Shown: positions 1-64,000 of the stretch, piece after piece | Numbering within the stretch: the stretch's first letter is position 1 | Layout of the letters: each line of letters opens with the position of its first letter | Assembly (NCBI GenBank): GCA_002699025.1 | Contig: PABA01000145.1 | Location: 1 to 64,000 of the forward strand | Length of the DNA: 64,000 bases | Reading direction: 5' to 3' | From: Sandaracinus sp. | GTDB lineage: Bacteria; Myxococcota_A; Polyangia; Polyangiales; Houyiibacteriaceae | Position numbers and translations under genes: made by a program | Notes under the pieces: model-generated | Told to the model about the DNA's origin: nothing | Databases searched by the model: none | The model's input: only the letters and a program-made list of their open reading frames with translations

Positions 1-124
1 CAGGTGGGGGCCGGTGGGTGTGGCGGGGGCGGAGGCGAGAGCGGGCGGCGGCGGCGCTGCGGAGGAGATGGGGCAGAAGGGGATCGGGGAACTCGGGCTC
101 GTCGGGCGCGTGGAGGGCCGGGGA

Positions 125-178
125 GCGCCGGGCGCGGCGGCTCGGCCACGGCGCGCCGGGCGCGGCGGCTCGGCCACG
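125..178. repeat. 2 x 28-bp direct repeat
   Basis: Two perfect adjacent copies with period 28 start at 125 and 153, each beginning GCGCCGGGCGCGG. They lie in the non-coding GC-rich stretch left of the ArsA-like gene. No function is visible. Confidence 0.8.
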
Positions 179-229
179 GCGCGCGCGTTCGGAGGCGGCA
201 ACACGGATGTCAACGAGCCCCAGTTCCCG

Positions 230-441
230 GACCCCCATCGCCGCCGCCCCGCCCGGCCCCGCCGCCCAGCGCCACCCTGCCCGCCGCTGCGAAGCTGCCC
301 GGCCTTCCTCCTGACCCCGCACGCGCGCCAGCGCGTGCCCGACCCCCATCGCCGCCGCCCCGCCCGGCCCCGCCACCCGGTCCGCCACTGCGAAGCTACC
401 CGGCCTCCCTCCTGACCCCCGCACGCGCGCGAGCGCGTGCC
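230..441. repeat. Tandem repeat of about 111 bp, two copies
   Basis: Copy one (230-340) and copy two (341-441) both start GACCCCCATCGCCGCCGCCC and both end with an ACGCGCGC...GCGTGCC block. They differ by scattered substitutions. The whole 1-484 stretch otherwise looks non-coding: reading frames there are open only because of composition and have no recognisable product. Confidence 0.75.
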
Positions 442-484
442 CTGGCGCGTGCGCTGTCGTCGGGCGTGTGATACTGCCGCGCTG

Positions 485-1636
485 ATGGATGAGACGCGCG
501 GGAGCCTCCGGCAGGTCGTCGAGAGCCACCGGGTCGTCGTCACCGTCGGGAGCGGCGGCGTCGGCAAGACCACCACCGCCGCGGCCATCGCCATGCACGC
601 GGCCATGCAGGGCAAGAAGGTCCTCTGCCTGACCATCGACCCGGCGCGCCGCCTCGCCAACAGCCTCGGCCTCGACGAGATGACCGTCGACGAGCAGGAG
701 GTCCCCGCCGAGCTCTTCACGCGCCACGGCCTCGAGCTGAAGGGCGAGCTCTCGGCGATGATGCTCGACACGAAGCGCACCTTCGACGAGCTCGTCGCCG
801 AGCAGGCCTCGAGCCCCGAGATCCGCGACAAGATCCTCAACAACGAGATCTACAAGTACGTCGCCGGCTCCCTCGCGGGCACGCAGGAGTACATGGCGAT
901 GGAGAAGCTCCACTCCGTCCGCCAGGACCCCCGCTGGGATCTCATCGTCCTGGACACGCCGCCCACCTCGAACGCCCTCGACTTCCTCGACGCCCCCGAC
1001 CGGCTCATCGACGCCATCGACTCGCCCGCCATGCGCTGGTTCATCCAGGCCTTCCAGGGCGCCGGCAAGTTCAGCTTCGGCATGGTCGGCAAGGGCGCGG
1101 CCTTCCTCCTCCGCGGGCTGAGCAAGTTCACGGGCGCCGGCTTCCTCGAGCAGATCGCCGAGTTCGTCAGCGGCATCAACGACCTCTTCGGCGGCTTCCG
1201 CGACCGCGCGACGGAGGTCGGCGGCGCCCTGCGGAGCCCGGAGGTGGCCTTCGTCGTCGTCACCAGCCCCGCCCCGCTCTCCATCGCCGAGGCGATCTTC
1301 TTCTCCGAGCGCCTCAAGGAGGCGGGCATGCGCCGCGACGGAGTCGTCGTGAACGGTGTGCACGCGCTCATCCCCGAGCCCTCGGCGAAGGGCGAGGTGC
1401 TCGAGGCCGCGCTCCAGGAGGCGGCGCCCGACCTCGAGGCGCCGGGGAAGATCATCGAACGGATGCACCAGGCGCTCCAGGACGAGCGGCTGCGTGGCGT
1501 CGCCGATCGCATCGAGACCGATCGGCTGAAGAACCGCGTGGGCGACGAGGTCGTCTACGTCGAGGTGCCGAAGCTGGAGGAGGACGTCCACGACCTGGGC
1601 GGCCTCGCGACGATCGCTTCGCACCTCGTGCCCTGA
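485..1636 (+). CDS. ArsA/GET3-type ATPase
   Basis: A 383-residue P-loop ATPase of the ArsA (anion-transporting ATPase/GET3) family, single-copy type, predicted cytoplasmic. The deviant Walker A motif GSGGVGKTTT is near residues 22-31, a switch-like segment with LTIDPARRLANSLG follows, and the family motif LIVLDTPPTSNALDFLD is around residues 157-173. I chose the ATG at 485 because it places the P-loop at the usual distance from the N-terminus; an in-frame extension to 437 would add only Arg-rich low-complexity sequence. Bacterial homologues of this branch are not demonstrated arsenic pumps and no arsenic genes are nearby, so the substrate is unknown. It ends 29 bases before glmU and is probably co-transcribed with it. 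Confidence 0.9.
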   Translation: MDETRGSLRQVVESHRVVVTVGSGGVGKTTTAAAIAMHAAMQGKKVLCLTIDPARRLANSLGLDEMTVDEQEVPAELFTRHGLELKGELSAMMLDTKRTFDELVAEQASSPEIRDKILNNEIYKYVAGSLAGTQEYMAMEKLHSVRQDPRWDLIVLDTPPTSNALDFLDAPDRLIDAIDSPAMRWFIQAFQGAGKFSFGMVGKGAAFLLRGLSKFTGAGFLEQIAEFVSGINDLFGGFRDRATEVGGALRSPEVAFVVVTSPAPLSIAEAIFFSERLKEAGMRRDGVVVNGVHALIPEPSAKGEVLEAALQEAAPDLEAPGKIIERMHQALQDERLRGVADRIETDRLKNRVGDEVVYVEVPKLEEDVHDLGGLATIASHLVP

Positions 1637-1665
1637 GCGGGCGCACGCGAGCGGGAGGGAAGAGC

Positions 1666-3081
1666 ATGCCGGACTTCGTCGGGATCGTGCTGGCCGCCGG
1701 CCAGGGCACGCGCATGAAGAGCACCAAGCCGAAGGTGCTCCACGAGATCGCCGGGCGGCCCCTCGCCGCCTGGACCGTGCAGGCAGCCCTCGACGCCGGC
1801 GCGTCGCGCTGCGTGGTGGTCGTCGGGCACGGCCGCGAGGAGGTCGAGGCGACCCTCCGCGCGCGCTTCGGCGAGCGCGTCCAGTTCGCCCACCAGGCCG
1901 AGCAACTCGGCACGGGGCATGCCGTGCGCTGCGCCGTGGAGGCCGAGCTCCAGGAGGGCGAGGGCCACGCGGTCGTCCTCTACGGCGACTGCCCGGCCAT
2001 CCACCCGGAGACGCTCGAGCGCCTGGTCGCCGCCGCCGAGGGCTTCCCCTTCGCGCTGATCACCGCCTCGCTCGCGAACCCGAAGGGCTACGGGCGCATC
2101 CTCCGCAACGACGCCGGCAACGTCGTCGGCATCCGCGAGGACAAGGACTGCTCGGCCGAGGAGCGCGCCATCCGCGAGGTGAACCCGGGCCTCTACGCGA
2201 TCGAGCTGGGCTTTCTGCGGGAGGCGCTCGGCAAGCTCGACGCGAACAACGCGCAGGGCGAGCTCTACCTGACGGACCTCGCGGAGATGGCCGCCGGCAC
2301 GCCGCGGGGCGTGGTGGACGTGCCCGGGGACATGGGCGAGCTCCGCGGGATCAACGACCGCTGGGAGCTGAGCGTGGTCGGGCGGACGCTGCGCGAGCGG
2401 ATCCTCGAGCGGCTCGCGCGGAGCGGCGTGGGCATCGTGGACCCGGCGACGACCTTCGTGGACGCGGACTGCGAGGTCGAAGCGGACGCGACGATCGCGC
2501 CGGGCGTGCACCTGCGCGGGCGCTGCGTGGTGCGGGCCGGGGCGCGGATCGACGTGGGCTGCGTGCTCGAGGACGTCGAGGTCGCGCCGGGGGCCTGGCT
2601 GAAGCCCTACACGGTGGCGGCGGAGAGCCAGGTCGGGCGCGACGCGCAGGTCGGGCCCTTCGCGCACCTCAGGCCGAAGAGCGATCTCGGCGAGGGGAGC
2701 AAGGTCGGGAACTTCTGCGAGACGAAGAAGACGCGGATCGGGAAGGGCTCGAAGGTGAACCACCTCGCCTACGTGGGCGACGGGATGATCGGCGAGCGCG
2801 TGAACATCGGCGCGGGCGTGATCTTCTGCAACTACGACGGCGTGCAGAAGCACGTGACGACGCTCGAGGACGACGTCTTCATCGGGAGCGACTCGCAGCT
2901 GGTGGCGCCCGTGACGATCGGCGCCGGGGCCTACGTGGGGAGCGGCTCGACGATCACCGGGGACGTGCCGGCGGACGCGCTGGCGATCGCGCGGGTGCGG
3001 AAGCAGACCGTGAAGGAGGGCTTCGCGAGCCGGCTGCGCGAGCGCTTCGCGGCGGCGAAGAAGGCGAAGGCGGAGGAGTAG
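1666..3081 (+). CDS. glmU: Bifunctional N-acetylglucosamine-1-phosphate uridyltransferase / glucosamine-1-phosphate acetyltransferase
   Basis: GlmU makes UDP-GlcNAc for peptidoglycan and lipopolysaccharide: the C-terminal domain acetylates glucosamine-1-phosphate and the N-terminal domain transfers UMP. The 471-residue length is normal for the family. The uridyltransferase signature LAAGQGTRMKSTKPKVLH is at residues 9-26. The second half is a left-handed beta-helix of hexapeptide repeats containing FAHLRPKSDLGEGSKVGNF and the NHLAYVGD segment that carries the catalytic His known from E. coli GlmU. The C-terminus is a basic KKAKAEE tail. The ATG at 1666 is preceded by GGGAGGGAAGAG, a good ribosome-binding site. 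The often-linked glmS is not next to it. Confidence 0.98.
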   Translation: MPDFVGIVLAAGQGTRMKSTKPKVLHEIAGRPLAAWTVQAALDAGASRCVVVVGHGREEVEATLRARFGERVQFAHQAEQLGTGHAVRCAVEAELQEGEGHAVVLYGDCPAIHPETLERLVAAAEGFPFALITASLANPKGYGRILRNDAGNVVGIREDKDCSAEERAIREVNPGLYAIELGFLREALGKLDANNAQGELYLTDLAEMAAGTPRGVVDVPGDMGELRGINDRWELSVVGRTLRERILERLARSGVGIVDPATTFVDADCEVEADATIAPGVHLRGRCVVRAGARIDVGCVLEDVEVAPGAWLKPYTVAAESQVGRDAQVGPFAHLRPKSDLGEGSKVGNFCETKKTRIGKGSKVNHLAYVGDGMIGERVNIGAGVIFCNYDGVQKHVTTLEDDVFIGSDSQLVAPVTIGAGAYVGSGSTITGDVPADALAIARVRKQTVKEGFASRLRERFAAAKKAKAEE

Positions 3082-3135
3082 CCGGAGGTCGGCCCTCGGC
3101 CGGGGGGTCGGGGTCTCGCCACCTGCCGGCGGCGA

Positions 3136-3150
3136 CCGGCCTTCGGCCGG
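3136..3150. terminator. GC hairpin 3' of glmU
   Basis: A perfect 6-bp stem CCGGCC/GGCCGG with a TTC loop lies 55 bases after the glmU stop. A related GGCC-rich segment is at 3088-3105. There is no T-tract, so intrinsic termination is only a possibility. The rest of 3082-3337 shows nothing else recognisable. Confidence 0.3.
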
Positions 3151-3337
3151 GGGGATCGGGGAGCTGGGGCGCGCCGACCTCGCGAGCGGCCTGGCGGGCT
3201 CGCGTCGACCCGGCTCGGGCGCGGTCCGCGTGAAGGGCGTGCGCGTCGCGGCTCTTCGGGCTGCGGGCACGAGCGGGCACGGGCTTCTGGGATCTTTCGT
3301 CACTCGGTGACGGTGCTGTGGCATCCTCGCGCGCGTC

Positions 3338-4243
3338 GTGCGGGTGGGTCTGCTGGTGGTGGTGCTCGGGGTGTCGGTCGTCGCGGCCAGGCCGGCGCGC
3401 GCACAGAATCCGACGGCCTGCCTCGAGCGGCTCGAGGACGCGGAGGTCCGCGCGCGGAACGCCTGGCTGCAGGAGCGCTTCGACGTGGGCAAGCGGCGCG
3501 CGCGCTGGTGGTGGTACGGGCAGATAACGCTCTGGGCCGGCGTGGCGATCTTCCAGACGACGCTCGCGGCCCGGGCGGACACGGTGGACCGGCGCTTCCC
3601 GAACACGGTGGGCGCGGTCGGCGGCTGGCTGACCTTCCTCCAGGTGGCGGCCATCCCCCACGTGGCCGCCTTCGCGCCGCAGCGCTTTCGGCGAGCCCCG
3701 GCGCGCACGCCAGAGGAGCGGCGGGAGAAGCTCCGCTACGGGCTCGACCTGCTCGAGCGGGCCGCCGACCGGCAACGCCTCGGCCGCGGCCCCCTCGCGC
3801 ACGCCGGACCGATCCTCTGGACGAGCTTCTGGGGCCCCTACATCTCGGCGCGCTTCCGCGACCCGCTGACGAGCGTGCAGCTCATCGGCGGCGGCATCCT
3901 GCTCAGCCAGTTCCGCATCCTCACCACGCCCCAGCAGGCGCTCCGCGATTGGGAGCAGGCCCGCTTCATGGTCTGCGGCAGCGACTACGTGCGCCCCTAC
4001 GAGCCGGAGGAGCCCCTCGAGCCCGAGCCGGAGGTCGACGAGGACTGGGACGACGGCCTCCCCGACGAACCCGTCGAAGGGGCGGAACCGGTCGAAGGAG
4101 CTCCTTCCGAAGACGCCGCGGAGCCCGAGCCCGCGAGCGCGCCGCCGGAGAGCGCACCGGCCGAGAGCGCACCCGAGCCCCCGGGCCCCACCGCCCGCCT
4201 CGCCCCGGCCCCGGGCGGCCTCGGCCTCCTCGTCACCTGGTAG
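3338..4243 (+). CDS. Exported membrane-associated protein of unknown function
   Basis: I do not recognise this 301-residue protein. It starts with GTG and a clear signal peptide (MRVGLLVVVLGVSVVAARPARA, cleavage expected after ARA at residue 22). A Trp/Arg-rich segment (RRARWWWYGQ) and two or three moderately hydrophobic stretches (about residues 63-80, 90-110 and 150-190) suggest association with or insertion into a membrane. From about residue 218 the tail is acidic and proline/alanine/glutamate-rich with PESAPAESAPEPP-type repeats, typical of a disordered periplasmic or surface linker. It stands alone between glmU and the oppositely oriented transglutaminase gene. Function cannot be assigned. 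Confidence 0.7.
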   Translation: MRVGLLVVVLGVSVVAARPARAQNPTACLERLEDAEVRARNAWLQERFDVGKRRARWWWYGQITLWAGVAIFQTTLAARADTVDRRFPNTVGAVGGWLTFLQVAAIPHVAAFAPQRFRRAPARTPEERREKLRYGLDLLERAADRQRLGRGPLAHAGPILWTSFWGPYISARFRDPLTSVQLIGGGILLSQFRILTTPQQALRDWEQARFMVCGSDYVRPYEPEEPLEPEPEVDEDWDDGLPDEPVEGAEPVEGAPSEDAAEPEPASAPPESAPAESAPEPPGPTARLAPAPGGLGLLVTW

Positions 4244-4365
4244 CGCCCGGTCTCCCGGTCCGGCTCGCCGCGACCCCGCGGGCGCCAGAGTCGGGTCGAC
4301 GCGAGCCCATCCCGTCGCCCGCGAGGTCGACGCGCTCCCGATGCCCGCCGGTCAAAGGCCGGTCG

Positions 4366-4545
4366 CCGCCGCATCGCGTCGAGCGCTCGCGCGGACGGCG
4401 GACAGCGGACCGCCTCACGACCGAAGCCGGGGCGCCGCCCCAGCACGCGCCGCCCTCTCCGCGAACGCGGCATGGACCGCGGCGTCGAGCGCCCGCACGG
4501 ACGGCGGACGGCGGACGGCGGATCGCCTCCCGACCGAAGGTCGTG
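4366..4545. repeat. Dispersed GGACGGC repeat element, two degenerate copies
   Basis: Two head-to-tail copies each contain (GGACGGC)n followed by CGCCTC(C/A)CGACCGAAG. The second copy is preceded by CTCCGCGAACGCGGCATGGA. The same blocks occur in reverse-complement order at 36807-37212, and fragments occur near 52640 and 53700. Together with flanking GC-rich DNA this fills the 4244-4550 gap between the exported protein and the transglutaminase gene; no gene is seen there. Confidence 0.7.
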
Positions 4546-4550
4546 AACGC

Positions 4551-6299
4551 TCAGCGAGCCGTGGCCGGGAAGAAGCGGTCGTCCCCGGGGCTCCGCACGA
4601 TCAACCGGTAGTCCCCCACCGGCAGGTCCGGCGGCACTCCCACGCTCGCCTGGAAGGCGCCCCCCGACCGCGTCGCCGTCACGCCCAGCAGCCGCTCGCT
4701 CGCGGCCCGGCTCCCGGCCGCGTCCATCTCGCGGAGCAGCACCTCCACGCGCATCGCCTCCACGCCCTCGCCGTCCGGATCCGTCGCCCGCCCGGTCACG
4801 GTCAGCGTCCGCCCCCGGAAGACCTCGAAGCGCTCCCGGTCGAGGCGCAGCGTGAGCGGCCGCGCCGACGGCCCCTCGGGCTCCCCGGGCGGATCGAAGA
4901 GCGCGTCCAGCGCGCCGCCCTCCTCCTCCGCGACCGCCTCCGTGCCCTCGCTCGGCGCCGCCTCCCCCGCGCCCTCCCCGGCGCCCGCCCCCTCCGAGGC
5001 GAAGCTCGCCGCGCCGACCTCCTCGTCCTGCCGGAAGCCCGAGACGTCCCCGCGCAGCTGCGAGTAGCTCTGCCGGTAGGCCTCGGGCTGGGGCAGCGGA
5101 TCGCGCTCGCGCGGCCGGTAGACGGGCCGGTCCTCGGCCCCGTGGGCCTGCAGCGCCGAGGCCGCGCCCCCGAGGTCCACGCGGAGCCAGCCGGGCACGG
5201 GCTCGTCGGCGCCCTCGACGGGCATGGGGATCTTCACCTCGACCCAGGCATGCGCCTCGTTCTGGACGAAGCGGGCGGGGACGCCGAGCGCGTGGGCGGT
5301 GATGACGAAGCCGTAGGCGCGGTGCCGGCAGACGCCCTTCATGCCCCGCGCGAGGTCGAGGTAGATGTTGCCGGTCTCCTCGGGCGGCTCCTCGGACTCC
5401 TCGAACGCGCGGAAGTGCGCCGTCAGCGCGCCGAGCACGGCGTCGAGCGGGTCGCCCGGCGCCACGCCGAGCTCGGCGGCGAAGGCGAGCGCGTCGGCGC
5501 GGACGGAGTCCTCGAGCGCGAAGAGCTCGTGGGCGTAGACGTCGCTCGGGACCGAGGGGATGGCGGCGACGTTGAAGTAGCCCCGCGGCGCGTCCATCAG
5601 GAAGGTCGCCCGCACCTCGCCGCGGGTGCCCTCGGGCGCCACCACGAAGAAGTTGTCGGCGCCGTCCTTCTCGACGCGGAGCGCGAGCTCGGGCTCGCTC
5701 CGGAGCGTGAGCACGCGCGACTCGGGCGAGACCGAGGGGAGCGGCACGCGGAGGCCCGTGGAGAAGTCGAGCACCACGCTGCCCCAGAAGCGGTCGCGGG
5801 GGCGCGGGTCCGGCGGCGGGGCGTCCGCGCCGGCGAGGGGCACGGGCGCGCTCCGGGGCGCGGCGAGGCCGAGCACGGGCGCTGGCTCGCCGCCGTCGAT
5901 GGCCGGCGCGCGCACCACCGCGTCGAGGGCGGTGACGCGCTTGAAGGGCGCGATGGTCGGCGTGAAGACCGTGTAATAGCCGAGCATCCCCTCGAGGGCC
6001 GTGACCCGGTCCGGGCGGAAGGTCGGCGAGCGGCGGCCCGGGCTCTCCGGGCCCTCGCCATCCCCCGGGGCGCCGCGCATGGCGCGCTCGTCGGGCCGGC
6101 GCGCGCCCCCCTCGGGCGGCGGGAGGATCTCCCCCTCGTAGAGGATCGCCGCCGGCTCCTCGCTCGGCCCGCCCGTGATCAGGTCCGGGAGGTCGTCGTC
6201 CGAGGCGTGGGGCACGTACTCGTGCAGCACCGGCTGCGCCGCGGCCACGCCGAGGGCGAGCGCGAAGACCAGCGCGGCGAGGACGAGCGGGCGCCTCAT
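4551..6299 (-). CDS. Transglutaminase-like (cysteine-protease fold) exported protein
   Basis: A 582-residue protein with an N-terminal signal peptide (MRRPLVLAALVFALALGVAAAQ), so it is probably periplasmic. The transglutaminase-like core lies around residues 310-390: GMKGVCRHRAYGF supplies the nucleophilic Cys, NEAHAWVEV the His and LRVDLGG the Asp. About 190 residues before the core are unassigned. After it comes an Ala/Glu-rich linker (around residue 455) and a C-terminal domain near 490-582 that resembles an Ig/macroglobulin-like beta-sandwich (LTLRLDRERFEVFRGRTL). I chose the ATG at 6299 because it gives the signal peptide; in-frame extension upstream adds no domain. Such proteins can cross-link or hydrolyse peptides; the substrate is unknown. 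It is transcribed divergently from rseP. Confidence 0.85.
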   Translation of the reverse strand: MRRPLVLAALVFALALGVAAAQPVLHEYVPHASDDDLPDLITGGPSEEPAAILYEGEILPPPEGGARRPDERAMRGAPGDGEGPESPGRRSPTFRPDRVTALEGMLGYYTVFTPTIAPFKRVTALDAVVRAPAIDGGEPAPVLGLAAPRSAPVPLAGADAPPPDPRPRDRFWGSVVLDFSTGLRVPLPSVSPESRVLTLRSEPELALRVEKDGADNFFVVAPEGTRGEVRATFLMDAPRGYFNVAAIPSVPSDVYAHELFALEDSVRADALAFAAELGVAPGDPLDAVLGALTAHFRAFEESEEPPEETGNIYLDLARGMKGVCRHRAYGFVITAHALGVPARFVQNEAHAWVEVKIPMPVEGADEPVPGWLRVDLGGAASALQAHGAEDRPVYRPRERDPLPQPEAYRQSYSQLRGDVSGFRQDEEVGAASFASEGAGAGEGAGEAAPSEGTEAVAEEEGGALDALFDPPGEPEGPSARPLTLRLDRERFEVFRGRTLTVTGRATDPDGEGVEAMRVEVLLREMDAAGSRAASERLLGVTATRSGGAFQASVGVPPDLPVGDYRLIVRSPGDDRFFPATAR

Positions 6300-6435
6300 G
6301 GCGGGCAGCATAGCGGCTCGGACCCCGCCGGGCGCGTGGAGTTCCGACACGCGGCGCCCCTTCCGCGGCCGCCGCCGTCGGGCCCCGCCCCGCCGGGGGT
6401 CGACGCGCCCCCCGACCTGCTACCATGTCCCGCAC

Positions 6436-7722
6436 ATGGGTCCGCTCGAAATCGTGCTCATCATCGTGGGCATCTCCGTTCTGGTCATCGTCCACGAGAC
6501 CGGGCACTACCTGGCGGCACGCGCCTTCGGCATGCGCGTCCTGCGCTACTCGATCGGCTTCGGCCCGACGCTCTTCAAGTACAAGCCGAAGGACAGCCCG
6601 ACGACCTTCCAGGTCGCGGCGATCCCCTTCCTGGCCTACGTGCAGATCGCCGGGATGAACCCGCACGAGGACGTGGACCCGGACGACCCGGAGCTCTTCC
6701 CGAACAAGAGCGCCCTCGCCCGCATCGTCACCATCGCCGCCGGGCCCTTCGCCAACTACGTGGCCGCCTGCCTGATCGCCTTCTTCGTGGGCATCACGGG
6801 CTGGCCGAGCTGGGCCGAGTCCGTGCTCGTCGAGCCGGTCGTCGTCGGCGAGGTCTCCGAGGGCATGCCGGCCGAGGGCGTGGTCCAGAGCGGCGACGTG
6901 ATCCTGGCCGTGAACGGCGAGGAGACGTCGAACTTCGCGGCGCTGAAGGAAGCGACCGTCGGCCACCTCGACGAGATCACCTACACCGTCGAGCGAGACG
7001 GGCAGGTGCTCGACCTGGCGATCACGCCGCGGCCGCCGAACGGCTGGCCCTTCCTCGCCGAGGGCCTCGACACGAGCCCGGTCGAGGTGGCCGAAGACGG
7101 CATCTTCGAGGGCGGCCCGGCCGACGAGGCGGGCCTCCAGGTCGGCGACGTGGTGGTCGAGGCGAACGGCACGGCGGTGGCGACGCTGAAGGAGCTCCAC
7201 GACGCGCTCCTCACGAACCGCGGGGAGGCCAGCTCCTTCGTCGTCCAGCGAGGGGACGAGCGGGTGGAGCTCTCCTTCGACCCGGGCACGCCGCCGGGCG
7301 TGGTCGGGGTCGCGCAGGCGCATCAGGGCGGGGCCTACGGCGTGGGCGAGGCGGCGAAGACGGCGCTCGTCTACCCGTGGCGGCTGACCGTGCTGCAGCT
7401 CAAGGGCATCGCGAAGATGTTCCGCGACCGGGACACCTCCCAGCTCGGCGGCCCGGTCGCCATGGGGAAGATGATCGGCGCGGCGGCGCAGAACGGGGCG
7501 AGCCACTACTTCGCCGTGCTCGTGCTCCTCTCGGTGGCGCTCGGGATGTTCAACCTGCTGCCCTTCCCCGCGCTGGACGGCGGGCGGCTGGTCTTCCTCG
7601 GCTACGAGGTCATCACGCGGCGGCGGCCGAACGAGCGCTTCGAGGCGATGGTGCACACGGTCGGCATCGTCTTCCTGCTCGGCGTGATCGTGCTGGTGAC
7701 GATCCGCGACATCTTCGGCTGA
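6436..7722 (+). CDS. rseP: Membrane-embedded site-2 zinc metalloprotease RseP
   Basis: A 428-residue M50 family protease that cleaves membrane-bound anti-sigma factors or signal-peptide remnants within the inner membrane. The zinc site HETGH is at residues 20-24 in the first membrane helix, and the third ligand motif NLLPFPALDGGR lies near residues 375-386. Two PDZ segments sit in between, with VSEGMPAEGVVQSGDVI and GGPADEAGLQVGDVV. The last helix ends in TIRDIFG. Length and order match RseP/MmpA. The ATG at 6436 directly precedes the first helix; an in-frame upstream extension would add Arg-rich sequence before it. Usual neighbours such as dxr, cdsA or bamA are absent. Confidence 0.95.
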   Translation: MGPLEIVLIIVGISVLVIVHETGHYLAARAFGMRVLRYSIGFGPTLFKYKPKDSPTTFQVAAIPFLAYVQIAGMNPHEDVDPDDPELFPNKSALARIVTIAAGPFANYVAACLIAFFVGITGWPSWAESVLVEPVVVGEVSEGMPAEGVVQSGDVILAVNGEETSNFAALKEATVGHLDEITYTVERDGQVLDLAITPRPPNGWPFLAEGLDTSPVEVAEDGIFEGGPADEAGLQVGDVVVEANGTAVATLKELHDALLTNRGEASSFVVQRGDERVELSFDPGTPPGVVGVAQAHQGGAYGVGEAAKTALVYPWRLTVLQLKGIAKMFRDRDTSQLGGPVAMGKMIGAAAQNGASHYFAVLVLLSVALGMFNLLPFPALDGGRLVFLGYEVITRRRPNERFEAMVHTVGIVFLLGVIVLVTIRDIFG

Positions 7723-7839
7723 GCGCGCGCCGCCGGAGCACGCCACGGGAGCGCGGCGTGCCCGTCGGGGGTCGTGGGCCGACCGCGCGCTGCGCGAGCA
7801 GGGTCCCGGCGAGCTCGGCGTTCCTGCGCTCCCAGCACC

Positions 7840-7943
7840 CGCACAGCCGCACAGCCGCACGGCCGCTCACCCGCACAGCCGCTCAGCCGCACAGCCGCAC
7901 AGCCGCACAGCCGATCAGCCGCACACTCGCTCACCCGATCAGA
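7840..7943. repeat. 13 x 8-bp minisatellite (CGCACAGC)
   Basis: Thirteen contiguous octamers, consensus CGCACAGC with variants such as CGCTCACC and CGATCAGC, fill 104 bases exactly. The last unit contains the TGA stop (minus strand) of the cupin gene at 7939-7941, so the array begins inside that gene's end and runs downstream. It lies between convergent genes. This is not CRISPR-like because the units are contiguous. Confidence 0.9.
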
Positions 7944-8658
7944 GCGCGGAGCGGAGGCCCGGCTCCGGGAGGCTGACGCTCAGCGCGAAGGACGTCTCCG
8001 CCGAGCGCACCGCATGCCAGTGGCCGCGGGGGAGGAAGAGGAGCGCGCCCGGCCTGAGGGTCCAGGTCTCGGCGCCGGGCCCGAAGGCAGCGTCCCAGCC
8101 CGCCCCCTCGCGGGGGCCCCACGCGACCTCGTCCCAGAGCCCCGCGGGCGGCTCGCCGTTCGCCTCGAGGCGCCAGCGGCGCACGCCGAAGAGCTGCAGC
8201 ACGAGCAGGCTCACGCCGTCGGCGTGGCGCGGCACCCAGGTCTCCGGGCCGTGGAGGAAGCCCGTGATGCCGGTCCCCAGCCCGCCGCCGAACCAGGCGA
8301 CGAGCGCCTCGTAGGCCTCGCGGCTCCGCCGGAAGTGACCCTCGAGGTGATCGATGCGCCACCAGTCGCCGGGCCCCGGCGCGAGGCTCCGGCGGCGCGG
8401 CGCCGGCAGGGGCTCGAAGGCGACCGGGCCGCGCGAACGAGCCCGCGCGCGGCGGACGCTCCGGCTGTAGCCCGCGAGCCACGCGCGCACGGCGCCGAGG
8501 TCGGCCGAAGGCGGCCCGACCCGGGCGAAGCGTTCGACGGCGCCCCGGACCATCAGGGGCCGCCGCTCCCGCCGCGCCCGCGAGAGCTCGGCGAGGGGGC
8601 GCGGCGCGAGGAGGGCGCGGAGCAAGGCCGCCCCCGCGCCCTCCTCCTCAGCGCACAT
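7939..8658 (-). CDS. Cupin/JmjC-type Fe(II)-dependent oxygenase of the RiPP locus
   Basis: A 239-residue protein with a JmjC/cupin-like fold, the family that includes 2-oxoglutarate-dependent hydroxylases. The metal-binding pair HxD is seen in VPRHADGVSLLVLQLFG near residue 150, and the second His in LFLPRGHWHAV near residue 212. The segment LMVRGAVERF near residue 35 matches the usual start of cupin_8 domains. It is last in a three-gene leftward operon: its start overlaps the stop of the ATP-grasp gene by 11 bases, implying translational coupling. The likely role is hydroxylation of an amino acid or peptide made by the two upstream enzymes. Product and substrate are inferred only from context. 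Confidence 0.8.
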   Translation of the reverse strand: MCAEEEGAGAALLRALLAPRPLAELSRARRERRPLMVRGAVERFARVGPPSADLGAVRAWLAGYSRSVRRARARSRGPVAFEPLPAPRRRSLAPGPGDWWRIDHLEGHFRRSREAYEALVAWFGGGLGTGITGFLHGPETWVPRHADGVSLLVLQLFGVRRWRLEANGEPPAGLWDEVAWGPREGAGWDAAFGPGAETWTLRPGALLFLPRGHWHAVRSAETSFALSVSLPEPGLRSAL

Positions 8659-9964
8659 GGATGCGGACCCGCTCGCGGACGCGACCGAGGAGCCGACGCG
8701 CCGCCTCCGCGTCCGCGCTCCGCGCCCACACCCCCGCCACGAAGGACTCCTCGACGTCGCCGCCGACCGGGCGGCCCTCCTCGGCCATGCGCCGGACGAC
8801 CCGCACGCCGGGCACGAGGAGCAGCCGCTCGAGACCCTCGACCGCCTCCAGCACGCCGCTCCGGGGGCTGAAGAGGAAGATCATCGCGTGGCGCTCGTCC
8901 GTGCGCGGCCCTCCCGGGAGCGCCGGCGTCTCGCCGAGGAGGAGCGCGAGCTCGAGCTCCGCCGAGTCCACGTCGAGGAAGGTGCGGAGCGAGTCCGTGA
9001 CGCAGCCGGCGCCGATGCGCGGGTTCACCTCGAGCAGCCGCGGCCCGCGATCGGGATCCCAGCGGAGCTCCACGTGGCAGAGCACGCGCCGCAGGCCGAG
9101 CGCCTCCACGCAGGCCGTGGCGTGCGCCTCGAGCTGCCGGAGCTCCGCCGGGGTGAAGCGCGCGGGCGGGCAGACCAGGAGGTGCTCGAGGACGGTGGCC
9201 GCGGTCTCCTCGACGTCGAGCTTGTCGTGCACGAGGAGGGGGACCACCCGATCGTCGAGGGCGAGGCACTCGACGCTGACCTCCCGGCCCGGGAGGTAGG
9301 CCTCCGCCAGCATGGAGCGCCGCGGGTCGAAGCGGCGCGCGACCCCGCCCTCCCGGACCTCGTGGGGCGCCATGCGGACGGGCGCGTGGTGCGCCCGCGG
9401 GAGCCGCTCGCAGGCCTCGCGGAACGCCGCGCGCGCCTGCTCGGCGTCGTCGCAGCGGTAGACGAGGCTCGCGCCCACGCCGGTGATCGGCTTGAGGATG
9501 CAGGGGAAGCCCACCTGCCGGGCCACCCGCTCGAGATCCGCCGGCGCCTCGACCAGCGCGAAGGGGACGTCGGGCACGCCGGCCGCGTCGAGGGCCTCGC
9601 GGGCGAGGAGCTTGTTCGTGGCGCGCCGGAGCGCGTCCCTCGAGGGCCCGGCGAGCCCCCGCTCGGCGCGGAGCGTGGCCACGTCGCCCGCGAGGAAGCC
9701 CACCTCGTGGAAGGGGCCGTAGGGACACGCGAGGGCGCGCACGGCCCAACGACGGTCGAGCTCGCCGAGCGCGGCGCGAAGCGCGGGGAGCGCCATGGAG
9801 GGGAGCTCGACGACCGCCGCGAGGCCGCTCCGATCGGTGGGCGCGGCGCCGATCGGGCAGAGGAGGATCACCTCCATGCCCCGCGCCCGGGCCGGCTCGA
9901 CGGAGGCGAGCGCCATCTCGGTCGAGACCGAGTCGACGTGGACCAGCGCCGGCGGGCGACTCAT
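8648..9964 (-). CDS. ATP-grasp carboxylate-amine ligase
   Basis: A 438-residue ATP-grasp enzyme, which forms an amide via an acyl-phosphate. It has the ATP-grasp features KPITGVGASLVYRC near residue 155, EAYLPGREVSVECLAL near 215-230 and the magnesium-binding VELRWDPDRGPRLLEVNPR near 295-315. Overall order (an N-terminal pre-ATP-grasp domain starting PALVHVDSVSTEMALA, then the grasp domain) resembles L-amino-acid ligases of the BacD/carnosine-synthase type. Its ATG overlaps the stop of the KamA-like gene by 4 bases (ATGA). In context it probably ligates the aminomutase product to a peptide side chain, terminus or another amino acid. The acceptor cannot be read from sequence. Confidence 0.88.
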   Translation of the reverse strand: MSRPPALVHVDSVSTEMALASVEPARARGMEVILLCPIGAAPTDRSGLAAVVELPSMALPALRAALGELDRRWAVRALACPYGPFHEVGFLAGDVATLRAERGLAGPSRDALRRATNKLLAREALDAAGVPDVPFALVEAPADLERVARQVGFPCILKPITGVGASLVYRCDDAEQARAAFREACERLPRAHHAPVRMAPHEVREGGVARRFDPRRSMLAEAYLPGREVSVECLALDDRVVPLLVHDKLDVEETAATVLEHLLVCPPARFTPAELRQLEAHATACVEALGLRRVLCHVELRWDPDRGPRLLEVNPRIGAGCVTDSLRTFLDVDSAELELALLLGETPALPGGPRTDERHAMIFLFSPRSGVLEAVEGLERLLLVPGVRVVRRMAEEGRPVGGDVEESFVAGVWARSADAEAARRLLGRVRERVRIHVR

Positions 9965-11088
9965 CCGTCCTCCCCGTCCGGGTAGTGGGAGACGATGCGG
10001 CCGGCCGCGTCGACCTCGTGCATCGGGGGGAGCGCCTCCGAGTCGCTGAAGGCGAGGAAGTCGACCGCGCGGTAGGGCGTCGTCGCGCGGATCCAGCGGC
10101 GCCCGGCGCGCTCGACGTGCTCGAGCTGCGCGCCGCGGCCGAGCCGGTGCTTTCCGACCGGCGTGACGTAGACGTAGTGCGGCGCCAGGGCGCCGGTGAG
10201 CGGCGCGAGCTCCTCGAGCAGGTCGAGGCCGCGCTGCACGGAGGTCCGGAAGTGCCGCGCGCCGACGACCGGCATGCAGTGGTAGAGGTAGTAGGGCGTC
10301 AGGCCGACGGCCGCGAAGGACTCGTAGAGGCGCCGGAGCGTGGCCGCGTCGTCGTTCACGCCCTTCAGCAGCGTCACCTGCGCGCGCACGACGACGCCGC
10401 GCTCGAGCAGGCGGCGGAGCGCGCGCACGTACGCCGGGTAGAGCTCGTCCGGATGGTTGATGGACACGGCGAGGGCGAGGCTTCGGCTCGCGGCCAGGTC
10501 CGCCGGGTCGAGGCGCTGGTAGGAGGCGAGCCAGTCGGCCATCGCGTCGTCGAGGAGCTCGGGGCGGAAGAGGAGGTTCCGCGTGCCGATGCGGAGCTGC
10601 CGGACGTGCGGGATGGCGGCGGCGCGGTCGAGGACGGCGCGCAGCAGCTCCGGGCGCACGAGCGGATCGCCCCCCGTGACGAGGACGATGCGGATGCGCG
10701 GATCGGCGGCGATGTAGGCGATGGCGCGGTCCACGTCCTCCGGGGTCATGGCGCGGCCGTCGCCGGCGAGCGTACGCGTCTTCTTGAAGCAGTAGCGGCA
10801 GTAGGCGCTGCAGTCGAAGTAGGGCGTCAGCACGGCGCGATCCTCGTAGATGCGCTCGAGCCCATAGATACCCCGGTTGTCCTTGCCCTCCTCGAAGGGC
10901 GTCTCCGTCCCGCCGTACTCCTCCAGCTCCTCGACCGAGGGCATGAACTGGCGCGCGACGCCCTCGGACCGGCGCATCAACCGCGTGACGTTGGCCGTGA
11001 GCTTCGCGCGAAAACGCGCCGTGACGTCGCGCCGGGTCGCCCCTCGCGCGGCGCCGCCTTCGACGACCGGCAACATCGTTCTTGACAT
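9961..11088 (-). CDS. KamA-like radical SAM aminomutase (lysine 2,3-aminomutase family)
   Basis: A 375-residue radical SAM protein of the lysine 2,3-aminomutase/EpmB family. The cluster motif is CSAYCRYC near residues 95-102 and TGGDPLVRPE follows. The PLP-lysine region reads YVYVTPVGKHRLG, where the Lys corresponds to the PGGGGK lysine of KamA, and YHCMPVVGARHFR corresponds to the conserved DxxxGxxHFR stretch. I chose the ATG at 11088 because GAGAGGA precedes it at good spacing; a GTG at 11121 is possible. The reaction is probably alpha- to beta-amino acid isomerisation, with lysine the default guess. It is first in the operon with the ATP-grasp and cupin genes. It is unlikely to serve EF-P, since neither efp nor epmA is present. 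Confidence 0.88.
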   Translation of the reverse strand: MSRTMLPVVEGGAARGATRRDVTARFRAKLTANVTRLMRRSEGVARQFMPSVEELEEYGGTETPFEEGKDNRGIYGLERIYEDRAVLTPYFDCSAYCRYCFKKTRTLAGDGRAMTPEDVDRAIAYIAADPRIRIVLVTGGDPLVRPELLRAVLDRAAAIPHVRQLRIGTRNLLFRPELLDDAMADWLASYQRLDPADLAASRSLALAVSINHPDELYPAYVRALRRLLERGVVVRAQVTLLKGVNDDAATLRRLYESFAAVGLTPYYLYHCMPVVGARHFRTSVQRGLDLLEELAPLTGALAPHYVYVTPVGKHRLGRGAQLEHVERAGRRWIRATTPYRAVDFLAFSDSEALPPMHEVDAAGRIVSHYPDGEDG

Positions 11089-11133
11089 GGAACCGTCCTC
11101 TCTCTCAGCTTGGCGAGCCACCCCGACGATTCG

Positions 11134-11168
11134 CCTGAAAAGCGCGCGGAACCGACCCTCGTTTCAGG
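11134..11168. promoter_or_regulatory. Inverted repeat in the divergent promoter region
   Basis: A perfect CCTGAAA (11134-11140) ... TTTCAGG (11162-11168) inverted repeat lies between the divergent KamA-like and DUF6445-like genes, within the only 88-bp gap that can hold both promoters. It could be an operator controlling both. No convincing sigma70 hexamers were seen. Confidence 0.35.
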
Positions 11169-11176
11169 GAGAAGAA

Positions 11177-11800
11177 ATGCGTAAGTCCGTCATCGTGATC
11201 GACGACTTCTACGAGGACCCGGACGCGATCCGGGAGCTGGCCCTCCGCCAGCGCTGGACGCGCAAGGAGGGGGCCACCTATCCGGGGCGGGAGGCGATCG
11301 TCCCCGGGCGCGATTGGAGCGACGCCCGGGCGCGGCTCCGGAGCGAGATCGACGAGCCCGTCGACGGGCCGGGCGAGAAGGACCCGCCTTTCCCGCAGGG
11401 GAAGTTCCGGCTCGCGCTCGCCTCGGACGCCGAGACGCGGGTGGATCGGGTGCACGTCGATCAGCAGCGCTGGTCCGGCGTCGTCTACCTCTCCCGGGAC
11501 CAGGACTGCCGCGGTGGGCTCGCCCTCTACCGGCACCGCCCCACGGGCTCGCTGACCTGGGACGAGCGCTGGTTCATGACGCACTACGGCCACCTCTACC
11601 TGCTGCCCGACGAGCAATTCCGAGAGGGCGTTCTCGCCTTCTTTCGTGACGAAGAGCAGTTCGAGCAGATCGGCCTGATCCCCATGGCCTACAACCGCGC
11701 CATTCTGCTCATGGCGCAGGTCTTTCACGGCACGGGCGAGGTCTTCGGAGACCGCGAGGAGCGCGGTCGCCTCACCCAGCACTTCGAGTTCTACGAGTAG
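11177..11800 (+). CDS. DUF6445-like putative Fe(II)-dependent oxygenase
   Basis: A 207-residue protein starting RKSVIVIDDFYEDPDAIREL, which resembles the DUF6445 family of small putative non-haem iron oxygenases. An HxD pair (RVHVDQQRWSGVVYLS, near residue 94), GGLALYRHRPTG (near 113) and a later His in MAQVFHGTG (near 185) could form a 2-His-1-carboxylate site. ATG 11177 is preceded by GGGAGAAGAA. It is transcribed divergently from the KamA-like gene and lies inside the RiPP locus, so it probably tailors the same product. Family assignment is from motif recall and biochemical function is inferred. Confidence 0.72.
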   Translation: MRKSVIVIDDFYEDPDAIRELALRQRWTRKEGATYPGREAIVPGRDWSDARARLRSEIDEPVDGPGEKDPPFPQGKFRLALASDAETRVDRVHVDQQRWSGVVYLSRDQDCRGGLALYRHRPTGSLTWDERWFMTHYGHLYLLPDEQFREGVLAFFRDEEQFEQIGLIPMAYNRAILLMAQVFHGTGEVFGDREERGRLTQHFEFYE

Positions 11801-11885
11801 GCCTCTCCGATGCCCTTCCCCTCCGACCCTCACGCCTCCGAGCCCCCCCACCTCCGAGCCTCTCGTCCGCGGCCCCCGCTGCGCG

Positions 11886-12431
11886 ATGCGCGCGCTCCGG
11901 GCCGACGACGAGGCCGCCTTCCTCGAGGCCTGCCGCGACTCGACGGCCCTGCACCACCCCTGGGTCTCGCCGCCCACGGATCGCGAAGGCTTCGCCGCCT
12001 ACCTCGCGCGGGAGAGCGCGTCCTTCCGGCTGCTCCTGGTGCGCCGCCGGGAGGACGACGCGCTGATCGGCGTCTTCAACCTCAGCCAGATCGTGCGCGG
12101 CGTCTTCCGGAGCGCCTACCTCGGCTACTACGGCTTCTCCGCGACGACGGGCCGCGGCTACATGCACGAGGGCATGACGCTCCTGGTCCATCACGCCTTC
12201 CTCACGATCGGCCTCCACCGGATCGAGGCGAACGTGCGGCCGGAGAACCGCGCCTCCATCGCCCTGGTGCGGCGCTCCGGCTTCGAGCGGGAGGGCTACT
12301 CACCGAACTACCTCTTCCTCGACGGCGCCTGGCGCGACCACGAGCGCTGGGCGATCCGCCGCGAGATCTGGCGACCCAGCGAGGACGTCGAGGTCCTCGC
12401 CGCTCCCGAGGAGCCCGCCAGCGGGCCATAG
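11886..12431 (+). CDS. GNAT N-acyltransferase (RimJ/RimL type)
   Basis: A 181-residue GNAT protein that would transfer an acetyl group from acetyl-CoA to an amine, possibly an N-terminus. Family features are FLEACRDSTALHHPWVSPP, LIGVFNLSQIVRG, GYYGFSATTGRGYMHEGM (acetyl-CoA loop, near residues 80-97) and the IEANVRPENRASIALVRRSGF motif of the RimJ branch. The reading frame continues upstream of ATG 11886 through sequence resembling the usual strand 1 (LVRGPRCAMRAL) without an obvious start codon, so the true start may be non-canonical. Its last 132 bases overlap the convergent tfuA gene. It could acetylate the mature peptide or protect the host. Confidence 0.8.
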   Translation: MRALRADDEAAFLEACRDSTALHHPWVSPPTDREGFAAYLARESASFRLLLVRRREDDALIGVFNLSQIVRGVFRSAYLGYYGFSATTGRGYMHEGMTLLVHHAFLTIGLHRIEANVRPENRASIALVRRSGFEREGYSPNYLFLDGAWRDHERWAIRREIWRPSEDVEVLAAPEEPASGP

Positions 12432-13085
12432 GGCGTCGCTCCCCGTGACGAGGGAGAGCGCGAGCGCGGCGCCCCGGCGCTTCGGATCGTGCCGATGCGT
12501 CTGGAGCTCCCGGGCCAGGCGGCGCGCGCCCTCGAGGCTCGCCCCGGCCTCCCGCCAGCGCTCCAGGCAGCGGCCCGGCGTGCGCTCGAGGAAGTGGAGC
12601 GCCCGCGCCTCGGCGAAGCGCGCCCGCGCCTCGGCCTCCGCGAGGCGCCCGGCCTCCAGCTCGCGCCCGAGGGTCGCGCGCAGGTGCACGAGCGAGACCG
12701 TGAGCTCGCGCGCGCAGGCCTCGTCGTAGCCGACGGCGACCTCGCCGTCCGAGGTGAGCGTGCCGAGCCGATAGCCCGCGTGGACGGCGCCGACGCCCAC
12801 CATGCCCTCGCTCCAGCACTCGCTGGCCCGGAGCGCGCCCATGCTCGCCGCGCCGACCACCGACCAGCCGGCCCGGAGCAGCGCCCGGCATTCGGTGGGT
12901 GTGACGGCGAGGTGACTCGAGAAGAGCCCGTCGAGGATCAGCACGCGCCCCGGGGCGCGCTCGAGCAGGCGGTCCGCGTCCCCGCGCCGCATCGGCGGGC
13001 GCCACTCGGCGTCCACGCCGCGCCGGAGCGAGCGCGGGAGCGAGGGCCCGGCGAAGACGACCGGCCGCTCAGCCGCGCCGAACAT
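12300..13085 (-). CDS. tfuA: TfuA-like protein (YcaO partner)
   Basis: A 261-residue TfuA domain protein, the partner of YcaO enzymes in peptide thioamidation (thioviridamide-type RiPPs, methyl-coenzyme M reductase). The family core is easy to see: VVFAGPSLPR (residues 9-18), PPMRRGDADRLL, VLILDGLFSSHLAVTPTEC, then GAASMGALRASECWSEGM and VGAVHAGYRLG followed by the acidic DGEVAVGYDE. The ATG at 13085 lies inside the 3' end of ycaO (17-base overlap). In known thioamidation systems TfuA is thought to mobilise or deliver sulfide; no sulfurtransferase is visible here. Its 3' end overlaps the convergent GNAT gene. The C-terminal 60 residues are less conserved-looking. Confidence 0.92.
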   Translation of the reverse strand: MFGAAERPVVFAGPSLPRSLRRGVDAEWRPPMRRGDADRLLERAPGRVLILDGLFSSHLAVTPTECRALLRAGWSVVGAASMGALRASECWSEGMVGVGAVHAGYRLGTLTSDGEVAVGYDEACARELTVSLVHLRATLGRELEAGRLAEAEARARFAEARALHFLERTPGRCLERWREAGASLEGARRLARELQTHRHDPKRRGAALALSLVTGSDALWPAGGLLGSGEDLDVLAGSPDLAADRPALVVAPGAVEEEVVR

Positions 13086-14331
13086 CGCGCCCCCGCGCCG
13101 GGTCGACGAAGCGGTCCCAGAGGCCGGGCACGCAGACGTGCGCGACGGCGAAGCCCCCCGGGCCGGTCGAGAGGTCGGTGACGACGGCCCCCTCCGCGGC
13201 GGCGCCGAGCCGGTCCCGGAGCAGCCGGAGTGCTTCGCCGGCCGTGGGCGGAGGCGCGGGGGCCGGCGCCTCGAGGAGCGTCGAGGGAGGCAGGCGGCCC
13301 ACGAGCGCCTCCACCTCGCGGAAGCGGGCCTCGACGGTCTGCGGGTCGTCGGCCCAGCTCGAGGCGTGGCGCTCCAGGTCCTCGCGGCTGCCCTGGATGG
13401 CGACGGCGCGGCTCTGCACGAGCTCCCGGAGCGCGCGGAGGAGCGCGGCGGCGGGGTCGAGGTGGGCGCCCTGACCGGAGACGGCGAGGTGGTGCTGGCC
13501 GGCGCCGCGATCGAGCGCGAAGACCTTCACGACCGGCACACCGGAGCCCTGCGACTCGTGGCACCGCAGCCCGTGGCACCGCAGCTCGTGGCACCGCAGC
13601 TCGAGACAGAGCAGCTCGACGCCCTCCCCCTCGAGCCGCGCCGAGAGCAAGGCCGCCTCCCCGCCGAGGCCCGAGGGCGGGATCCGCGCCGGCCAGACGC
13701 CCTGGCCGAGCCGGGAGGTCACGTGGCGCTCGACCACCTCGAGGAGCCCGTGGAAGGTCGCCTCGGCGAGCCCGCTGCCCGCCGCCAGCCCGCTCGTCGA
13801 AGGCCGCACGGGCCGCGCCAGACCGGGCGGCGGGTGATAGGGGAAGAGCACCTCGGCCGCGGGCACCCAGGTCGGCGCGCCGTCCACGAGGCGCTGGCCG
13901 CGGACCCACTCGAGGGGCGCCGCCGGCGCCTCGACCCCCAGCTCGCGTGGCGAGACCAGGCGCTCTCCGGCCGCCTCGAGCGCGGCGACCGGCGCGCACC
14001 TCCGCTCCCGCGGGGCCGCCGCGGCGTGCCGCTCCACCGCCTCCATCAGCGCCGCCGCCCCCGCCTCCTCCCGCGTGCGCCCACAGCCCTGGACGCTCGT
14101 GTTCTGACCGGCGGGCGCGCCGGGCCGGACGGCGGCCACGACCGGGACCCCGAGCCGATCGAGATCGGTCAGCTCGGCCAGGCGCGTGACGCCGAGCTCG
14201 CGCCGCCTCGCCCAGGCGAGCGGGCCGACCTCGGCGAGGGAGCGCGCGCGCCAACCGGCGCCGAGCCGCGCATCCGCGCCCGGGAGCTCGAAGGCGCCGG
14301 GCGGGCGCGCGCGGTGGCCTTCAGCGCGCAT
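13069..14331 (-). CDS. ycaO: YcaO-domain ATP-dependent cyclodehydratase/thioamidase
   Basis: A 420-residue YcaO protein, which phosphorylates a peptide amide backbone with ATP so that an azoline or, with TfuA, a thioamide can form. Visible family elements are AGQNTSVQGCGRTREEAGAA leading into ALMEAVERHAA (the Mg/ATP acidic motif, about residues 75-108), then GLAAGSGLAEATFHGLLEVVERHV (about 175-198). The C-terminus (VDPARGRDVRRG) lacks the PxPxP end typical of azoline-forming YcaOs. The segment LRCHELRCHGLRCHESQG holds three LRCHE/G-type tandem heptads, an unusual Cys/His-rich insertion that could bind metal. Its start overlaps the carbamoyltransferase stop by 11 bases. Confidence 0.93.
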   Translation of the reverse strand: MRAEGHRARPPGAFELPGADARLGAGWRARSLAEVGPLAWARRRELGVTRLAELTDLDRLGVPVVAAVRPGAPAGQNTSVQGCGRTREEAGAAALMEAVERHAAAAPRERRCAPVAALEAAGERLVSPRELGVEAPAAPLEWVRGQRLVDGAPTWVPAAEVLFPYHPPPGLARPVRPSTSGLAAGSGLAEATFHGLLEVVERHVTSRLGQGVWPARIPPSGLGGEAALLSARLEGEGVELLCLELRCHELRCHGLRCHESQGSGVPVVKVFALDRGAGQHHLAVSGQGAHLDPAAALLRALRELVQSRAVAIQGSREDLERHASSWADDPQTVEARFREVEALVGRLPPSTLLEAPAPAPPPTAGEALRLLRDRLGAAAEGAVVTDLSTGPGGFAVAHVCVPGLWDRFVDPARGRDVRRG

Positions 14332-17300
14332 CGGCCACCGCGTTGAGATAGCGCTGCCCGTGGAGCGCCGTCAGCCAGGAGAGGATCATCGAGCGGCGCG
14401 CCTCGGCCGCTGGCGACGCGGCGAGGCCCTCCGCCACCGTGCCCCCGCGCTCGCACACGCGGAGCACCGCGGCGACCTCGGCGGGCACGACCTGGGCCGC
14501 GCGACCGCTCCCCTGCAGCGTGCACGCCTCGGCGCCCCCGCCGAGCTCCGAGCGGAGCCGCAGCCCCGGCGCGAGGCGGAGGCGCGCGTCCGGGCCGATC
14601 TCCGCGGGGGCGCGCGGCCGCACCAGCCGATCCTCGAGGACCAGCGCGTCGAGGCCGCTCCCGAGGAGCACGTCGAGGGCCTCGAGGGGCGTCTCCACGA
14701 GCGGCTCGCCGCGCCGGTTGAAGGAGGTGTTGAGGAGGACCGGCACGCCGATGCGCTCCCCGACGAGGTGGAGGAGCCGGTGCCAGCGGGGGTGGCTCCG
14801 GGCGGTGACGGTCTGCACGCGCGCCGTCCCGTCCACGTGGCAGACGGCGCCGAGGAGCGGGCGCGCCTCCGGGCGCACGCGGACGACGCGCAGCATGTAG
14901 GGGGACGCGCCGTCGAGCTCGAAGTAGCGCGCGGCGTGCTCGAGCGGGACGACGGGGGCGAAGGGGCGGAAGTCCTCCCGGTACTTCACCTGACGGTTCA
15001 CGCGGCGCCAGGTCGAGGCGTCGCGCGGATCGGCGAGGATGGAGCGGTGCCCGAGGGCGCGCGGGCCGAGCTCGGCGCGCCCCTCGAACCAGCCGACGAT
15101 GGCGCCGCCCGCGATCCGCTCGGCCACGTCCGCCAGGTCGACGTCCGAGACCTCCACGCGCTCCGCCCGGGCCCGCAGCGCGAGCTCCACGTCCGCCGGC
15201 CCGTAGCGGTGGCCGAGGCCGTCGTCCGGGGCGGTGGCCGGGGCCGGCGCGTGGACGCCGAGCGCGTGGCTCGCCGCGAGGGCCGCGCCGACGGCCGTGC
15301 CCCCGTCGTGGCTCGCCGGGAAGAAGAAGCAGCGCTCGGCGCCCCGGGCCTCGACCAGGCGCTGGTTGAAGCAGCTGTTCAGGGCGAGCCCGCCCGTGAA
15401 GACGATGGCCTCGAGGTCCGTGGCGCGCCGCGCCCGCTCGACGCGCTGGAGGAGCGCCCGCTCGAAGTCGGCCTGGACGCGGGCGGCGAGGTCGCGGTGC
15501 GCCATCGGATCGGCGGGCGGATCCCGCCGCGCCTCGCGGAGCTTCCACGCCGTGGTGAAGCGGAGCAGCCCGTCCGGGCCCTCCTCGAGCAGGCTCGGCC
15601 CGTAGCGCTCGGCGTCGCCGTGGGGGGCGAGCCCCATGAGCTTCCCCGAGGCGTGCCAGGAGCCGAAGACGTAGGCGCTGACGGCCGCGTAGGTCTCGCC
15701 GAGGGAGCTCGAGCCGCAGCGCACGTTGAAGGAGTCGGCGGTCTCGCGGGAGAGGAGGCGAGGCGGCTCCCCGCGGCGAAAGGCGTAGGCGGAGAGGACG
15801 TGGAGCGCCGGGCGGCGCGGGGGGACGGCGGCGAGGTAGTCGCGGAGCGCCGGGCCCCGGAGGACGAGGTCGTCCGCGCCGACCGTGCTCCCGCCCGAGC
15901 CATCCGCGACGACGACGAGCGCGGCGTCGAAGGGGGAGGCGGCGAAGGCCGCCCAGGCGTGCGCGAGGTGGTGGGAGACGAAGAAGCTCCGCGGGCCGAG
16001 CGGATCGAAGAGCGCGAAGCCCGCCGTGGCGAGCGGCTGGGAGAGGCCGACCCAGCCCGGGAGGAGCGGCTGGCTGTTGAAGGCGAAGGCGTCGACGTCC
16101 TCGGGCCGGAGGCCGGCGGAGTCGAGGCAGTAGCGGGCCGCCTCCTCGGCGCCGAGGGCGCCCTCGCCGTCGTGCTTGACGCGGGTCAGGCGCTCGAGGG
16201 GGATCGCCACCTCGGGCCGGCCGTCCCGGAGGAGGCACGCCGACCCGTCGTGGCTCGCGGCGAGCCCGAGCACGCGCAGCGGGCGGCGCCGATCTCGCGA
16301 CCGAGGGGAGGCGGAGGCGCGGGAGGCAGCCGACGGCTGAGCAGGCGCGGAGGCGCGGGAGGACTCCGGCGCGCCGGGAGAGTCCGATGCGTGCGCGAGC
16401 TCCGCGCCGGATGCCACGAGGGCGACGCTCCGGGCCGATCCCCCGAGGGTGAGCTCCACGAGGAGCGTCTCGCCGGGCTCGGCCTCGACGTCGAGCGCCT
16501 CCCAGCCGCGCGCCGCGCCTTCGGCCCGTAGCCTGCCGTCGCCGTCGCGCACACGGAGCGCGACCTCCGGCCCCGCGTCGACCCAGCCGAGCGCCCGCCC
16601 GTGGCGGCGCACGCAGGCGACGACCGTGACCCGTCGATCGCGCGCGTGCAGAGCGAAGCGGCGCGTCTCGCCGAGCGCCGGCCGCGCCTCGCTCCCGGCG
16701 AAGGGGCGGAGGGGGCCGTCGACGAGCTCGCGCCCGGCCACGCCGTCCAGCGGGCGCGCCTGGGCCAGGAGCGCGGCGCGGACGAGGGCCGGCGTCGGCT
16801 CGAGCCCGGCCTCCAGGAGGGCCTGGCAGACGCGCGCGGCGAGGCCGGTCGCCACGGCCACCGCGCCGGAGGTCCCGTCGAGCGCGCCGAGCCCACCGCC
16901 CGGCATGCGCGCGGCCCAGCGCCGCTCCGCGACGAAGAGCTCCGGCTTGCGGGGCGCCGCGTCGGCGCCGCACCAGGAGACGGGACGCCCGGCCTCGTCG
17001 CAGACCCCGACGGCGAGGACCGCCTCGCAGCTCGCCGGGAAGCGGAGGCGACCGGGGCCGTCGTGCCCGGCCGCCGCGAGGGTCGCGACGGCATGCGGGG
17101 CTGCGTCCGCCCACTGCGTCACCAGCGCCCGCCCGACGTGCGCCAGGTGGTGGTCCTCCGGCCCGGACCAGGCGAGGCCGAGCACGTGCGCGCGCCCGTG
17201 GGTCTCCCCGAGCGCGCGGATGCGCTCGCCGATCCCCTCGACGGTCATGCCCGCGTGGGAGGCGTGGACGAGCTCCGCGTCGGGCGCCAAGCCGAGCGGC

Positions 17301-17533
17301 CCGCCCGGCCGGCCCGCGGCCTCCTCGCCCTCGCCGACGATCGACGCGACCCGCAGCGCGTGGCTGCGCGGGGCCTCTCCCTCGCGCGCGTCCTCCACGC
17401 GGGCGCGCCCGCCGAAGGACCAGCCCGCGGGGAGGTCGTCCGCGAGGAGGAGCACGCGCGCGCCCCGGCCGGTGCGCGACCGGAGCGGGAAGGCCTCGCG
17501 GGGGGCCACGGTCGACGTCTCGCGCTCAGCCAC
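14321..17533 (-). CDS. Tripartite fusion: subtilisin-like domain, carbamoyltransferase, RRE-like domain
   Basis: A 1070-residue protein with three parts. Residues 1 to about 300 resemble a peptidase S8 fold: VLLLADD (candidate Asp32/33), SHALRVASIV (His58) and LDGTSGAVAVATG (Ser222). The oxyanion Asn position reads AAGHDG (His157), so activity is uncertain. From about 412 to 970 it is a NodU/CmcH O-carbamoyltransferase: LGLAASHDGSACLL, SHHLAHAWAAF (metal site, about 520), FTGGLALNSCFNQ, FEGRAELGPRALGHRSI and NTSFNRRGEPLVETP. Residues about 978-1065 (RLRLAPGLRLRSELGGG ... VVPAEVAAVLRVCERGGTVAE) have the pattern of a PqqD/RRE winged helix, the leader-binding module of RiPP enzymes. The GTG start overlaps the MNIO stop by 8 bases. 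I know of no described protein with this architecture. Confidence 0.88.
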   Translation of the reverse strand: MAERETSTVAPREAFPLRSRTGRGARVLLLADDLPAGWSFGGRARVEDAREGEAPRSHALRVASIVGEGEEAAGRPGGPLGLAPDAELVHASHAGMTVEGIGERIRALGETHGRAHVLGLAWSGPEDHHLAHVGRALVTQWADAAPHAVATLAAAGHDGPGRLRFPASCEAVLAVGVCDEAGRPVSWCGADAAPRKPELFVAERRWAARMPGGGLGALDGTSGAVAVATGLAARVCQALLEAGLEPTPALVRAALLAQARPLDGVAGRELVDGPLRPFAGSEARPALGETRRFALHARDRRVTVVACVRRHGRALGWVDAGPEVALRVRDGDGRLRAEGAARGWEALDVEAEPGETLLVELTLGGSARSVALVASGAELAHASDSPGAPESSRASAPAQPSAASRASASPRSRDRRRPLRVLGLAASHDGSACLLRDGRPEVAIPLERLTRVKHDGEGALGAEEAARYCLDSAGLRPEDVDAFAFNSQPLLPGWVGLSQPLATAGFALFDPLGPRSFFVSHHLAHAWAAFAASPFDAALVVVADGSGGSTVGADDLVLRGPALRDYLAAVPPRRPALHVLSAYAFRRGEPPRLLSRETADSFNVRCGSSSLGETYAAVSAYVFGSWHASGKLMGLAPHGDAERYGPSLLEEGPDGLLRFTTAWKLREARRDPPADPMAHRDLAARVQADFERALLQRVERARRATDLEAIVFTGGLALNSCFNQRLVEARGAERCFFFPASHDGGTAVGAALAASHALGVHAPAPATAPDDGLGHRYGPADVELALRARAERVEVSDVDLADVAERIAGGAIVGWFEGRAELGPRALGHRSILADPRDASTWRRVNRQVKYREDFRPFAPVVPLEHAARYFELDGASPYMLRVVRVRPEARPLLGAVCHVDGTARVQTVTARSHPRWHRLLHLVGERIGVPVLLNTSFNRRGEPLVETPLEALDVLLGSGLDALVLEDRLVRPRAPAEIGPDARLRLAPGLRLRSELGGGAEACTLQGSGRAAQVVPAEVAAVLRVCERGGTVAEGLAASPAAEARRSMILSWLTALHGQRYLNAVADAR

Positions 17534-18386
17534 GGGCGCCCTCGCGAAGCCGGGGGGCCCAGCCGGCGCGCTCCAGGGCCGCCTCGATGCGCGCGAGGTC
17601 CCGCTCGATGGCCTCCCGATCGAGGCCCACGCCGATCTCGTAGGTCACGGCGCGGAGCCGGGGCGCGCGGGCGGCGACCCGCTCCACGAGCTCGAGGACC
17701 TCCGGCAGGATCGGGTCGCTGTGGCTGTCCACGTAGCGCCGCGGGTCCTCCTCGGAGACGCGCCCGCCCGCGACGTGGAGCTCGACCACGGGCTCCATGG
17801 GGAAGGCGTCGGCGACGGCGAGCGGGTCGGCCCCGCTGCAGAGCGCGTAGGAGTAGACGTGGCTGAGGTCGGCCACGAGGTCGCAGCCGGTGCGGCTGGC
17901 GAGCGCCCGGAAGTAGGCGCCGAGCGAGAGCTCCCCGGCGGCGATGGTGAAGGAGGGGTTCTCGGCGGCGAAGGGGACGCTCCCCCGCCGGAGCATCTCG
18001 CGGACGCCGGCGGCGACGTGCTCGACGCCCTCGCGCGAGAGGAGGGGCGCCGTGAAGTAGGGGAGCGCCCGCGGGCCGAGCGACCAGATCCCGACGTCCT
18101 CGCAGCTCCAGAGGGCCCCGAGGGCGCGGGAGATCCCGTCGAGCTCGGCGAAGCGGCGGAGGTCCGGCCCGCCTGGGTCCGCTGGGGCGACGGCCGAGAG
18201 GTGATGCACGATCGGCAGGGGGCCCGCGCAATCGCGGCGGAAGGCGTGGGCCTCCTCCTCGCTGCGGAGGCTGACGATGGAGAGGTGCGAGAGCGCCGGC
18301 CGCAGCCCCGCGCAGAATCCCACGAGGCCCCCCGGGTACTCGTCCGCGTACTGGGCGTCGAGGCCCACGCCGACCCGGGGGCTCAC
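17526..18386 (-). CDS. DUF692/MNIO multinuclear iron oxidase
   Basis: A 286-residue TIM-barrel protein of the DUF692 (MNIO) family, which uses two or three irons to modify RiPP precursors, as in MbnB (methanobactin), TglH and ApyH. Likely metal ligands are all present: VHHLSAV (about residue 80), AENPSF (about 140), ADLSHVYS (about 170), VELHVAGG (about 200), VDSHSDPI (about 218) and TYEIGVG (about 257). The last motif has Gly where many members have ErD. GTG start with a 4-base GTGA overlap to the stop of the partner gene, so expression is coupled. The substrate is presumably the adjacent 70-residue peptides; since these lack Cys, chemistry must differ from MbnB or TglH. Confidence 0.9.
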   Translation of the reverse strand: MSPRVGVGLDAQYADEYPGGLVGFCAGLRPALSHLSIVSLRSEEEAHAFRRDCAGPLPIVHHLSAVAPADPGGPDLRRFAELDGISRALGALWSCEDVGIWSLGPRALPYFTAPLLSREGVEHVAAGVREMLRRGSVPFAAENPSFTIAAGELSLGAYFRALASRTGCDLVADLSHVYSYALCSGADPLAVADAFPMEPVVELHVAGGRVSEEDPRRYVDSHSDPILPEVLELVERVAARAPRLRAVTYEIGVGLDREAIERDLARIEAALERAGWAPRLREGARG

Positions 18387-19108
18387 GCGCCGACCTCCAG
18401 CGCCGCGACGCGCACCACGCCGTCGCCGTCGACCGTGGCCACCGTGAGCGAGGTGCCTTCGCCGACCGGGCTGCCCGGCTCGAAGCCCCCGCGCTCGACC
18501 CGGCGCCAGGCCTCGACCAGGCGCCAGCCGCTGAGGAGGGTCTCGGTGGCGCGCGCCTCGGGGAGCGCGAGGGCGGGGCCGCGGGCGGGCCAGGGGCTCG
18601 GCAGGGTGGGCCTATTGGCCAGCGCCGAGAGCACGGCGGCGAGGCGCACCAGGAGGCGCGTCGGCTCGCTCAGGGTCGGGCGCGACACCAGGTGCAGGCA
18701 GAAGCTCTCGCCGATGGTGCGCCCGGCGCCCTCCCAGAAGGCCGGCGCGTCGAGGAAGCTCGCCAGGGCGGCGTCGATCTCGGCGTCCGGGACGAGCCGC
18801 GGCAGGAGCGGGAGCTCGCGCGCGAGGTGCCAGCGGAGCTGCCTCCGCCGGGCGCGCTGCTCGAGGCCGAGGAGCCTCGGGTCCAGGTCGCGAAGGAGCG
18901 CGAGGGTCGCCCGCGGGAGGGCGTCGTCGGTCGCCGCGAGGGCGAAGGCGGTGGCGGCGGCCGCGGGGGAGTAGAGCAGCCGCAGGAAGAGCGTGGAGCG
19001 CGCGGCGTGGTCGTCGCGGCGCAACAGCTCGCGGAGGCGGAGCGTGGTCGGGCCCGGATCCTCGACGGGATCCGGGCCCGGCCCCGGCAGCGACGTCAGT
19101 CCTGCCAT
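18383..19108 (-). CDS. MNIO partner protein (leader-binding type, inferred)
   Basis: A 241-residue alanine/leucine/arginine-rich, mostly alpha-helical protein lying directly between the precursor peptides and the MNIO gene, the position occupied by the MbnC/TglI/BufC-type partners that dock the leader. No catalytic motif is visible. A C-terminal beta-like segment (SLTVATVDGDGVVRVAALEV) could be part of a docking domain. Its ATG lies within the 3' end of the second precursor gene (13-base overlap, the ATG being read from GAATGG), so it is translationally coupled to the peptide. The sequence itself is not clearly recognisable, so the role is assigned from position. Confidence 0.7.
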   Translation of the reverse strand: MAGLTSLPGPGPDPVEDPGPTTLRLRELLRRDDHAARSTLFLRLLYSPAAAATAFALAATDDALPRATLALLRDLDPRLLGLEQRARRRQLRWHLARELPLLPRLVPDAEIDAALASFLDAPAFWEGAGRTIGESFCLHLVSRPTLSEPTRLLVRLAAVLSALANRPTLPSPWPARGPALALPEARATETLLSGWRLVEAWRRVERGGFEPGSPVGEGTSLTVATVDGDGVVRVAALEVGA

Positions 19109-19308
19109 TCCTTCGCCGACGAGACGACGCGAGCCGACAGCTCGGTGAGGGCGCCGACGTTGAGGTTGACCTGCTTCAGGTAGTCCTCGGCGTGATCCCG
19201 GGCGAGCAGGCGGATCATCGCCTCCCGGAACTCGCGATCCTCATCGATCAGCGCGGTGATCTCCTCGAAGGAGATTCCCTTCAGCTTCTTGCTTCCCACG
19301 AGCACCAT
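19096..19308 (-). CDS. RiPP precursor peptide, copy 2
   Basis: A 70-residue peptide identical to copy 1 at 45 of 70 aligned positions without gaps. The leader is charged and helical (SKKLKGISFEE, EDREFREAMI, DHAEDYLKQVN) and the conserved tail is LSARVVSSAKEWQD. No Cys and no Thr in the tail; Ser58, Ser63, Ser64, Lys66, Trp68 and C-terminal Asp70 are the candidate modification sites. Immediately followed by, and overlapping, the MNIO partner gene. The ribosome-binding AGGAG (19316-19320) is built from the Gln-Glu codons and stop of copy 1. No known leader family matched confidently; the EDREFREA stretch is vaguely Nif11-like. Confidence 0.85.
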   Translation of the reverse strand: MVLVGSKKLKGISFEEITALIDEDREFREAMIRLLARDHAEDYLKQVNLNVGALTELSARVVSSAKEWQD

Positions 19309-19312
19309 CGGC

Positions 19313-19525
19313 CTACTCCTGCCATTCCTTGTTCGAGGACACGACCCGCGCGGAGAGCCCCGCGAGGACGCGCGCGTTCACGTTGACCTCACCGAGGTAG
19401 TCCTCGGCGTGATCCTTCGCGATGTGCTTGATCAGGGCCTCGCGGAACTCCCGATCCTCCGCGATGACCTCTGCGAGATCCTCAAAACTCAATCCCTTGA
19501 GCTTCTTACTCAATGCTTCCACCAT
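19313..19525 (-). CDS. RiPP precursor peptide, copy 1 (operon leader gene)
   Basis: A 70-residue peptide, first gene of the leftward operon, 4 bases before copy 2. The leader contains LSKKLKGLSFEDL, EDREFREALI and DHAEDYLGEVNVN, and the tail reads LSARVVSSNKEWQE. Compared with copy 2, positions 58-64 and 66-69 are invariant while 65 (Asn/Ala) and 70 (Glu/Asp) vary, and the stretch 51-56 just before the tail is divergent, as expected for a leader-core junction. A strong GGGAGGT ribosome site lies 6 bases before the ATG. No cysteine occurs. It is divergent from the Eis-like gene, so its promoter must lie in the 68-bp gap or within that gene. Confidence 0.88.
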   Translation of the reverse strand: MVEALSKKLKGLSFEDLAEVIAEDREFREALIKHIAKDHAEDYLGEVNVNARVLAGLSARVVSSNKEWQE

Positions 19526-19531
19526 GAACTG

Positions 19532-19538
19532 ACCTCCC
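19532..19538 (-). promoter_or_regulatory. Strong Shine-Dalgarno of precursor copy 1
   Basis: GGGAGGT on the minus strand, 6 nucleotides upstream of the ATG at 19525. This is the best ribosome-binding site in the locus, fitting a peptide needed in excess over the enzymes translated from overlapping starts downstream. Confidence 0.7.
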
Positions 19539-19593
19539 TGGCTCTTTCCGAAAGCGCCCGGCGAGCACTCGCCCCCGAGCGCAGACCCTCCCG

Positions 19594-20814
19594 ATGCCCC
19601 CCACCGACTCCCCTGCCGACTCCCCGGCCGCGCCGCGCTACCGCGTCGCCGAGCCCGCCGACCGCGCCGCCCTCAGCGGGCTGATGCGCTGGTCCTTCCG
19701 CAAGCGCCCCGAGGAGGCCGAGCGCTGGCTCGACTGGGTGGGCCCGGACGCGCCGCGCGTGCTCGAGCTCGACGGCGAGCCGGCCGCGAGCGCCCTGGTG
19801 CGCCCCGCGGGCCTCTTCCTCGGCGGGCGCCGCGTCTCGACGCAGACGGTGGCCGCCGTGGCCACCGACCCGGTCCGGCGTGGGCGCGGCGCGGCGCGGG
19901 CGCTCGTGGAGGGCGTGCTGCGCGAGGCCGCCGATCGGGGCCTCGCGACGGCGACCCTCTACCCGTCGACGCGGCGCCCGTACCGGCGGGTCGGCTTCGG
20001 GGTGGCCGGGGTCCGCTACGGCTACCGGGTCGGGACGGCGGCGATGCGACCCGCTTCCCGCGAGGCGGCCGTGGAGGTCGCGCCGCTGCGGGACGAGGAC
20101 CTCCCGGCGCGCGCGGCGCTGCGGCGCCGGCTGGCGCTCGAGGAGCACGGGCCCCTCGAGCGGGACGGCTACTGGTGGCGGCGGCTCTCCGAGCACCCGA
20201 CGCTCGAGGTGCGCGGCTTCGCCCTTCGCGTCGGCGAGCGGCTGGTGGGCTGGGTCCACCTCGCCGAGCTGCCGGGGCCGGCGGGCTCGTTCCGCTACGA
20301 CCTCCGCGTCACCGACTACGGCTGCGCGACGGCGGGGGCGCTGCGGGCCCTGCGGGGCTTCCTCGCCGGGCATCGGAGCCTCGCCGATCACGTCAGCTGG
20401 TCCGGGGGCCCCGCCGATCCGCTCTGCCTCGCGCTCGACGACGCGACCTACGAGGTGTCCCAGAGCCCCTCCCATTGGATGCTCCGGGTGGTCGACGCGC
20501 GCGCGGCGCTCGTCGAGCGAGGCTGGCCGACGTCGGTGCGCGGGGAGCTCGGGCTCCGCCTCCGCGACCCGCTCCTGCCGCGGAACGAGGCCCCGTTCAC
20601 CGTGCGCCTCCGGAGCGGCGCCGCCGAGGTCGAAGAGGGCGCCCGGGGCCCGGCCGCCGAGGCGGACGTCGAGACCTTCGCGTCGATCTACACGGGCCTC
20701 CTCTCCCCGCGCCGGGCCGCGGCCCTCGGGCGGCTCACGGCCCCCGACGCGCAGCTCGACCTCATGGAGGAGGCCTTCCGCAGCCCGACTCCGTGGATGA
20801 GCGAAGCCTTCTGA
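19594..20814 (+). CDS. Eis-like GNAT acetyltransferase
   Basis: A 406-residue protein of the Eis (enhanced intracellular survival) family: two GNAT domains plus a C-terminal sterol-carrier-like domain. The acetyl-CoA motif is in VAAVATDPVRRGRGAARALV (about residues 88-107), followed by TLYPSTRRPYRRVGFGVAG, very typical of Eis. The second domain begins near VAPLRDEDLPARAALRR (about 164), and the C-terminal part contains FASIYTGLLSPRRAAALGRL. Eis enzymes acetylate amines on aminoglycosides, peptides or proteins. It starts 68 bases from the precursor genes in the opposite direction, so it may provide self-protection or tailoring for the RiPP, or simply be the boundary gene. Confidence 0.88.
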   Translation: MPPTDSPADSPAAPRYRVAEPADRAALSGLMRWSFRKRPEEAERWLDWVGPDAPRVLELDGEPAASALVRPAGLFLGGRRVSTQTVAAVATDPVRRGRGAARALVEGVLREAADRGLATATLYPSTRRPYRRVGFGVAGVRYGYRVGTAAMRPASREAAVEVAPLRDEDLPARAALRRRLALEEHGPLERDGYWWRRLSEHPTLEVRGFALRVGERLVGWVHLAELPGPAGSFRYDLRVTDYGCATAGALRALRGFLAGHRSLADHVSWSGGPADPLCLALDDATYEVSQSPSHWMLRVVDARAALVERGWPTSVRGELGLRLRDPLLPRNEAPFTVRLRSGAAEVEEGARGPAAEADVETFASIYTGLLSPRRAAALGRLTAPDAQLDLMEEAFRSPTPWMSEAF

Positions 20815-21217
20815 GCACGATCCGCTGCACTTGAAGTGCAGCCCGTTCGCCCGAGAACCGCGGCTCATGACGGCGCCGACGCGCGGACCCATCGGTCGAC
20901 GATCCCGAATTGATCGGCGCCCATGCGACGGGCGCTCCCCCGTTTGCCTCCCCGTTTCGACCCCCATGGCGCGAGGCACGTTAGGGAGCCCTTCGACGCC
21001 CTGTCCATGGCCTCTTGTTGCCGTGAAACTTGCACCTCCCCCGCCTGTGGTTCCCCGGGAGGAATTCCCGTTCCATGGTCCATGGGCCGGCCTGCCCAGC
21101 CGGGGGAGGGCCCCGATGACGGCGCCCGGCCGCGGGCCCGGGCTCCGCGCACGAACGGGTTCGCGAGCGAAGTTCCGCTTTCGACCGCTGCGCCCCTTCG
21201 ATAGGCTCGACCCTTCG
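20815..21217. other. Gap without gene between Eis-like and MerR-B12 genes
   Basis: This 403-bp stretch has no convincing coding sequence. At 20824-20842 there is a perfect 9-1-9 palindrome GCTGCACTTGAAGTGCAGC just after the Eis-like stop, which could be an operator or a terminator stem without T-tract. The remainder is somewhat less GC-rich than the genes and presumably holds the promoter of the MerR-B12 gene, but no hexamers are convincing. Confidence 0.6.
20824..20842. promoter_or_regulatory. Perfect 19-bp palindrome
   Basis: GCTGCACTT-G-AAGTGCAGC, nine-base arms around a single G, 10 bases after the Eis-like stop codon. The sequence reads as a dimeric regulator site or a short hairpin. 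No T-run follows on either strand. Confidence 0.5.
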
Positions 21218-22129
21218 ATGGCAGCAGGCGACTACCGCATCGGAACCGTGGCGCGCCTCACGGGGCTCGATCCGCACACGATCCGGGCGTGGGAGCGCCG
21301 CTACGGCGCGGTGGAGCCGCGTCGCACGGAGGGGGGCACGCGCCTCTACGGCGACCTGGACATCCAGCGCCTGCGCATGCTCAAGGCGGTGACCGACCTC
21401 GGAGATGGGATCGGCGTCGTGGCCGGCCTCTCCGACGAGGCGCTCCGGGAGCGGCTCGCGGAGCTCCGCGGCACGGTGGAAGACGAGGCGAGCGGAGAGG
21501 GCGCCCCCGCGGCGGACCCGACCGACGAGCTCTTCGACCTGGTCAGCCGCTTCGACGAGGACGGCCTGGCGGCCCGGCTGCGTCGCGAGGGCCGGCTGCG
21601 GACGCCCTCGGCGTTCTTCCGCGAGGTCGGGGCGCCGCTCATGGCGAAGGTGGGCGACGCCTGGGAGGCGGGCGAGCTCTCGGTGGCGCACGAGCACATG
21701 GCGAGCGAGCAGCTCCACGCCATCGCGCGGGGGCTGCTCGAGACCATGGGCCACGCGGCCACGCGTGGGGACGCGCTGCTGGCCTGCATCGACGAGGAGC
21801 AACACTCGCTGCCGCTCCTCGGCGTGGGCCTCGCCTGGGCCGAGCTCGGCCTGCGCGTGCGGGTGCTCGGGACGCGCACGCCGCCGGAGGCGCTCGCCGC
21901 GGCCGTGCGGGAGCTCCGGCCCGCGGTGGTCGGGCTCTCCATGACGCGGGGGCTCGAGCCGAAGCGGGCGAACGCGCTCCTCGCGGGCTACGCGGACGCC
22001 TGCGGCAAGACCCCCTGGATCGTGGGCGGGCGGGCCGCGGCCGAGCATGCCGAGCGCATCCGCGAGCACGGGGCCTACCTCGCCGATGGCGACGGGGCCG
22101 AGCAGCTCCGTCAGCTGCTCCTGGCCTGA
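21218..22129 (+). CDS. MerR-family regulator with cobalamin-binding domain (CarH/LitR-like)
   Basis: A 303-residue transcription factor: N-terminal MerR winged helix (YRIGTVARLTGLDPHTIRAW, residues 5-24) and a C-terminal B12-binding module. The helix-bundle photoreceptor signature W-x9-EH is present as WEAGELSVAHEH, matching CarH Trp131/Glu141/His142. The lower-ligand His is likely in EEQHSLPLLG, where the canonical ExHxxG has Pro instead of Gly. CarH proteins repress carotenoid or light-response genes in the dark and release DNA when light breaks the Co-C bond. No carotenoid gene is nearby, so the target is unknown. An in-frame ATG upstream (20831) would add only low-complexity sequence. Confidence 0.9.
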   Translation: MAAGDYRIGTVARLTGLDPHTIRAWERRYGAVEPRRTEGGTRLYGDLDIQRLRMLKAVTDLGDGIGVVAGLSDEALRERLAELRGTVEDEASGEGAPAADPTDELFDLVSRFDEDGLAARLRREGRLRTPSAFFREVGAPLMAKVGDAWEAGELSVAHEHMASEQLHAIARGLLETMGHAATRGDALLACIDEEQHSLPLLGVGLAWAELGLRVRVLGTRTPPEALAAAVRELRPAVVGLSMTRGLEPKRANALLAGYADACGKTPWIVGGRAAAEHAERIREHGAYLADGDGAEQLRQLLLA

Positions 22130-22260
22130 CCGCGGCGACCCCCCCGGGGGCGAGCTCGGCGTCCCCCGCGAGACGGCGAAGGCTCGCGCGGGAGGGGGCG
22201 CGAGGCCGCGGCGCCAGGAGGGCGGCGTGCGGGGGCGCGCGGGCCCACGCCTCGGTGCGC

Positions 22261-22923
22261 TCAGCGGACGTCGCGGCGGCGGTGGAGGGCGCGGGCGCGG
22301 CGCCGGAACTGGGCGCGCTGGGCGTCGTCGAAGCAGCAGCGATCGGCGCCGTAGCTCATGACGTTGCGCGGGTCGCGGTGGTGCGGGGCGCCGAGCACGT
22401 GGCCCAGCTCGTGGGCGAGGGCGAGCGGGAGCGCGCGGCGGAGGACGATGGCGTAGCGATCGGGGCGGTGGCCCGGCGCGAGGATGTGGGCACCGCCGAG
22501 GCGGCCGGAGGGCTCGCGGCCGACGCGGGCGGCGGCGCGGCGGGTGGCGGCGGAGGGCCAGGGGTCGTGGATGGCGTCGACGACGAAGATGTCGATGCGG
22601 CGGGGGCGGAGGAAGCGCTTCAGGCGGTGGCGGGCGCGGTTGTTTCGGAGTGTGCGGTGCGCCTCGGGGAGCGCGTGGCGCTCGGCGAGGGTGAAGCGGA
22701 CGCCCGCGTCGGCGTAGAGGGCGTTGACCGCGCGGAGCCAGCCCTCGACCTCGGCGTCGGGGACGTCCTCGGCGAGGTGGAGGGCGAGGGGGAGCTCGAT
22801 GAGGGGGGCGGCGTCGGGGGCGTCGGCTGGGGAGGTGGGGGGCTGGGCGGTGGGCTGGGCGGCGGTGGGCAGGGAGAGGAGCGCGAGGAGGGCGGCGGTG
22901 GCGGCGGCGCGGCGGGCGGGCAT
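22261..22923 (-). CDS. Secreted metzincin-type zinc metalloprotease
   Basis: A 220-residue exported protein with signal peptide MPARRAAATAALLALLSLPTAAQ. The zinc site HELGHVLGAPHH fits HExxHxxGxxH, and NVMSYG supplies the Met-turn, so this is a small metzincin. The mature protein begins with a Pro/Ala-rich linker, followed by LPLALHLAEDV and VNALYADAGVRFTL, the usual first strands of matrixin/archaemetzincin-like domains. CC in DRCCFDDAQ may form a disulfide. I chose the ATG at 22923; the open frame upstream runs through an Ala-Arg hexamer array and is not a genuine extension. Convergent with the MerR-B12 gene. Confidence 0.85.
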   Translation of the reverse strand: MPARRAAATAALLALLSLPTAAQPTAQPPTSPADAPDAAPLIELPLALHLAEDVPDAEVEGWLRAVNALYADAGVRFTLAERHALPEAHRTLRNNRARHRLKRFLRPRRIDIFVVDAIHDPWPSAATRRAAARVGREPSGRLGGAHILAPGHRPDRYAIVLRRALPLALAHELGHVLGAPHHRDPRNVMSYGADRCCFDDAQRAQFRRRARALHRRRDVR

Positions 22924-23011
22924 GGGGAGTGGGACGGGCGAAGAGGCAGTCGGATCTGTGGGGGTCGTGGGGAGTGGGGGGCGCGAAGCATCGGCGCGGG
23001 ATTCGGACCAA

Positions 23012-23293
23012 GCCTCGGCGCGAGCGCCAGCCGGAGCACCAGCGCGAGCCGGAGCACCGGCGCGAGCCGGAGCACCAGCGCGAGCTTCAGCTCCTGCGCG
23101 AGCGCGAGCCCTGGCTCGAGCGCGAGCCCAAGCTCCTGTGCGAGCCCAAGGTCCAGCCCGAGCCCAAGCTCCTGCGCGAGCACGAGCACCAGCGCGAGCA
23201 CGAGCACCAGCGCGAGCCCGGGCCATCGCGCGGGCTTCGGCCCGAGCAGGGGAGCTTCCGTGCGGGCACGCGCTTCAGCGCGAGCTTCAGCAC
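23012..23293. repeat. GAGCNN/AGCNCC hexamer array
   Basis: About 280 bases of imperfect hexamers on the plus strand such as GCGCGA-GCCGGA-GCACCA, GAGCAC and GAGCCC. Together with the inverted-repeat element and a second array it fills the 22924-23511 gap. The periodicity keeps several frames open on both strands, producing long Ala-Arg-type spurious ORFs. A larger array of the same kind lies at 28322-28785. Confidence 0.85.
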
Positions 23294-23299
23294 GAGGAC

Positions 23300-23448
23300 G
23301 ATACGTCTGAAGCAACTCCGGAGGCGGAGAGTTCGCCGCTTGCGGATGTTCGAATCGGCGCCTCTCGTCGATCGAGTGAGCCCTGGGCGTGCGAGACGCC
23401 GACCTGCGGAGAGCGATGTTGACGAGGGTCGAGTTGCTTTAGACGAAT

Positions 23449-23449
<1 letters not shown>
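23300..23449. repeat. 150-bp element with 19-bp terminal inverted repeats
   Basis: GATACGTCTGAAGCAACTC at 23300-23318 and GAGTTGCTTTAGACGAATC at 23431-23449 are inverted repeats matching at 17 of 19 positions. The 112 bases between them are less repetitive than the flanking hexamer arrays. It could be a miniature inverted-repeat element or the stem of a structured RNA. No target-site duplication was identified because both sides are repetitive. Confidence 0.6.
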
Positions 23450-23511
<62 letters not shown>

Positions 23512-24378
23512 CTATGGCGCGAAGGCGAGCCAGGCGTCGGCGAGCTCGTCGGGCTTCTCCCAATGGAGCATGTGGCCGGCGCCCGCGATCTCGACGACCT
23601 CGTGGTCGGCGAGGCGGCCGTAGCGCTCGGCCTCGTCGGGGAGGCGGAAGCCCTTCTCCCCGAGCACGACGAGGGTCGGCACCGCGATGCGCTCGAGGAA
23701 GGCCCCGAAGATCTCGACGCGGAAGGGCATGGGCGAGGTGGTCCGGTGGAGCCGGTCGAAGCGCCAGAGGCGGCCCTCTCCCTCCTCGCCCTCGGCCGGG
23801 CGCGTCGCCTTCTCGGCGAGGAAGCGGCCCTTCTCCTCGTCGAGCTGCGGGTTCTGCATGCGCATGCGGCGGAGGCACTCGTCGAGGCTCAGCGGCCGCG
23901 GCGGACGGCGGCGGCCCCGCACCTTCGCCACGGAGCTCAGCCAGGCCTCGAACTTCGTCGGCGCCTTCTCGAGCTCCCAGGCGGGCGGGCCGAGGCCCTC
24001 GACGAGCGTGAGCGAGGCCAGCCGGTCGGAGCGGAGCCCGGCGAACATGGTCGACACGGTCCCGCCCATGGAGTGGCCGATCAGGTGCACGGGCTCGTCC
24101 ATGAGCCGGAGCTGCGGGAGGAGCTCGTCGAGGTCGAGGACGTAGTCGGGGAAGTGGTAGTAGCCGCCGGCGCCGACGTGCTCGGTCTCGCCGTGGCCGC
24201 GCCAGTCCCACGCGACGCAGCGGTAGCCGGCGGCCTGGAGGCGCTCGGCCACCCAGCGCCAGCTCCAGCCGAGGTCGAGGAAGCCGTGCGCGAGGAGCAC
24301 GGTCGGGCCCTCGGCCTCCCAGCTCAGGACGTGGTGGGCGAGGCCGTTCGCCCGGACCACGCGCTCGCGCACGCTCAT
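23512..24378 (-). CDS. Alpha/beta-fold hydrolase
   Basis: A 288-residue alpha/beta hydrolase, probably cytoplasmic. It shows the oxyanion motif LLAHGFLDLGWSW (about residues 28-40), WDWRGHGETE (about 55-64), the nucleophile elbow LIGHSMGGT (about 98-106) and the C-terminal GAGHMLHWEKPDEL with the catalytic His. The acid is probably in VVLGEKGFRLPDE or the preceding loop. Such enzymes are esterases, lactonases or related hydrolases; the substrate is unknown. Its ATG overlaps the stop of the oxidase gene by 4 bases (ATGA), so the two are co-translated and may act on related metabolites. Confidence 0.88.
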   Translation of the reverse strand: MSVRERVVRANGLAHHVLSWEAEGPTVLLAHGFLDLGWSWRWVAERLQAAGYRCVAWDWRGHGETEHVGAGGYYHFPDYVLDLDELLPQLRLMDEPVHLIGHSMGGTVSTMFAGLRSDRLASLTLVEGLGPPAWELEKAPTKFEAWLSSVAKVRGRRRPPRPLSLDECLRRMRMQNPQLDEEKGRFLAEKATRPAEGEEGEGRLWRFDRLHRTTSPMPFRVEIFGAFLERIAVPTLVVLGEKGFRLPDEAERYGRLADHEVVEIAGAGHMLHWEKPDELADAWLAFAP

Positions 24379-25526
24379 GCGGCCTCCGCGAAGCGCCGCG
24401 GGTCGACGTCGGCCGCCTCGGGCGGGAGCGCGTCCCCGGCGAGGGCGGCGCGGATCAGCTCGGCGGTCATGGGCGCGAGGAGGATGCCGTTGCGGAAGTG
24501 GCCGCTGGCGAGCCAGAGGTGCTCCGGGCCGGCGGGCCCGACGAGGGGCAGGCCGTCGGCCGTGCCGGGGCGGAAGCTCGACCAGTGGTCGAGGATGGGC
24601 GCGTGGGCCAGGCGCGGGGCGACGGCCGTGGCGATGTCCACGATGGAGCGCATGCCGCCGAGGGTGACGGAGCGCTCGAAGCCGACGCGCTCCTCGGTCG
24701 AGCCGCAGAGCACGCGGCCGTCGGGGCGGGTCACGACGTAGCCGCCGGCGCCGAAGACGACGCGGCGGAAGAGCGGCGGGCGGGTCTGGGTCGCCACGAT
24801 CTGGCCGCGCACGGGGTGGAGCCCGGCGGCGGCGAGCTCCAGGCCGGGGACGAGGTGCGTCCAGCTCCCGGCGGCGACGATGATGTGCTCGGCCTCGAGG
24901 CGCTCCCCGCCGACGTGCACGCCGCGCGCGCGGCCGCCCTCGACGATGACGTCCCGGACGACGGCGCCGCTGCGGAAGGTGACGCCGGCGCGCTCGGCGG
25001 CGACGGCGAGCCCCCGGAGGAAGAGCCGCGGCTCGAGCTGGGCCTCCTCGGGGAGGTCGATGGCGGCGCTGACGGAGGGGTGGAGCGCGGGCTCGCGGCG
25101 GCGGGCCTCGTCGCCGCCGAGGGCCTCGACCTTCGCCCGACCCTCGAGGAGCGCGGCGTGGTCGCGGAGGGCGGCCTCCTCGGCCTCGCCGCGGGCGACG
25201 CGCATCACCCCGCAGCGGCGGAAGCCGACGTCGATGCCGTGGTCGTCCCGGAGCTGCTGGGCGAGCTCGGCGTGGAGCTGCCGGGAGCGGATGCCGAGCG
25301 AGAGGATGGTCCGGGCGCGGGGGCGCGGGCCGGGGTGCGGATGCCCCGCGTCGTGGCCGTGGTGCGCCTCGACGGCCGGGCCGAGGATGCCGGCGGCGGC
25401 GCTCGAGGCCTCGGCGCCGGGCACGGAGCGCTCGAGCACGAGCGGGCGGCGGCCGTCCTCGGCCAGGCGGAGGGCCGCCATGCAGCCCATCACGCCGCCG
25501 CCGACCACGATCACGTCGGGAGACAT
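24375..25526 (-). CDS. FAD-dependent glycine/D-amino-acid oxidase (ThiO-like)
   Basis: A 383-residue DAO-family flavoprotein. The FAD dinucleotide fold is at the N-terminus (DVIVVGGGVMGCMAALRLAE, residues 4-23) with ERSVPGAEASSAAAGIL following. The substrate/FAD C-terminal part contains HPVRGQIVATQT, PDGRVLCGSTEE and GHFRNGILLAPMTA, the pattern of ThiO glycine oxidases used for dehydroglycine in thiazole synthesis. No thiS/thiG is adjacent, so D-amino-acid or N-alkyl-glycine oxidation is equally possible. Unusual is a His-rich insertion HHGHDAGHPHP near residue 56. It is first in a two-gene operon with the alpha/beta hydrolase. Confidence 0.85.
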   Translation of the reverse strand: MSPDVIVVGGGVMGCMAALRLAEDGRRPLVLERSVPGAEASSAAAGILGPAVEAHHGHDAGHPHPGPRPRARTILSLGIRSRQLHAELAQQLRDDHGIDVGFRRCGVMRVARGEAEEAALRDHAALLEGRAKVEALGGDEARRREPALHPSVSAAIDLPEEAQLEPRLFLRGLAVAAERAGVTFRSGAVVRDVIVEGGRARGVHVGGERLEAEHIIVAAGSWTHLVPGLELAAAGLHPVRGQIVATQTRPPLFRRVVFGAGGYVVTRPDGRVLCGSTEERVGFERSVTLGGMRSIVDIATAVAPRLAHAPILDHWSSFRPGTADGLPLVGPAGPEHLWLASGHFRNGILLAPMTAELIRAALAGDALPPEAADVDPRRFAEAA

Positions 25527-25599
25527 GGGCGGAGAGTAGAGCGGGCGGGACGGCCGTCAACGCGGGGCGGCGGCGCGTGCGCTTCGCCGCCGGGCGCTC

Positions 25600-25845
25600 G
25601 CACGGGGCCGGGGGTCGGGGAACTGAGGCAAGTCCGACCGAGTGGGCGGCGCGTCCACCGTCTCGGACGCGGCGGCGCGGGGCGCTCGCCTCTTTCGCTG
25701 GAGGGAAGGCGGCGCGCGTGCACCGTCTCGGGCGGTTCGCCGCGGGGCGCTCGCTTCGCTCGCTGGAGGGGTCGGGGGTCGGGGAACTGGGGTGTGTCCG
25801 ACCGAGTGGGCGGCGGGTCCACCGTCTCGGGCGCCTCGGCGCGCC
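25600..25845. repeat. Imperfect tandem repeats between ThiO-like and OMP genes
   Basis: Blocks GTCGGGGAACTG, GTCCGACCGAGTGGGCGGCG, CACCGTCTCGG and GGGCGCTCGC each occur two or three times between 25600 and 25845. Similar TCGGGGAACT blocks occur near 84 and 3155. The whole 25527-25999 gap looks non-coding; nothing else was recognised in it. Confidence 0.7.
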
Positions 25846-25999
25846 CGGGACCGACCCAGGGACCTCGCGGCGTCTCGAAGCCCGAGCGGCCGGAGAGGCT
25901 GTCGCCCCGACGTGAGACGAGCCGTGGCGCGCTCGGCGCCACGGCTCGCTCGGCGGGATTCCCCGGATCCGCTTCCGCGCCGGACCGGAGGGCTGGCGC

Positions 26000-26983
26000 T
26001 CAGTTCAGGCCGACGTTCAGGCTGCCGCCGAGGAAGAAGCCGCTGACGATGTCGAAGCCGCCGTTCACGTTGATGACTAGCTGCTTGATCGGCTTGATGC
26101 GGAACCCGAGCTGCGGAGCGATACGGAACCACACGTTCGGCACGCTGCCGCCGTTCGCCCACTTGGGCTCGGTTCCGTAGTCGCCGCCTGCTTCACAGTA
26201 GAGAGGGTCTGGGGTGCTTGGTGCCGCACAGGGAGCCCACCCGTCGATGCTGTCAGGGCCATCGCTCTCATACGCCTCTCTACGTTGCAGCTCATCGAAG
26301 ACGACCCCGAGGCCGATTCCGAGGCCGTACTGGATCGAGAAGATGTCGTTGAAGGCCGTCCCCCACATGAAATCTGCGCCAACGAAGATGGTCTTGAGGC
26401 TGGAGTTGATGAACTCGGTCTCTTGAATCGTGTCGCCTGGACCGCGGAAGGGTCCCTCGACCGCGTAGGTCTGGTACCAAGCCCGCGCGACGATGTCGAA
26501 GCCGTCTTTCCGGTAGGTGAACTGGAGGCCCAAAGCCGGGTTGCTCGCCGGCTGGGCGAGATCCGTGAAGAGGTCGATGATGAACTCGGGCGTCCAGGTG
26601 TGGAAGTAGCCGACGCCGAGGAAGTAGTAGGCGCGGGTCGGGTCCTCATACGGATCGGTGCTAGACCGAACCGTCTCCGTGCCGAGCTGCTCCTCGGCGA
26701 TCACCTGCTCATCTCTGATGAGGCCGGACTCGGTCGGGTCGCCCATGTCCGGCTCCGCTTCGCCCTCGCCGGCGGGCTCCTCCGCCGCCGCGGCCGCCTC
26801 CTCGGGTGGGGGGGCCGCCGGAGCCGCCGAGCGCGCCGCCGGGTCCGCCGGGGACGCGTCGTCCATGGCGGGCTGGGCCCCGCCCTCCTCCTCGTCACCG
26901 AGCTGCGCCGCCGCGGGCGCGATGGGCGTCAGCGCGAGCGCCGCCGCCACGACAATCCAAGTACCGAAATCAAGCCGGAGCAT
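26000..26983 (-). CDS. Predicted outer-membrane beta-barrel lipid-facing protein
   Basis: A 327-residue exported protein: signal peptide to about residue 27 (ALTPIAPAAAQ), an acidic Ala/Pro/Glu-rich linker to about residue 90, then about 230 residues with alternating aromatic/hydrophobic strands such as YYFLGVGYFHTWTPEFIIDL, LGLQFTYRKDGFDIVARAWY and GLGIGLGVVFDEL, ending GGSLNVGLN. This looks like a small beta-barrel. Two Cys in a loop (APCAAPSTPDPLYCEAG) probably pair. The C-terminal residue is Asn rather than Phe. The coding region is noticeably lower in GC in the barrel half than its neighbours. No specific family recognised. The frame stays open upstream only because of repeats. Confidence 0.7.
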   Translation of the reverse strand: MLRLDFGTWIVVAAALALTPIAPAAAQLGDEEEGGAQPAMDDASPADPAARSAAPAAPPPEEAAAAAEEPAGEGEAEPDMGDPTESGLIRDEQVIAEEQLGTETVRSSTDPYEDPTRAYYFLGVGYFHTWTPEFIIDLFTDLAQPASNPALGLQFTYRKDGFDIVARAWYQTYAVEGPFRGPGDTIQETEFINSSLKTIFVGADFMWGTAFNDIFSIQYGLGIGLGVVFDELQRREAYESDGPDSIDGWAPCAAPSTPDPLYCEAGGDYGTEPKWANGGSVPNVWFRIAPQLGFRIKPIKQLVINVNGGFDIVSGFFLGGSLNVGLN

Positions 26984-27109
26984 CTCAACCCTCCGCCCGC
27001 GAGGGTACTCGCGCGCATGCGCCAGGTCCAAGTGGCGGACCCCGACGCCGTGAGCGCGCGCAGCGCCGGCCGCTTGCGGGCCCCCGGGCGCCGTGAAACC
27101 TTCGCCCCC

Positions 27110-28267
27110 ATGAGCCGCCGCCCCCTCCTCGCGCTCTTCGGGGTCGCCTCCGCCGGCGCCCTCGCGCTGACCGCCGCGCCCGAAGGCGCCGCCCAGCCGA
27201 GCGCCATGGACGCCCGGAGCACCATGGAGGCCACCGCCATGGAGGCCACCGCCATGGACCCGACGGCCCCCACGAGCGCGATGGTGGCCGAGGGCGCGCC
27301 GAGCCCCGCCCGCAGCGCCGCCGACGAGGCCCGCCGCGCCCGCGTCTACGCCGAGGTCGGCGAGGTCACGATCACCGTCGGCGACATCGAGGACGCGATC
27401 GCCAAGCAGTCCCCCTTCCTGCGCACCCGCTACCGCGACCCGCGCCGCCTCCGCGAGCTCGCCGACTCGCTCGTGCGCTTTGAGCTCCTCGCCCGCGCCG
27501 CCGAGGAGCGCGACTACGACGAGAACCCGGTCGTCGTCCGTGCCGTGAAGCAGATCGCGGTGCAGCAGCTCATCGAGCGCGAGTTCGACCGGCGCATCAC
27601 CCGCGAGTCGATCACCGACGAGGAGATCCAGGCCTACTACGACGCGCACGCCGACGAGTTCTCCCGGCCCGAGATGGTGCGCGCGAGCCACATCCTCCTC
27701 GCGAGCCGCGACGACGCCGAGGAGCTCTTGAACGAGGCGCGCGACGCCGACGCCCGCGGCTTCCGGCAGCTCGCCCGGGAGCACTCCATCGACACGGAGA
27801 CGAAGCTCCGCGGCGGCGACCTGCGCTACTTCACGCGGGACGGGCGCGCCGCCGGGGCCCGCGAGGACGACACGCCCGTCGACGCGACGCTCGTCGAGGC
27901 CGCCTTCGGCGTGGAAGAGGTCGGCGGCGTGGCGCGAGAGCCGGTGCGGGTCGGGGAGCACTGGAGCATCGTGAAGCTCACGGGGCGCCGGCCCGCCGAG
28001 ACGCGCAGCCTCGAGCAGGCGTCCGAGGGCATCCGGCTCCGGCTGTGGCGCGAGAAGCGGCAGAACGCCATCGACACCTTCGTGAGCGAGCTGCGGCAAG
28101 CGCACCCGCCCGAGATGCACGCGGATCGCATGCGCGCCATCCGCCTGGACCCGGCCGCGCCGGGCGAGCGCCTCCCCACCGGCGCCCACCACGGTCGTCC
28201 CGCGGCCGGCGACGAGGGTGGCGGCGACGAGAGCGAGAGCGCCGGAGACCAGGCCGCCGAGGACTGA
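27110..28267 (+). CDS. Parvulin-type peptidyl-prolyl isomerase (SurA/PrsA-like)
   Basis: A 385-residue exported PPIase. A signal peptide (MSRRPLLALFGVASAGALAL) is followed by a Met/Ala/Thr-rich repeat (TMEATAMEATAMDP), a SurA-N-like helical chaperone part (residues about 80-175, with VYAEVGEVTITVGDIEDAI) and one parvulin domain (ASHILLASRDDAEELLNEA, then GGDLRYFTRDG, about 195-300). The C-terminus is a disordered Gly/Asp/Glu tail. It would assist folding of outer-membrane proteins in the periplasm and is divergent from a predicted barrel protein, which fits. ATG 27110 is the first that gives a signal peptide. Confidence 0.92.
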   Translation: MSRRPLLALFGVASAGALALTAAPEGAAQPSAMDARSTMEATAMEATAMDPTAPTSAMVAEGAPSPARSAADEARRARVYAEVGEVTITVGDIEDAIAKQSPFLRTRYRDPRRLRELADSLVRFELLARAAEERDYDENPVVVRAVKQIAVQQLIEREFDRRITRESITDEEIQAYYDAHADEFSRPEMVRASHILLASRDDAEELLNEARDADARGFRQLAREHSIDTETKLRGGDLRYFTRDGRAAGAREDDTPVDATLVEAAFGVEEVGGVAREPVRVGEHWSIVKLTGRRPAETRSLEQASEGIRLRLWREKRQNAIDTFVSELRQAHPPEMHADRMRAIRLDPAAPGERLPTGAHHGRPAAGDEGGGDESESAGDQAAED

Positions 28268-28321
28268 CTCCGCGAGCCGCTCCGCTCGCGCTCTCCGAAG
28301 AGTCGGCGGCGACCCCGCACC

Positions 28322-28785
28322 GAGGGCGGGTCGGATCGCCCCCGAGCCGCGAGCAGGAGCCCGGGCCGCGAGCCCAAGCCGCGAGCAGGAGCCCAAGCTC
28401 GAGCGCGGAGCCCGAGCTGGGAGCCAAGCTGCGCGCGGGAGCTCGAGCGTGGAGCCCGAGCTGGGAGCCAAGCTGCGAGCGGGAGCTCGAGCGTGGAGCC
28501 CGAGCCGCGAGCCCATGCTCGAGCTGGGAGCCCGAGCTTCGAGCCCAAGCTCGAGCGCGGAGCCCGAGCCGCGAGCCCGAGCAGGAGCCCAAGCCGCGAA
28601 CCGGGGGCCCGTGCCGCGAGTAGGAGCCCGAGCGCGGAGCCCAAGCCGCGAGGGGAGCCCGAGCGCGGAGCCCGAGCCGCGAGCCCAAGCTCGAGCTGGG
28701 AGCCCAAGCCGGAAGCACCAGCACAGAGCCCGAGGCATGAGCTCGAGCCGGAGCCCGAGCCACGAGCTCGAGCGCAGCTTCGTCT
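28322..28785. repeat. Large GAGCNN hexamer array
   Basis: About 460 bases of plus-strand hexamers of the type GAGCCC, GAGCTG, GAGCCG and GAGCGC, with longer-range repeats such as GGAGCCCGAGCTGGGAGCC. It occupies most of the 28268-28947 gap after the parvulin gene. Frames on both strands stay open through it, so apparent ORFs here are artefacts of the repeat. The rest of the gap (28786-28947) shows nothing recognisable. Confidence 0.88.
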
Positions 28786-28947
28786 GACCCCTCAGCCGGG
28801 GGGCGCCCCGACGGCGCCTCCCGGCCGCCGTTCATGCCGCAGCGGAGGGAGCGGGCTGCGATGCCTGGAGCGCGCACGGCGAGGCCATCCGGCCACTCGG
28901 GCGCAGCGACGACCGGAGCGCCATGGCGAGCGCCGGCGAGCGCCGAA

Positions 28948-30360
28948 TCAATCCGCCGTGATGCCGTACTTCTTCATCAGCTTGCGGAAATACTTCCGGT
29001 CGATCTCCGCCTCGCGCGCCGCGTGGCTGATGTTCCCGTCGTTCCGCCGCAGGAGCGCCTCGATGTAGTCCTTCTCGAAGGTGGAGACCCACTCCTCCTT
29101 CGCCTCCTTGAAGGGGTTGTCCACGTCGGGCTTGAGCTGGTTCGGCGCCGGCCCCTTCTCCACGTGCGTCGGCTCCTCGTGGATGGGCCGGTGCGCGACG
29201 GCGATGTGGTCGGGCAGGTCACGCACCTCGATGCTGTCGCTCTCGGCGAAGCTCACGGCGCGCTCGACCATGTTCAACAGCTCGCGCACGTTGCCGGGCC
29301 AGTCGTATTCGAGCACCCGGTCGAGCGCCTCGCGGCTGATCTGCCGCACGTGCTGCCCGCCGTCCTGCGTCTGGTTGAAGCGCCCGGTCTTCAGGAAGCG
29401 CTGGATCAGCAGCGGGATGTCGTCCTTGCGCTCGCGCAGCGGCGGCAGGATCAGCCGCACCACGCTGAGCCGGTAGAAGAGGTCCTCGCGGAAGCGCCCC
29501 GCCCGCACCTCCTCCTCGAGGTCCCGGTTCGTCGCCGCCACCACCCGCACGTCCACCTTGATCGGCTTCGTCCCGCCGACCCGCTTCACCTCGCGCTGCT
29601 CCAGCACGCGCAGCAGCTTCGGCTGCAGGTCGAGCTGCAGCTCGCCGAGCTCGTCGAGGAAGACGGTCCCGCCGTGGGCCATCTCGAAGACGCCCTGGCG
29701 CGTGCTCACGGCGCCGGTGAAGGACCCCTTCTCGTGCCCGAAGAGCTCGCTCTCGATCAGGTTCTCCGGCACGGCGCCGCAGTCGAAGACCATGAAGGGG
29801 CCGTTCGAGCGCCGGGACGCCATGTGCACGCTCCGCGCGACGACCTCCTTGCCCGTCCCCGTCTCGCCCTCGATGACGACCGTCGCGTCCGTCGGCGCGA
29901 TCTTCTCGAGGATCGCGTAGATCTCGCGCATCTTAGGGTCGCGCCCGATGATGTCCTGGAAGCGCGACTTGTCGCTCGGGACGATGCGGAAGGTCTCGTC
30001 GCTCGCCACGAAGCGGAGCTCGCTCGTGCCGAGCTGGATCGTGCAGCCGGGCTTCAGCCAGCCCTCGCGGATGCGCACCCGGTTGATGAACGTGCCGTTC
30101 GTCGAGTCGAGGTCCCGCAGCAGGTACTGGCCGCCCTCGGTGAAGATGCGGCAGTGGTTCCGGCTCACGGTCTCGTCGCGGATGACGAGGTCGTTGTCGT
30201 CGGACGCGCCGATGGTGATCGTGTCGCGCTGGTCGAAGGTGTGCGTCTCGACCTTGTCGCCCTTCACCACCTCGAGCTTGCAGCGCCGGAGCGTGAGCTC
30301 CTTGGGCCGGCCGTCGATGTAGTGGAGCTTGGTCGGTTCCGGTGCAGAGGGCGTGGGCAT
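28948..30360 (-). CDS. FHA-domain sigma54-dependent transcriptional activator
   Basis: A 470-residue bacterial enhancer-binding protein with an FHA input domain instead of a receiver. The FHA core ([35 protein letters not shown]; about residues 48-95) binds phosphothreonine, so control by a Ser/Thr kinase is likely. The AAA+ domain has GETGTGKE (Walker A), the sigma54 loop as GSFTGA rather than [18 protein letters not shown] (Walker B), and an R-finger region DLFYRLSV. The C-terminal HTH is [20 protein letters not shown], Fis type. This FHA-NtrC class is especially common in Myxococcota. A receptor Ser/Thr kinase is encoded at 45775 in this window but is not linked. Confidence 0.95.
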
Positions 30361-30697
30361 CGAGCGATCCGCACGCTACTGCCTGGGTCGGCTGGGGTCA
30401 ATGGTCCCCATGCGGGGAAAACCCCCGGGATCGCTGGGCTTGCGTGAGCGCTTGGCTGGTGCGGGAGCCTACCGAGTCGATGAAAACGTTCACCCGCGAA
30501 GGAACGCGGCGCGGGGGAGGGGCGTCCGGGCGAGGGGACGGCCGCGGACCCCAGCCGACCCGGGAGGCGAGCCGCGGCGTCGGCGCGAAGGCCCGTCCCA
30601 AGGGCGAGGGCCCGCGCGAAATACCGCGGCCCCGTCCCCCGTACCCGACACCAGCCCACCGCCCGGCCACCCAGCCCACCACCCCGGAGCCCCTCCC
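30361..30697. other. Gap without gene, 5' of both flanking genes
   Basis: This 337-bp stretch is upstream of the FHA activator (minus) and the small membrane protein (plus). It has a short hairpin TCCCC-ATGC-GGGGA at 30405-30418 followed by AAA. No gene or convincing promoter hexamer was seen. Frames are open here but encode only Arg/Pro-rich sequence. Confidence 0.5.
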
Positions 30698-31225
30698 TTG
30701 CCCTACCTCGGCAGCACCGTCTTCTTCGTCGTCCTCGCCGCCACCCTCTCCCTCGCCCTCACCGGCTGGCTCCTCCTCACCCGCGCCCTCACCCCCCGCT
30801 TCGTCGTCGCCGCCCGCGACGCCTGGGCCCGCCGCCCCCTCTCCACCCTCCTCCTCGGCGCGGTCCTCGGCGCCGGCGCCACCCTCGTCGGCGTCGTCCT
30901 CCTGAAGACCGGCCTCCCCATCCTCCGCCTCGGCGGCGGCCTCCTCCTCGGCGCCCTGCTCCTCGCTTCCCTCGCCGGACTCACGGGCCTCGCGGAGCTC
31001 GTCGGCGCCCGCCTCCCCGGCCGGCACGACGACGCGAGCCCCTGGCGGCGCACCCTCCGCGGCGCCCTCGTCCTCGAGGCGAGCTTCGTCACCCCCCTCC
31101 TCGGCTGGCTCGCCTGGCTCCCCCTCGCCCTCCTCGGCGGCCTCGGCGCCTCCGCCCAGGCCGCCGGCGCCCGCCTCGCCCAGCGCCTCTCCGGCGCCCC
31201 GGAGCCGGCCGATGCGCAGGCGTGA
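30698..31225 (+). CDS. Small integral membrane protein of unknown function
   Basis: A 175-residue hydrophobic protein with about four membrane helices (STVFFVVLAATLSLALTGWL, LLLGAVLGAGATLVGVVLL, LLLGALLLASLAGLTGLAEL, and LLGWLAWLPLALLGGLGA). I placed the start at TTG 30698, because it begins just before the first helix and no ATG or GTG is suitable; this is tentative. Its stop overlaps the start of the DUF1800 gene by 14 bases, so it belongs to that operon. No family recognised. Confidence 0.6.
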   Translation: MPYLGSTVFFVVLAATLSLALTGWLLLTRALTPRFVVAARDAWARRPLSTLLLGAVLGAGATLVGVVLLKTGLPILRLGGGLLLGALLLASLAGLTGLAELVGARLPGRHDDASPWRRTLRGALVLEASFVTPLLGWLAWLPLALLGGLGASAQAAGARLAQRLSGAPEPADAQA

Positions 31226-32630
31226 CTGCCTCCTCCTCGGCGCCCAGGCCGGCGCCCTCGCCGGCTGCGGCCGCGCCGCCCGCCTCCTCGAGCCGGATCC
31301 GCCGCCCCTCCTCGACGCCCCCGCCTCCCGCTCCCTCGGCCGCCTCCTCCTGGACCGCGCCGCCTTCGGCCCGCGCCCCGGCGACGTCCCCCGCGTCGAC
31401 GCCGATCCCGGCGCCTGGCTCGAAGCCCAGCTCCACCCCGAGCGCCTCGACGACGCGGCCTGCGCCCTCCGCCTCGCCGGCCTCGACGCCTGGCACCTCC
31501 CCACCGAGCTGACGGCCGAGCTCCGCCCCGTCCACCTCGAGCGCCAGCTCGCCGCCCACGCCGTCCTCCGCGCGACCTACTCGCGCCGCCAGCTCCAGGA
31601 GGTCCTCGCCACCACCTGGGCCGATCACTTCCACGTCTCCACCGGCAAGGACGGCTGCCCCGGCCTGCTCCCGGCCCACCTCCGCGACGCCATCCGCCCG
31701 CACGTCCTCGGCCGCTTCGCCGACCTCCTCCGCGCCGCCACCCTCAGCCCGGCCATGCTCGTCTACCTCGACGGCCGCGCGAACACGGCGGACGCCCCGA
31801 ACGAGAACCACGCCCGCGAGCTCCTCGAGCTCCACGCCCTCGGCGTCGACGGCGGCTACACGCAGCGCGACGTGATGGAGCTCGCCCGCGCGCTCACCGG
31901 CTGGACGGTCCGGGCGCCCCGCGAGCGCCGCGGCCCGGGCGCCGTGGGCGCGCTCCGCTTCGACCCCGCCCGCCACGACGGCGGCCCGAAGACGCTCCTC
32001 GGCCGGCGCCTCCCCGCCGGCGGCGGTCGCCGCGACCTCGACCGCGCCCTCGGGATCCTCGTCGCCCACCCGAGCTGCGCCCGCCACGTGGCCCGCCGCC
32101 TGGTCCGCGCCCTCGCCGGCGCCCCGGCGCCGCCCGCCCTCCTCGAAGCGGCCACGCGTGCCTTCCGCGCGAGCGGCGGCGACCTCCGCCGCACCACCCG
32201 CGCCGTGCTCGCCCACCCCGGCCTCGTCGACACGCGCGGCGCCGTCCTCGCGCGCCCCTTCCGCTTCGTCGTCTCCGCCCTCCGCGCGACCGGCGCCGCG
32301 ACCCGCGCCGACGGCGACGTGCTCCTCCACCTCGAGGCCATGGGCCAGCGCCCGCACCGGCACCCGACCCCCGACGGCTACCCGCTCGAGGCCCGCCCCT
32401 GGCTCGGCTCTCTCAGCGCCCGCTGGCGCTTCGCCCACGCCCTCGCCCACGGCCGCCTGGACGACACGGACCCGGTCGCCCTCGGCCCGCTCCCCGCCCT
32501 GCCCGACGCGGACGCGCGCCACCTCCTCGGCCGCGCCCCCACGGCCGCCGAGCGCGCCGCCTTCGCGCCCCTCGCCCCCGCCGACCGGCTCGCCGCGATC
32601 CTCTCGAGCCCCGCCTACCAGACGTCGTGA
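31212..32630 (+). CDS. DUF1800 family exported protein
   Basis: A 472-residue DUF1800 protein. The N-terminus MRRRDCLLLGAQAGALAGC has a Tat-like RRxD start and a lipobox (LAGC, Cys19), so it may be a Tat-exported lipoprotein. Family hallmarks are LLDRAAFGPRPGDV, WADHFHVSTGKDG, PAMLVYLDGRANTADAPNEN (with the conserved NENHARELLELHALGVDGGY following, about residues 185-215) and MELARALTGWTV. Function of the family is unknown, but genes of this type are nearly always paired with DUF1501 genes, as here. GC content and use of C in third positions are extreme even for this genome. Confidence 0.93.
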   Translation: MRRRDCLLLGAQAGALAGCGRAARLLEPDPPPLLDAPASRSLGRLLLDRAAFGPRPGDVPRVDADPGAWLEAQLHPERLDDAACALRLAGLDAWHLPTELTAELRPVHLERQLAAHAVLRATYSRRQLQEVLATTWADHFHVSTGKDGCPGLLPAHLRDAIRPHVLGRFADLLRAATLSPAMLVYLDGRANTADAPNENHARELLELHALGVDGGYTQRDVMELARALTGWTVRAPRERRGPGAVGALRFDPARHDGGPKTLLGRRLPAGGGRRDLDRALGILVAHPSCARHVARRLVRALAGAPAPPALLEAATRAFRASGGDLRRTTRAVLAHPGLVDTRGAVLARPFRFVVSALRATGAATRADGDVLLHLEAMGQRPHRHPTPDGYPLEARPWLGSLSARWRFAHALAHGRLDDTDPVALGPLPALPDADARHLLGRAPTAAERAAFAPLAPADRLAAILSSPAYQTS

Positions 32631-32728
32631 CCGCGCCGCCCCACCCGCGCGAGGTCGCCGCGCCCATCGCCCCCGACGCCCGGCTCCCTCCACGCATGCG
32701 CTGCTCTTCGCGTCGCACCCGCGCGTCC

Positions 32729-32803
32729 GTGCCCCCGAAGCCCGTACCCCCGAAGCCCGTGCCCCCGAAACCCGAGCGCCCGAAGCCCGGGCCCCCGGAG
32801 CCC
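32729..32803. repeat. 5 x 15-bp repeat in front of the DUF1501 start codon
   Basis: Five contiguous 15-mers, consensus GTGCCCCCGAAGCCC, end 4 bases before the ATG at 32808, exactly where the ribosome-binding site should be. No purine-rich Shine-Dalgarno is left in this position except GGAG within the last unit. Confidence 0.85.
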
Positions 32804-32807
32804 GCCC

Positions 32808-33821
32808 ATGACCCCGCTCGTCCTGGTCTTCCTCCGCGGCGGCGCCGACGGGCTCGCCCTGGTGCCGCCGCGCGACCCCCGGCTGCGTGCGCTCCGCCCG
32901 ACGCTCCACCGCGAGGGCGCCGCGCCCCTCGACGATCGCTTCGCGCTCCACCCGGCCCTCGCCCCACTCCGCCCCTACTGGGACGCGGGCCGCCTCGCCC
33001 TCGTGCACGCCATCGGCTCGGGCGACGCCACCCGCTCGCACTTCGAAGCGCAGGACCGCATGGAGCGCGGCGACGGCGCCTCCGGCTGGCTCGCGCGCTG
33101 GGCGCCCCGGAGCGCCTCGCCGCTCGCGCGCGTCGCCCTCGGCCCGCACCTCCCCGAGGCCCTCCGCGGCGCGCGGGCGACCGTCTTCGAGCGCGCCGAG
33201 GAGGCCGGCCTCGAGAGCGCGCCCTTCACCGCCGCGCTCCGCGCGCTCCACGGCGGAGGCGACCCGCTCGCCCGCGCCGGCGCCGCCGCCCTCGCCGCCC
33301 TCGACCGGCTCGCCGCCCTGCCGCCCGCGCCGCCCGGCTTCCCCGCGACGCCCCTCGGCCAGCGCCTCGCCGAGGCCGCGCGCCTCGTCCGCGCGGGCGT
33401 CGGCCTCGAGGTCGCCTGCGTCGACCACGACGGTTGGGACACGCACGTCGCCCAGGCGCCGCTCCTCGAGGGCCGGGCCGGCGAGCTCGCCGACGCGCTC
33501 TCGGCCTTCCTCGAGGCCGTCGGGGAGCGCGCCACGCTGATCGCCCTGACCGAGTTCGGGCGCCGCGCCCGCGAGAACGGCGGCCTCGGCACGGACCACG
33601 GGCGCGGCTCCGTCGCCTTCGTGGCCGGCGCGGGCGTCCGCGGGGGCCAGGTCCTCGCGCGCTGGCCCGGGCTCCACGCCGACGCCCTCGAGCCCCCCGG
33701 CGACCTCGCCGTCACCACCGACTACCGCGATCTCCTCGCCGCCGCGCTGGCCGCCCGCGGCGTCGACCCGGGGCCCGTCTTCCCCGGGTACGGCCCGCGG
33801 GAGCTGGACCTCTTCGGCTGA
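32808..33821 (+). CDS. DUF1501 family protein
   Basis: A 337-residue DUF1501 protein, sulfatase/alkaline-phosphatase-like fold. The family start (L)VLVFLRGGADGLALVPP appears at residues 4-20, ATRSHFEAQDRME near 75, VDHDGWDTHVAQ near 205, and TEFGRRARENGGLGTDHGRG near 247. Members normally have a Tat signal before the first motif; here the ATG sits directly in front of it, so the signal is missing or the start was displaced by the adjacent minisatellite. It is paired with the DUF1800 gene upstream (177-bp gap). Biochemical role unknown. Confidence 0.9.
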   Translation: MTPLVLVFLRGGADGLALVPPRDPRLRALRPTLHREGAAPLDDRFALHPALAPLRPYWDAGRLALVHAIGSGDATRSHFEAQDRMERGDGASGWLARWAPRSASPLARVALGPHLPEALRGARATVFERAEEAGLESAPFTAALRALHGGGDPLARAGAAALAALDRLAALPPAPPGFPATPLGQRLAEAARLVRAGVGLEVACVDHDGWDTHVAQAPLLEGRAGELADALSAFLEAVGERATLIALTEFGRRARENGGLGTDHGRGSVAFVAGAGVRGGQVLARWPGLHADALEPPGDLAVTTDYRDLLAAALAARGVDPGPVFPGYGPRELDLFG

Positions 33822-33930
33822 GCCCCCGGGCGCGGCAGGGGGCGGGGGAAGAAGAGCGGGCGCCCGCCACCGCGCCCCCGGAAAGGCCCGACGCCGCGCG
33901 ATCGGTCTTGAAAACGACGCCGCGCGCCGC

Positions 33931-33948
33931 TAAATGAATACTCATTCA
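33931..33948. promoter_or_regulatory. FadR(TetR)-type fatty-acid operator
   Basis: TAAATGAATACTCATTCA matches the TGAATGANTANTCATTCA consensus of the Bacillus/Thermus FadR-type TetR regulators at every specified position except the second. It lies 143 bases upstream of an acyl-CoA dehydrogenase gene in an otherwise very GC-rich context, where an AT-rich palindrome stands out. It probably mediates repression relieved by long-chain acyl-CoA. The regulator gene is not in this window. Confidence 0.75.
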
Positions 33949-34090
33949 GCGTCCCTGACGCGTGCCGACAGGCGGGGTTTGGAGTGTGCGGTGTGACCGG
34001 GGGCAGCCACCCCGAGCGCCGCCTCGCGATGAAACGCCGGGCCGTGGGAGGGGGGACCGCTCAGGCACCTCGCGAGGAAAGAACAAGCAC

Positions 34091-35260
34091 ATGGCCAACC
34101 CGTTCACCGAAGAACACAAGGCGTTCCGCAAGCTCGTCCGCGACTTCGCGGAGAAGGAGCTCGCCCCCCACATGGACGAGTGGGAGAAGGACGAGCTCTT
34201 CCCGAACTGGGTGTTCCAGCGCGCCGGCGAGCTCGGCATCCTCGGCACCCACTACCCGGAGGAGGTCGGCGGCGCCGGCGGCGACTTCTGGATGAACGTG
34301 GTCATGAGCGAGGAGCTCCCGCGCTGCGGCTCGGCGGGCCTGCCCATGGGCCTGCTCGTGCAGTCCTCGATGGCGACGCCCTGCATCGCCGACCTCGGCA
34401 CGGACGAGCAGAAGAAGGAGTTCCTCGAGCCGGCGCTGAAGGGCGAGAAGATCGTCGCCCTCGGCGTGTCGGAGCCCGGGGCCGGCTCGGACGTGGCGGG
34501 CCTCCGCACGACGGCCATCAAGGACGGCGACGACTACGTCATCAACGGCAGCAAGACCTACATCACGAACGGCACCCGGGCGGACTTCGTCACGCTCATG
34601 GTGAAGACCGATCCGGAGGCCGGACACAACGGCATCTCGATCATCCTCTGCCCCACCGACGTAAAGGGCTTCGGCGTCTCGAAGAAGCTCGAGAAGGCCG
34701 GCAACTGGTGCTCGGACACGGCGGAGCTCTTCTTCGAGGACGTGCGCGTGCCGCAGCGCTACCTCCTCGGCAAGGAGGGCATGGGCTTCATGTACCTGAT
34801 GCAGAACTTCCAGTCCGAGCGGCTGGTCGGCTGCACCTCGGCGCTCGCCGGCTCGAAGCACGCCCTCGACCGCTCGGTGGCCTGGGGCCGGGAGCGGACG
34901 GCCTTCGGCAAGCCGCTGATCAAGCGCGAGTACTGGAAGCAAAAGTTCGCGGACCTCTACACCCAGTACGAGGCCGGGCTCGCGCTCAGCTACAAGGCCT
35001 GCGAGGCGTACAACGAAGAGAAGTACGTGAAGAAGGGCATGGTCTCGATGGAGACCACGAAGCTCATCTCCATGGCGAAGGTCTTCGTGGGCGAGACCAC
35101 CGGCGAGATCATGGACCAGTGCGTCCAGTTCCACGGCGGCATGGGCTACCTCGAGGAGCTCTGGGTGGCGCGCGCCTGGCGCGACCAGCGGCTCATCCGC
35201 ATCGGCGGCGGCACGACCGAGGTCATGCGCTACGCCATCGCCAAGCTCCTCGGCTTCTGA
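34091..35260 (+). CDS. Acyl-CoA dehydrogenase
   Basis: A 389-residue flavoprotein that introduces the alpha-beta double bond of acyl-CoA, using electron-transfer flavoprotein. Family motifs: YPEEVGGAGGDF, LGVSEPGAGSDVAGLRT (residues about 130-146), YVINGSKTYITNGTRADF (about 158-175), WGRERTAFGKPL, and CVQFHGGMGY (about 348-357). The MCAD-type Glu position near the end reads IGGGTTEV, as in isovaleryl/long-chain enzymes, where the catalytic Glu instead precedes RLV; here QSERLVG supplies it. GAGGAAAG precedes ATG 34091. With the thiolase downstream it forms a fatty-acid oxidation unit likely controlled by the FadR-type site upstream. Confidence 0.96.
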   Translation: MANPFTEEHKAFRKLVRDFAEKELAPHMDEWEKDELFPNWVFQRAGELGILGTHYPEEVGGAGGDFWMNVVMSEELPRCGSAGLPMGLLVQSSMATPCIADLGTDEQKKEFLEPALKGEKIVALGVSEPGAGSDVAGLRTTAIKDGDDYVINGSKTYITNGTRADFVTLMVKTDPEAGHNGISIILCPTDVKGFGVSKKLEKAGNWCSDTAELFFEDVRVPQRYLLGKEGMGFMYLMQNFQSERLVGCTSALAGSKHALDRSVAWGRERTAFGKPLIKREYWKQKFADLYTQYEAGLALSYKACEAYNEEKYVKKGMVSMETTKLISMAKVFVGETTGEIMDQCVQFHGGMGYLEELWVARAWRDQRLIRIGGGTTEVMRYAIAKLLGF

Positions 35261-35507
35261 GCCGAAGGCCGACCCCGCGCCGGGGCGCCCGCTCGGCTCC
35301 CCGGCGCGGCGTACGGCCGACCGCGCTGCGCTGCCTCTCTCGGAGCCGCGCCGCTCCACTCTTCGCCGTCTCGGCTTCGAAGACGACGGCCTCTTCGGAG
35401 GCTCCCTCCTCGACCTCGTCACGCGTCGCGTGATCCGAACGACCTAGCTCCCGGGCGGGCTCGCCCCGCCCCCAGCCGGAAGACCCGGACAAACGAAAGG
35501 AAGACCC

Positions 35508-36740
<1,233 letters not shown>

Positions 36741-36806
36741 CGCGCGACCCCACCCCGTTCGACGCCCGGCCCGCCTCGCGCGCGCCGGGCGTCGACGCGT
36801 CGGGGC

Positions 36807-37212
36807 TCCCTCCCTTCGGTCGGGATGCGTTCCGCCGTCCGCCGTCCGTGAACGTCCGCGGTCCGTGCCGCGTTCGCGGAGGGAGCGCGGAGGCGGCTCC
36901 GGCGGTCGCGCGCGACCGCCGGCCGATCGTCCTCGTGCACGTGCTCGTGCTCGTGCTCGTGCTCGACGCTCTGCTTCCGCGCGGGGGGGATCCCTCCCTT
37001 CGGTCGGGATGCCGTCCGCCGTCCGCCGTCCGCCGTCCGGGCTGGCGCGAACTCCACGGTCCATGCCGCGTTCGCGGAGGGAGCGCGGGGGCGGCTGCGA
37101 CGGTCGCGCGCGACGCCGGCCGATCGTCCTCGTCCTCGTGCACGTGCTCGTGCTCGTGCTCGTGCTCGACGCTCTGCTTCCGCGGAGGGAGCGCGGGGGC
37201 GGCTGCGACGGG
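36807..37212. repeat. Composite direct repeat, two full copies of about 190 bp and a partial third
   Basis: Copies at about 36807-36982 and 36991-37184 share, in order, CCCTCCCTTCGGTCGGGATG, (GTCCGCC)n, GCCGCGTTCGCGGAGGGAGC, a GGCGGC..CGGTCGCGCGCGAC block, CGGCCGATCGTCCTCGT, (GTGCTC)n and GACGCTCTGCTTCCGCG. A partial third copy is at 37181-37212. A GGGCAC hexamer run follows at 37264-37299. The 36741-37369 gap between thiolase and histidine kinase is filled by this. The reverse complement of the first blocks is at 4366-4545. Confidence 0.88.
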
Positions 37213-37369
37213 AGGGGGACGCGTGGGGCGAGCTCTCGGTCTCGGGATCCACTTCGAGCGATCGGGCACGGGCAGGGGCACGGGCAGGGGCACGGGCGGT
37301 GGTGAGGGTCGTGGGGGGGCGGCGGCGGCAGATCACCGTGACAACGAGCGAGCGTGATACGGTTCCGGC

Positions 37370-38590
37370 ATGGCGGGATGGACGCGGCGGGTCCTTCGCA
37401 GCCGGGGGATCGCGCCCCTGGTCGCCGTCGCCCTGCTCGCCTTCGTCGGCTGGACCCTCTGGCTCGCCAGCTCCGTGCACCAGCTCCGGGGCACGCTCGA
37501 GGACCACGTCCGCTGGATCCGCGTCGTCGGCGACCCGGAGACGCCCGAGCCCGCGCTCCGCGGCGCCCTCGACGAGATGGGCGCCTCGGCGCTCGCCCTC
37601 GACGCCACCGCCGCCCGGCGCGCCCTGGATGACGACCGCTTCGAGGCCACGCGCCGTGACGAGCTGGTCGCGGGCCTGCGCGCCGAGACCGGACGCATCA
37701 GCGCCACGCTCGGCCAGCGCTGGACCCAGCTCCAGCTCCTCGCCGCCCTCTCGCTGGCCCTGGTCGCCCTCGTCGCCCTCCTCTTCACGCTCGCGCGCCG
37801 TCAGGTCCGCGAGCTCGACGCCCTCGGGCACGTCCTCGCCGAGCGCCTCGAGGAGCTCGAGGAGCGGGACGCCGAGCTCGAGGCGCGCCTCCACGAGATC
37901 GAGGATCGGGAGCAGCTCCTGCGCACGGTCGCCGCGAGCGTGGTGCACGAGATCAACAACCCGCTCTGCTACGTGACCATGTCCCTCGGCTCCGTGGAGC
38001 GCGAGCTCGCCCGGCTCGAGGACGCGGGCGACGCGTCCGGGCGCCTCCGCATCATGAGCAAGCGCGCCATCGAGGGCGCCGACCGGGTCGCGCGCATCGC
38101 CCAGGACCTGAAGCGGCTCACGGCGCAGACGGCGAGCGAGAGCGCGCCCGTGCCGATCGGCGACCTCCTGGACACGGCGCTGCGCCTGAGCGGCGGGCGC
38201 CTGAAGCGCCACGACGTCGTGCGCCGACTCCCGGACGAGCTCCCGGCCGTGCTCGGCGATCGGCATCGGCTCGAGCAGGTCTTCCTGAACCTCCTGCTGA
38301 ACGCGGGTGACGCCTTCGGGGACGGCCGCCGCGGCGAGGTCGTGGTGCGCGCCGAGGCCGACGGGGACGCGGTGGCCATCGAGGTGCACGACGACGGGGA
38401 CGGCATCGCCGAGGCGGACCTCGAGCGCGTCTTCGACCCCTTCGTGACCACCAAGGGCGACGCGGGGACGGGCCTCGGCCTCTACGTCGCGCGGCAGATC
38501 GTCGAGAGCCACGGCGGCCTGCTCACGCTCACGAGCCGCGAAGGGGACGGCACGAGCGTGCGCGTCGTGCTCCCGGTCGCCGACGCCTGA
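37370..38590 (+). CDS. Sensor histidine kinase
   Basis: A 406-residue membrane histidine kinase. Two membrane helices (about residues 14-34 and 122-145) flank an 87-residue periplasmic sensor region with no recognised fold. A coiled coil follows ([22 protein letters not shown]). The phospho-acceptor is His193 in [12 protein letters not shown]. The ATPase part has [10 protein letters not shown] (N box, about 308), [20 protein letters not shown] (G1) and [18 protein letters not shown] (G2). No response regulator is adjacent, so it is an orphan kinase; a truncated receiver-like gene at 63595 is far away. Confidence 0.93.
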
Positions 38591-38612
38591 GCGCCATCGC
38601 GCCCCCGCCAGC

Positions 38613-39878
38613 TCAGGCCGAGGGGTCGACCACGCGCCCGACGAAGAGCACCGCCCCCGTCTCCTGGTCGCGGATGAAGAAGAGGAAGGGCCGGTCGATC
38701 CTCAGCGTCGGCGAGACGCTGATCGAGGTCCCGGTGGAGGCGGTCGCCCCCACCGCCTCCGTGCCCTCCTCGTCCACGCGGACGAACGCTTCGTGGACCA
38801 CGCCGCCCAGCGCGAGGCGCTCGTCCGACGAGAGGCTCGAGAAGTCGGCGTCGTCGAACGCCTCGCGCATGCCGAGCCCGCGGAGGGCGTCCTCCAGCTC
38901 GAGACGCGAGCGGATCGCGAAGCGCGGGAGCGCCACGTAGACGAAGCCCCGCTCGACCTGACCGGCGATGTGTTCGATCCGCTCCGCGTCGAGCTCTTCC
39001 TCGAAGGCCGCCAGGTCGTCCGGGACGACCGCCAGGAGCGAGACCGCGTCGCCGACGTAGGGGATCCGCGTGGCTCTCCAGCCCGCCCCCTCGGCGAACC
39101 CCACGGCGCTCTCGCCCCACATGGTGGGCACGCTCACGGTGGAGCCGTCGAGACGCGTGAACGGCCGATCCATGGTCGCGCGCTCGGAGAATCGATGCTT
39201 CCACGCCGCGCGGAAGGTCAAGGCGTCGACGGCGACGAAGCGCGTCGACGGGCCCACGGCGCGCGCGGACAAGAGCTCCTCGACCCGCCCCTCCGTGGCC
39301 TCGGCCGCCCAGGCGTTGATGGCGCCGCGGGCGCTCTCCGGATCGGCGGCGAAGTCGAGGAGGGCGACCTCGGCGCCGTACCAGCGCGCGAGGTCGTCGA
39401 GGTAGCGGTCGCGGAGAGGGAAGCCCCGCTGGGCGAAGAGCCCGTCGACCACGCTCAGGCGGAAGGGCTCGCCGTCGGTATCGGGCTGCCCCTCGCCGCG
39501 CGACGCGAGGAGCTGGTCGAGGGTGTTGAAGGCCTGGTGGAGCACCTCCGGCTCCTGCGCGAAGTGGAGGGCCTCGCGCATCTCCCGCGCCGTGGAGCCC
39601 GCCGCGCCGGCGTAGGTCATGGCGAGCGCGGTGGAGATCGAGTGCGGCGCGAAGAAGAGGTTCTCGTCCGACGGGAGCTCCCGCAGGAGCTCGAAGGCGA
39701 AGTCGGCGTCGTTCCGGGCGAGCGCGCGCACGTCCCCGAGCTCTTCGCTCGGCGCGCGGCGGCGCATGCTCGAGCGCACGACCTCTCCAGGGAGCGACGA
39801 CTCCGGGGCCGTGTCCCCGCAACCGAAGACCACGGCGAGCGAAGCCGCCAAGACGACACGATAGACGTTCACGACCAT
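38613..39878 (-). CDS. Serpin-family lipoprotein, copy 1
   Basis: A 421-residue serpin. The N-terminus has a lipoprotein signal (VVFGCGD, Cys at residue 20), so it is probably anchored in a membrane facing the periplasm or surface. Serpin features: [32 protein letters not shown], the hinge [14 protein letters not shown] and the C-terminal [20 protein letters not shown]. Counting from the hinge and from RPF, the predicted scissile bond is Ile-Ser (P1-P1' in TSISVS). It is a tandem duplicate of the gene at 40011: the first 200 residues and the last 26 are nearly identical, whereas the centre and reactive loop differ. Serpins are suicide inhibitors of serine or cysteine proteases and are uncommon in bacteria. 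Confidence 0.92.
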
Positions 39879-39970
39879 CGTTCTACCAGCTCTTCCGACG
39901 GGGCGCCCCTACTTTGCGCGTCGTCGAAGGTCGGTGTCGGGCGCCTGCATGAACGTCGGCGTCGAACGGT

Positions 39971-39992
39971 CGGTCTCGTCCGTCCGCGTCGA
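39971..39992 (-). promoter_or_regulatory. 22-bp block conserved 5' of both serpin genes
   Basis: An exact 22-base match to 41369-41390, beginning CGGTCTCGTCCGTCCGC. Both copies sit 93-99 bases upstream of a serpin ATG in the same orientation. It is either a retained promoter/operator or simply the left border of the duplicated segment. Confidence 0.5.
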
Positions 39993-40010
39993 CGCCGCCC
40001 GAGCGCCCCC

Positions 40011-41270
40011 TCAGGCCGACGGGTCGACCACGCGCCCGACGAAGAGCACCGCCCCCGTCTCCTGGTCGCGGATGAAGAAGAGGAAGGGCCGGTCGATCAC
40101 CACGCTCCGCGGCACGCTCACGCGCCCGACGATCACCGCCGTCGCGGCCGCCGCCTCCGTGCCCTCCTCGTCCACGCTCACGACGCCCTCGTGGAGCACG
40201 TCCGTGATCGCCAGGCCCCCCTCGGGCGAGAGGTTGGAGAGGTCGGCGAGCTCGAAGGCTTCGACCATCCCCAGCGCGCGGAGCGGCTCCACCAGGCTGA
40301 AGCGCGAGCGCACCTCGAAGCGAGGCATGGAGAGCGACACGTCCTCCTCCGCGAGCGCCGCGACGATCGCCTCGAGCCGCTCCGCGTCCAGCTCCGCCTC
40401 GAAGGCGGCGAGGTCGTCGGGCACGACCACCAGCATCGCGACCTCCTCGCCCGCGTAGGGCAGCTCGACCGCCTCCCAGCCCTCCCCCTCGGCCACGCCG
40501 CGCGTGGCCTGCCCGCGCATGGTCGGCACGCTCACGCTCGACCCGTCGAGGCGCGTGAACGGGGCCTCGGCCGTGCTCTCCGCGGGGAAGGGCTCGGCCC
40601 AGGCGGCGTTGAAGTAGACGGCGTTGGCGAGGACGAGGACCGTGTCGCGATCGACGGCGCCCTCCGGCAGGAGCTCCTCGATGCGCATGCGGGTGGCGTC
40701 CTCGACCCAGGCGTTGATCGCGCCGCGGGCGCTCTCCGGATCGGCGGCGAAATCGAGGAGGGCGACCTCGGCGCCGTACCAGCGCGCGATGTCGTCGAGG
40801 TAGCGGTCGTGGATGGGGAAGCCGCGCTGCGCGAAGAGCGCGTCGACCACGCTCAGGCGGAAAGGCTCGCCGTCCGTGCCGGGCTGCCCCTCGCCGCGCG
40901 ACGCGAGGAGCTGGTCGAGGGTGTTGAAGGCCTGATGGAGCACCTCCGGCTCCTGCGCGAAGTGGAGGGCCTCGCGCATCTCCTGCGCCGTGGCGCCGGC
41001 CGCGCCGGCGTAGGTCATGGCGAGCGCCGTGGAGATCGAGTGCGGCGAGTGGAAGAGGTTCTCGCCGGCCGGGAGCTCCCGATGCAGGTCGAAGGCGAAG
41101 TCCGCGTCGTTCCGCGCCAGCGCGCGCACGGCCGTGAGATCCACGCTCGGCGAGAGGCGCGCCTCGCTCGAGCGGAGGATCTCCCCGGGGGGCGCTGGAT
41201 CGGCGGGCGCGTCGTCGCCGCACGCGAAGAGCAGGGCGAGCAACGAGAGGAGGAAACGAGGAGCGCGCAT
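40011..41270 (-). CDS. Serpin-family lipoprotein, copy 2
   Basis: A 419-residue paralogue of the neighbouring serpin, with its own lipobox (LALLFACGD). The hinge is [14 protein letters not shown] and the predicted P1-P1' is Val-Ser (in GRVSVP), with Arg at P2, so its target protease should differ from that of copy 1. The body contains VLANAVYFNAAWAEPF, closer to the serpin consensus than the same region of copy 1 ([16 protein letters not shown]), suggesting copy 1 has diverged more. I chose the ATG at 41270 for its clean lipoprotein signal. A 22-bp block 99 bases upstream (41369-41390) is repeated exactly 93 bases upstream of copy 1 (39971-39992). Confidence 0.92.
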   Translation of the reverse strand: MRAPRFLLSLLALLFACGDDAPADPAPPGEILRSSEARLSPSVDLTAVRALARNDADFAFDLHRELPAGENLFHSPHSISTALAMTYAGAAGATAQEMREALHFAQEPEVLHQAFNTLDQLLASRGEGQPGTDGEPFRLSVVDALFAQRGFPIHDRYLDDIARWYGAEVALLDFAADPESARGAINAWVEDATRMRIEELLPEGAVDRDTVLVLANAVYFNAAWAEPFPAESTAEAPFTRLDGSSVSVPTMRGQATRGVAEGEGWEAVELPYAGEEVAMLVVVPDDLAAFEAELDAERLEAIVAALAEEDVSLSMPRFEVRSRFSLVEPLRALGMVEAFELADLSNLSPEGGLAITDVLHEGVVSVDEEGTEAAAATAVIVGRVSVPRSVVIDRPFLFFIRDQETGAVLFVGRVVDPSA

Positions 41271-41502
41271 GGAGCCCTTGCGAAGCACCCCTCGTGCCAG
41301 CCCGACCTCCCCGGCCACGGAGACCGGCATGGGCCCGACCGATCGCGGAGCGGGCGAGCTCTCGACGGCGGTCTCGTCCGTCCGCGTCGAACGTCGGTCT
41401 CGGCGCCGGTGCCGAAACACCGGAGTGAGGCGCCGCTACGCCGACCGGTGTGGTAGGCCGTCTCGGGCGACCGTCAGACGACCCTCAGGCGACCGGCGGC
41501 CC

Positions 41503-42711
41503 TCAGGCGATCGGCGTCATGCGGGGCGAGGAGCGCGAGCGGCGCCGGCCCACGGGCACGTCCAGGAGCTTCTGGAAGTCGGGCCGCGCGGCCGCGTAGC
41601 TCGCCCCGACGGCGACCACGTGGAGCGGGTCGAGGTCACTCCGCGGGCGCTTGCCGAAGTAGGCCTGCACGTGGTGCTTCAGGCCGACCAGGTGGCTGCT
41701 GCCGCCGGCGAGGAAGACCGCGTCGACGTCCCGCGCCTTGATGCTCCCGCGGTCGAGCACCTCGTCGCAGTAGATGAACGTGCGGCGGATGAAGGGCTCC
41801 GCGATGCGCTGCACGAGCTCCCGATCGATGGGCGCCGGCGGGATGTCCGCGGGCGCGGCCGGGTCGATCTCCGTCAGCGGGATGCCCACCCGCTCGTGCT
41901 CCGCCATCGCGCGCTTGGCCCACTCGCAGGCCGAGATCAGCCGGTCGAAGGTGCCCCGCTCGGAGCGGAGATCCCAGCCCGTCGCCTCGAGCGTCTGCTG
42001 CGCCACCTGCTCGGCCAGGGCCCGGTCCACGTCGTCGCCGCCGAGGAAGGGATCGCCGCCGTGCGCGACCACGTCGAAGGGGTAGCGCGCGCAGTCGACG
42101 ACCGTCACGTCGAAGGTGCCGCCGCCGAAGTCGTACACCGCCGCGTAGCGCAGGCTCGAGCGCTGCAGGTACGCGATCGCCGTCGCCACCGGCTCCTCGA
42201 CGATGCCCACGCGGTCGAAGCCCACCTCGCGGATCGCCTGGAAGACGGCCGAGCGCTGCCGGGCCCCGAAGGCGCTCGGCACGGTGACGACCGCCGCCTC
42301 GTTCTCCTCGGGCCGCACGCCGACCCGCCCGCAGGCGTAGGTCAGGATGCGCTCGGCGATCTCCACCGGGTCGTGGACGCCGGCGCGCGTCCGCAGACCG
42401 ATGCGCCGCACGGGCGACTCCACGAGCTCGGGCACGTAGAAGGACTGGAGCTGCTCGGCGCGGGTCGCGTTCCAGGGCTCCCCGATCAGCCGCTTGCTCG
42501 AGGCGATCACGTTGGCCGCGTCGATGGGCCGGCGGAGCCGCGCGCGGCGCCCCACCAGCGGCTCGATCGCGCCGCCGTCCTGCGACGGCGGGAAGGCGAC
42601 CACGCTGGGCACGAGGGGCTCGGCGCGGCGGGGCGCGAGGGGGCGTCCGACGTGGGCGACGACCGTGTGAGTCGTGCCGAGGTCGATACCCACGGACTGG
42701 CGTGAAGTCAT
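41503..42711 (-). CDS. Hsp70/DnaK-like ATPase lacking the substrate-binding domain
   Basis: A 402-residue Hsp70-superfamily protein consisting of the nucleotide-binding domain only. Motifs: phosphate-1 GIDLGTTHTVVAHVG (residues about 8-22), VVTVPSAFGARQRSAV, phosphate-2 YDFGGGTFDVTVVD (about 190-203), GGDDVDRAL, and the adenosine motif VFLAGGSSHLVGLK (about 341-354). The protein ends in a basic tail (GRRRSRSSPRM) where DnaK would continue with the linker and peptide-binding domain. No grpE or dnaJ is adjacent. It may be a dedicated or regulatory chaperone-like ATPase. I chose the ATG at 42711 for normal N-terminal spacing; upstream extension is Arg/Gly-rich. Confidence 0.92.
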   Translation of the reverse strand: MTSRQSVGIDLGTTHTVVAHVGRPLAPRRAEPLVPSVVAFPPSQDGGAIEPLVGRRARLRRPIDAANVIASSKRLIGEPWNATRAEQLQSFYVPELVESPVRRIGLRTRAGVHDPVEIAERILTYACGRVGVRPEENEAAVVTVPSAFGARQRSAVFQAIREVGFDRVGIVEEPVATAIAYLQRSSLRYAAVYDFGGGTFDVTVVDCARYPFDVVAHGGDPFLGGDDVDRALAEQVAQQTLEATGWDLRSERGTFDRLISACEWAKRAMAEHERVGIPLTEIDPAAPADIPPAPIDRELVQRIAEPFIRRTFIYCDEVLDRGSIKARDVDAVFLAGGSSHLVGLKHHVQAYFGKRPRSDLDPLHVVAVGASYAAARPDFQKLLDVPVGRRRSRSSPRMTPIA

Positions 42712-43091
42712 GTCTCGTCGAGCTCCCGCCCCCCCTGCGTACCCAGTTCGAGGGGTACGGGGTGTGATCCGCCCTCGCAAGGAAAATCCGAAGCTCGCGC
42801 ACAGTTCTTACGAGAACGAAACATGCTCGACGTGAGCGGAATCGCTCCCCGATTCGGGGGGCTCGAAACGGGACGAAGCGGAGGTCTTCGAAAGGCCTGA
42901 GCGGCCCACGCGCGCTCCATCCGGGAATCCGGGGCGCGGCGTCTCGGGCGCCGCGGGCCCGCGCGAAGGAACGGTGAAGGGAAACGCTCCCCGACATCGG
43001 GGGAGCCGGCGGTCCGCGGCCGGGCCCGAGCCTCGGCGCGCGTGTCGGGACGAGCCGGGCACGCGCCCGGGCGCTCCACGGCGCCCCGGTA
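42712..43091. other. Gap without gene 5' of the Hsp70-like gene
   Basis: This 380-bp stretch contains an AT-richer patch (about 42775-42830), including an inverted repeat GTTCT-TACG-AGAAC at 42804-42817, roughly 100 bases upstream of the Hsp70-like start. It may hold that gene's promoter and an operator. The rest is GC-rich without features. Confidence 0.45.
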
Positions 43092-44186
43092 TCAGTCCGT
43101 CTCCGCCATGCGCTTCACCGCGCCCTCCCACCAGTCCGACGTCCCCACGAGGTCGACGACCGTGAGCGCCTCGGCCGCCGCCCGGTCCCCGCGCACGCCC
43201 TGCTCCACGAGCGCGTCCCGGAGGTCGTCGGCGATGGCCAGCCGCGTGCACAGCTCCCGCCGCACCTTCTCGAGCGTCCCGTAGCCCGTCCACATCAGGC
43301 TCCAGATCGCGTCCACGGCCCAGCGCGCGTAGGCCGGCCCCGGGTCGATGGGCTCGGCCACGCGCGCCTCGGCCCGATCGAAGGCCGGCGTCCACGGCCG
43401 CCCCCACGCCTCGGGCTCGCCCCCCTCGCGCGCGACGATCACCGCCCCGACGGCCCGGAGCGCCATCTCGAAGCGCGTCTCCCCGGCCGCGTCGAGCATC
43501 GCCTCGCCGAAGCCGCCCCAGCTCCCCTCGCTCAGCGCCGGGAAGGGCGCCCGGTCGAGCACGGCGCGCGGATCCTCCCCGGCCTCGAGGCGCGCCAGGA
43601 GCGGCTCCTCGATCGCCCGGTAGGCGGCGAAGGAGACCGTCTCGCCCTCACGCAGCGGCACGGCGTCGCCCACCCGGTGGTTCGGCCGGAGCCCGCCGGC
43701 CTCCCCGCGGAGGGCCCGCTCGGCCGTCGCCTCGTCGAGGGGCCCGGGCGCGCCGAAGGTCTGGCAGGAGCAGCGATGCTCGAGGGAGACGCGGCCCCCC
43801 TCCGGCGTTCCCGTCAGCACGAAGGGGAAGCGGTGACAGACGCGCGGCTTGAGCATGCCGTCCATGGGCTCGTGGATCGCGCAGAGCCCGTCCTCGCCGT
43901 TGAAGAAGCAGGTGCCCGTGTCGGCGCGCATGACCAGCACGTGGCACTCGGCATGCTCGGCCCAGCGGACGGCCTCGTCGCTGAGGAGCGCGAGGCGCTG
44001 GCGCTCCTTCGAGGAGACGGGCCCGATCACGTGCATGTCGGCGCAGCAGAGGCCGTCGCCGAAGCAGGTGTAGGCGGCGCCGGGGCGGAGGAGCAGGGGC
44101 TCGAGCCGGCCGAGGGGCGCTTCGCCGGCGCCCTCCGTCGCGCCGCTCGTCGGGGCCTCCGGGGTCTTCGGGGTCATCTCGCTCAC
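43092..44186 (-). CDS. YkgJ-like cysteine-cluster protein
   Basis: A 364-residue protein with the zinc/iron-chelating YkgJ (CxxCxxCC-type) module: YTCFGDGLCCADMHVIGPV near residues 40-58, GTCFFNGEDGLCAIHEPMDG near 95-114, then RVCHRFPFVL and HRCSCQTFG. The remaining half (residues 180-364) is helical and unassigned. I take the GTG at 44186, whose GTGA overlaps the channel gene stop by 4 bases, giving MSEMTPKTP; ATG 44177 is the alternative. Tight coupling to a K+ channel gene suggests a joint role, perhaps redox or metal sensing, but this is inference. YkgJ proteins have no firmly established activity. Confidence 0.82.
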   Translation of the reverse strand: MSEMTPKTPEAPTSGATEGAGEAPLGRLEPLLLRPGAAYTCFGDGLCCADMHVIGPVSSKERQRLALLSDEAVRWAEHAECHVLVMRADTGTCFFNGEDGLCAIHEPMDGMLKPRVCHRFPFVLTGTPEGGRVSLEHRCSCQTFGAPGPLDEATAERALRGEAGGLRPNHRVGDAVPLREGETVSFAAYRAIEEPLLARLEAGEDPRAVLDRAPFPALSEGSWGGFGEAMLDAAGETRFEMALRAVGAVIVAREGGEPEAWGRPWTPAFDRAEARVAEPIDPGPAYARWAVDAIWSLMWTGYGTLEKVRRELCTRLAIADDLRDALVEQGVRGDRAAAEALTVVDLVGTSDWWEGAVKRMAETD

Positions 44187-45670
44187 GTCTCGAGCTCCTC
44201 CAGCGGCCGCTCCGCCAGGTACACCAGCTGCTGCCCCGCGGGCACGCTCACGTCGTCCGGGGGGTTCATGCGCTGCTCGTTGGTCTGAGGATCGCGCAGC
44301 CCGATCAGCAGGACGCCGTGGGCCTCGCGGAGCGCGCGCCCGACCTCGCCGAAGGGCTTGCCCGCGGCGCTCTCGGGGACGGCGCCCACGTAGAGGTTGT
44401 GCGCGCCGAGCGCGATCATGCGCCCGGTCAGATCGCCCACGCCGGGGAAAGCCACGCTGTGCGACATCATCGCGAAGCCGAGGCGCCGCGACTCGATCAC
44501 CTCGTCCGCGCCGGCCGCCCGGGCGTGGGCGACGTTCTCCGAGTCGAGCACCTCGACGACCACGTGCAGCGGCGCGCGCCGCTCCTTCGTCGCCGGCTTC
44601 TTCGCGAGGTGCGAGCGGATCGTGAAGACCGTCAGCAGCGTGCGCGCGTCCGCCTGCTGCGGCGTCACGTGCCGCGAGCCGATCACGACGATGGCCCGCG
44701 CGTGATCGATGCGCGCCTTGTCGAGCTCGCTCTCCTTCGTCGGGTCCCCCGGCACCCAGAGGAACTGCGGCGGCAGGCCCCCGGGTCGATCGCCCGAGCC
44801 GATGAGCACGACCCGCGTGGTCTCGAGGTCCAGCTCCTCCGCCAGCGTCTCGAGCAGGAGCGAGCCGCCCTCCTCGAAGCCGCAGACGACGACGTGGTTC
44901 ACGTAACCGCTCATGCGGATCTGCTCCTCGCGGATGCTGAGCACCGCGTTCAAGAGGCTGTGGCCGACGATGCCCGCGAAGAGCGCGAGCGTGAACATGC
45001 CGCCGACCATGAGGAAGCCGCCGACGACGCGGCCGAGGTCGCTGACGGGCGTGACGTCGCCGTAGCCGACCGTGGTGATGGTGACGAGGGCCCACCAGAA
45101 GCCCGCGCCGAGCGTGTCGATGCCGCCCTCTTCGCCGCGCTCGACCAGGAAGAGGCTGACGCCGCCGAGGAGCGTCTCGAGCGCGAGCACGGAGAAGGCG
45201 AAGATCCAGAGCACGCGATCGCGCTCGAAGGCGTGCACCAGGCCGCCGAAGGGGTTGCCGTAGCGGAAGACGCGGGCCGTGCGGAGGAGGCGGAGCAGGC
45301 GCAGGGCGCGGAGGCCCCGGAGCGCCGGGACGACGGCCAGGATGGTGATCAGGTCGACGAGGAAGAGGGGCCGCAGGAGCAGGCCGAGGCGCGCGAGGAC
45401 GTGCGTGCGGAGGGCGCCGAGGGGCGGGCGGTGGAAGACCTCGAGGACCGGCGGGCGGTAGCTCAGGACGCGGAGCCCGAGCTCGAGCGCGAAGAGGCCG
45501 AGGATGACGCGGTCGGCGGCGTGGACGGCGTCGAGGACGGGGCCGTCCACGAAGGGCTCGACGGCCAGCAGCGCCACCGAGAGGAGCACGAGCACCCACA
45601 CCACGCCGTCCACCGTGCGGTAGGCGCGGGCGTTCGGTTGGTGGAAGGCGGCGTGCAGCGCGTCGAGCAC
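44183..45670 (-). CDS. Voltage-gated-type potassium channel with RCK/TrkA-N domains
   Basis: A 495-residue six-helix K+ channel. The S4-like helix RALRLLRLLRTARVFRYG has Arg every third residue (residues about 122-140); the selectivity filter TTVGYGD is near residues 203-209, followed by the inner helix. The cytoplasmic part has an RCK/TrkA-N domain with HVVVCGFEEGGSLLLETL and VVLIGSGDRPGG, then HARAIVVIGSR, and a TrkA-C-like C-terminal region. Start is a GTG at 45670. It controls K+ flux and so membrane potential, gated by a cytoplasmic ligand. It overlaps the YkgJ-like gene and is divergent from the receptor kinase. Confidence 0.93.
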   Translation of the reverse strand: MLDALHAAFHQPNARAYRTVDGVVWVLVLLSVALLAVEPFVDGPVLDAVHAADRVILGLFALELGLRVLSYRPPVLEVFHRPPLGALRTHVLARLGLLLRPLFLVDLITILAVVPALRGLRALRLLRLLRTARVFRYGNPFGGLVHAFERDRVLWIFAFSVLALETLLGGVSLFLVERGEEGGIDTLGAGFWWALVTITTVGYGDVTPVSDLGRVVGGFLMVGGMFTLALFAGIVGHSLLNAVLSIREEQIRMSGYVNHVVVCGFEEGGSLLLETLAEELDLETTRVVLIGSGDRPGGLPPQFLWVPGDPTKESELDKARIDHARAIVVIGSRHVTPQQADARTLLTVFTIRSHLAKKPATKERRAPLHVVVEVLDSENVAHARAAGADEVIESRRLGFAMMSHSVAFPGVGDLTGRMIALGAHNLYVGAVPESAAGKPFGEVGRALREAHGVLLIGLRDPQTNEQRMNPPDDVSVPAGQQLVYLAERPLEELET

Positions 45671-45750
45671 GAGCGTCGAGGGCTACACGGCGGCCCGCCG
45701 GTCGCAAGGGAAAAGCCGGGGCGCGCCGCATGCGCGGCACGCAGTGTCAC

Positions 45751-45759
45751 TGGTATGAT
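45751..45759 (+). promoter_or_regulatory. Extended -10 promoter element
   Basis: TGGTATGAT fits an extended -10 (TGnTATAAT-like) 16 bases before the kinase ATG at 45775, which would give a very short or absent leader. No good -35 is present at 17 bases. AT-rich relative to surroundings. Confidence 0.4.
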
Positions 45760-45774
45760 CCGCTGACGGTGGGG

Positions 45775-48351
45775 ATGCGGGGATGGGCTGGCGCGCTCGC
45801 GCTGGTGGGCGCGACGCTCGTCGGGGGCTGCGGGCCCGCGGACGACGCCCTGCTCCTCGAGGACTGGCGCGTCGCCTGGGTCGACGCCCCGGCAGGGACG
45901 GCGGCCGGCGCGGAGCCCGTGACGCTCCCGGCGCACCTCGACGTGCCGGACGAGGAGGGCACCTACGTGCTCCGCGCCGAGGTCGCCGTACCGGGGCGCT
46001 GGCGGGGGCGGGACCTCGACCTGGTCGTGCCTCGCCTGCCGGCGCGCTTCCACGCCGAGGTCGACGGCGCCGGCGCGACGACCACCCGGGAGCCGCCCGA
46101 GGGGGGCGCCTACCGCTGGCGCGGCCCGCACGTCTTCCGCGTCCCCGCGGCGGCCACCGAGGACGGCCTCCTCGACCTCGCGCTCGTCGTCGAGCACCGC
46201 TGGACCCAGAGCGCCTGGGTCGATCCGGCGCCGCGGCTCGTCCCGGCCGGCGCCCCCGACCCGGCCGCCCGCGCCGTCGCGCTCTTCGACGCCGGCGTCG
46301 CCATCTGCGCGCTCGTCGCCCTCGCGCAGATCGGCCTGACCTGCCTGGTGATCTTCCTCTTCGATCGCCGCCGCCGCCCCTACCTCTTCTTCGGCATCCA
46401 GGCGCTCACGGCGGCCTTCTACCCGCTCTTCGTGCTCGGCGTGCCGCAGCACCTCGTCGGCCGCTTCGACGTGCCCCTCCTCGCCATGCTCCTGGTCGTG
46501 GCGCCGGGCGTGTCGATCTACTTCACGCACGGCTTCTTCGAGCTCCCCCGGCCGCACCGCGCCTGGGCGGCGCTGATCGGCTTCGCCTGCCTCTGGTGCG
46601 CCGTCTTCCACGGCCCCTGGGTCGCGACGCGCTTCGCCGGCCCGGTCACCATCGCGGCCGTCGGCCTCATCGCCCTCTACCAGCTCGTGGTCTGCACGCG
46701 CCTCGTGCTCCGGCACCCGGACCGCTACTCGGCGGCGCTCCTGCTCTCGAGCTGGCTCGGCCTCACGGCGACGGCCTGGGCGGACCTCTGGGCCTGGTTC
46801 GGCCTGGGCGAGCTCTTCGGCGGCGCGCGCATCGCCTGCCTCGGGCTGACGCTCTTCGGCCTCTTCCTGACGATGCTCCTGACGCGGAGCCGCATCCGCT
46901 CGCTCAACCGCGCCGACGAGCTGAACGCCGAGCTGGCGACCCGGGTGGAGCAAGCGGAGGGCCGCCGCGCGGAGATCGAGCGGCTGAACGCCGAGCTCCG
47001 GCGCCAGATCCACGACCGCTCGGGGCAGCTCTACGCGGCGCTGGCGCTCCTCGGCGGGCCCCGCGAGGCGCGCGCGCTCGAGCCCGGCACCACGGTGCAC
47101 GATCGCTACCGCGTGCTCGGCGAGCTCGGCTCGGGGGGCATGGGCCACGTCTACGAGGTGGAGCGGCTGGACGACGGGGCGCGCTTCGCGCTGAAGCTCA
47201 CGCGCGAGGTGCATGGGGCGGCGCTCGCGCGGCTGGCGCGGGAGGCGCAGATCGCGAGCCAGGTGGACCACCCGAACGTCGTGGCGATCGTCGACGTGGA
47301 CGTGGCGACGAGCGGCTTCCTCTACCTGGTCATGGAGCTGGTGGAGGGCGAGTCGCTGCACACGCGGGGGATGGAGGGGTCGCGGGGCTGGGCGCTCTCG
47401 GTGCTCCGGCAGCTCGCTCACGGGCTGGCGGCCATGCACGCGGAGGGAGTCGTGCATCGGGATCTGAAGCCGGCGAACGTGCTGCTGACGGGGAGCGACG
47501 CGGCGCCGGTGGTGAAGATCACCGACTTCGGGATCTCGCGGCTCGCGGGGGACATCGAGGCGGAGCTGACGGAGAGCATCGACCCGGCGCTCGACGGGGA
47601 GGTCGGGGAGGTCGGCGAGGTCGGCGAGGTCGGGGGCGAAGCAGGCGGCGGCGAGGAGGACGGGAGCGGGACGCGGCGCAAGGAGCCGGAGAGCGGGGCG
47701 ACCGAGCTCGACGCGCGCGCGGGGCCCGGCCCGCGACCGAGCGCGGCGCCGACCGGCCTCGCGAAGCGGAGGCCCGAGCCGGACTCGCAGCCGCCCACGG
47801 CCGTCGACGCCGTGGGGCTCCCGGGCCGGGCGGGTCGAGCCGCGGCGGGGGAGGGCGCGAGGGACGACGCGGCGGCGCGAGCGGCCGGGCCGAAGCCGAG
47901 CTCGATCGAGGCCTTCCTCGACGCGGCCACCATGACCCACGGCCTGGCCACGCCGCGCTCGCCGAGCGGAGGCGCCGGGCGCGGGCGCCGCAGCCTGACC
48001 CAGACCGGCTACCTCCCCGGCACCCCCTTCTACATCGCGCCGGAGCTCGTCGAGGGGCCCGAGGCGCTCTCGCCGGCCGCCGACCTCTTCGCGCTCGGCA
48101 TCCTCGCCTTCGAGCTGCTCGTCGGCGAGCGACCCTTCCCCGGCTCCGTCGCGCTCGCCCTGCTCGAGGAGCGCGAGCCGCCGCCCGCGCTCCGGCTGCG
48201 GGCGCGCTGGCCCGACGCGCCGGCCGAGCTCGACGCGGCCCTCGACGCCTGCCTGCGCTTCGACCCGGAGGCGCGCCCGACGGCCGCCGAGCTAGCGGCG
48301 CTCCTCGACCGGCTCGGCGAAACGCGGGCCGTGGACGAGCCGGGGGCGTAG
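45775..48351 (+). CDS. Receptor Ser/Thr protein kinase with 7TM sensor and large activation-loop insertion
   Basis: An 858-residue protein. Residues 1-25 form a signal sequence (LVGGCG could be a lipobox); about 40-165 look like a periplasmic beta-rich 7TMR-DISM-type ligand domain; about 175-385 hold seven membrane helices; a coiled coil (ELNAELATRVEQAEGRRAEI) leads to a Hanks-type kinase: GELGSGGMGHVYEVE (about 449), FALKLT, HRDLKPANVLL (catalytic Asp about 562) and TDFG (Asp584). The APE motif (IAPELVEG) is only at about 755, so the activation segment is about 170 residues, containing an acidic GEVGEVGEVGEVGG repeat and a disordered Pro/Arg/Ala stretch. ATG 45775 gives a clean signal sequence. 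Confidence 0.92.
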   Translation: MRGWAGALALVGATLVGGCGPADDALLLEDWRVAWVDAPAGTAAGAEPVTLPAHLDVPDEEGTYVLRAEVAVPGRWRGRDLDLVVPRLPARFHAEVDGAGATTTREPPEGGAYRWRGPHVFRVPAAATEDGLLDLALVVEHRWTQSAWVDPAPRLVPAGAPDPAARAVALFDAGVAICALVALAQIGLTCLVIFLFDRRRRPYLFFGIQALTAAFYPLFVLGVPQHLVGRFDVPLLAMLLVVAPGVSIYFTHGFFELPRPHRAWAALIGFACLWCAVFHGPWVATRFAGPVTIAAVGLIALYQLVVCTRLVLRHPDRYSAALLLSSWLGLTATAWADLWAWFGLGELFGGARIACLGLTLFGLFLTMLLTRSRIRSLNRADELNAELATRVEQAEGRRAEIERLNAELRRQIHDRSGQLYAALALLGGPREARALEPGTTVHDRYRVLGELGSGGMGHVYEVERLDDGARFALKLTREVHGAALARLAREAQIASQVDHPNVVAIVDVDVATSGFLYLVMELVEGESLHTRGMEGSRGWALSVLRQLAHGLAAMHAEGVVHRDLKPANVLLTGSDAAPVVKITDFGISRLAGDIEAELTESIDPALDGEVGEVGEVGEVGGEAGGGEEDGSGTRRKEPESGATELDARAGPGPRPSAAPTGLAKRRPEPDSQPPTAVDAVGLPGRAGRAAAGEGARDDAAARAAGPKPSSIEAFLDAATMTHGLATPRSPSGGAGRGRRSLTQTGYLPGTPFYIAPELVEGPEALSPAADLFALGILAFELLVGERPFPGSVALALLEEREPPPALRLRARWPDAPAELDAALDACLRFDPEARPTAAELAALLDRLGETRAVDEPGA

Positions 48352-48505
48352 CCGGCGCGTCTCCCTCGCGTCGGCGGGGCCGGGAGCGCCGCCGCTCGTC
48401 TCGCCGCTGGTCTCTCCGCCCGCCCCGAGGGGCCGAGCCGACGGCCACGCTGGGAGCGGCCCGGCTGGGGGCGGCCCGCGGCGGACGGACGTCTCCCGGG
48501 GGCGA

Positions 48506-49273
48506 TCAGGCGTAGCCGAGCACGAGGGCGCGGGCGAGGAGGTACCAGCCCTCGACGAGCACGAAGAGGAGCAGCTTGAAGGGCAGGCTGACGGTCGTCG
48601 GGCTGAGCATGTGCATGCCGAGCGCGAGGAGCACGTTGGCGACGACCATGTCGATCACCAGGAAGGGGATGAAGACGAGGAAGCCGATCTGGAAGGCCTC
48701 GGCGAGCTCGGTGATCAGGAAGGCCGGCAGGAGCACCAGGAGATCGCGCGCGCTCACGTCGTCGCGCGTGTCGGGCGCCCGCCGGGCCCGCGCCAGGTCG
48801 AGGAAGAGCGCACGCTCGCGCTCGCCGGCGTTCCGCTCGAGGAAGTCCCGGAGCGGCTCCTTGCCCGCGTCGATGGCCTCGAGGAGCGCCTCGAAGCTGT
48901 CCTCCTCGAGCGGGTCCTCGACGTCCACGCGCGCCGCCGCCGGGCCCGCCACGGCCGCGATCTCCTGGCCGACGGGCGTCATCACGTAGAGCGTCAGGAT
49001 CACGCTCAGCCCGGTGATGATCGTCCCCGAGGGCACCTGCCCGGTGCCGAGGGCGTTCCGGAGGATCGAGAGGACGACGGAGATCTTCACGAAGCTCGTC
49101 GCCGTCATGAAGAGGAAGGGCAGCACCGTGAGCGCCGCCAGGGCGAGCAGCGAGACCACCGGGCGCGCGCCGAAGCCCTCGTCCTGCGCCGCCGCGACCG
49201 CCGGCGCGCCGAAGAAGGCCACGCCGAGCGTCGCGACCGCCAGCGCCGCGCTCTGTCGTCCCTTCGCCCGCAC
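48506..49273 (-). CDS. FliP/SctR-type III secretion export-apparatus protein (orphan)
   Basis: A 255-residue inner-membrane export-gate subunit of flagellar or virulence type III secretion. Family signatures: FLFMTATSFVKISVVLSILR with GTGQVPSGTIITGLSVILT, and the C-terminal FQIGFLVFIPFLVIDMVVAN, SLPFKLLLFVLVEGWYLL. FliP/SctR normally assembles as a pentamer with FliQ/FliR (SctS/SctT); none of these is adjacent. I chose GTG 49273, giving a signal-peptide-like start (SAALAVATLGVAFFGAPAVAAAQ); a GTG at 49327 is possible. The acidic loop EDPLEEDSFEALLEAIDAG is long but normal in position. Confidence 0.9.
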   Translation of the reverse strand: MRAKGRQSAALAVATLGVAFFGAPAVAAAQDEGFGARPVVSLLALAALTVLPFLFMTATSFVKISVVLSILRNALGTGQVPSGTIITGLSVILTLYVMTPVGQEIAAVAGPAAARVDVEDPLEEDSFEALLEAIDAGKEPLRDFLERNAGERERALFLDLARARRAPDTRDDVSARDLLVLLPAFLITELAEAFQIGFLVFIPFLVIDMVVANVLLALGMHMLSPTTVSLPFKLLLFVLVEGWYLLARALVLGYA

Positions 49274-49463
49274 GGGCGGCGAGCATCGCCGCGCCCCCGC
49301 CCTCCCGCAAGGGCGAATCGCGCCCACCTCCCTCGGCCTCGCCCTCGCCCCGGCCCGCTCGGCGACGAGACCCCGAGCCCCCGACCCAGGCCGTGCCCTG
49401 GCCCGTCGGCGCCGGGACGCCCCCTTGCCGGCCTCCCCCGTCCGAACCGGCCGCGCGGTCCCC

Positions 49464-50612
49464 CTACCGCGGCCCGCCCGGGCAGCTCCCCTCCGCGTGG
49501 GCCGCGCGCCGCCCCACGGGGATCGCCGCGAGCACGCTCTCCGGCGGGCCCGCGCAGCCGGGCAGCATGCGCAAGCCGCGGTGGTCCCAGACGTAGTGCC
49601 GCCCCGGCTCGAAGCGCACCGCCTCCTGGATGTCCCAGCAGGGGTTCGAGGTGAACCAGGGCTTGCCGCCCTCGCCGTGCACGGCGAAGGAAGCCGGGAA
49701 GGTGTAGGGCGCGACGAGGCAGCCGCTCGGCACCTCGCCCCCGGAGACCGGGCCGATCCAGCTCGCCGCGAGCGTCACCGGGCGGTCGGTCGGGAGCGGC
49801 ACCCAGGTGAAGGCGCCGAAGCTCTGGCTCGGGAAGGGGTCCTCGTCGTCGCCCTCGACCGGCGGCACGCAGCCCCCGGGCCCGCCGCCGATGCCGTGGT
49901 TCGCGAGGCCCCCCATGAAGGCCGAGCCGTCGCCCGGGTGCGTGCTCGCGAGGAGCAGCCCGTCGCTCTGGCCGTTGTCGCGCAGGGGATCGACGCCGGC
50001 CTCGAAGACCTTCAGCGTGAGGTGGCGCATGCTCGTCGAGCCGGTCCACCAGTCGACGCCGAAGCGCGGGTCGGCGGTGCGGAGCCGCGCGTAGTCGTAG
50101 CTCCGCACGTCGCAGGGCGTCGCGTTGCCCGGGCGGCGGGTCGCGTCGTTCTTCTCCGGGAAGTGATGCGGCTGGCAGACCCCGTAGTTCGCCGAGTGCG
50201 GCGTGGGCGTGGAGTCGTCGCCCCAGGAGGTCGGCGGGAAGTCGCCGCGGGCGTTCCAGCAGTCCTCGAAGCGCTGGCGCTCCGGGCCGCAGGCGTCCGG
50301 GCCGAGGCGCTGCTCGCAGACCCAGAGCCAGCGGTGCTGGGGGGCGCAGGCGACGCGGTAGTTGAACCAGTAGCCCCAGAGATCGCCGTGGAGGTAGGCC
50401 GGCCCCTCGCCCGGGCAGGCGGCGCCGGCGTCCGGGTCGCTGGGCGGCGCGGCGTCATGGGCCGGGCCGCCGTCGTCCATCGGGGCGCCGTCCGGCCTGG
50501 CCCCGTCTGGCGCGGCTCCGTCGCGCGCGCCCGCATCCCGGAAGCGCATCGGATCCGCGGGAGACGAGGCGCAGCCGGTGAGCAGGAGCGCGGCGAGGAG
50601 AGCGGGGCGCAC
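49464..50612 (-). CDS. Lipoprotein of unknown function
   Basis: A 382-residue lipoprotein: MRPALLAALLLTGC with Cys14 as lipidation site, then an Asp/Ala/Gly/Pro-rich linker (residues 15-63) with DGARPDGAPMDDGG. The globular part has about a dozen Cys, so several disulfides are likely, and aromatic segments such as GYWFNYRVACAPQHRWLWVC, NYGVCQPHHFPEKNDATRR and FGVDWWTGSTSMRHLTLKVF. It could be a carbohydrate- or peptide-binding secreted protein, but no fold was recognised. Monocistronic, outer-envelope location expected. Confidence 0.75.
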   Translation of the reverse strand: MRPALLAALLLTGCASSPADPMRFRDAGARDGAAPDGARPDGAPMDDGGPAHDAAPPSDPDAGAACPGEGPAYLHGDLWGYWFNYRVACAPQHRWLWVCEQRLGPDACGPERQRFEDCWNARGDFPPTSWGDDSTPTPHSANYGVCQPHHFPEKNDATRRPGNATPCDVRSYDYARLRTADPRFGVDWWTGSTSMRHLTLKVFEAGVDPLRDNGQSDGLLLASTHPGDGSAFMGGLANHGIGGGPGGCVPPVEGDDEDPFPSQSFGAFTWVPLPTDRPVTLAASWIGPVSGGEVPSGCLVAPYTFPASFAVHGEGGKPWFTSNPCWDIQEAVRFEPGRHYVWDHRGLRMLPGCAGPPESVLAAIPVGRRAAHAEGSCPGGPR

Positions 50613-50772
50613 GCTCCCAGGGTCCGGGTCCGGGCCGGCCCCGGCCAGCGGGCGCGGGTTAAGCCGCCTGACGCGGGCGCGTCGCTCCGCCTTCCGCGCG
50701 CCGACGCGCGCCGCCCCATCCGTCGCCGGGCGTCTCGGGCGCGGGAGTCCCCGGCGCCTGCAGCCGGAGGGC

Positions 50773-52482
50773 TCAGCGCCGGCGCCGGAGGACCAGCAGC
50801 GCCAGCCCGACGAGGAGCGTGCCGCCCCCGCCCGCGCCGCCCGCGCTGCAGCTGCCGCGGATCGTGCGCCGCTCCACGAAGACCCGCGGCCCGGCGTCGC
50901 CGCCCGAGGGCAGCCCGGCGTCCACGCCCATCGGCGGCGCGCCCGCGTCGTCCATCGGCATCGCGCCGGCGTCCGGCCCGGGCGTCGTCCCGGCGTCCAG
51001 CTCGCCCGGCCCCGGGTCCGGCTCCACCGGCGGCACGTCGAGCACGGTCACGCGCACCTGGAGCTGATCGTCCGGCGGCCCGCCCTGCCCCGGGTCGCTG
51101 AACCAGGCCGTGCCCTCCTGCACCAGGCCGAAGTACTGCGGGTACTCGCCCGGCGTGCTCGGCGCCTGGATGGTGAAGGCGAAGCGCCCGGTCGCCCCCG
51201 GCGGCACCTCTCCGTCGACCGTCGCCGGCCGGTTCGGCGCCACCCAGTCGGGCCCGGCCAGCGCGCTCGCCCCGTCGCGCGGCTCGGTCGTCGCGAGGTA
51301 GGTCTCGCCCGGCCGCCAGGTCGCCCCGCCCACGTTGCGGAGCTCGAGGTAGCCGGCGGAGGTCTCGCCCGGCGCCAACTCGAAGGGGTCGCGCGCGAGC
51401 GGGAAGCTCTGGTCCACGTACTCGGCCGCGAAGTCCGGCGGCTCCACCGAGCCGCTCCGGATGTCGTCGAGGCGCCGATGCAGGTAGTCGCCGGGGCAGG
51501 AGGTCGTCGCGCCCTCGTGGTCCCGGTGGCCCTTCACGCTCGTCGAGGAGATGGCGATGCCGTAGAGGTCGGCGAGGCCGGCCACAAGCCCGGCGACGTT
51601 CTCGACCATCACGTTCGGCGGCTCGTTCGGGGGCCAGCTGCTGCAGCTCGAGGAGTGGAAGCAGCCGATGAAGGAGATGCCGATGTTGCCGGAGTTCTGC
51701 CCGCCGACGTGCGTGCCGAGGAACTCGATCGAGCGCCCCTCCCAGAGCTGCCCGTCGAGGGAGACCAGGAAGTGGTAGCCGATGTCGCACCAGCCGCGCG
51801 TGTCCTGGTGGAAGGCCTGGATGCCGCGGAGGCGCGTCGCCGGGTCGCTGTCCGCGGGCGTCACCGTGTGGTGGATCGCCATGCGGTACTTGGAGGGGTC
51901 GCGGCTCGAGCAGCGGGTCGCGCGGGCGCCCCAGTCCTCGCGGGAGCGGACGCCCATGGCGGCGATCTCCGAGCGGAGCGCGGCGGAGCGCGGCGCGACC
52001 TCGGGGAGCTCCTGCGCCGGCTCGGGGACGACCGCGGACCAGGTGAGCATGCCGACCCGGCCGGCGTCGGCGGCGGCGACGCGGAGCTCGGCGGCGAGGG
52101 CGACGTCCTCGAGGTCCACGCGGGCGACCACCATGCGGCCCTCGCGCCAGCTCACCTCGAGCGGGCGCCAGGGGCCGACGGGGGCGCCGTCCGCGTCCAG
52201 GCCGCGCGCCTCGAGGGCGGGCACCGGGGCGTCGTCCGCGTCGAGCGTGAGGAAGGCGCCCACGCGGGTCGCGCCGAGGGGCGTGTCGAGGGTCGGGGCC
52301 GCGAGCCAGGCGCCGGCGGGCGCGAAGTCGCGGAAGAGGGCGACGGCGTCGAAGCTCGCCTCGGGCACCTGCGCGGCCGGGGTCGGCTCGAGCGGGGCAG
52401 GCCCCGCGTCGCCGGGCGCCTCGGCGCAGGCGACGAGGCCGAGGGCCAGGGCGGCCAGGACGAACGAGCGGGCTCCACGCAT
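50773..52482 (-). CDS. Peptidoglycan amidase (PGRP/Amidase_2 type) with MYXO-CTERM-like tail
   Basis: A 569-residue exported protein. Lipoprotein-like signal (ALALGLVACAEA), a beta-rich domain (about 45-155), then a PGRP/N-acetylmuramoyl-L-alanine amidase domain: MGVRSREDWGAR, KYRMAIHHTVTP (zinc His), IGYHFLVSLDGQLWEGR, and VKGHRDHEGATTSCPGDYLH with the zinc His and Cys of catalytically active PGRPs (about 310-330). Next comes an NBR1-like Ig domain (LAPGETSAGYLELRNVGGA), an Asp/Gly/Pro linker, and the C-terminal CSAGG, Gly-rich hydrophobic segment and RRRR, a MYXO-CTERM-type sorting signal. GTG 52488 is an alternative start. Probably acts at the cell surface on peptidoglycan. Confidence 0.92.
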   Translation of the reverse strand: MRGARSFVLAALALGLVACAEAPGDAGPAPLEPTPAAQVPEASFDAVALFRDFAPAGAWLAAPTLDTPLGATRVGAFLTLDADDAPVPALEARGLDADGAPVGPWRPLEVSWREGRMVVARVDLEDVALAAELRVAAADAGRVGMLTWSAVVPEPAQELPEVAPRSAALRSEIAAMGVRSREDWGARATRCSSRDPSKYRMAIHHTVTPADSDPATRLRGIQAFHQDTRGWCDIGYHFLVSLDGQLWEGRSIEFLGTHVGGQNSGNIGISFIGCFHSSSCSSWPPNEPPNVMVENVAGLVAGLADLYGIAISSTSVKGHRDHEGATTSCPGDYLHRRLDDIRSGSVEPPDFAAEYVDQSFPLARDPFELAPGETSAGYLELRNVGGATWRPGETYLATTEPRDGASALAGPDWVAPNRPATVDGEVPPGATGRFAFTIQAPSTPGEYPQYFGLVQEGTAWFSDPGQGGPPDDQLQVRVTVLDVPPVEPDPGPGELDAGTTPGPDAGAMPMDDAGAPPMGVDAGLPSGGDAGPRVFVERRTIRGSCSAGGAGGGGTLLVGLALLVLRRRR

Positions 52483-52721
52483 CTCCACGGGAGAGGATCA
52501 TGCATTCGGCGTGCCGCCGCCAGAGGGGTGTTCGGGGGCGGGCCGAGCGCCCTTTCGCGCCAGCTCGTCACGGCCGCGCGGGCGGGGTGTCCAGATCGCG
52601 GCCGGCCGGCGGCGCGGTGGGAGTGCGCTCGCTGGGGTGCTCTCCGCCGTCCGCGATCCGCCGGCGAGGCGGGCGCCCGGCGTCGCGGTCGCGGCCGCTT
52701 CGCGGTGGGAGGCGAGGCGGG

Positions 52722-53609
52722 CTACATGCCGGCGTCGGCCGGACCGGCGTCCATCGCGCCGGCGTCCATCGCGCCCGCGTCCTCCACGCCGGCGTCGGCC
52801 GGGCCGGCGTCGATACCGGCGTCGACGGGGGGCGGATCGCAGCGGGCGATGACGATGGTCAGGTGGCCCGGCTCGATGTGGGTCGAGAGCGCGTCCGCGG
52901 TCGGCGAGGGCCAGCCCTCGGAGGGGGCGCAGCCGCCGTTCGGGTTCGCATAGACCACGTCCACGGCGCCCGGATCGACGTTGCCGAAGACGCCGAGGCC
53001 GTCGTCGCTCGTCGCCTCGAGCGTCTCGTCGGGGATGGAGCCGTTCGTGTAGAAGGGCCCCTCGCCGCTCGCCGGGTCGAGGCTCGCGGCGACGCCCTCG
53101 AGGCCGTCGCCGGGGCCGCTCTGCGCGAGGAAGGCCAGCTGCCCCTTGGTGTCGTCCAGGGTCACGCCCACGGACGCGATCAGCGGCGTGATGTTCGAGG
53201 TCTTCCCGAGGTCGATGTCCACGTCCCGCGGCGCGTCGTCGGCGACGTAGGTGGTCAGCGTCGGGAAGTAGCGCAGCGCGGTCGTGCGGAGCTGGAGCTC
53301 GAGGTTCACGGGCACGTCGAGCGCGGTCTCGCCCATGCGATCGGTCGTGCCGCAGGGGAGCTGGGGGAAACCGAAGACGCAGACCTCCGCGAGCTGCACC
53401 GGATCGCCGCTGACGAGATCGCGCACGGTCACGCTCCAGCGGACCGTCTCGCCGGCGTCCCCGGGCACCCAGGCGTCCACGGGCCCGGCGTCCTCGCCCG
53501 CGTCCGCGCCCCCGCCGTCGTCGTCGCCGCAGGCGCCGAGCGCCAACCCCATCCCCACGAGCGCCATCCAGCGGACGACGCGCGCACCCCGAGCCCGACC
53601 CCAAACCAT
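52722..53609 (-). CDS. Lipoprotein with Asp-Ala-Gly repeats
   Basis: A 295-residue lipoprotein with lipobox LGACGDDD (Cys27) and an acidic GADAGEDAGPVDAW linker. The central 200 residues contain a carboxypeptidase-like/Ig-type beta region (WSVTVRDLVSGDPVQLAEVC, GETALDVPVNLELQLRTTAL). The C-terminus is a tandem DAGPADAG/DAGAMDAG repeat, encoded at 52724-52815 by a GC-rich minisatellite. No enzymatic motif. Such proteins are typical of myxobacterial cell envelopes. Function unknown. Confidence 0.75.
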   Translation of the reverse strand: MVWGRARGARVVRWMALVGMGLALGACGDDDGGGADAGEDAGPVDAWVPGDAGETVRWSVTVRDLVSGDPVQLAEVCVFGFPQLPCGTTDRMGETALDVPVNLELQLRTTALRYFPTLTTYVADDAPRDVDIDLGKTSNITPLIASVGVTLDDTKGQLAFLAQSGPGDGLEGVAASLDPASGEGPFYTNGSIPDETLEATSDDGLGVFGNVDPGAVDVVYANPNGGCAPSEGWPSPTADALSTHIEPGHLTIVIARCDPPPVDAGIDAGPADAGVEDAGAMDAGAMDAGPADAGM

Positions 53610-53699
53610 GCCGCGACCCTACCAGCCGGAGCCGCGCGCCGGACCTTACAGCTCCGTGGACCGGACCCCGCCTCCCTCCACGAAGCGGCCACCACCGCG

Positions 53700-53765
53700 A
53701 AGCCGGCACCCGCACGGACGGCGGATCGCGGACGGCGGAACGCTCCCCAGCGAGCGAAGCGAGCG
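53700..53765. repeat. Fragment of the dispersed GGACGGC element
   Basis: GCACGGACGGCGGATCGCGGACGGCGGAACG-type sequence just 3' of the ABC-F gene resembles the cores at 4366-4545 and 36807-37212. A reverse-orientation fragment (CTCCGCCGTCCGCGATCCGCC) is at about 52640-52662. Confidence 0.55.
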
Positions 53766-53766
53766 C

Positions 53767-55680
53767 TCAGTCGCGCTTCGCCTCGAGCGCCTCCCAGCGC
53801 TCCATCAGCTGCTCCACCGCCGCCGCCGCCGCGTCCCGCTCCGCCGTCAGCGCCGGCACCTCGTCCCCCCGCTCTGCGTAGGTCGCCGGGTCCGCCAGCA
53901 CCGCGTCCAGCTCCTCGAGCTTCGCCTCGGCGACCTCGATCGCCTCGACCATCCCCTCGAGCTCGCGCTTCTCCTTCCAGCTCAGCCCGGCCTTCTTCTT
54001 CGCCGGCGCCGCCTTCGCCGCCGCGGCCTTCGCCACCTCCGCGGCCTCGCTCGCCGCCGCCGCCCGCCGCTGCTGCTTCAGCCGCCGGAAGACGTCGTAG
54101 TTGCCGACGTAGCGGACCACCCTCCCCTCGCCCTCGAAGTCGAGGATCGAGGTCGCCACCCGGTCGAGGAAGTAGCGGTCGTGGCTGACGATCAGCGCCG
54201 TCACGTTCGCCTCGAGGATCATCTCCTCGAGCGCCCCGAGCGTCGCCACGTCGAGGTCGTTCGTCGGCTCGTCGAGGAGCAGCACGTTCGCCGGCTGGAG
54301 CAGCAGCTTCGCGAGCAGCACCCGCGCCCGCTCCCCGCCGCTCAGCGCGCCGACCTTCTCCCGCAGCCGCTCGGGTGCGAAGAGGAAGCGCGCCATGTAG
54401 CTCCGCACGTCCATGGCGCGGTCCCCGACCTGCAGCTTCTCGCGCTGCCCCGCGACGTTCTCCCAGACCGTCGCCTCGTTCTCGAGCCCGCGCCGCGCCT
54501 GGTCGAAGTAGGTGAAGCGCGTGTTCTTGCCGATCACCACCTCGCCGCCCGCCGGCTCGAGCTCGCCCGTCACCACGCGCAGCAGCGAGGTCTTCCCCGC
54601 GCCGTTCGGCCCGACGATGCCCACCCGGTCGCCGCGCTGGAGCTGCAGCTCGAGCCCGTCCACGAGCCGCCGCCCGGCCACGTCCACGACCAGCTCCCGG
54701 AGCTCGAGGATGGTCTTGCCGAGCCGCGTCGTCTCGAGCTGGAGCGCCGCCGTGCGATCGCTCCCCGGCCCGCGCTCGCTCGCCGCCGCCTCCGCCCGCT
54801 GCACGCGCGCCTTCTGCTTCGTCGTCCGCGCCGAGGGCGAGCGCCGCAGCCACTCGAGCTCCTGCTGGACGAACTTCTGGCGGTTCGCCTCCGTGCGCGC
54901 CTGGAGCGCCTGCCGCTCCGCCTTCGCCTCGAGGTACGCGCTCCAGCCGCCGGCGTAGGTGTAGAGCTGGCCGCGGTCGATCTCGAAGGTCCGCGTGACC
55001 ACCCGATCGAGGACGTAGCGGTCGTGCGTGATGAGCAGCAGCGCGCCCCGGTAGCGGCTCGAGAGGTACTGCTCGAGCCACTCGATGGTCTCCGTGTCGA
55101 GGTGGTTCGTCGGCTCGTCGAGGATCGCGAGATCCGGCTCGCGGACGAGCAGCCGCGCGAGGGCCGTGCGCCGCTTCTCGCCGCCGCTCATGTCCCCGAA
55201 GCGCTGCGCCGGGTCGGGCACGCCGAGGTGCGTGAGCGTCGAGACCACGACGTGGTCCCGGTCCCAGCCGCCGAGGCGCTCCACCTCCGCCGCCGCCTCC
55301 GCCTGCTCGGCGAGGAGCCCCTCGAGGTCGGCGCCCGCTTCGCCGGCCGCCTCGCCGAGGCGCGCCGAGATCGCCGCGTGCCGATCGCGCGCCGCGACCC
55401 AGAGCTCGAGCCCGGAGCGCACGACCTGCTCGGCCGTGAGGTCCGGGTCGAAGCGCGGCTCCTGGGCGAGGTACTCGATCACCGCGTCGCGCCGCGGCAC
55501 CACCTCGCCGGCGTCCGGCTCCATCGCGCCCGCGACGATGCGCGCGAGCGTCGACTTGCCCCCGCCGTTGATGCCCACGAGCCCGACCCGCTCGCCGCGC
55601 TCGATGGCGAGGTCGACCCCGTCGAGGATCACGCGGGGCCCGAAGCTCTTGGTCAGCCCCTTGGCGGTCAGCACCGGCAC
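53767..55680 (-). CDS. ABC-F family ATPase (Uup/EttA-like)
   Basis: A 637-residue soluble protein with two ABC ATPase domains and no membrane helices, the ABC-F architecture acting on ribosomes. Domain 1: GINGGGKST (Walker A), MSGGEKRRTALARLL (signature), LAILDEPTNHLD (Walker B). Domain 2: GPNGAGKTS, LSGGERARVLLAKLL, VLLLDEPTNDLD. Between them lies the P-site tRNA interaction linker with KFVQQELEWLRRSPSARTTK. The C-terminus is an Ala/Lys-rich segment followed by a coiled coil (ELEGMVEAIEVAEAKLEELD), as in Uup. Start is GTG 55680. Likely role in translation under stress or 50S assembly; antibiotic resistance is possible but not indicated. Confidence 0.95.
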   Translation of the reverse strand: MPVLTAKGLTKSFGPRVILDGVDLAIERGERVGLVGINGGGKSTLARIVAGAMEPDAGEVVPRRDAVIEYLAQEPRFDPDLTAEQVVRSGLELWVAARDRHAAISARLGEAAGEAGADLEGLLAEQAEAAAEVERLGGWDRDHVVVSTLTHLGVPDPAQRFGDMSGGEKRRTALARLLVREPDLAILDEPTNHLDTETIEWLEQYLSSRYRGALLLITHDRYVLDRVVTRTFEIDRGQLYTYAGGWSAYLEAKAERQALQARTEANRQKFVQQELEWLRRSPSARTTKQKARVQRAEAAASERGPGSDRTAALQLETTRLGKTILELRELVVDVAGRRLVDGLELQLQRGDRVGIVGPNGAGKTSLLRVVTGELEPAGGEVVIGKNTRFTYFDQARRGLENEATVWENVAGQREKLQVGDRAMDVRSYMARFLFAPERLREKVGALSGGERARVLLAKLLLQPANVLLLDEPTNDLDVATLGALEEMILEANVTALIVSHDRYFLDRVATSILDFEGEGRVVRYVGNYDVFRRLKQQRRAAAASEAAEVAKAAAAKAAPAKKKAGLSWKEKRELEGMVEAIEVAEAKLEELDAVLADPATYAERGDEVPALTAERDAAAAAVEQLMERWEALEAKRD

Positions 55681-55890
55681 GCGGCCGGCTTAGCAGCCGG
55701 TCGGAAGAGTCACCACGCGGCGGGATGAGCATGCGAGGACAGCCGGCCGGGCTCGCGCAGCGCGAGGACGAAGCGCCGAACGCGAGCCCCCGCGTGCGAC
55801 GTCGGCGAGCGCCCGAGGCTCGGGGCGCCGGGAGCCGGGCGAGCGGAAGCTCGACTACGCGCTCGCTCAGAGCGCCGGGCTCGCAGTGAG

Positions 55891-55932
55891 CTCAGGGCGC
55901 CGGGCTCAGGGCGCCGGGCTCAGGGCGCCGGG
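55891..55932. repeat. 3 x 14-bp repeat overlapping a stop codon
   Basis: Three contiguous CTCAGGGCGCCGGG units at 55891-55932; the third contains the minus-strand TGA stop (55920-55922) and last codons of the BNR-like lipoprotein gene. The flanking 55681-55890 has no gene. Confidence 0.8.
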
Positions 55933-57035
55933 CACTGGGCCGAGGGCGCGCCCCAGCCGGCGACCACGCGGAGGATGCCGTTGCCCGCCGGCGCGTCGGC
56001 CCGGGTCCAGGTCTCGCCATCGTCGCTCCAGTAGAAGCGGTCGCCCCCGCCGACGCCGACGTAGGTCCCGTCCTCCGCGCGCGCGACGCGGTCGAAGTCG
56101 ACGCCGCCCGGGAGCGCCCGGGAGCTCCAGCTCAACCCGTCCGTGGACGCGTGGATCGCGCCCCCCGTGACCATCCAGAAGGCGTCGCCGACGAAGGCGC
56201 CGTAGCCGTCCACGCTGCCGACGCCGAGGTCCCCCGCGCCGAGGTCCGCGCCCGTGGTCGCGTCCACGACGCAGGTCGCCCCGCCGTCGCCGAAGGAGAC
56301 CATCCGGCCGAGCCCCGCCGCGAAGCCGCCGCGCACGCCGATGGCCGTGTGCCGCTGACCGCTGCAGCTCGCGAGGCGCGCCCAGCTCCCGCCGGCGACG
56401 CGCGTCTCCACCTCGCCGTCCGCGCCCGAGACCCAGATGCCCTCGAAGGCCGCCGCGTCGCGGTCGTAGGAGGGCGCCTCGATCTCGAGCACCTCCACCG
56501 TCTCGAAGAGGTCGTCGGTGACGGCGACGTTCCGGTTTCCGACGAGGACGAAGCGCCCGTCGTCCCAGCCCACGCCGCCGTAGGTCGTCTCGAGGGCATG
56601 CGCGGTCCAGCTCACGCCGTCCGTGCTGACCCAGGCCGTGCTCGGGTTGCCCCAGCCGGTGAGGAAGACGAACGCGCCGCCGCCCCAGGCGAGCGCCTTC
56701 GGCGTGTAGGGGCGGTGCCAATCGTCTTCGCCCTCCGGCGCCTCCTGCTGGTCGGCGATCCAGGTCCGCCCGCCGTCGCAGGAGGTGATCCGCCGGCCGC
56801 CCCAGCCGACGGCGACGAACATCGGCACGCTCCCCGCGGGCACCCCCGCGTCCACGCCGCCGCCCGCGTCCGTGCCCGGCCCGGCGTCGTCGCCACCGCC
56901 CGCGCCCGCGTCCTCCCCGCCCCCGTCGACCGGAGCCGCGCCATCGGGGCGTCCGGCCGGACCCGCGTCGGAGGAGGCGTCGTCATCCCCGGAGCAGGCC
57001 AGGGCGAGCGTGAGGACGAGGGCGAGCCAGCGCAT
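55920..57035 (-). CDS. Lipoprotein with BNR/YCF48-like repeats
   Basis: A 371-residue lipoprotein (LALACSGDD, Cys14) with a long Asp/Ala/Gly linker to about residue 68, then a repetitive beta-propeller-like region. Repeats of the sialidase/BNR type with S/TxDGxxW are seen: SCDGGRTWIADQ, STDGVSWTAHAL, STDGLSWSSRAL and SDDGETWTRADA. It resembles photosynthesis-stability-factor/YCF48-like or sialidase-like propellers without catalytic residues. The protein is probably attached to the outer membrane with a binding role. Its 3' end lies in a 14-bp minisatellite. Confidence 0.78.
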   Translation of the reverse strand: MRWLALVLTLALACSGDDDASSDAGPAGRPDGAAPVDGGGEDAGAGGGDDAGPGTDAGGGVDAGVPAGSVPMFVAVGWGGRRITSCDGGRTWIADQQEAPEGEDDWHRPYTPKALAWGGGAFVFLTGWGNPSTAWVSTDGVSWTAHALETTYGGVGWDDGRFVLVGNRNVAVTDDLFETVEVLEIEAPSYDRDAAAFEGIWVSGADGEVETRVAGGSWARLASCSGQRHTAIGVRGGFAAGLGRMVSFGDGGATCVVDATTGADLGAGDLGVGSVDGYGAFVGDAFWMVTGGAIHASTDGLSWSSRALPGGVDFDRVARAEDGTYVGVGGGDRFYWSDDGETWTRADAPAGNGILRVVAGWGAPSAQCPAP

Positions 57036-57147
57036 GCGTCGCTAGGTACCCCGGCGGGCCCGTCCGGCTCAACGGGAAGCACCGTCCCGGCGCGGACGAC
57101 CGGCCCCGTAGCGACCACGATACTGATCGGCACAGACCACGAAACAC

Positions 57148-57370
57148 CCTCCGCCCAGCCCTCTCCGACCGATCCCCCCTCTTCGTGCAACGCCCGAAAC
57201 AGGGCCCGCAGGACACCGTTTCAGGGTGAAACGGGCGCAGGACCCGACCCCCCTCCGCCCCGCCTTTTCCGACCGATTCCCCTCTTCGTGCAACGCCCGA
57301 GACGGGGCCCGCAGGGCACTGTTGCGCAGGACACGGTTGCGCAGGACACCGTGGCGGGGTGAACGGGCGC
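57148..57370. repeat. Direct repeat of about 95-120 bp, two copies, with internal hairpin
   Basis: Copies at 57148-57242 and 57251-57370 share CCCTCCGCCC, TTCCGACCGAT, TCTTCGTGCAACGCCCGA, GGGCCCGCAGG and GTGAA(A)CGGGCGC. Copy one has a perfect hairpin CCGTTTCA-GGG-TGAAACGG at 57216-57234; copy two replaces it by two GTTGCGCAGGACAC units. The 57036-57453 gap between divergent lipoprotein genes holds nothing else recognised. Confidence 0.8.
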
Positions 57371-57453
57371 GTCGGGCGGGCCGGACGCATCCGGCGCGCC
57401 CCCGCGATCCCGGCGCTGCGTTCGAGCGGCCGGGTGCCCCTACGCTCGCGGCG

Positions 57454-58656
57454 ATGCGCCCGATGACCCTGCTCGTCCTCCTGGCCGCCGCCTGCGGCGG
57501 CGCGACGACCTCCGCTCCCCCCCCGGTCCCCGTGACGGGCGGCGCCGAGCCCGCCGAGGCCGGCGCCCCCGACCCCTTCACGATGGTGCCGCCGGAGACC
57601 GAGCTGGTCTTCACGCTGGAGCTCCGCCGCTTCCGCAGCTGGTCCGTCGCGCAGCTCGCCGCCGAGGACTGGGAAGACCTCATCTCCATGTTCGACGAGG
57701 CCGGCGAGCTCGACGAGGGCGAGGACGAGGCGCTGCGGGCGGTGCGCGAGGCCGACCAGCTCACCGTCTTCGGCATCCCGGCGCGCGCCGGCCGGCCGGC
57801 CGCGCTCCTCTCCTTCCTCCACGGTCGGCCGAGCCCCGCAGCCATCGACACCTTCCTCCGACAGCTGCCGGACGACGAGGACGACGAAGCCGACGAAGGC
57901 GCCCCCACGCCGGCGAGTCCCGGCGCCCCGATCCCGCCGGCCGCCGAGCCCGCCCCTCCGCCCGAGCCCGTGCGCACGACGCGCATCGCCGGGCGGGAAG
58001 CGCGCGCCGCCGGCTCGAACGTCGGCCTCGAGGTGAGCGCCGACCTCTGGCTCTTCGGCCCTCGCCCCGAGGTCGAGGCGGCCCTCGCCCGTCGCGGCGG
58101 CGCCGTCCCCGAATCCCTCCAGCCCCTCTGGGAGCGTGTCGAGGGCGCCGCCTTCGCGCTGGCCGCCCACCTCGACGACGACGCGCGCGCCAGCCTCGGG
58201 GAGGGCGTCGAAGAAGAGGCCCTCGGCCTCTCGATCTCCGGCGCGGCCATGGGCGAAGCGGAGGCGGTGGCCCTCGGCGTCGAGCTGAGCGAGGGCGACC
58301 TCGCGGTCTCGGCGTGGGTGCGCGCCTCTGACGCGGCGGCGGGCGAGCGCTCCCGGGAGGCCCTCGTCGCGACGCTGGAGTCGCTCGGCCAGAGCCGCGT
58401 CGTGCGCGTGCTCGGCCTGGGACCCCCGCTCCGCCGCGCCACGGTGACGGCCCGCGGGAACACCAGCCGCATCGACCTCCGCATCTCGGAGACGCGGGCC
58501 GCAGGCGTCTGGAGCCGCGCGGCCGGCATCGGCACGGCCATCTGGATGTTCTTCGACATGATGGCCGGCGCCTTCGCGGGCGCGGCCAGCTCCGCCCCAC
58601 CTCCTCCCGCGCTTCCTCCGACCCCGCCACCGCCGCCTCCCGCGCCAGCCCCCTGA
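57454..58656 (+). CDS. Lipoprotein of unknown function
   Basis: A 400-residue lipoprotein (LLAAACGG, Cys14) with a Pro/Ala linker, then PPETELVFTLELRRFRSWSV and repeated DUF3352-like segments (ELVFTLELRRFR, AFALAAHLDDDARA). The layout of paired alpha/beta halves, each describing a score per residue block, is reminiscent of DUF3352-type proteins, but this is weak. An acidic Pro-rich stretch (about 150-175) separates the halves. The C-terminus has a hydrophobic segment (WMFFDMMAGAFAGAASS) followed by a poly-Pro tail. No enzymatic motif is visible. Confidence 0.72.
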   Translation: MRPMTLLVLLAAACGGATTSAPPPVPVTGGAEPAEAGAPDPFTMVPPETELVFTLELRRFRSWSVAQLAAEDWEDLISMFDEAGELDEGEDEALRAVREADQLTVFGIPARAGRPAALLSFLHGRPSPAAIDTFLRQLPDDEDDEADEGAPTPASPGAPIPPAAEPAPPPEPVRTTRIAGREARAAGSNVGLEVSADLWLFGPRPEVEAALARRGGAVPESLQPLWERVEGAAFALAAHLDDDARASLGEGVEEEALGLSISGAAMGEAEAVALGVELSEGDLAVSAWVRASDAAAGERSREALVATLESLGQSRVVRVLGLGPPLRRATVTARGNTSRIDLRISETRAAGVWSRAAGIGTAIWMFFDMMAGAFAGAASSAPPPPALPPTPPPPPPAPAP

Positions 58657-58883
58657 GCCCGCCAGCCCCCGAACCCGAACGTGTCACGGCCCGGCGTGAG
58701 GATCGCGCGACCTGTCGGATTCGCAGCGGGCCTTCGCGAAGCGAGGAAACGCAGGCCTGCATTCCGGCGCAACGAAATCCCCCGCGGGCCCGAAGGGTGG
58801 GGCACGGGCGCGTCGACGGGTGAGCAACCCGGGCCCGCGTGTCGGCCCCTCTCACCGGTGCGGCACGCGCCGGCCCCGCTCGC

Positions 58884-59987
58884 CTACTTGCGGTCCATCT
58901 CGAGCGTCGCCGGGTCCACCACCGGCTCCTCGAGCACGCGCTCCGCCGCATCCTCGCCGAGCACCCGCGCCTCCGCGAAGGCCAGCGCGTAGAGGCGCAC
59001 GTGGCGCTGGTCCACCTCCGCGTCGTTCTCCTCCGGGCAGCCCGTGAAGCGCGGCAGGCTCGCGCAGACGTCGCTGAAGGAGTTGTGCGCCCCGCCGAGC
59101 AGGTCGAGCCGCAGATCGCTCGCCCCGTCGAGCGCCACCCAGTACTCGTCCTCCCCGGCCGAGCCGGGCGGGTGCCCGTCCCCCTCCGCGACCATCTGGA
59201 AGACCGGCACCTCGATCGCCGCCGCCCCCGCGCCATCCCCGAAGAGGCGCGCGTCGCCCGCGGCCATGCTGATCAGCGCGTCGAAGCGCGCGTCGTGGAA
59301 GCCCGCCTCGAAGTAGCCGAGCGCCTCCTCGTCCAGCTCGTCGCAGACCGGCGAGGTCCAATCGCCCGCGCAGCCCGCCTCGATCGCGCCCACGTCGTAC
59401 GCGGCGCCGGCGATCGCGTAGGCCGTGTAGCCCCCGAAGCTGTGCCCGCTCACCACGCGCGGCGTCCCCGAGAGCCCGGCCAGCGGGTCGTCGGCGCCGA
59501 GCTCCAGGGCGAAGTCGAGCGTGCGCGAGACGTCCCAGGGGCGGAGGTAGTAGATGCTCGCGACCCGGTTGTTCCCGTCGGCGGTCGTGTTCCCCGTGTG
59601 CGTCGGCGCGATGACCAGCCAGCCGTGGCTGGCGAAGTGCTCCATCAGAAAGGTGTGCGCGTCCGGGAGCCCCTGGTGCCCGTGGCTGAAGACGATCGTC
59701 GGGAAGGGCCCGGCCGCCGGCGGCGCGTCGACGAGCGCGCGCTCGCTGAAGCCGAAGGTGTAGCGCGGCGGGTCCCCCTCCGTGGCCTCCGTCGGGTACC
59801 AGAAGAGCGTCTCGAGCTCGCGCGTCCCCTCGCCGTCCGGCCGCTCGTAGGCGACCGTGCGCCGGGTGAAGCCGACGCCCCACTCCCCCGCCTCCGCGTA
59901 GGTCTCCACCGGATCCGCCTCGTCCCCACAGCCCCCGAGCCCGAGGAACGAAGCCGCGAGCACCGCCCACACACCGCACGCACGCAT
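58884..59987 (-). CDS. Exported alpha/beta hydrolase (PAF-acetylhydrolase/lipase-like)
   Basis: A 367-residue lipoprotein-type exported hydrolase (GLGGCGDE lipobox, Cys20). The fold resembles platelet-activating-factor acetylhydrolase-like lipases: LETLFWYPTEAT, PFPTIVFSHGHQGLPD (oxyanion region), nucleophile elbow VVSGHSFGGYTAY with Ser in GHSFG, MAAGDARLFGDG, and GGAHNSFSDVC supplying the catalytic His. Several Cys near the C-terminal half may pair. Substrate is probably an ester of lipid or small molecule. ATG 59987 gives a good signal sequence; an upstream in-frame extension is low-complexity. Confidence 0.87.
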   Translation of the reverse strand: MRACGVWAVLAASFLGLGGCGDEADPVETYAEAGEWGVGFTRRTVAYERPDGEGTRELETLFWYPTEATEGDPPRYTFGFSERALVDAPPAAGPFPTIVFSHGHQGLPDAHTFLMEHFASHGWLVIAPTHTGNTTADGNNRVASIYYLRPWDVSRTLDFALELGADDPLAGLSGTPRVVSGHSFGGYTAYAIAGAAYDVGAIEAGCAGDWTSPVCDELDEEALGYFEAGFHDARFDALISMAAGDARLFGDGAGAAAIEVPVFQMVAEGDGHPPGSAGEDEYWVALDGASDLRLDLLGGAHNSFSDVCASLPRFTGCPEENDAEVDQRHVRLYALAFAEARVLGEDAAERVLEEPVVDPATLEMDRK

Positions 59988-60029
59988 GACCGCGGAGTCT
60001 AACAGCCCGGCCCCGAGAACCCGGCCCCA

Positions 60030-60290
60030 AAGACCCGTGCCCTTGCCCGTGCCCGTGCCCATGCCCGCGGAACGACGCGGAAAGACGAGCGCTCTCGCGC
60101 ACCCCCACGCGTCGACCCCTGCCCACACCCCGTGCCCATGCCCGTGCCCCTGCCGCTGCCCGCGGGCAGACGAGCGGAACGCGCGTCCCCTCGCACCATC
60201 GAGGCGGAGTCCTCCCGGCCGAAGAACGCTCCCGACCCTCCCGCCGCGGGCACGGGCAAGGGCAAGGGCACGGGCACGGGTCGTGGGGCG
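60030..60290. repeat. Inverted GGGCAC/GTGCCC hexamer arrays
   Basis: GTGCCC-type hexamers at about 60036-60068 and 60125-60168 face GGGCAC-type hexamers at about 60247-60284, so the region can form a long imperfect hairpin. This accounts for most of the 59988-60371 gap between divergent genes. Related short arrays are at 23497-23511 and 37264-37299. Confidence 0.75.
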
Positions 60291-60371
60291 CGCAGTTACC
60301 TCCCCCCTTACCTCCCCACGTCATCGACGCGGCGCGCCCGGACGCCAGGCTGGTGGGGAACGGAGGATTCC

Positions 60372-61313
60372 ATGACCCGCACCGACCCCGACCACCACCC
60401 CCATCCGAGCGACCCCGCCCCGCGCCCCGACGACGGCCCGCTCCGCCGCGCGCTCCTCGCCAACGCGACGCTCACGACTCTCTGCATCGCCGCGCTCCTC
60501 GCCTTCCCCGCCGAGCTCGCCGCCCACCTCGGCGACCCGCCTCCCGCCCTCCTCCCGGGCCTCGCCGCCGCCCTCGCCGGCTTCGCCGCCTTCCTCCTCT
60601 GGCAGGCCACGCGCCGCCCCATCCGCCTCTTCTTCGCGCTCCTCACCACCGCCTCCGACCTCCTCTGGGTCCTCGGCTCGGCCATCCTGCTCCTCGCCCT
60701 CGGCGACCGCTTCACCGACCTCGGCGCCGGCCTCGTCATCGGCGTCGCCGCCGGCGTCGCCCTCGTGGGCACCCTCCAGTGGCGCGGTCTCCGCCACGCC
60801 ATCCACGCCCCCGACGACACCCTCGGCACCCGCCACCGCTACGCCGTCCAGCTCGAGAGCCCCGTCCCCCGCGCGCGCCTCTGGCCCATCGTCGCGGACC
60901 TCGGCGCCATCGCCGAGCACGGGGCCTTCCTCGCCGAGTCGCGCCTCGAGGGCGACCCCGGCGTCGGCGCCCTCCGCCGCTGCGCCGACCACGGTGGCAA
61001 GCGCTGGGCCGAGGAGGTCACGGGCTGGGCGAAGGGCGAGCGGATCCAGCTCCGCTTCCGGAGCGAGGAGGCCGGCTTCCCCTTCCCGATGGCTCCCATG
61101 CACGGCGGCTGGATCCTCGAGGACCTCCCCGCGGGCCGCACGCGCGTGACCATCTGGTGGGCCTTCACCGCCCGCCCGGCCTGGGCCGCGCCGCTCATCG
61201 TCGCCCTCCTCGACGGCAGCATGGGCAAGAGCATGCGCCAGACGCTCGACTCGATGGCCCGAGACGCCGCCACGCGCCCCGCCCCCGAGCTCGCGTCCGA
61301 AGCCGCCGAGTAG
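60372..61313 (+). CDS. Membrane protein with C-terminal SRPBCC domain
   Basis: A 313-residue fusion. Residues about 25-150 contain four membrane helices (LANATLTTLCIAALLAFPAE, LLPGLAAALAGFAAFLLWQA, LFFALLTTASDLLWVLGSAI, LGAGLVIGVAAGVALVGTLQ). Residues about 157-300 form a START/polyketide-cyclase-like SRPBCC domain (PVPRARLWPIVADLGAIAEH, RWAEEVTGWAKGERIQLRF, RTRVTIWWAFTAR). SRPBCC domains bind hydrophobic ligands; the membrane part may be the recently common four-helix module seen in such proteins. The pairing of both is not a family I know by name. ATG 60372 is preceded by GGAGGA. Confidence 0.8.
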   Translation: MTRTDPDHHPHPSDPAPRPDDGPLRRALLANATLTTLCIAALLAFPAELAAHLGDPPPALLPGLAAALAGFAAFLLWQATRRPIRLFFALLTTASDLLWVLGSAILLLALGDRFTDLGAGLVIGVAAGVALVGTLQWRGLRHAIHAPDDTLGTRHRYAVQLESPVPRARLWPIVADLGAIAEHGAFLAESRLEGDPGVGALRRCADHGGKRWAEEVTGWAKGERIQLRFRSEEAGFPFPMAPMHGGWILEDLPAGRTRVTIWWAFTARPAWAAPLIVALLDGSMGKSMRQTLDSMARDAATRPAPELASEAAE

Positions 61314-61323
61314 GGCGCGCCGC

Positions 61324-62319
61324 TCAGTCGATCACGAAGCGGTCGACGCGCTCCACCGCCGTCTGCCCCGTGCGGAAGCCGCGCGCCTCCACCACCAGCC
61401 CACCGCGCCGCGGGGTCAGCCGCAGGTAGTGGAAGGGCCGCGGCGACGGCCCCTCGAAGCGATCCGCATGCCGCACCTGCTCCCCGTCGAGCAGCTCCAC
61501 CCGCGGCCCGCCCCCGCCGCCGCTCACCACGTAGTGCCGCCCGTCCACCACGAAGTGCTCGTAGGCATGCGCATGCCCCGCGAGCACCAGCCGCACCTTC
61601 GGGTGCCCCTCGAGCGCCTCCACGAAGGCCGCCTGCACGTGCGCCTCGTCCTCGGTCACCGTGCTGTTCGTGTAGGGCGGGTGGTGCATCGCCAGGACCA
61701 CCCGCCGGACGCGCGCGTCCTCGTCGATCGCCGCGAGCGTCTCCTCGAGCCAGGCCCGCTGCGCGGCCCAGGCCGCCTCCCCGAGCGCGTCCTCGTTCGA
61801 GTCGAGCAGGAGCAGCGCCACGCCCCGCCAGTCCACCCGCCGCCAGCGGCTCTCCGCCAGCCCCTCGAAGCGCTCCTCGAGCCGCGCGCAGGCGAAGCGG
61901 TCCGGCCCCCAGTAGTCGTGGTTCCCCGGCACGACGATCACGCCCCCCGCCTCGCGCACGGGCGCGAGCAGCCCGTCGAGCTCCGCCCAGTCGCCGCAGC
62001 TCGACCCGTCGAAGACCAGATCGCCGAGCACCAGGAGCCCGGCCGCGCCCTCCTCGCCCGCCAGCGCCCGCACGAGCCGCGCCCGCTCCGCGTCGTTCCG
62101 CTCCCGCCCGAGCACGGCGCTCTCGAAGAAGCTCGTCCGCTGGAAGTCGCCCACCACCAGCAGCGTCCCCGCGTCCGGGTCGAGCGCCTCCCGGTAGGTC
62201 GCCGGCGTGCTCCAGAGCGGACAGGCCCAGCGCCAGCCCCACCACGCGCCCACCGCGAGCGCGACGAGCGCGAGCCCCTTCAGCCGCCGCCGCCACCTCC
62301 TCCGCGGACGCCGCGTCAT
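61324..62319 (-). CDS. Membrane-anchored metallophosphoesterase
   Basis: A 331-residue calcineurin-like phosphoesterase with a basic N-terminus and one membrane anchor (LKGLALVALAVGAWWGWRWA), so the catalytic domain is outside the cytoplasm. Metal-binding motifs: VVGDFQRT (GD), LVLGDLVFDG (GDxxD type), VPGNHDYWG (GNHD), MHHPPY, and GHAHAYEHF (GHxH). Resembles purple acid phosphatase-like hydrolases. The first motif has D-F-Q where many have D-x-H, but the remaining ligands are present. Its 3' end is 11 bases from the convergent SRPBCC gene. Confidence 0.9.
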   Translation of the reverse strand: MTRRPRRRWRRRLKGLALVALAVGAWWGWRWACPLWSTPATYREALDPDAGTLLVVGDFQRTSFFESAVLGRERNDAERARLVRALAGEEGAAGLLVLGDLVFDGSSCGDWAELDGLLAPVREAGGVIVVPGNHDYWGPDRFACARLEERFEGLAESRWRRVDWRGVALLLLDSNEDALGEAAWAAQRAWLEETLAAIDEDARVRRVVLAMHHPPYTNSTVTEDEAHVQAAFVEALEGHPKVRLVLAGHAHAYEHFVVDGRHYVVSGGGGGPRVELLDGEQVRHADRFEGPSPRPFHYLRLTPRRGGLVVEARGFRTGQTAVERVDRFVID

Positions 62320-62511
62320 CCGGCCCCCTCGAGCGCGCCCACGCGGGGCGGCCCTTTCCGCCGCTTCCGCCCGCTGACGGCGACCGCGCATCCGGGAGCC
62401 CGCGGCCCTCCCCGCGCCCCGTGGGCGCCGACGCGCCCCCCGCACGTCGTCACGCGCGCTCCGCGACGTCCCCCGACGTCGGCGCGCCGCCGGTCGCCGC
62501 GCATCACCGCG

Positions 62512-63249
62512 TCAGAGCAGGCGGAAGTCGCGGATGTGCGCGAAGCTCGCGTCGGCCGGCGGCTCCACCAGCCACGTGTCGACGAGCCCCACGTCCGCGC
62601 CCGGGAAGATCGACTGCGCCAGCTCGCAGCTCGAGGTCTGGTCGTCGAAGACCGCGACCACCTCCCCCCGATGGGCCAGCCGCGGCAGCGTCGACCGCTT
62701 GAAGGCCTCGGTCCCGAGCGTCGCGTCCGGCTTCAGCACCAGCTCCACGGCCACGTCGGCCACCGGGAAGCCCTGATCCCGCAGGCTCGCGACCGTCCCG
62801 AGGAGCATGCCCGGCACGTCCCGCCCGGAGACGTAGACCACGCCCGCCCCGGCCTCGTGGACGGCCCGCACGTAGTCGACGGCGCCCATGTTCGGCTCGT
62901 CGAGCACGGCGTAGTCGTCCGTGTGGAAGCGCTCGCGCCAGTAGCTCGTCACGTCCCGCACGATCTCCGCATGCGTCACGCCGCACTCGCGCAGCGTGTC
63001 GCTCAGGAGGTAGTGCACGTGGTCGATGGTCAGCGCCCCGAGCGCCTCCGCCAGCTCCGGGTCCTCGGCCTCCACGTCCTCGGCGTACTCGAGGAGGATC
63101 TGGAGCGTCCGCGGGCGGCTGTCGTAGAGGGCGCCGTCGACCCCGAAGACCACCAGCGGCGGCGGGCCCCCGTCGGCGGCAGCGACCGAGACGCGATCGA
63201 GGACACGCTGCAGGACCTCGATCTGGTGGGGCAGAGGGGGCGGGAGCAC
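62512..63249 (-). CDS. HAD-like protein with missing nucleophile
   Basis: A 245-residue protein with the HAD hydrolase layout: motif I LVVFGVDGALYDSR, motif II VVYVSGRD, a Lys region LKPDATLGTEAFKR and motif IV VVAVFDDQTSSCELAQ. Motif I should read DxDGT, but the first, nucleophilic Asp is Gly (GGG codon), so classical phosphatase activity is unlikely. The second Asp and the DD of motif IV are kept. It may be a pseudo-enzyme or a binding protein. I chose GTG 63249; a TTG at 63285 would add 12 residues. Confidence 0.75.
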   Translation of the reverse strand: MLPPPLPHQIEVLQRVLDRVSVAAADGGPPPLVVFGVDGALYDSRPRTLQILLEYAEDVEAEDPELAEALGALTIDHVHYLLSDTLRECGVTHAEIVRDVTSYWRERFHTDDYAVLDEPNMGAVDYVRAVHEAGAGVVYVSGRDVPGMLLGTVASLRDQGFPVADVAVELVLKPDATLGTEAFKRSTLPRLAHRGEVVAVFDDQTSSCELAQSIFPGADVGLVDTWLVEPPADASFAHIRDFRLL

Positions 63250-63594
63250 CGCGCGACCGTAATACGCGCCGCTTCGGCAGTTCAACGCCCACGCGCGCGG
63301 GCGCCGCCGACCCCGCGGCGGGCCCCCTCGAGCTCGAGATCGCCGGCCCCTCCCGCGACGCCCCGAAGACGGGGGTGACGCTGTCGGGACAATTCCCCTA
63401 TTTGCGCGAAACTACAATGAAAGCGTTGCGTTCCGGGCCCGGATGGCCTAGTGTGGCTGCGCCCTCGGGGGAGGCGGAGTGCCGCACCCGTCGCCCACGA
63501 GGCGACGCGACGTCACCGAGTGAGGACGATTTTCGTTTCCACTCTCTGCGTCCGCGGCGGGATTCCCGTCCGTCCACCGCTCTGCCGACCCCCC
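63250..63594. other. Gap without gene with AT-richer patch
   Basis: This 345-bp stretch separates the divergent HAD-like and receiver-like genes. An AT-rich patch at about 63385-63430 with TACAAT (63413-63418) could be a promoter for the rightward gene, though no -35 hexamer is present at 16-18 bases. Nothing else was recognised. Confidence 0.4.
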
Positions 63595-64000
63595 ATGCGC
63601 GATCCGCTCATCGATGGCCCCGATACCCCGCCCCCCGGCCTCCCGCCGGGAGGACGCGTGCCGGCGGCGACGCGCCCCGGAGTGGGTACGCCGGGCCTGC
63701 GGCGGGTGCTCCCCGACGCCTCGATCGGCGCGCCGGAGTCCCTCCCGCAGGTGGAGGACCTCGGCGAACGGGCGCTGGCGCGGGTCGAGGGCGTGCTGGT
63801 CGTCGAGGCCAACCCGGACGCCCAGTGGCGCCTCGCGCGGAAGATGACCGTCGCGGGCAAGCGCGTCGTCGGCACCAGCAGCGGCGGCGGCGCCCTGGCC
63901 CTGGTGGCCCGCTGGGAGGTCGATCTGGTGCTCGTCGCCGAGGATCTGCCGGGCATGGACGGCCTCGAGCTGACCCGCCGGCTCCAGGAGCACTGCCCGG
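63595..64000 (+). CDS. Receiver-like protein, 3' truncated by the window edge
   Basis: The first 135 residues of a protein running off the window. After a Pro/Gly-rich N-terminus, residues about 65-135 look like a CheY-type receiver: VLVVEANPDAQWRLARKM, TSSGGGALALVARW and DLVLVAEDLPGMDGLELTRR. The acidic-pair position reads EA rather than DD, and the phospho-acceptor Asp is Ala (LVLVAEDLPG), so this may be a pseudo-receiver. Output domains, if any, lie beyond the edge. The ATG at 63595 is the first in frame but lacks a clear ribosome site. Confidence 0.65.
   Translation, partial: MRDPLIDGPDTPPPGLPPGGRVPAATRPGVGTPGLRRVLPDASIGAPESLPQVEDLGERALARVEGVLVVEANPDAQWRLARKMTVAGKRVVGTSSGGGALALVARWEVDLVLVAEDLPGMDGLELTRRLQEHCP

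Follow-up and report, generated by a model that had tools for sequence, protein, structure and literature searches.

The cluster at positions 7939-19525 of a 64,000-nt window (the whole stretch of DNA analysed here, from Sandaracinus sp., GCA_002699025.1, contig PABA01000145.1) raises the question of whether it encodes a new class of RiPP made by a single ten-gene pathway, or a member of a class already described that has other genes beside it. An earlier note on this DNA took the former view, and knew of no described pathway that combines these enzyme families.

The described class is that of the std cluster of Streptomyces thermodiastaticus JCM 4840, which was reconstituted in vitro and followed by MS and NMR in a preprint of May 2026 (PMC13174530). 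The std genes encode a precursor ending in SNKEWQE (StdA), an RRE partner (StdD), an MNIO (StdE), an S8-NodU carbamoyltransferase (StdF), a YcaO (StdG), a TfuA (StdH) and an MFS permease (StdI) (PMC13174530). As described there, the Asn is thioamidated, the Lys is carbamoylated to homocitrulline with removal of EWQE, and beta,gamma-bis-hydroxylation follows; the S8 half of StdF is proposed to remove this follower (PMC13174530).

Organization of the cluster

Families were assigned by Pfam and NCBIfam profile searches, which together with the ORF listing confirm the reading frames, coordinates, families and stop/start overlaps of the earlier note. Two operons lie on the minus strand with a plus-strand gene pair between them. 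The first operon runs from position 19525 down to 12300, in the order A1 (precursor peptide, 70 aa, 19313..19525), A2 (precursor peptide, 70 aa, 19096..19308), D (StdD-like MNIO partner, 241 aa, 18383..19108), E (StdE-like MNIO, 286 aa, 17526..18386), F (StdF-like fusion, 1070 aa, 14321..17533), G (StdG-like YcaO, 420 aa, 13069..14331) and H (StdH-like TfuA, 261 aa, 12300..13085), and from A2 onward adjacent genes overlap by 4 to 17 bases. The MNIO, YcaO and TfuA proteins match PF05114 (1.1e-20), PF02624 (3.2e-54) and PF07812 (5.9e-30), respectively. The MNIO partner matched no Pfam family and was recognized by its homology to StdD (1.3e-19) and its identical position. The fusion joins an S8 peptidase to a NodU-type carbamoyltransferase and a C-terminal domain of PqqD/RRE fold (Carbam_trans_C, 1.7e-64; Carbam_trans_N, 5.7e-22; Peptidase_S8, 1.6e-9 [Pfam]). 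At the thresholds used, A1 and A2 are the only two precursor copies found across the 9.24-Mb genome, and no second copy of the YcaO or of the StdE-like MNIO was found in it.

The second operon (11121 to 7939, minus strand) encodes a KamA-like radical SAM/PLP aminomutase (386 aa, 9961..11121), an ATP-grasp protein of the L-amino-acid-ligase type (438 aa, 8648..9964; PF13535 and PF18603 [LAL_C2, 6.2e-10]) and a JmjC_2/cupin oxygenase (239 aa, 7939..8658; PF08007, 1.7e-11); for all three, membership in the pathway is unproven. The plus-strand pair consists of a DUF6445 protein (207 aa, 11177..11800; PF20043, 4.3e-18) and a RimJ-like GNAT acetyltransferase (181 aa, 11886..12431; PF13302, 8.2e-20).

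Assignment of the core to the std class

The D-E-F-G-H order is identical in the window and in the std locus used for comparison (L059), with E-values from 1e-19 to 0 and amino acid identities of 33% (D), 47% (E), 47% over 1012 aa (F), 40% (G) and 45% (H). A StdE phylogeny grouped the window MNIO with the three Streptomyces proteins (support 97/90). All of the features that mark std membership were found: an SNKEWQE precursor, the StdD-StdE pair, the S8-carbamoyltransferase fusion and the YcaO-TfuA pair. Because the A-D-E-F-G-H order and the terminal motif are common to both, we assign the window core to the std class, and the cluster is very probably a gene cluster for a std-type RiPP, distantly related to the described one and encoding additional enzymes. 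The std genes thus supply the described pathway that the earlier note had missed, with the same core genes, the same motif and in vitro chemistry. An undescribed class is accordingly highly improbable: the main text of the preprint does not discuss DUF6445, GNAT or a KamA operon, which would speak for novelty, but the window and std agree in precursor motif, in all of the core enzymes and in gene order, and 97 StdA orthologues, in three phyla, had already been reported (PMC13174530). Synteny and the common SNKEWQE motif already contradict that reading. The note was therefore right about the kind of cluster and wrong about its novelty.

Likeness to L059 extends from the precursor, partner, MNIO, fusion, YcaO and TfuA, in matching order, to a GNAT relative, which in L059 adjoins StdI. 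The window differs in having two precursors (one ending in SAKEWQD), a longer leader and a DUF6445 gene, in lacking an MFS gene beside the core, and in the adjoining KamA-ATP-grasp-JmjC operon. MFS relatives from three std loci had no match within the window, and the flanks of its core yielded neither an exporter nor a ThiS/ThiF sulfur supply. An MFS permease in this position is a feature of the reference cluster and does not define the class, other members of which use C39 ABC exporters. To our knowledge, crocagin has an unrelated scaffold and is made without YcaO-TfuA or an MNIO. A carbamoyltransferase takes part in the biosynthesis of this RiPP, as in that predicted for the window (cited in PMC13174530).

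Precursor peptides

The two small peptides are paralogous, as had been noted, with 64% identity between them, and both keep the motif S-x-K-E-W-Q-[E/D]. The C-terminus of A1, SNKEWQE, is identical to that of StdA and of the precursors at eight other loci. A2 ends in SAKEWQD, with Ala at the position of the thioamidated Asn and Asp in place of the last Glu. The middle residue of S-x-K is Asn in 11 of 13 precursors, the exceptions being A2 and the precursor of L023 (Gly), a locus in a genome of the window's own class. Homologues of the peptides, which the earlier note expected to be linked to these enzymes elsewhere, are so linked in other phyla. In Streptomyces, Dickeya and Pseudomonas, too, a peptide with this C-terminus stands ahead of these five enzymes, so the arrangement is not due to chance, and this linkage bears out the reading of the peptides, MNIO, partner, S8-carbamoyltransferase, YcaO and TfuA as one RiPP pathway.

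The fusion protein

Both the S8 catalytic His and the GTS Ser are present in the window fusion, and they are kept in all eight of the aligned loci whose precursors end in EWQ[E/D]. Two loci depart from this pattern: L057, on a Piscinibacter gummiphilus plasmid (NZ_CP136338), and L023. They resemble the window in D, E (the MNIOs being 43-44% identical), F, G, H and DUF6445, and L057 also has a GNAT gene; they differ from it in that F and G are fused into one ORF, the exporter is a C39 ABC protein, and both the S8 His and the GTS Ser are lost. Their precursors end in LSNKARQKPW (L057) and MSGKVDPNG (L023), so that S-x-K is kept and EWQE is gone. The coincidence of these losses ties the S8 domain to follower removal, and the covariation, which represents one or two events since L057 and L023 may have a common ancestor, is in keeping with the role in follower cleavage proposed for the S8 half (PMC13174530).

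The C-terminal 93 residues of the fusion are predicted to adopt a PqqD-like winged-helix fold (model pLDDT 88.6). This model matches PqqD (Z 9.1, 85 residues, rmsd 2.4) and TbiB1 (Z 8.7), and scores highest against the C-terminal domains of GdmN (Z 10.5) and NovN (Z 9.3). GdmN and NovN are ordinary antibiotic carbamoyltransferases that act on small molecules. The label "RRE" given to this domain in the note is thus right for the predicted fold and unproven for leader binding.

Distribution of std-type loci

The window was compared with 11 other std-type loci: three from Streptomyces, four from Dickeya, one each from P. fluorescens, Burkholderia sp. TSV86 (on a contig that stops inside the cluster) and the Piscinibacter plasmid, and L023. 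With StdE as the genome-search query, a profile recovered its seed alone in 379 genomes of the window's phylum, 294 of the order of the std Streptomyces, 398 of the family of Burkholderia and 199 of the genus Pseudomonas; four of nine genomes were positive in the genus Dickeya, and viral contigs gave no match. The genome-wide DNA pattern scan, in which the motif had to end at a stop codon, returned 25 matches, most of them chance-like, and a std-type locus was present in six of the 15 genomes tested from it. As this pattern was the sole genome-wide DNA scan, the class is larger than these counts suggest.

A ThiF-rhodanese protein is encoded in eight of the 11 loci, six of which also carry a protein of 86-88 aa that ends in Gly-Gly and has no Pfam match. 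From its ending and its neighbour, we infer that this small protein is a ThiS/MoaD-type sulfur carrier, and the pair is a likely source of sulfur, perhaps for the thioamide. ThiS-like proteins near TfuA genes were noted earlier in Actinobacteria (PMC6511847); the main text of the std preprint makes no mention of a sulfur carrier, MoeB or an acetyltransferase (PMC13174530). Most of the other loci have an MFS or C39-ABC exporter, the type of which varies. The genes to the left and right of the window cluster (Eis-like, MerR-B12, M50 and transglutaminase) were considered as members and rejected, as they have no relative in eight std-type loci.

The GNAT and DUF6445 proteins

GNAT relatives occur in nine of the 11 other loci and DUF6445 proteins in four, and this recurrence upholds the earlier placement of both genes with the core: they appear to belong to the std class. 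DUF6445 is probably a 2OG-Fe(II) oxygenase. It has an HxD...H...RxT motif (H93, D95, H184 and R198-L-T), with the iron triad and downstream Arg of such enzymes, that is invariant in five loci, and its AlphaFold model, although weak (pLDDT 59.8), resembles the P4H prolyl hydroxylase of P. putida (Z 12.7, 152 residues, rmsd 3.0), which may point to a double-stranded beta-helix fold. A sequence profile of DUF6445 found no solved relative, and the name was not found in the literature searched.

The GNAT protein may be a tailoring enzyme or a self-resistance factor. MccE, which inactivates microcin C inside the cell, is a model for the latter, in which acetylation would inactivate the product inside the cell and would not be a biosynthetic step. 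We consider the chances of self-resistance to be even. The family is RimJ-like, is nearly universal in the class, and is often encoded at the margin of the cluster on the other strand (as in the window and in Streptomyces), all of which would suit such a role; against this, in Dickeya, Pseudomonas and Piscinibacter the gene forms part of the row of biosynthetic genes.

The KamA-ATP-grasp-JmjC operon

The KamA-like protein matches TIGR03822 (2.9e-55, which is below that profile's curated cut-off) and TIGR00238 (1.7e-47), both from NCBIfam, and carries the CxxxCxxC cluster motif as CSAYCRYC. In lysine 2,3-aminomutase, Asp293 and Asp330 bind the lysine side chain. Alignment with the structure of that enzyme (2a5h) places Met283 at Asp293 and Val319 at Asp330; with both lysine-binding Asp residues replaced, lysine is unlikely to be the substrate, and the lysyl mass shift (+128.095) predicted in the note is unsupported. 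The nearest solved relatives of the ATP-grasp protein are the dipeptide-forming L-amino acid ligases BL00235 and BacD, and that of the JmjC protein is a putative asparaginyl hydroxylase (5.6e-9).

A search of the 11 other std-type loci found no KamA or ATP-grasp gene; its one weak KamA match (L061) is MoaA by Pfam. Among 280 genomes of the window's class, KamA has two relatives (approximately 40% identity), neither with ATP-grasp or std neighbours. A comparable operon without std genes occurs in B. cenocepacia (L069), where KamA and ATP-grasp genes are in the same order and are followed by an oxygenase gene, and the KamA protein again has Met at the Asp293 position; it differs from the window in that the oxygenase is of another family (2OG-Fe_Oxy_2) and the operon has its own MFS exporter. 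A 9-kb stretch of a Rhizobium plasmid holds KamA and ATP-grasp relatives together with a cupin-like gene. The literature searched held nothing relevant on a dipeptide pathway with an aminomutase and an ATP-grasp enzyme.

The simplest reading of these gene neighbourhoods is that the operon encodes a separate small pathway beside the std cluster, and the inclusion of a beta-amino-acid module in the RiPP pathway is unsupported. In a single ten-gene pathway, a beta-amino acid made by KamA would be ligated to the homocitrulline-bearing peptide and hydroxylated by JmjC to give a hybrid RiPP. This is unlikely. The KamA operon has the same direction as the core and tight overlaps, and 55-90 bp separate its start from the divergent DUF6445-GNAT pair, with which it could share a control region; DUF6445 and GNAT both accompany the core at other std-type loci. 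However, KamA and ATP-grasp were absent from the 11 other std-type loci compared, B. cenocepacia has the comparable operon without std genes, and KamA is not of the lysine type. In two Streptomyces, the std genes have a larger JmjC_2 protein as neighbour, but it is twice as long, is only 31% identical over 71-75 aa, and is absent beside the third Streptomyces locus. The short divergent gap could leave room for co-regulation and a joint product. A more specific proposal, in which the ligase extends the std peptide with a non-lysine beta-amino acid made by the radical SAM enzyme, DUF6445 and JmjC oxidize it, and YcaO-TfuA thioamidates both Asn and Ala, is in our estimation doubtful.

Predicted biosynthesis

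The std steps proposed for the window are drawn from the orthologous enzymes of the pathway reconstituted from Streptomyces, to which identities are only 33-47%. A single preprint describes the std chemistry; its steps were shown experimentally for the Streptomyces enzymes only, and the window is known from its genes and motifs. YcaO-TfuA would exchange the backbone oxygen for sulfur at the residue between Ser and Lys of the motif, which is Asn in A1 and Ala in A2. The carbamoyltransferase half of the fusion would then carbamoylate the Lys side chain to give homocitrulline, and its S8 half would remove the follower EWQE or EWQD, after which beta,gamma-dihydroxylation would take place. Judging from recurrence and family, DUF6445 may add another oxidation, and the GNAT protein may acetylate the mature product, as tailoring or for self-protection. 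The KamA-like mutase, the ligase and JmjC would most likely yield a separate beta-amino-acid metabolite of the dipeptide type, or an optional extra group. Thioamidation of Ala is without precedent in the std study (PMC13174530).

With the window, a RiPP class described very recently gains a diverged member, and the comparison brings out parts beyond the main text of the founding paper: the near-universal GNAT, the recurring DUF6445 and, in other loci, the ThiF-rhodanese and ThiS-like pair. The joint loss of the S8 residues and EWQE gives independent evolutionary support to the proposed cleavage step. If the std peptide were indeed extended by the ligase, the product would be a RiPP carrying a non-ribosomally added beta-amino acid. 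In A2, the cluster holds a natural Ala variant that is a ready probe of the tolerance of the thioamidating pair.

Surroundings of the precursor operon

The TfuA gene at the end of the minus-strand precursor operon overlaps a plus-strand GNAT gene tail to tail by 132 bp (12300-12431). At the other end, an Eis-like GNAT/SCP2 acetyltransferase gene (19594-20814, plus strand) is divergent to the operon, with a gap of 68 bp between its start and the operon. As relatives of this acetyltransferase were found in none of the eight std-type loci examined, it is probably a chance neighbour of the std cluster. It is followed by a gene for a MerR-B12-binding regulator (20831-22129, plus strand), which has the same domain layout as CarH-type light sensors and whose true start probably lies downstream of the listed one. 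An ABC ATPase (54250-54945, minus strand) is a relative of C39 exporters from other std-type loci; its distance from the std cluster is too great for assignment to it.

Comparison loci

Std-type clusters are present in four of the nine Dickeya genomes searched (L062, L078, L079, and L080), each ending with an Asp/Arg beta-hydroxylase-family gene. In a genome of the window's class (L023:2916-7346) and on a Piscinibacter gummiphilus plasmid (L057:9218-13534), a single ORF encodes both the S8-carbamoyltransferase and YcaO; the S8 domain is degenerate, and the precursors lack the C-terminal EWQE follower. Burkholderia cenocepacia has an operon of KamA, ATP-grasp, 2OG-Fe_Oxy_2, and MFS genes (L069:7760-12358) that carries no annotation in its database entry and appears to encode a small pathway to a beta-amino-acid dipeptide. 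Gly-Gly-ending proteins of 86-88 amino acids are encoded next to ThiF-rhodanese genes in other std-type loci, among them L061 (12168-12434), L062 (8951-9211), and L063 (10962-11228); these proteins are likely sulfur carriers for thioamidation.

Follow-up and report, generated by a model that had tools for sequence, protein, structure and literature searches.

Gene organization

The window, the whole stretch of 64,000 nucleotides analysed here, contains three adjacent genes on the minus strand at the positions first given. They encode a KamA-type radical SAM/PLP 2,3-aminomutase of a distinct subfamily (9961–11121 from a GTG codon, or 9961–11088 from an ATG codon), an ATP-grasp amide ligase with the L-amino acid ligase C-terminal domain LAL_C2 (8648–9964), and a JmjC_2 Fe(II)/2-oxoglutarate oxygenase-like protein (7939–8658). 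The KamA and ATP-grasp genes overlap by 4 bases, and the ATP-grasp and oxygenase genes overlap by 11 bases. The codon-position GC of all three is typical of coding sequence, with GC3 of 0.94–0.96. The three genes are real and translationally coupled, and the KamA-like/ATP-grasp/cupin operon of the original prediction is confirmed. For the KamA gene, the ATG at 11088 is more likely to be the start than the GTG at 11121, because the purine-rich stretch gagagagaggac is located upstream of this ATG and the related proteins start close to it.

Two genes follow on the plus strand. The DUF6445 gene (11177–11800) is divergent from the module and at most a possible member of it; the stretch between this gene and the KamA ATG (11089–11176) is likely a promoter region. 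A GNAT acetyltransferase gene (11886–12431) is located between the module and a set of RiPP genes. Neither the DUF6445 protein nor the acetyltransferase has a match in the 17 relatives described below. No MFS gene adjoins the module among the 10 ORFs scanned around it, which are a subset of the window ORFs.

Distribution of the module

Relatives were found in 17 other genomes of Bacillota, Myxococcota, Chlamydiota and Pseudomonadota. The KamA proteins of the window and the 17 relatives form one clade of 18 rows (100/100) that is separate from the 23 remaining KamA-type rows of the tree. The ATP-grasp gene adjoins the KamA gene in 16 of the 17 relatives, an MFS exporter gene is located beside KamA in 15, and the three genes occur together in 14. 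The 4-base overlap of KamA and ATP-grasp is the same as that of the window in 8 of 16 relatives, and extra tandem ATP-grasps are present in three (L054, L078 and L079). According to a comparison across the 17 genomes, the identities of KamA and ATP-grasp are correlated (r = 0.93, with 0 of 5000 permutations as high), a value to which shared descent contributes. These results support a portable module in which the aminomutase is coupled to the ligase. The proposed search for the three-gene module without RiPP genes was positive for the KamA and ATP-grasp genes, the first two of the three, in 16 of the 17 relatives.

The ATP-grasp proteins of the window and of L052, an alphaproteobacterial MAG, are sisters (100/100). 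In the KamA tree, L052 pairs with L051 and not with the window (98/96), a grouping at odds with strictly joint inheritance of the three genes. The plasmid records gave distant KamA matches only (six records, 31–34% identity), and in a sample of 377 Myxococcota genomes the KamA subfamily was not found outside the window genome.

In L077 (genome G564), KamA and MFS genes are present, and an ATP-grasp gene is absent within about 8 kb on either side. Thus, export of the bare β-amino acid, or a ligase elsewhere in that genome, is possible. The free β-amino acid could then be the main product of the module, acting as an osmolyte, signal or antimetabolite, and the ATP-grasp enzyme would serve for transport tagging or another small step. 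β-Amino acid osmolytes are known and provide a precedent. However, this explanation is rather unlikely in view of the adjoining ATP-grasp gene in 16 of the 17 relatives, the shared 4-base overlap and the co-divergence of the two proteins.

KamA-type enzyme

The KamA-type protein scores 51.4 bits against the Pfam Radical_SAM profile (cut-off 29.5). Its predicted fold (pLDDT 79) best matches lysine 2,3-aminomutase (LAM; PDB entry 2a5h) with a Z score of 24.3 over 317 aligned residues and an rmsd of 6.0, and the next entry has a Z score of 13.3. The KamA-like label is borne out by both profile and fold. The LAM residues Arg134, Asp293, Asp330 and Lys337 were placed on the window protein by alignment to 2a5h. 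The cysteines of the CxxxCxxC motif (C104, C108 and C111) are invariant in the 18 rows of the window and its relatives. K324 is also invariant in all 18 and is aligned with LAM Lys337, the PLP-binding lysine, so K324 is taken as the PLP lysine.

The position of LAM Asp293, the acid that binds the side-chain amine of lysine, is occupied by Met in all 18 rows. E. coli EpmB, BlsG and two further KamA-type proteins have Asp there. The β-lysine first suggested as the product is not supported and appears unlikely from the alignment, because the lysine-binding acid is Met throughout. The substrate is probably an amino acid with no basic side chain. A single residue change from Asp to Met is insufficient to set substrate specificity.

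No NCBIfam KamA-type model reaches its own cut-off on the window protein. The score is 148.5 of 525.4 bits for TIGR03820 (lysine 2,3-aminomutase), and 140.1 of 369.3 bits for TIGR03821 (EpmB), the lowest of the six models. By its TIGR03820 score and by the Met at LAM position 293, the protein does not qualify as a lysine 2,3-aminomutase. Against the curated TIGR00238 cut-off of 199.2 bits, the proteins of the window, L045 and L052 score 162, 185.0 and 171.6 bits, respectively; judged from these profile scores, the three are related to TIGR00238 and belong to a separate subfamily. A C-terminal stretch of the YLDGDD type is conserved.

This stretch, the missed cut-offs, the lost acid of the substrate pocket and the replacement of LAM Arg134 by Lys could indicate other radical chemistry, for example that of a lyase or an epimerase, or else a migration on a substrate that is larger or has already been ligated. 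However, the invariant PLP lysine and CxxxCxxC motif, together with a fold that matches LAM far better than any other entry, make such chemistry unlikely.

ATP-grasp ligase and JmjC_2 protein

According to the Pfam profiles, the ligase contains ATP-grasp_4 (49.1 bits, cut-off 27) and LAL_C2 (39.6 bits, cut-off 29.4). Residues E312, N314 and R316 are invariant across the 18 rows. The top four PDB matches of the ATP-grasp profile are the L-amino acid ligase BL00235 and three BacD sequences. The scores are far under the named-family cut-offs (35.6 of 850 bits for BacD and 22.7 of 840 bits for DdaF). On these profile matches, the protein is an amide ligase of the small-molecule L-amino-acid-ligase type, with predicted peptide-bond activity.

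The third protein scores 44.2 bits against Pfam JmjC_2 (cut-off 22). It had been termed a cupin; the cupin fold holds, and the assignment is narrowed to a JmjC_2 protein. Among the 17 relatives, only L052 has this gene, also located after the ATP-grasp gene as in the window. The two proteins are 31% identical, and the iron triad H145-x-D147...H215 of the window protein is kept in L052. The protein is a putative Fe(II)/2-oxoglutarate hydroxylase. Its AlphaFold model is poor (pLDDT 41.5). A putative oxygenase is present in the window as proposed, but it is not a fixed part of the module.

Neighbouring RiPP cluster

A std-type RiPP cluster is located at 12300–19525 on the minus strand. It consists of two precursors ending in SSNKEWQE (19313–19525) and SSAKEWQD (19096–19308), a partner (18383–19108), an MNIO (17526–18386), a subtilase–carbamoyltransferase fusion (14321–17533), a YcaO (13069–14331) and a TfuA (12300–13085), all on the same strand. 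These genes match part by part the std cluster of Streptomyces thermodiastaticus, including the precursor end SNKEWQE (PMC13174530). Genes for an aminomutase, an ATP-grasp ligase and a JmjC_2 protein, the three that make up the window module, are all missing from the std cluster as described there. The reported reconstitution of the std pathway needed no such enzymes, and the terms 'aminomutase' and 'ATP-grasp' have 0 occurrences in the main text of PMC13174530.

The original prediction placed the module in this pathway: a β-amino acid (β-lysine) would be attached to the core peptide and hydroxylated there. A gap of about 1.2 kb lies between the module and the RiPP operon (from the KamA start at 11121 to the TfuA end at 12300). 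In the 377-genome sample, the KamA subfamily and the MNIO were found in no other member, so that two features that are rare there occur together here. However, the DUF6445 and GNAT genes on the plus strand separate the operons, std-type RiPP genes are found in the flanks of 0 of the 17 relatives, and StdF was found in 0 of 10 module genomes with a query that had no positive control. Together with the reconstitution of the std pathway and the Met at the lysine-binding acid, these results leave the attachment unsupported and very unlikely. The RiPP genes are a separate std-type cluster and a neighbour of the module. In the Myxococcota sample, the MNIO search returned the window's own protein only at E 1e-40, which leaves that phylum uninformative for comparing std clusters that have the module with those that lack it.

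Comparison with EF-P modification

In EF-P modification, EpmB, EpmA and EpmC provide 2,3-aminomutase, ligation and hydroxylation chemistry, respectively, for a protein target, and the ligase is a LysRS paralogue. The window module shows the same order of chemistry, and such logic is common to several systems. The window ligase differs in being an LAL-type ATP-grasp, and the KamA protein (31% identical to E. coli EpmB) lacks the substrate Asp that EpmB keeps. The absence of an EF-P gene, as first noted, applies to the window only; on another contig of the genome efp (with a PGKG loop) is directly followed by epmA (EpmA 335 bits, cut-off 286.9), and canonical KamA genes are located elsewhere. 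A best alignment with EpmB combined with a linked efp/epmA elsewhere in the genome had been named beforehand as contrary to the prediction; the second part is observed, and the first is not. The parallel drawn with EF-P holds for the shared logic only. No EF-P match was found in the flanks examined of the 17 relatives; the EpmA query gave partial hits in L046 and L080, each presumably to an aminoacyl-tRNA synthetase. Modification of EF-P or another protein in the manner of β-lysylation, for which the order of chemistry and the EpmB identity speak, is hardly tenable against the genome's own efp–epmA and canonical KamA genes, the small-molecule type of the ligase, the exporter in 15 of the 17 relatives and their flanks free of EF-P matches.

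Related small-molecule systems

On a plasmid of Kitasatospora sp. NBC_00039, a blasticidin-type cluster has blsG (arginine 2,3-aminomutase) and an ATP-dependent carboxylate–amine ligase close together, followed closely by an MFS gene. Like the module, it combines a KamA-type aminomutase with an ATP-dependent ligase for a small molecule, with no ribosomal peptide. The blasticidin ligase joins β-arginine to a nucleoside, which is made by extra genes. BlsG is 34% identical to the window KamA and has Asp where the window has Met. The two ligases are barely similar (the best local alignment covers 42 residues at E 4e-4), and no JmjC_2 is annotated in the stretch of the cluster examined, in contrast to the window.

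BacD of bacilysin, BL00235 and DdaF have ATP-grasp_4 and LAL_C2 in common with the window ligase, which differs from these L-amino acid ligases in its partner, the aminomutase. In bacilysin, the ligase is paired with an exporter. As described in PMC8473136, pboE–pboI of Pseudomonas syringae pv. phaseolicola encode an MFS protein, a LAM-like radical SAM enzyme, an LAL-like ATP-grasp, a 2OG-Fe oxygenase and a second MFS protein in one operon. By this description, the operon resembles the window module in its LAM-like, LAL-like and oxygenase genes; it differs in lying inside a 16-gene NRPS/PKS cluster and in its Ido-like, not JmjC_2, oxygenase. The closest precedents are the blasticidin-type blsG/ligase/MFS genes and pboE–pboI. 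The terms '3-aminomutase' and 'ATP-grasp' occur together in none of the matches listed in the open-licence literature, a weak sign of absence from print.

Proposed pathway

We propose that the module is a self-contained, NRPS-free small-molecule operon for a β-amino-acid di- or oligopeptide, hydroxylated here, and that the operon is horizontally scattered among distant bacteria. The probability of this explanation as a whole is about 0.62. The KamA-type enzyme would carry out a C2-to-C3 amino shift on an α-amino acid, probably one with no basic side chain. The ATP-grasp ligase would activate a carboxylate as the acyl phosphate and join the β-amino acid to another amino acid or an amine, giving a small β-amino-acid peptide. 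Extra tandem ligases in some relatives could lengthen the peptide. The JmjC_2 oxygenase would hydroxylate the monomer or the peptide in the window genome and one alphaproteobacterial MAG, and in most relatives the MFS transporter would export the product. The identity and coupling of the genes, the consistent pairing of KamA with ATP-grasp, the separate clade and the missing lysine-binding acid are observed, whereas substrate class, product, oxygenase target and export are inferred. Against the proposal, the JmjC part involves two genomes and 31% identity, L077 has no ATP-grasp gene nearby, and the window has no MFS gene beside the module among the ORFs scanned.

A wider and more tentative reading is an undescribed, widely scattered class of β-peptides made without NRPS or ribosome. 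In this class, a KamA enzyme for non-basic substrates would feed one to three ATP-grasps. The exported products would be di- to oligopeptides that contain a β-amino acid, and in some lineages a JmjC protein would hydroxylate them.

The separation of the RiPP cluster from the unrelated neighbouring module prevents a wrong product assignment. The named 2,3-aminomutase models met here cover lysine, arginine and glutamate. If the proposal is true, the KamA subfamily would bring a new substrate class beyond these three, and two or three genes would form a minimal route to β-amino-acid peptides.

Results and discussion

The three minus-strand genes of the original prediction are present as described, and their coordinates, coding-type GC and Pfam families agree. 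The KamA-type aminomutase gene spans 9961–11121 from a GTG; the alternative ATG at 11088, the start originally chosen, is backed by a preceding purine-rich stretch and by the starts of the relatives' proteins, which lie near it. The ATP-grasp gene (8648–9964) overlaps the aminomutase gene by 4 bases, and the JmjC_2 oxygenase gene (7939–8658) overlaps the ATP-grasp gene by 11 bases. GC by codon position is gene-like in all three. Against Pfam, the aminomutase scored 51.4 bits for Radical_SAM (cut-off 29.5), the ATP-grasp protein 49.1 bits for ATP-grasp_4 (cut-off 27) and 39.6 for LAL_C2 (cut-off 29.4), and the oxygenase 44.2 bits for JmjC_2 (cut-off 22). The predicted aminomutase fold (pLDDT 79) matched lysine 2,3-aminomutase (LAM; 2a5h) with a Z of 24.3, the second-best entry reaching 13.3.

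A single search with the aminomutase as query, covering the genomes of 84,980 species, gave 11 loci. Ten show 51–57% identity to the window aminomutase; the archaeal MAG locus L055 (31%) was treated as outside the subfamily. Recovery of these ten relied on peptide patterns such as YCRYCFKK, so the conservation of such stretches partly reflects how the loci were selected. A profile (A1) of the window aminomutase and these ten was run in Bacilli, in Myxococcota and in the class of L052, a Pseudolabrys MAG locus. Matches at E 1e-90 were detected in 13 of 398 Bacilli genomes, six of them already known; the 377 Myxococcota genomes gave only the window's own aminomutase, and the 337 genomes of the L052 class only that of L052. 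The seven new Bacilli loci were taken with about 8 kb flanks (L081, a repeat of L054, was left out), resulting in 17 loci whose flanks differ in length; those of L049, L050 and L053 are short on at least one side.

In LAM, Asp293 binds the side-chain amine of lysine. According to the alignment, Asp is present at this position in E. coli EpmB, the arginine 2,3-aminomutase BlsG, a Rhizobium protein and the C5 protein of the window's genome. In all 18 subfamily aminomutases (17 relatives and the window) it is Met, the position of Arg134 is Lys, and the cluster cysteines and PLP lysine are retained. The position of the second acid, Asp330 (Val in 17/18, Cys in one), is less informative because EpmB and BlsG vary there too. 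Every NCBIfam KamA-type model scored the window aminomutase below its cut-off, the best being the generic AblA_like_2 (187.6 bits); the best score of the L045 relative was for glutamate 2,3-aminomutase (200 of 650 bits). The invariant Met and these scores argue against the beta-lysine originally suggested: as a product it is unlikely, and a non-basic amino acid would be the likelier substrate.

The prediction that no EF-P gene is present holds within the window but not in the genome, where efp, encoding a PGKG loop, lies on contig C61 and the directly following gene matches EpmA (335 bits, cut-off 286.9). Among the six KamA-type models, the window aminomutase has its weakest score with EpmB (140.1 bits). 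The module exists alongside the EF-P system and does not replace it. The genome holds three further KamA-type genes. A fourth KamA-type gene in the genome (L012, contig C16, 50232–51257) is very divergent, with 123 bits to TIGR00238 and a long tree branch.

The 18 module aminomutases group together with 100/100 support in a 41-row tree. Its other 23 rows, several on long branches, comprise EpmB of E. coli, BlsG, an AblA-like protein of Rhizobium, three KamA-type proteins of the window's genome, 16 from relatives within the order and the archaeal one. Identities of the aminomutase and ATP-grasp proteins are correlated (r 0.93; 136 pairs from 17 genomes, namely that of the window and the 16 in which a ligase was found; 0/5000 permutations as high), to which species kinship contributes. 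The ATP-grasps of the window and L052 are sisters (100/100), each followed by a JmjC_2 gene. Strict joint inheritance of all three genes is not borne out, because the L052 aminomutase pairs instead with that of L051 (98/96).

According to tblastn, the ATP-grasp gene adjoins the aminomutase in 16/17 loci (exception L077) and an MFS gene does so in 15/17 (exceptions L052 and L053; cut at the contig end in L049); both are present in 14/17, and JmjC_2 only in L052. In L077 (5919–9788), the aminomutase and MFS genes have no ATP-grasp gene nearby, which shows an exception to the module pattern; a glyoxalase/bleomycin-resistance-type gene upstream is a possible self-protection gene. Additional ATP-grasp genes lie downstream in L078 (9143–14921), L054 and L079, Tumebacillus-like genomes with two to three ligases beside KamA and MFS. 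The extra ligases group in a separate branch (92/100), which hints at longer peptides. Upstream of the module in L078 (6384–7634), and in the L054 and L046 regions, lies a gene of the histidyl-tRNA-synthetase type, either HisRS or HisZ (family verified for L078 only); it is probably chromosomal context.

The neighbouring minus-strand genes (12300–19525) match the std RiPP cluster of Streptomyces thermodiastaticus part by part, as far as described in the available text of PMC13174530; the partner gene, with no Pfam match, was assigned from position. According to that text, Asn thioamidation, Lys carbamoylation, follower removal and double hydroxylation proceeded in vitro without an aminomutase or ATP-grasp enzyme, and neither 'aminomutase' nor 'ATP-grasp' occurs in the main text. 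Two plus-strand genes, DUF6445 and GNAT, separate the std genes from the module. The DUF6445 gene (11177–11800) is divergent from the aminomutase gene, their ATGs being separated by 88 bases; the GNAT and minus-strand TfuA genes are convergent and share 132 bases at their 3' ends (12300–12431). The two precursors end in SSNKEWQE and SSAKEWQD. The latter (19096–19308, minus strand) has Ala in place of the Asn that is thioamidated and Asp in place of the final Glu, at positions reported as 97–99% conserved among StdA orthologs; it may give a thioamide-free product or act otherwise. Std-type genes (YcaO, TfuA, fusion, MNIO, partner and precursors) gave no match at E 1e-4 in the flanks of the 17 loci. 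The std pathway protein StdF gave none at E 1e-5 in the genomes of the ten scan members, in a search run without a positive control. The check originally proposed, for the module apart from RiPP genes, thus finds the aminomutase with ATP-grasp in 16/17 loci and std-type matches in 0/17.

Similar pairings of aminomutase, amide ligase and exporter are already known. In a blasticidin-type cluster of Kitasatospora, blsG occurs together with genes for an MFS protein and a carboxylate-amine ligase. The nearest precedent in logic is pboE-I of Pseudomonas syringae, described in the available text of PMC8473136 as one operon of MFS, LAM-like, LAL-like, 2OG oxygenase and MFS genes; its oxygenase is of another named type. 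The minimal stand-alone form of the module, its spread across four phyla and the loss of the substrate acid throughout the aminomutase subfamily appear to be new. The best explanation is that the module makes a putative small beta-amino-acid peptide: the KamA-type enzyme would shift the amino group to give a beta-amino acid, the ATP-grasp enzyme would ligate it into the peptide, and in the window's genome the product would be hydroxylated.

Follow-up and report, generated by a model that had tools for sequence, protein, structure and literature searches.

The window, meaning the whole 64-kb stretch of DNA analysed, harbors a new, divergent member of the very recently described std pathway, and its central gene encodes a fusion enzyme (F) that, with a probability of roughly 0.87, is orthologous to StdF and belongs to a RiPP pathway of the std type. 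The std cluster of Streptomyces thermodiastaticus JCM 4840 was reconstituted by Hebron et al. in a preprint of May 2026, which is both the sole match of a literature search on the precursor motif and the one source of functional evidence for std chemistry (PMC13174530). There, YcaO-TfuA thioamidates Asn, StdF turns the motif Lys into homocitrulline, the precursor loses its EWQE follower by cleavage, MS/MS and NMR locate the carbamoyl group on the Lys side chain, and the homocitrulline is hydroxylated twice by the partner-MNIO pair, so that thioamide formation, carbamoylation, EWQE loss and bis-hydroxylation have all been obtained in vitro for std orthologs (PMC13174530). The same source reports 97 StdA orthologs in Pseudomonadota, Actinomycetota and Myxococcota.

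Of the components of a std-type cluster, the window contains an SNKEWQE precursor, a partner and MNIO, an S8-carbamoyltransferase fusion, and YcaO-TfuA (Table 1). Seven genes lie on one strand in the order two precursors, MNIO partner, MNIO, F, YcaO and TfuA, with neighboring genes overlapping by 4-17 bases except for a 4-base gap between the precursors. The cluster of S. thermodiastaticus agrees with the window in fusion order, gene order, precursor end and the His at the oxyanion site, with identities of 47% for F, 46% for MNIO, 40% for YcaO and 45% for TfuA. Relative to the Streptomyces std MNIOs in general, the window MNIO is 45-48% identical and its likely metal ligands are invariant, while the MNIO partner is 34-36% identical in alignment and has no Pfam or NCBIfam match. 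In the leader of precursor A1, D24, R28, A30, I32, A36, H39 and A40 are common to Streptomyces StdA-type leaders. Precursor A2 is 64% identical to A1 and has Ala at the site where the std YcaO-TfuA thioamidates Asn; it may yield a second product or serve as a decoy. Lys-Glu-Trp-Gln is kept in both precursors, along with Asp32, His58 and Ser222 of F. The window differs from the std cluster in having two precursors, a DUF6445 gene and a neighboring KamA/ATP-grasp/JmjC operon, and in that no StdI-type MFS transporter was found in it. Two of these differences count against the std assignment: A2 breaks the conserved motif at the very residue that is thioamidated, and no homolog of the MFS permease StdI was found in the 64-kb window at 1e-3. 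MFS genes do occur at the StdI position in Dickeya and Pseudomonas.

Table 1. Features of the std-type locus and its surroundings (window positions)
Feature	Position	Strand	Evidence
JmjC-type oxygenase, cluster membership uncertain	7939..8658	-	Pfam JmjC_2 1.7e-11
ATP-grasp amino-acid ligase with LAL_C2 domain, cluster membership uncertain	8648..9964	-	Pfam
KamA-like radical SAM aminomutase, cluster membership uncertain	9961..11121	-	NCBIfam AblA_like_2 2.9e-55
DUF6445 protein	11177..11800	+	Pfam 1.4e-18
GNAT N-acetyltransferase, convergent with TfuA	11886..12431	+	Pfam 8.2e-20
TfuA, StdH ortholog	12300..13085	-	Pfam 5.9e-30; 45-48% identical
YcaO, StdG ortholog	13069..14331	-	Pfam 3.2e-54; 40-43% identical to Streptomyces std YcaO
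Fusion enzyme F, probable StdF ortholog	14321..17533	-	Pfam; 47% identical to StdF
F: C-terminal winged-helix domain, residues 976-1070, GdmN/NovN auxiliary-domain type	14324..14608	-	model, fold and profile comparison
F: NodU/CmcH-type carbamoyltransferase (Kae1-like and YrdC-like), about residues 418-972	14618..16282	-	Pfam, motifs
F: beta-sandwich, about residues 286-384	16382..16678	-	AlphaFold2 strands 290-383; Foldseek alignments to 3afg and KP-43 reach over it
F: S8 domain, about residues 20-265	16739..17476	-	Pfam, alignment, fold comparison, PagA profile alignment
F: S8 site codons	His58 17360-17362; His157 17063-17065; Ser222 16868-16870	-	
MNIO (PF05114), StdE ortholog	17526..18386	-	Pfam 1.1e-20
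MNIO partner, StdD ortholog	18383..19108	-	tblastn to Streptomyces partner genes down to 6.6e-19
Precursor A2, 70 aa, ends SAKEWQD (Asn to Ala, last Glu to Asp)	19096..19308	-	
Precursor A1, 70 aa, ends SNKEWQE	19313..19525	-	exact std core/follower motif

The initial annotation had proposed a fusion of a subtilisin-like domain, a carbamoyltransferase and an RRE-like domain, and the reading frame (14321-17533, 1070 aa) stands at exactly these coordinates, to which the minus strand can now be added; its GTG start overlaps the stop codon of the upstream MNIO gene. In F, an S8 domain is followed by a beta-sandwich, an arrangement also seen in subtilases that carry a C-terminal beta domain, then by a complete NodU/CmcH carbamoyltransferase and lastly by a winged-helix domain. 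Pfam matches comprise Peptidase_S8 (1.6e-9, residues 50-260), Carbam_trans_N (5.7e-22) and Carbam_trans_C (1.7e-64), and the NCBIfam matches to NodU (2.1e-34) and the PatA/PatG-type protease (2.9e-11) both fall far under the curated cut-offs. The motifs SHHLAHA, DGSGG and GPRALGHRS are in place, which together with the Pfam matches upholds the earlier claim that the carbamoyltransferase is complete. The same annotation had this enzyme carbamoylate the core, and for a StdF ortholog in a RiPP operon this is most likely correct.

If the step order follows the reconstituted Streptomyces pathway, YcaO-TfuA would thioamidate the backbone one residue ahead of the core Lys, at Asn in A1 and at Ala in A2. 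Next, the carbamoyltransferase part of F would convert carbamoyl phosphate and ATP to carbamoyl-AMP and transfer the carbamoyl group to the Lys side chain to give homocitrulline, whereupon the S8 domain would cut after this residue and free EWQE (or EWQD). The partner-MNIO pair would afterwards hydroxylate the beta and gamma carbons of the homocitrulline, by then the C-terminal residue, with the leader presumably held by the partner protein, and the C-terminal winged-helix domain more likely pairs two F molecules, as in GdmN. The window enzymes would thereby perform, by analogy, the same steps as their std orthologs, and may also act on the Ala variant A2.

The initial annotation took the C-terminal domain for a PqqD-like, leader-binding RRE. 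Folded alone from a single sequence, the C-terminal 104 residues of F gave a model (pLDDT 84.4, pTM 0.75) with four strands, helices and a last strand, containing the three-strand, three-helix winged helix of the RRE fold. The model matches PqqD (5sxy; Z 9.2, 89 residues, 2.5 A), lasso-peptide RREs (Z 8.1-8.8), GdmN (Z 10.5, 101 residues, VIA) and NovN (Z 9.3), with VIA Z differences under or near 1 counting as ties and the fold alone not decisive. The predicted resemblance to PqqD was recovered, with GdmN the slightly better match. At the sequence level, the F profile aligns into the C-terminal auxiliary domain of GdmN (to position 1014) and NovN (to 995), with the hairpin LxPGxRL standing opposite FRPVTRL; profile alignments to TobZ and 7xb6 end at 929, before the auxiliary domain. 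F thus has the C-terminal auxiliary domain of about 100 residues after the YrdC-like domain that marks the GdmN/NovN subclade of class III carbamoyltransferases. In GdmN, this domain, notably the hairpin T586-L609, forms the homodimer (PMC9633730). The class III O-carbamoyltransferases GdmN and NovN resemble F in the carbamoyltransferase core and in the position of the auxiliary domain, but they lack an S8 domain and act on ansamycin and novobiocin rather than peptides. Because both position and sequence match GdmN/NovN, this part of F is best understood as a dimerisation domain inherited with the carbamoyltransferase and RRE-like in fold, for which a role in dimer formation as in GdmN appears the more likely.

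The window domain matches no RRE-family sequence profile; hhalign of its profile against 20 PqqD-like sequences, one of which is probably a wrong-strand translation, was not significant (p 0.02-0.1), and an HMM search against PDB sequences returned nothing meaningful. Leader binding by this domain is thus not supported, and the combination envisaged in the initial annotation, with this domain binding the leader and the S8 domain removing it, is unlikely, although several observations favor it beyond the fold matches to PqqD and lasso RREs (Z 8.1-9.2). The corresponding domain of Piscinibacter gummiphilus has weak matches to three RRE-type families (ApyI 2.1e-4, PaaA-like_N 0.0019, PqqD 0.015), which keep peptide binding open, carbamoyltransferases are listed among RRE fusions by the authors of RRE-Finder (PMC12710340), and the S8 domain is nearest in sequence to the cyanobactin proteases PagA/PatA. 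These are countered by the equivalent domain in GdmN and NovN, small-molecule enzymes that handle no leader, by the non-significant comparison with PqqD sequences, by the loss of both follower and protease in Piscinibacter, and by the preprint, which assigns the RRE to StdD, the separate MNIO partner, and locates the StdF cut at the C-terminal end of the precursor (PMC13174530).

The N-terminal part of F has a subtilase fold, as the initial annotation predicted: a model built from three sequences and of middling confidence (mean pLDDT 63, pTM 0.70) matches subtilases at best with 9.1e-14 in Foldseek and reaches VIA Z scores of 18.7 to subtilisin and 19.4 to site-1 protease. The proposed triad Asp32-His58-Ser222 is likewise sustained, since these residues and His157 occupy invariant columns in an alignment of window F with its S. 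eurythermus and Dickeya orthologs, and the triad is common to F of the window, three Streptomyces, Dickeya and Pseudomonas. In a profile search, the segment carrying the oxyanion site and the catalytic Ser aligns to the cyanobactin protease PagA (1.7e-15). The PagA/PatA/PatG proteases, which give the best sequence match for this part of F and are RiPP proteases too, differ from it in having Asn at the oxyanion site and no carbamoyltransferase. PatA-type enzymes work on the leader side. Window F lacks the oxyanion-hole Asn of competent S8 proteases, His157 standing opposite the Asn of PagA (GHDG versus GNDG), and all six triad-keeping fusions, StdF included, have Gly-His where PagA has Gly-Asn. 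The earlier reading of residue 157 was correct, but because StdF also has His, this residue is a trait of the group and no sign of inactivity.

By analogy with StdF, it is most likely the C-terminal follower rather than the leader that the S8 domain takes off, contrary to the leader cleavage first suggested, as the StdF reaction removes the C-terminal EWQE (PMC13174530). In the preprint itself the S8 domain is the presumed cutter, its active site being left for further study, and the accessible part describes no active-site mutant of this domain (PMC13174530); the S8 part of F is therefore the putative cutter. A related cluster on a plasmid of P. gummiphilus (NZ_CP136338.1), of which the literature searched held no description, shares with the window an SNK precursor, partner, MNIO, F, TfuA, DUF6445 and GNAT. 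Here, F and YcaO form one 1438-aa frame (L083:9218-13534) with a degenerate S8 domain, in which the nucleophile Gly-Thr-Ser has become Leu-Ala-Gln and the catalytic His is lost; the annotated start lies about 980 bases further downstream and would remove the S8 region. The precursor ends in SNKARQKPW, keeping the core SNK with ARQKPW instead of EWQE. Because the catalytic His and Ser and the EWQE were lost together, the S8 domain seems tied to the follower rather than the leader, a link that counts as a reservation about the std assignment in being one natural case. The Piscinibacter cluster is also flanked by an ABC exporter with the N-terminal C39-type peptidase sequence NDCGPA (L083:1032-3704), a candidate leader peptidase. 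That His157 makes the S8 domain of window F a dead scaffold, with the follower trimmed by another protease, is very unlikely: the replaced oxyanion Asn and the genuinely degenerate Piscinibacter domain fit this idea, but the His is kept in all six fusions with Asp/His/Ser, including StdF, whose reaction removes EWQE.

Least probable of all is a carbamoyltransferase target other than the core Lys, be it a small molecule or another peptide site as in crocagin, for while NovN and GdmN, which act on small molecules, are the nearest among solved structures, and CgnI of crocagin, the other RiPP with an assigned carbamoyltransferase, stands alone (PMC10070186), the StdF product carries its carbamoyl group on the Lys side chain by MS/MS and NMR, and this Lys is invariant in every precursor found, that of Piscinibacter included. 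CgnI is RiPP-associated like F but a separate protein, as is the protease CgnD, which frees the core from the leader; a crocagin-type fusion was rejected on the ground that the two enzymes are separate (PMC10070186).

The std-type system is rare. A scan of 84,980 species genomes with a precursor-end DNA pattern recovered the S. thermodiastaticus strain of the std work together with five further genuine loci (two Streptomyces, Dickeya undicola, Pseudomonas fluorescens PfR 37 and Burkholderia TSV86), several other matches being due to chance and lacking std genes, and tblastn of plasmids added the Piscinibacter locus. Window F is 47, 45, 47, 34, 36 and 41% identical to the six complete orthologs; Burkholderia TSV86, whose locus has precursor, partner and MNIO, was omitted from this alignment, its F frame stopping after 52 codons. 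Among sampled genomes, std-type clusters occurred in 2 of 295 Streptomyces, 1 of 379 Burkholderiales and 1 of 249 Pseudomonas, all of them genomes already known to carry one, with no further clusters in these samples and none in viral contigs. The SNKEWQ precursor pattern was absent from 376 other genomes of the phylum, where none of the 29 loci of the nearest MNIOs (best 33% identical) had another std gene within about 1.5 kb on each side. On the Metabacillus plasmid pB218 (L084:8995-10761), a related carbamoyltransferase without S8 lies beside a 2OG-Fe(II) oxygenase gene at the record end.

The new elements are the second precursor with Asn replaced by Ala, a GNAT gene beside every complete cluster examined, DUF6445, and the KamA/ATP-grasp/JmjC operon. 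A homologous GNAT gene adjoins all seven complete std-type loci, and this adjacency is unlikely to arise by chance because the six genomes searched hold only one to four such homologs each. In Streptomyces, however, the gene most closely related to the window GNAT is not the cluster-adjacent one but lies elsewhere in the genome, so the GNAT genes may have been recruited independently. Two Streptomyces std clusters have GNAT and JmjC genes directly after StdI (L078:13659-15645, minus strand; likewise in L079), on which no discussion was seen in the accessible part of the preprint (PMC13174530). The DUF6445 protein, probably a 2OG/Fe oxygenase from its HxD...H pattern, is cluster-linked in the window, Pseudomonas, Burkholderia and Piscinibacter. 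The overlapping KamA/ATP-grasp/JmjC operon (7939-11121, minus strand) lies between an rseP-like gene and the std cluster and is divergent from DUF6445 across a 55-bp gap. Its KamA and ATP-grasp genes were not found at the relatives' std loci, the ATP-grasp is confined to the window genome among 115 related ones at 1e-30, and tblastn links the JmjC only weakly (8.9e-4) to its counterpart beside a Streptomyces std cluster. Elsewhere, a rhodanese-MoeB gene occurs in Pseudomonadota std-type loci and one Streptomyces locus, and a ThiS-like gene in some; the rhodanese-MoeB and ThiS/MoaD-like genes inside std-type clusters (L081:7260-8711, L082:13462-15511, L040:386-2430) plausibly supply sulfur for the thioamide. 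The 22.7-23.5 kb segment of the window is low-complexity and repeat-rich, with Arg/Ala/Ser-rich frames on both strands.

An extended pathway can be imagined, though it is rather doubtful, in which the RRE-like domain is a dimerisation module, the ATP-grasp enzyme joins a KamA-made amino acid to the dihydroxy-homocitrulline carboxylate after EWQE loss, DUF6445 and JmjC hydroxylate, and GNAT acetylates; if true, one operon would turn its Asn precursor and its Ala precursor into two end products. The finding that an apparent RRE matches the GdmN dimerisation domain calls for caution when genomes are mined by way of RREs, an approach that counts carbamoyltransferases among the RRE fusions, and the Piscinibacter ortholog offers a natural knock-out linking the S8 domain to the EWQE follower. 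The naturally occurring Asn-to-Ala substrate A2 provides a way to test the requirements of YcaO-TfuA and the carbamoyltransferase. Enzymatic homocitrulline formation in a natural-product pathway has so far been described in a single 2026 preprint, and the window locus represents a divergent second source of this chemistry.
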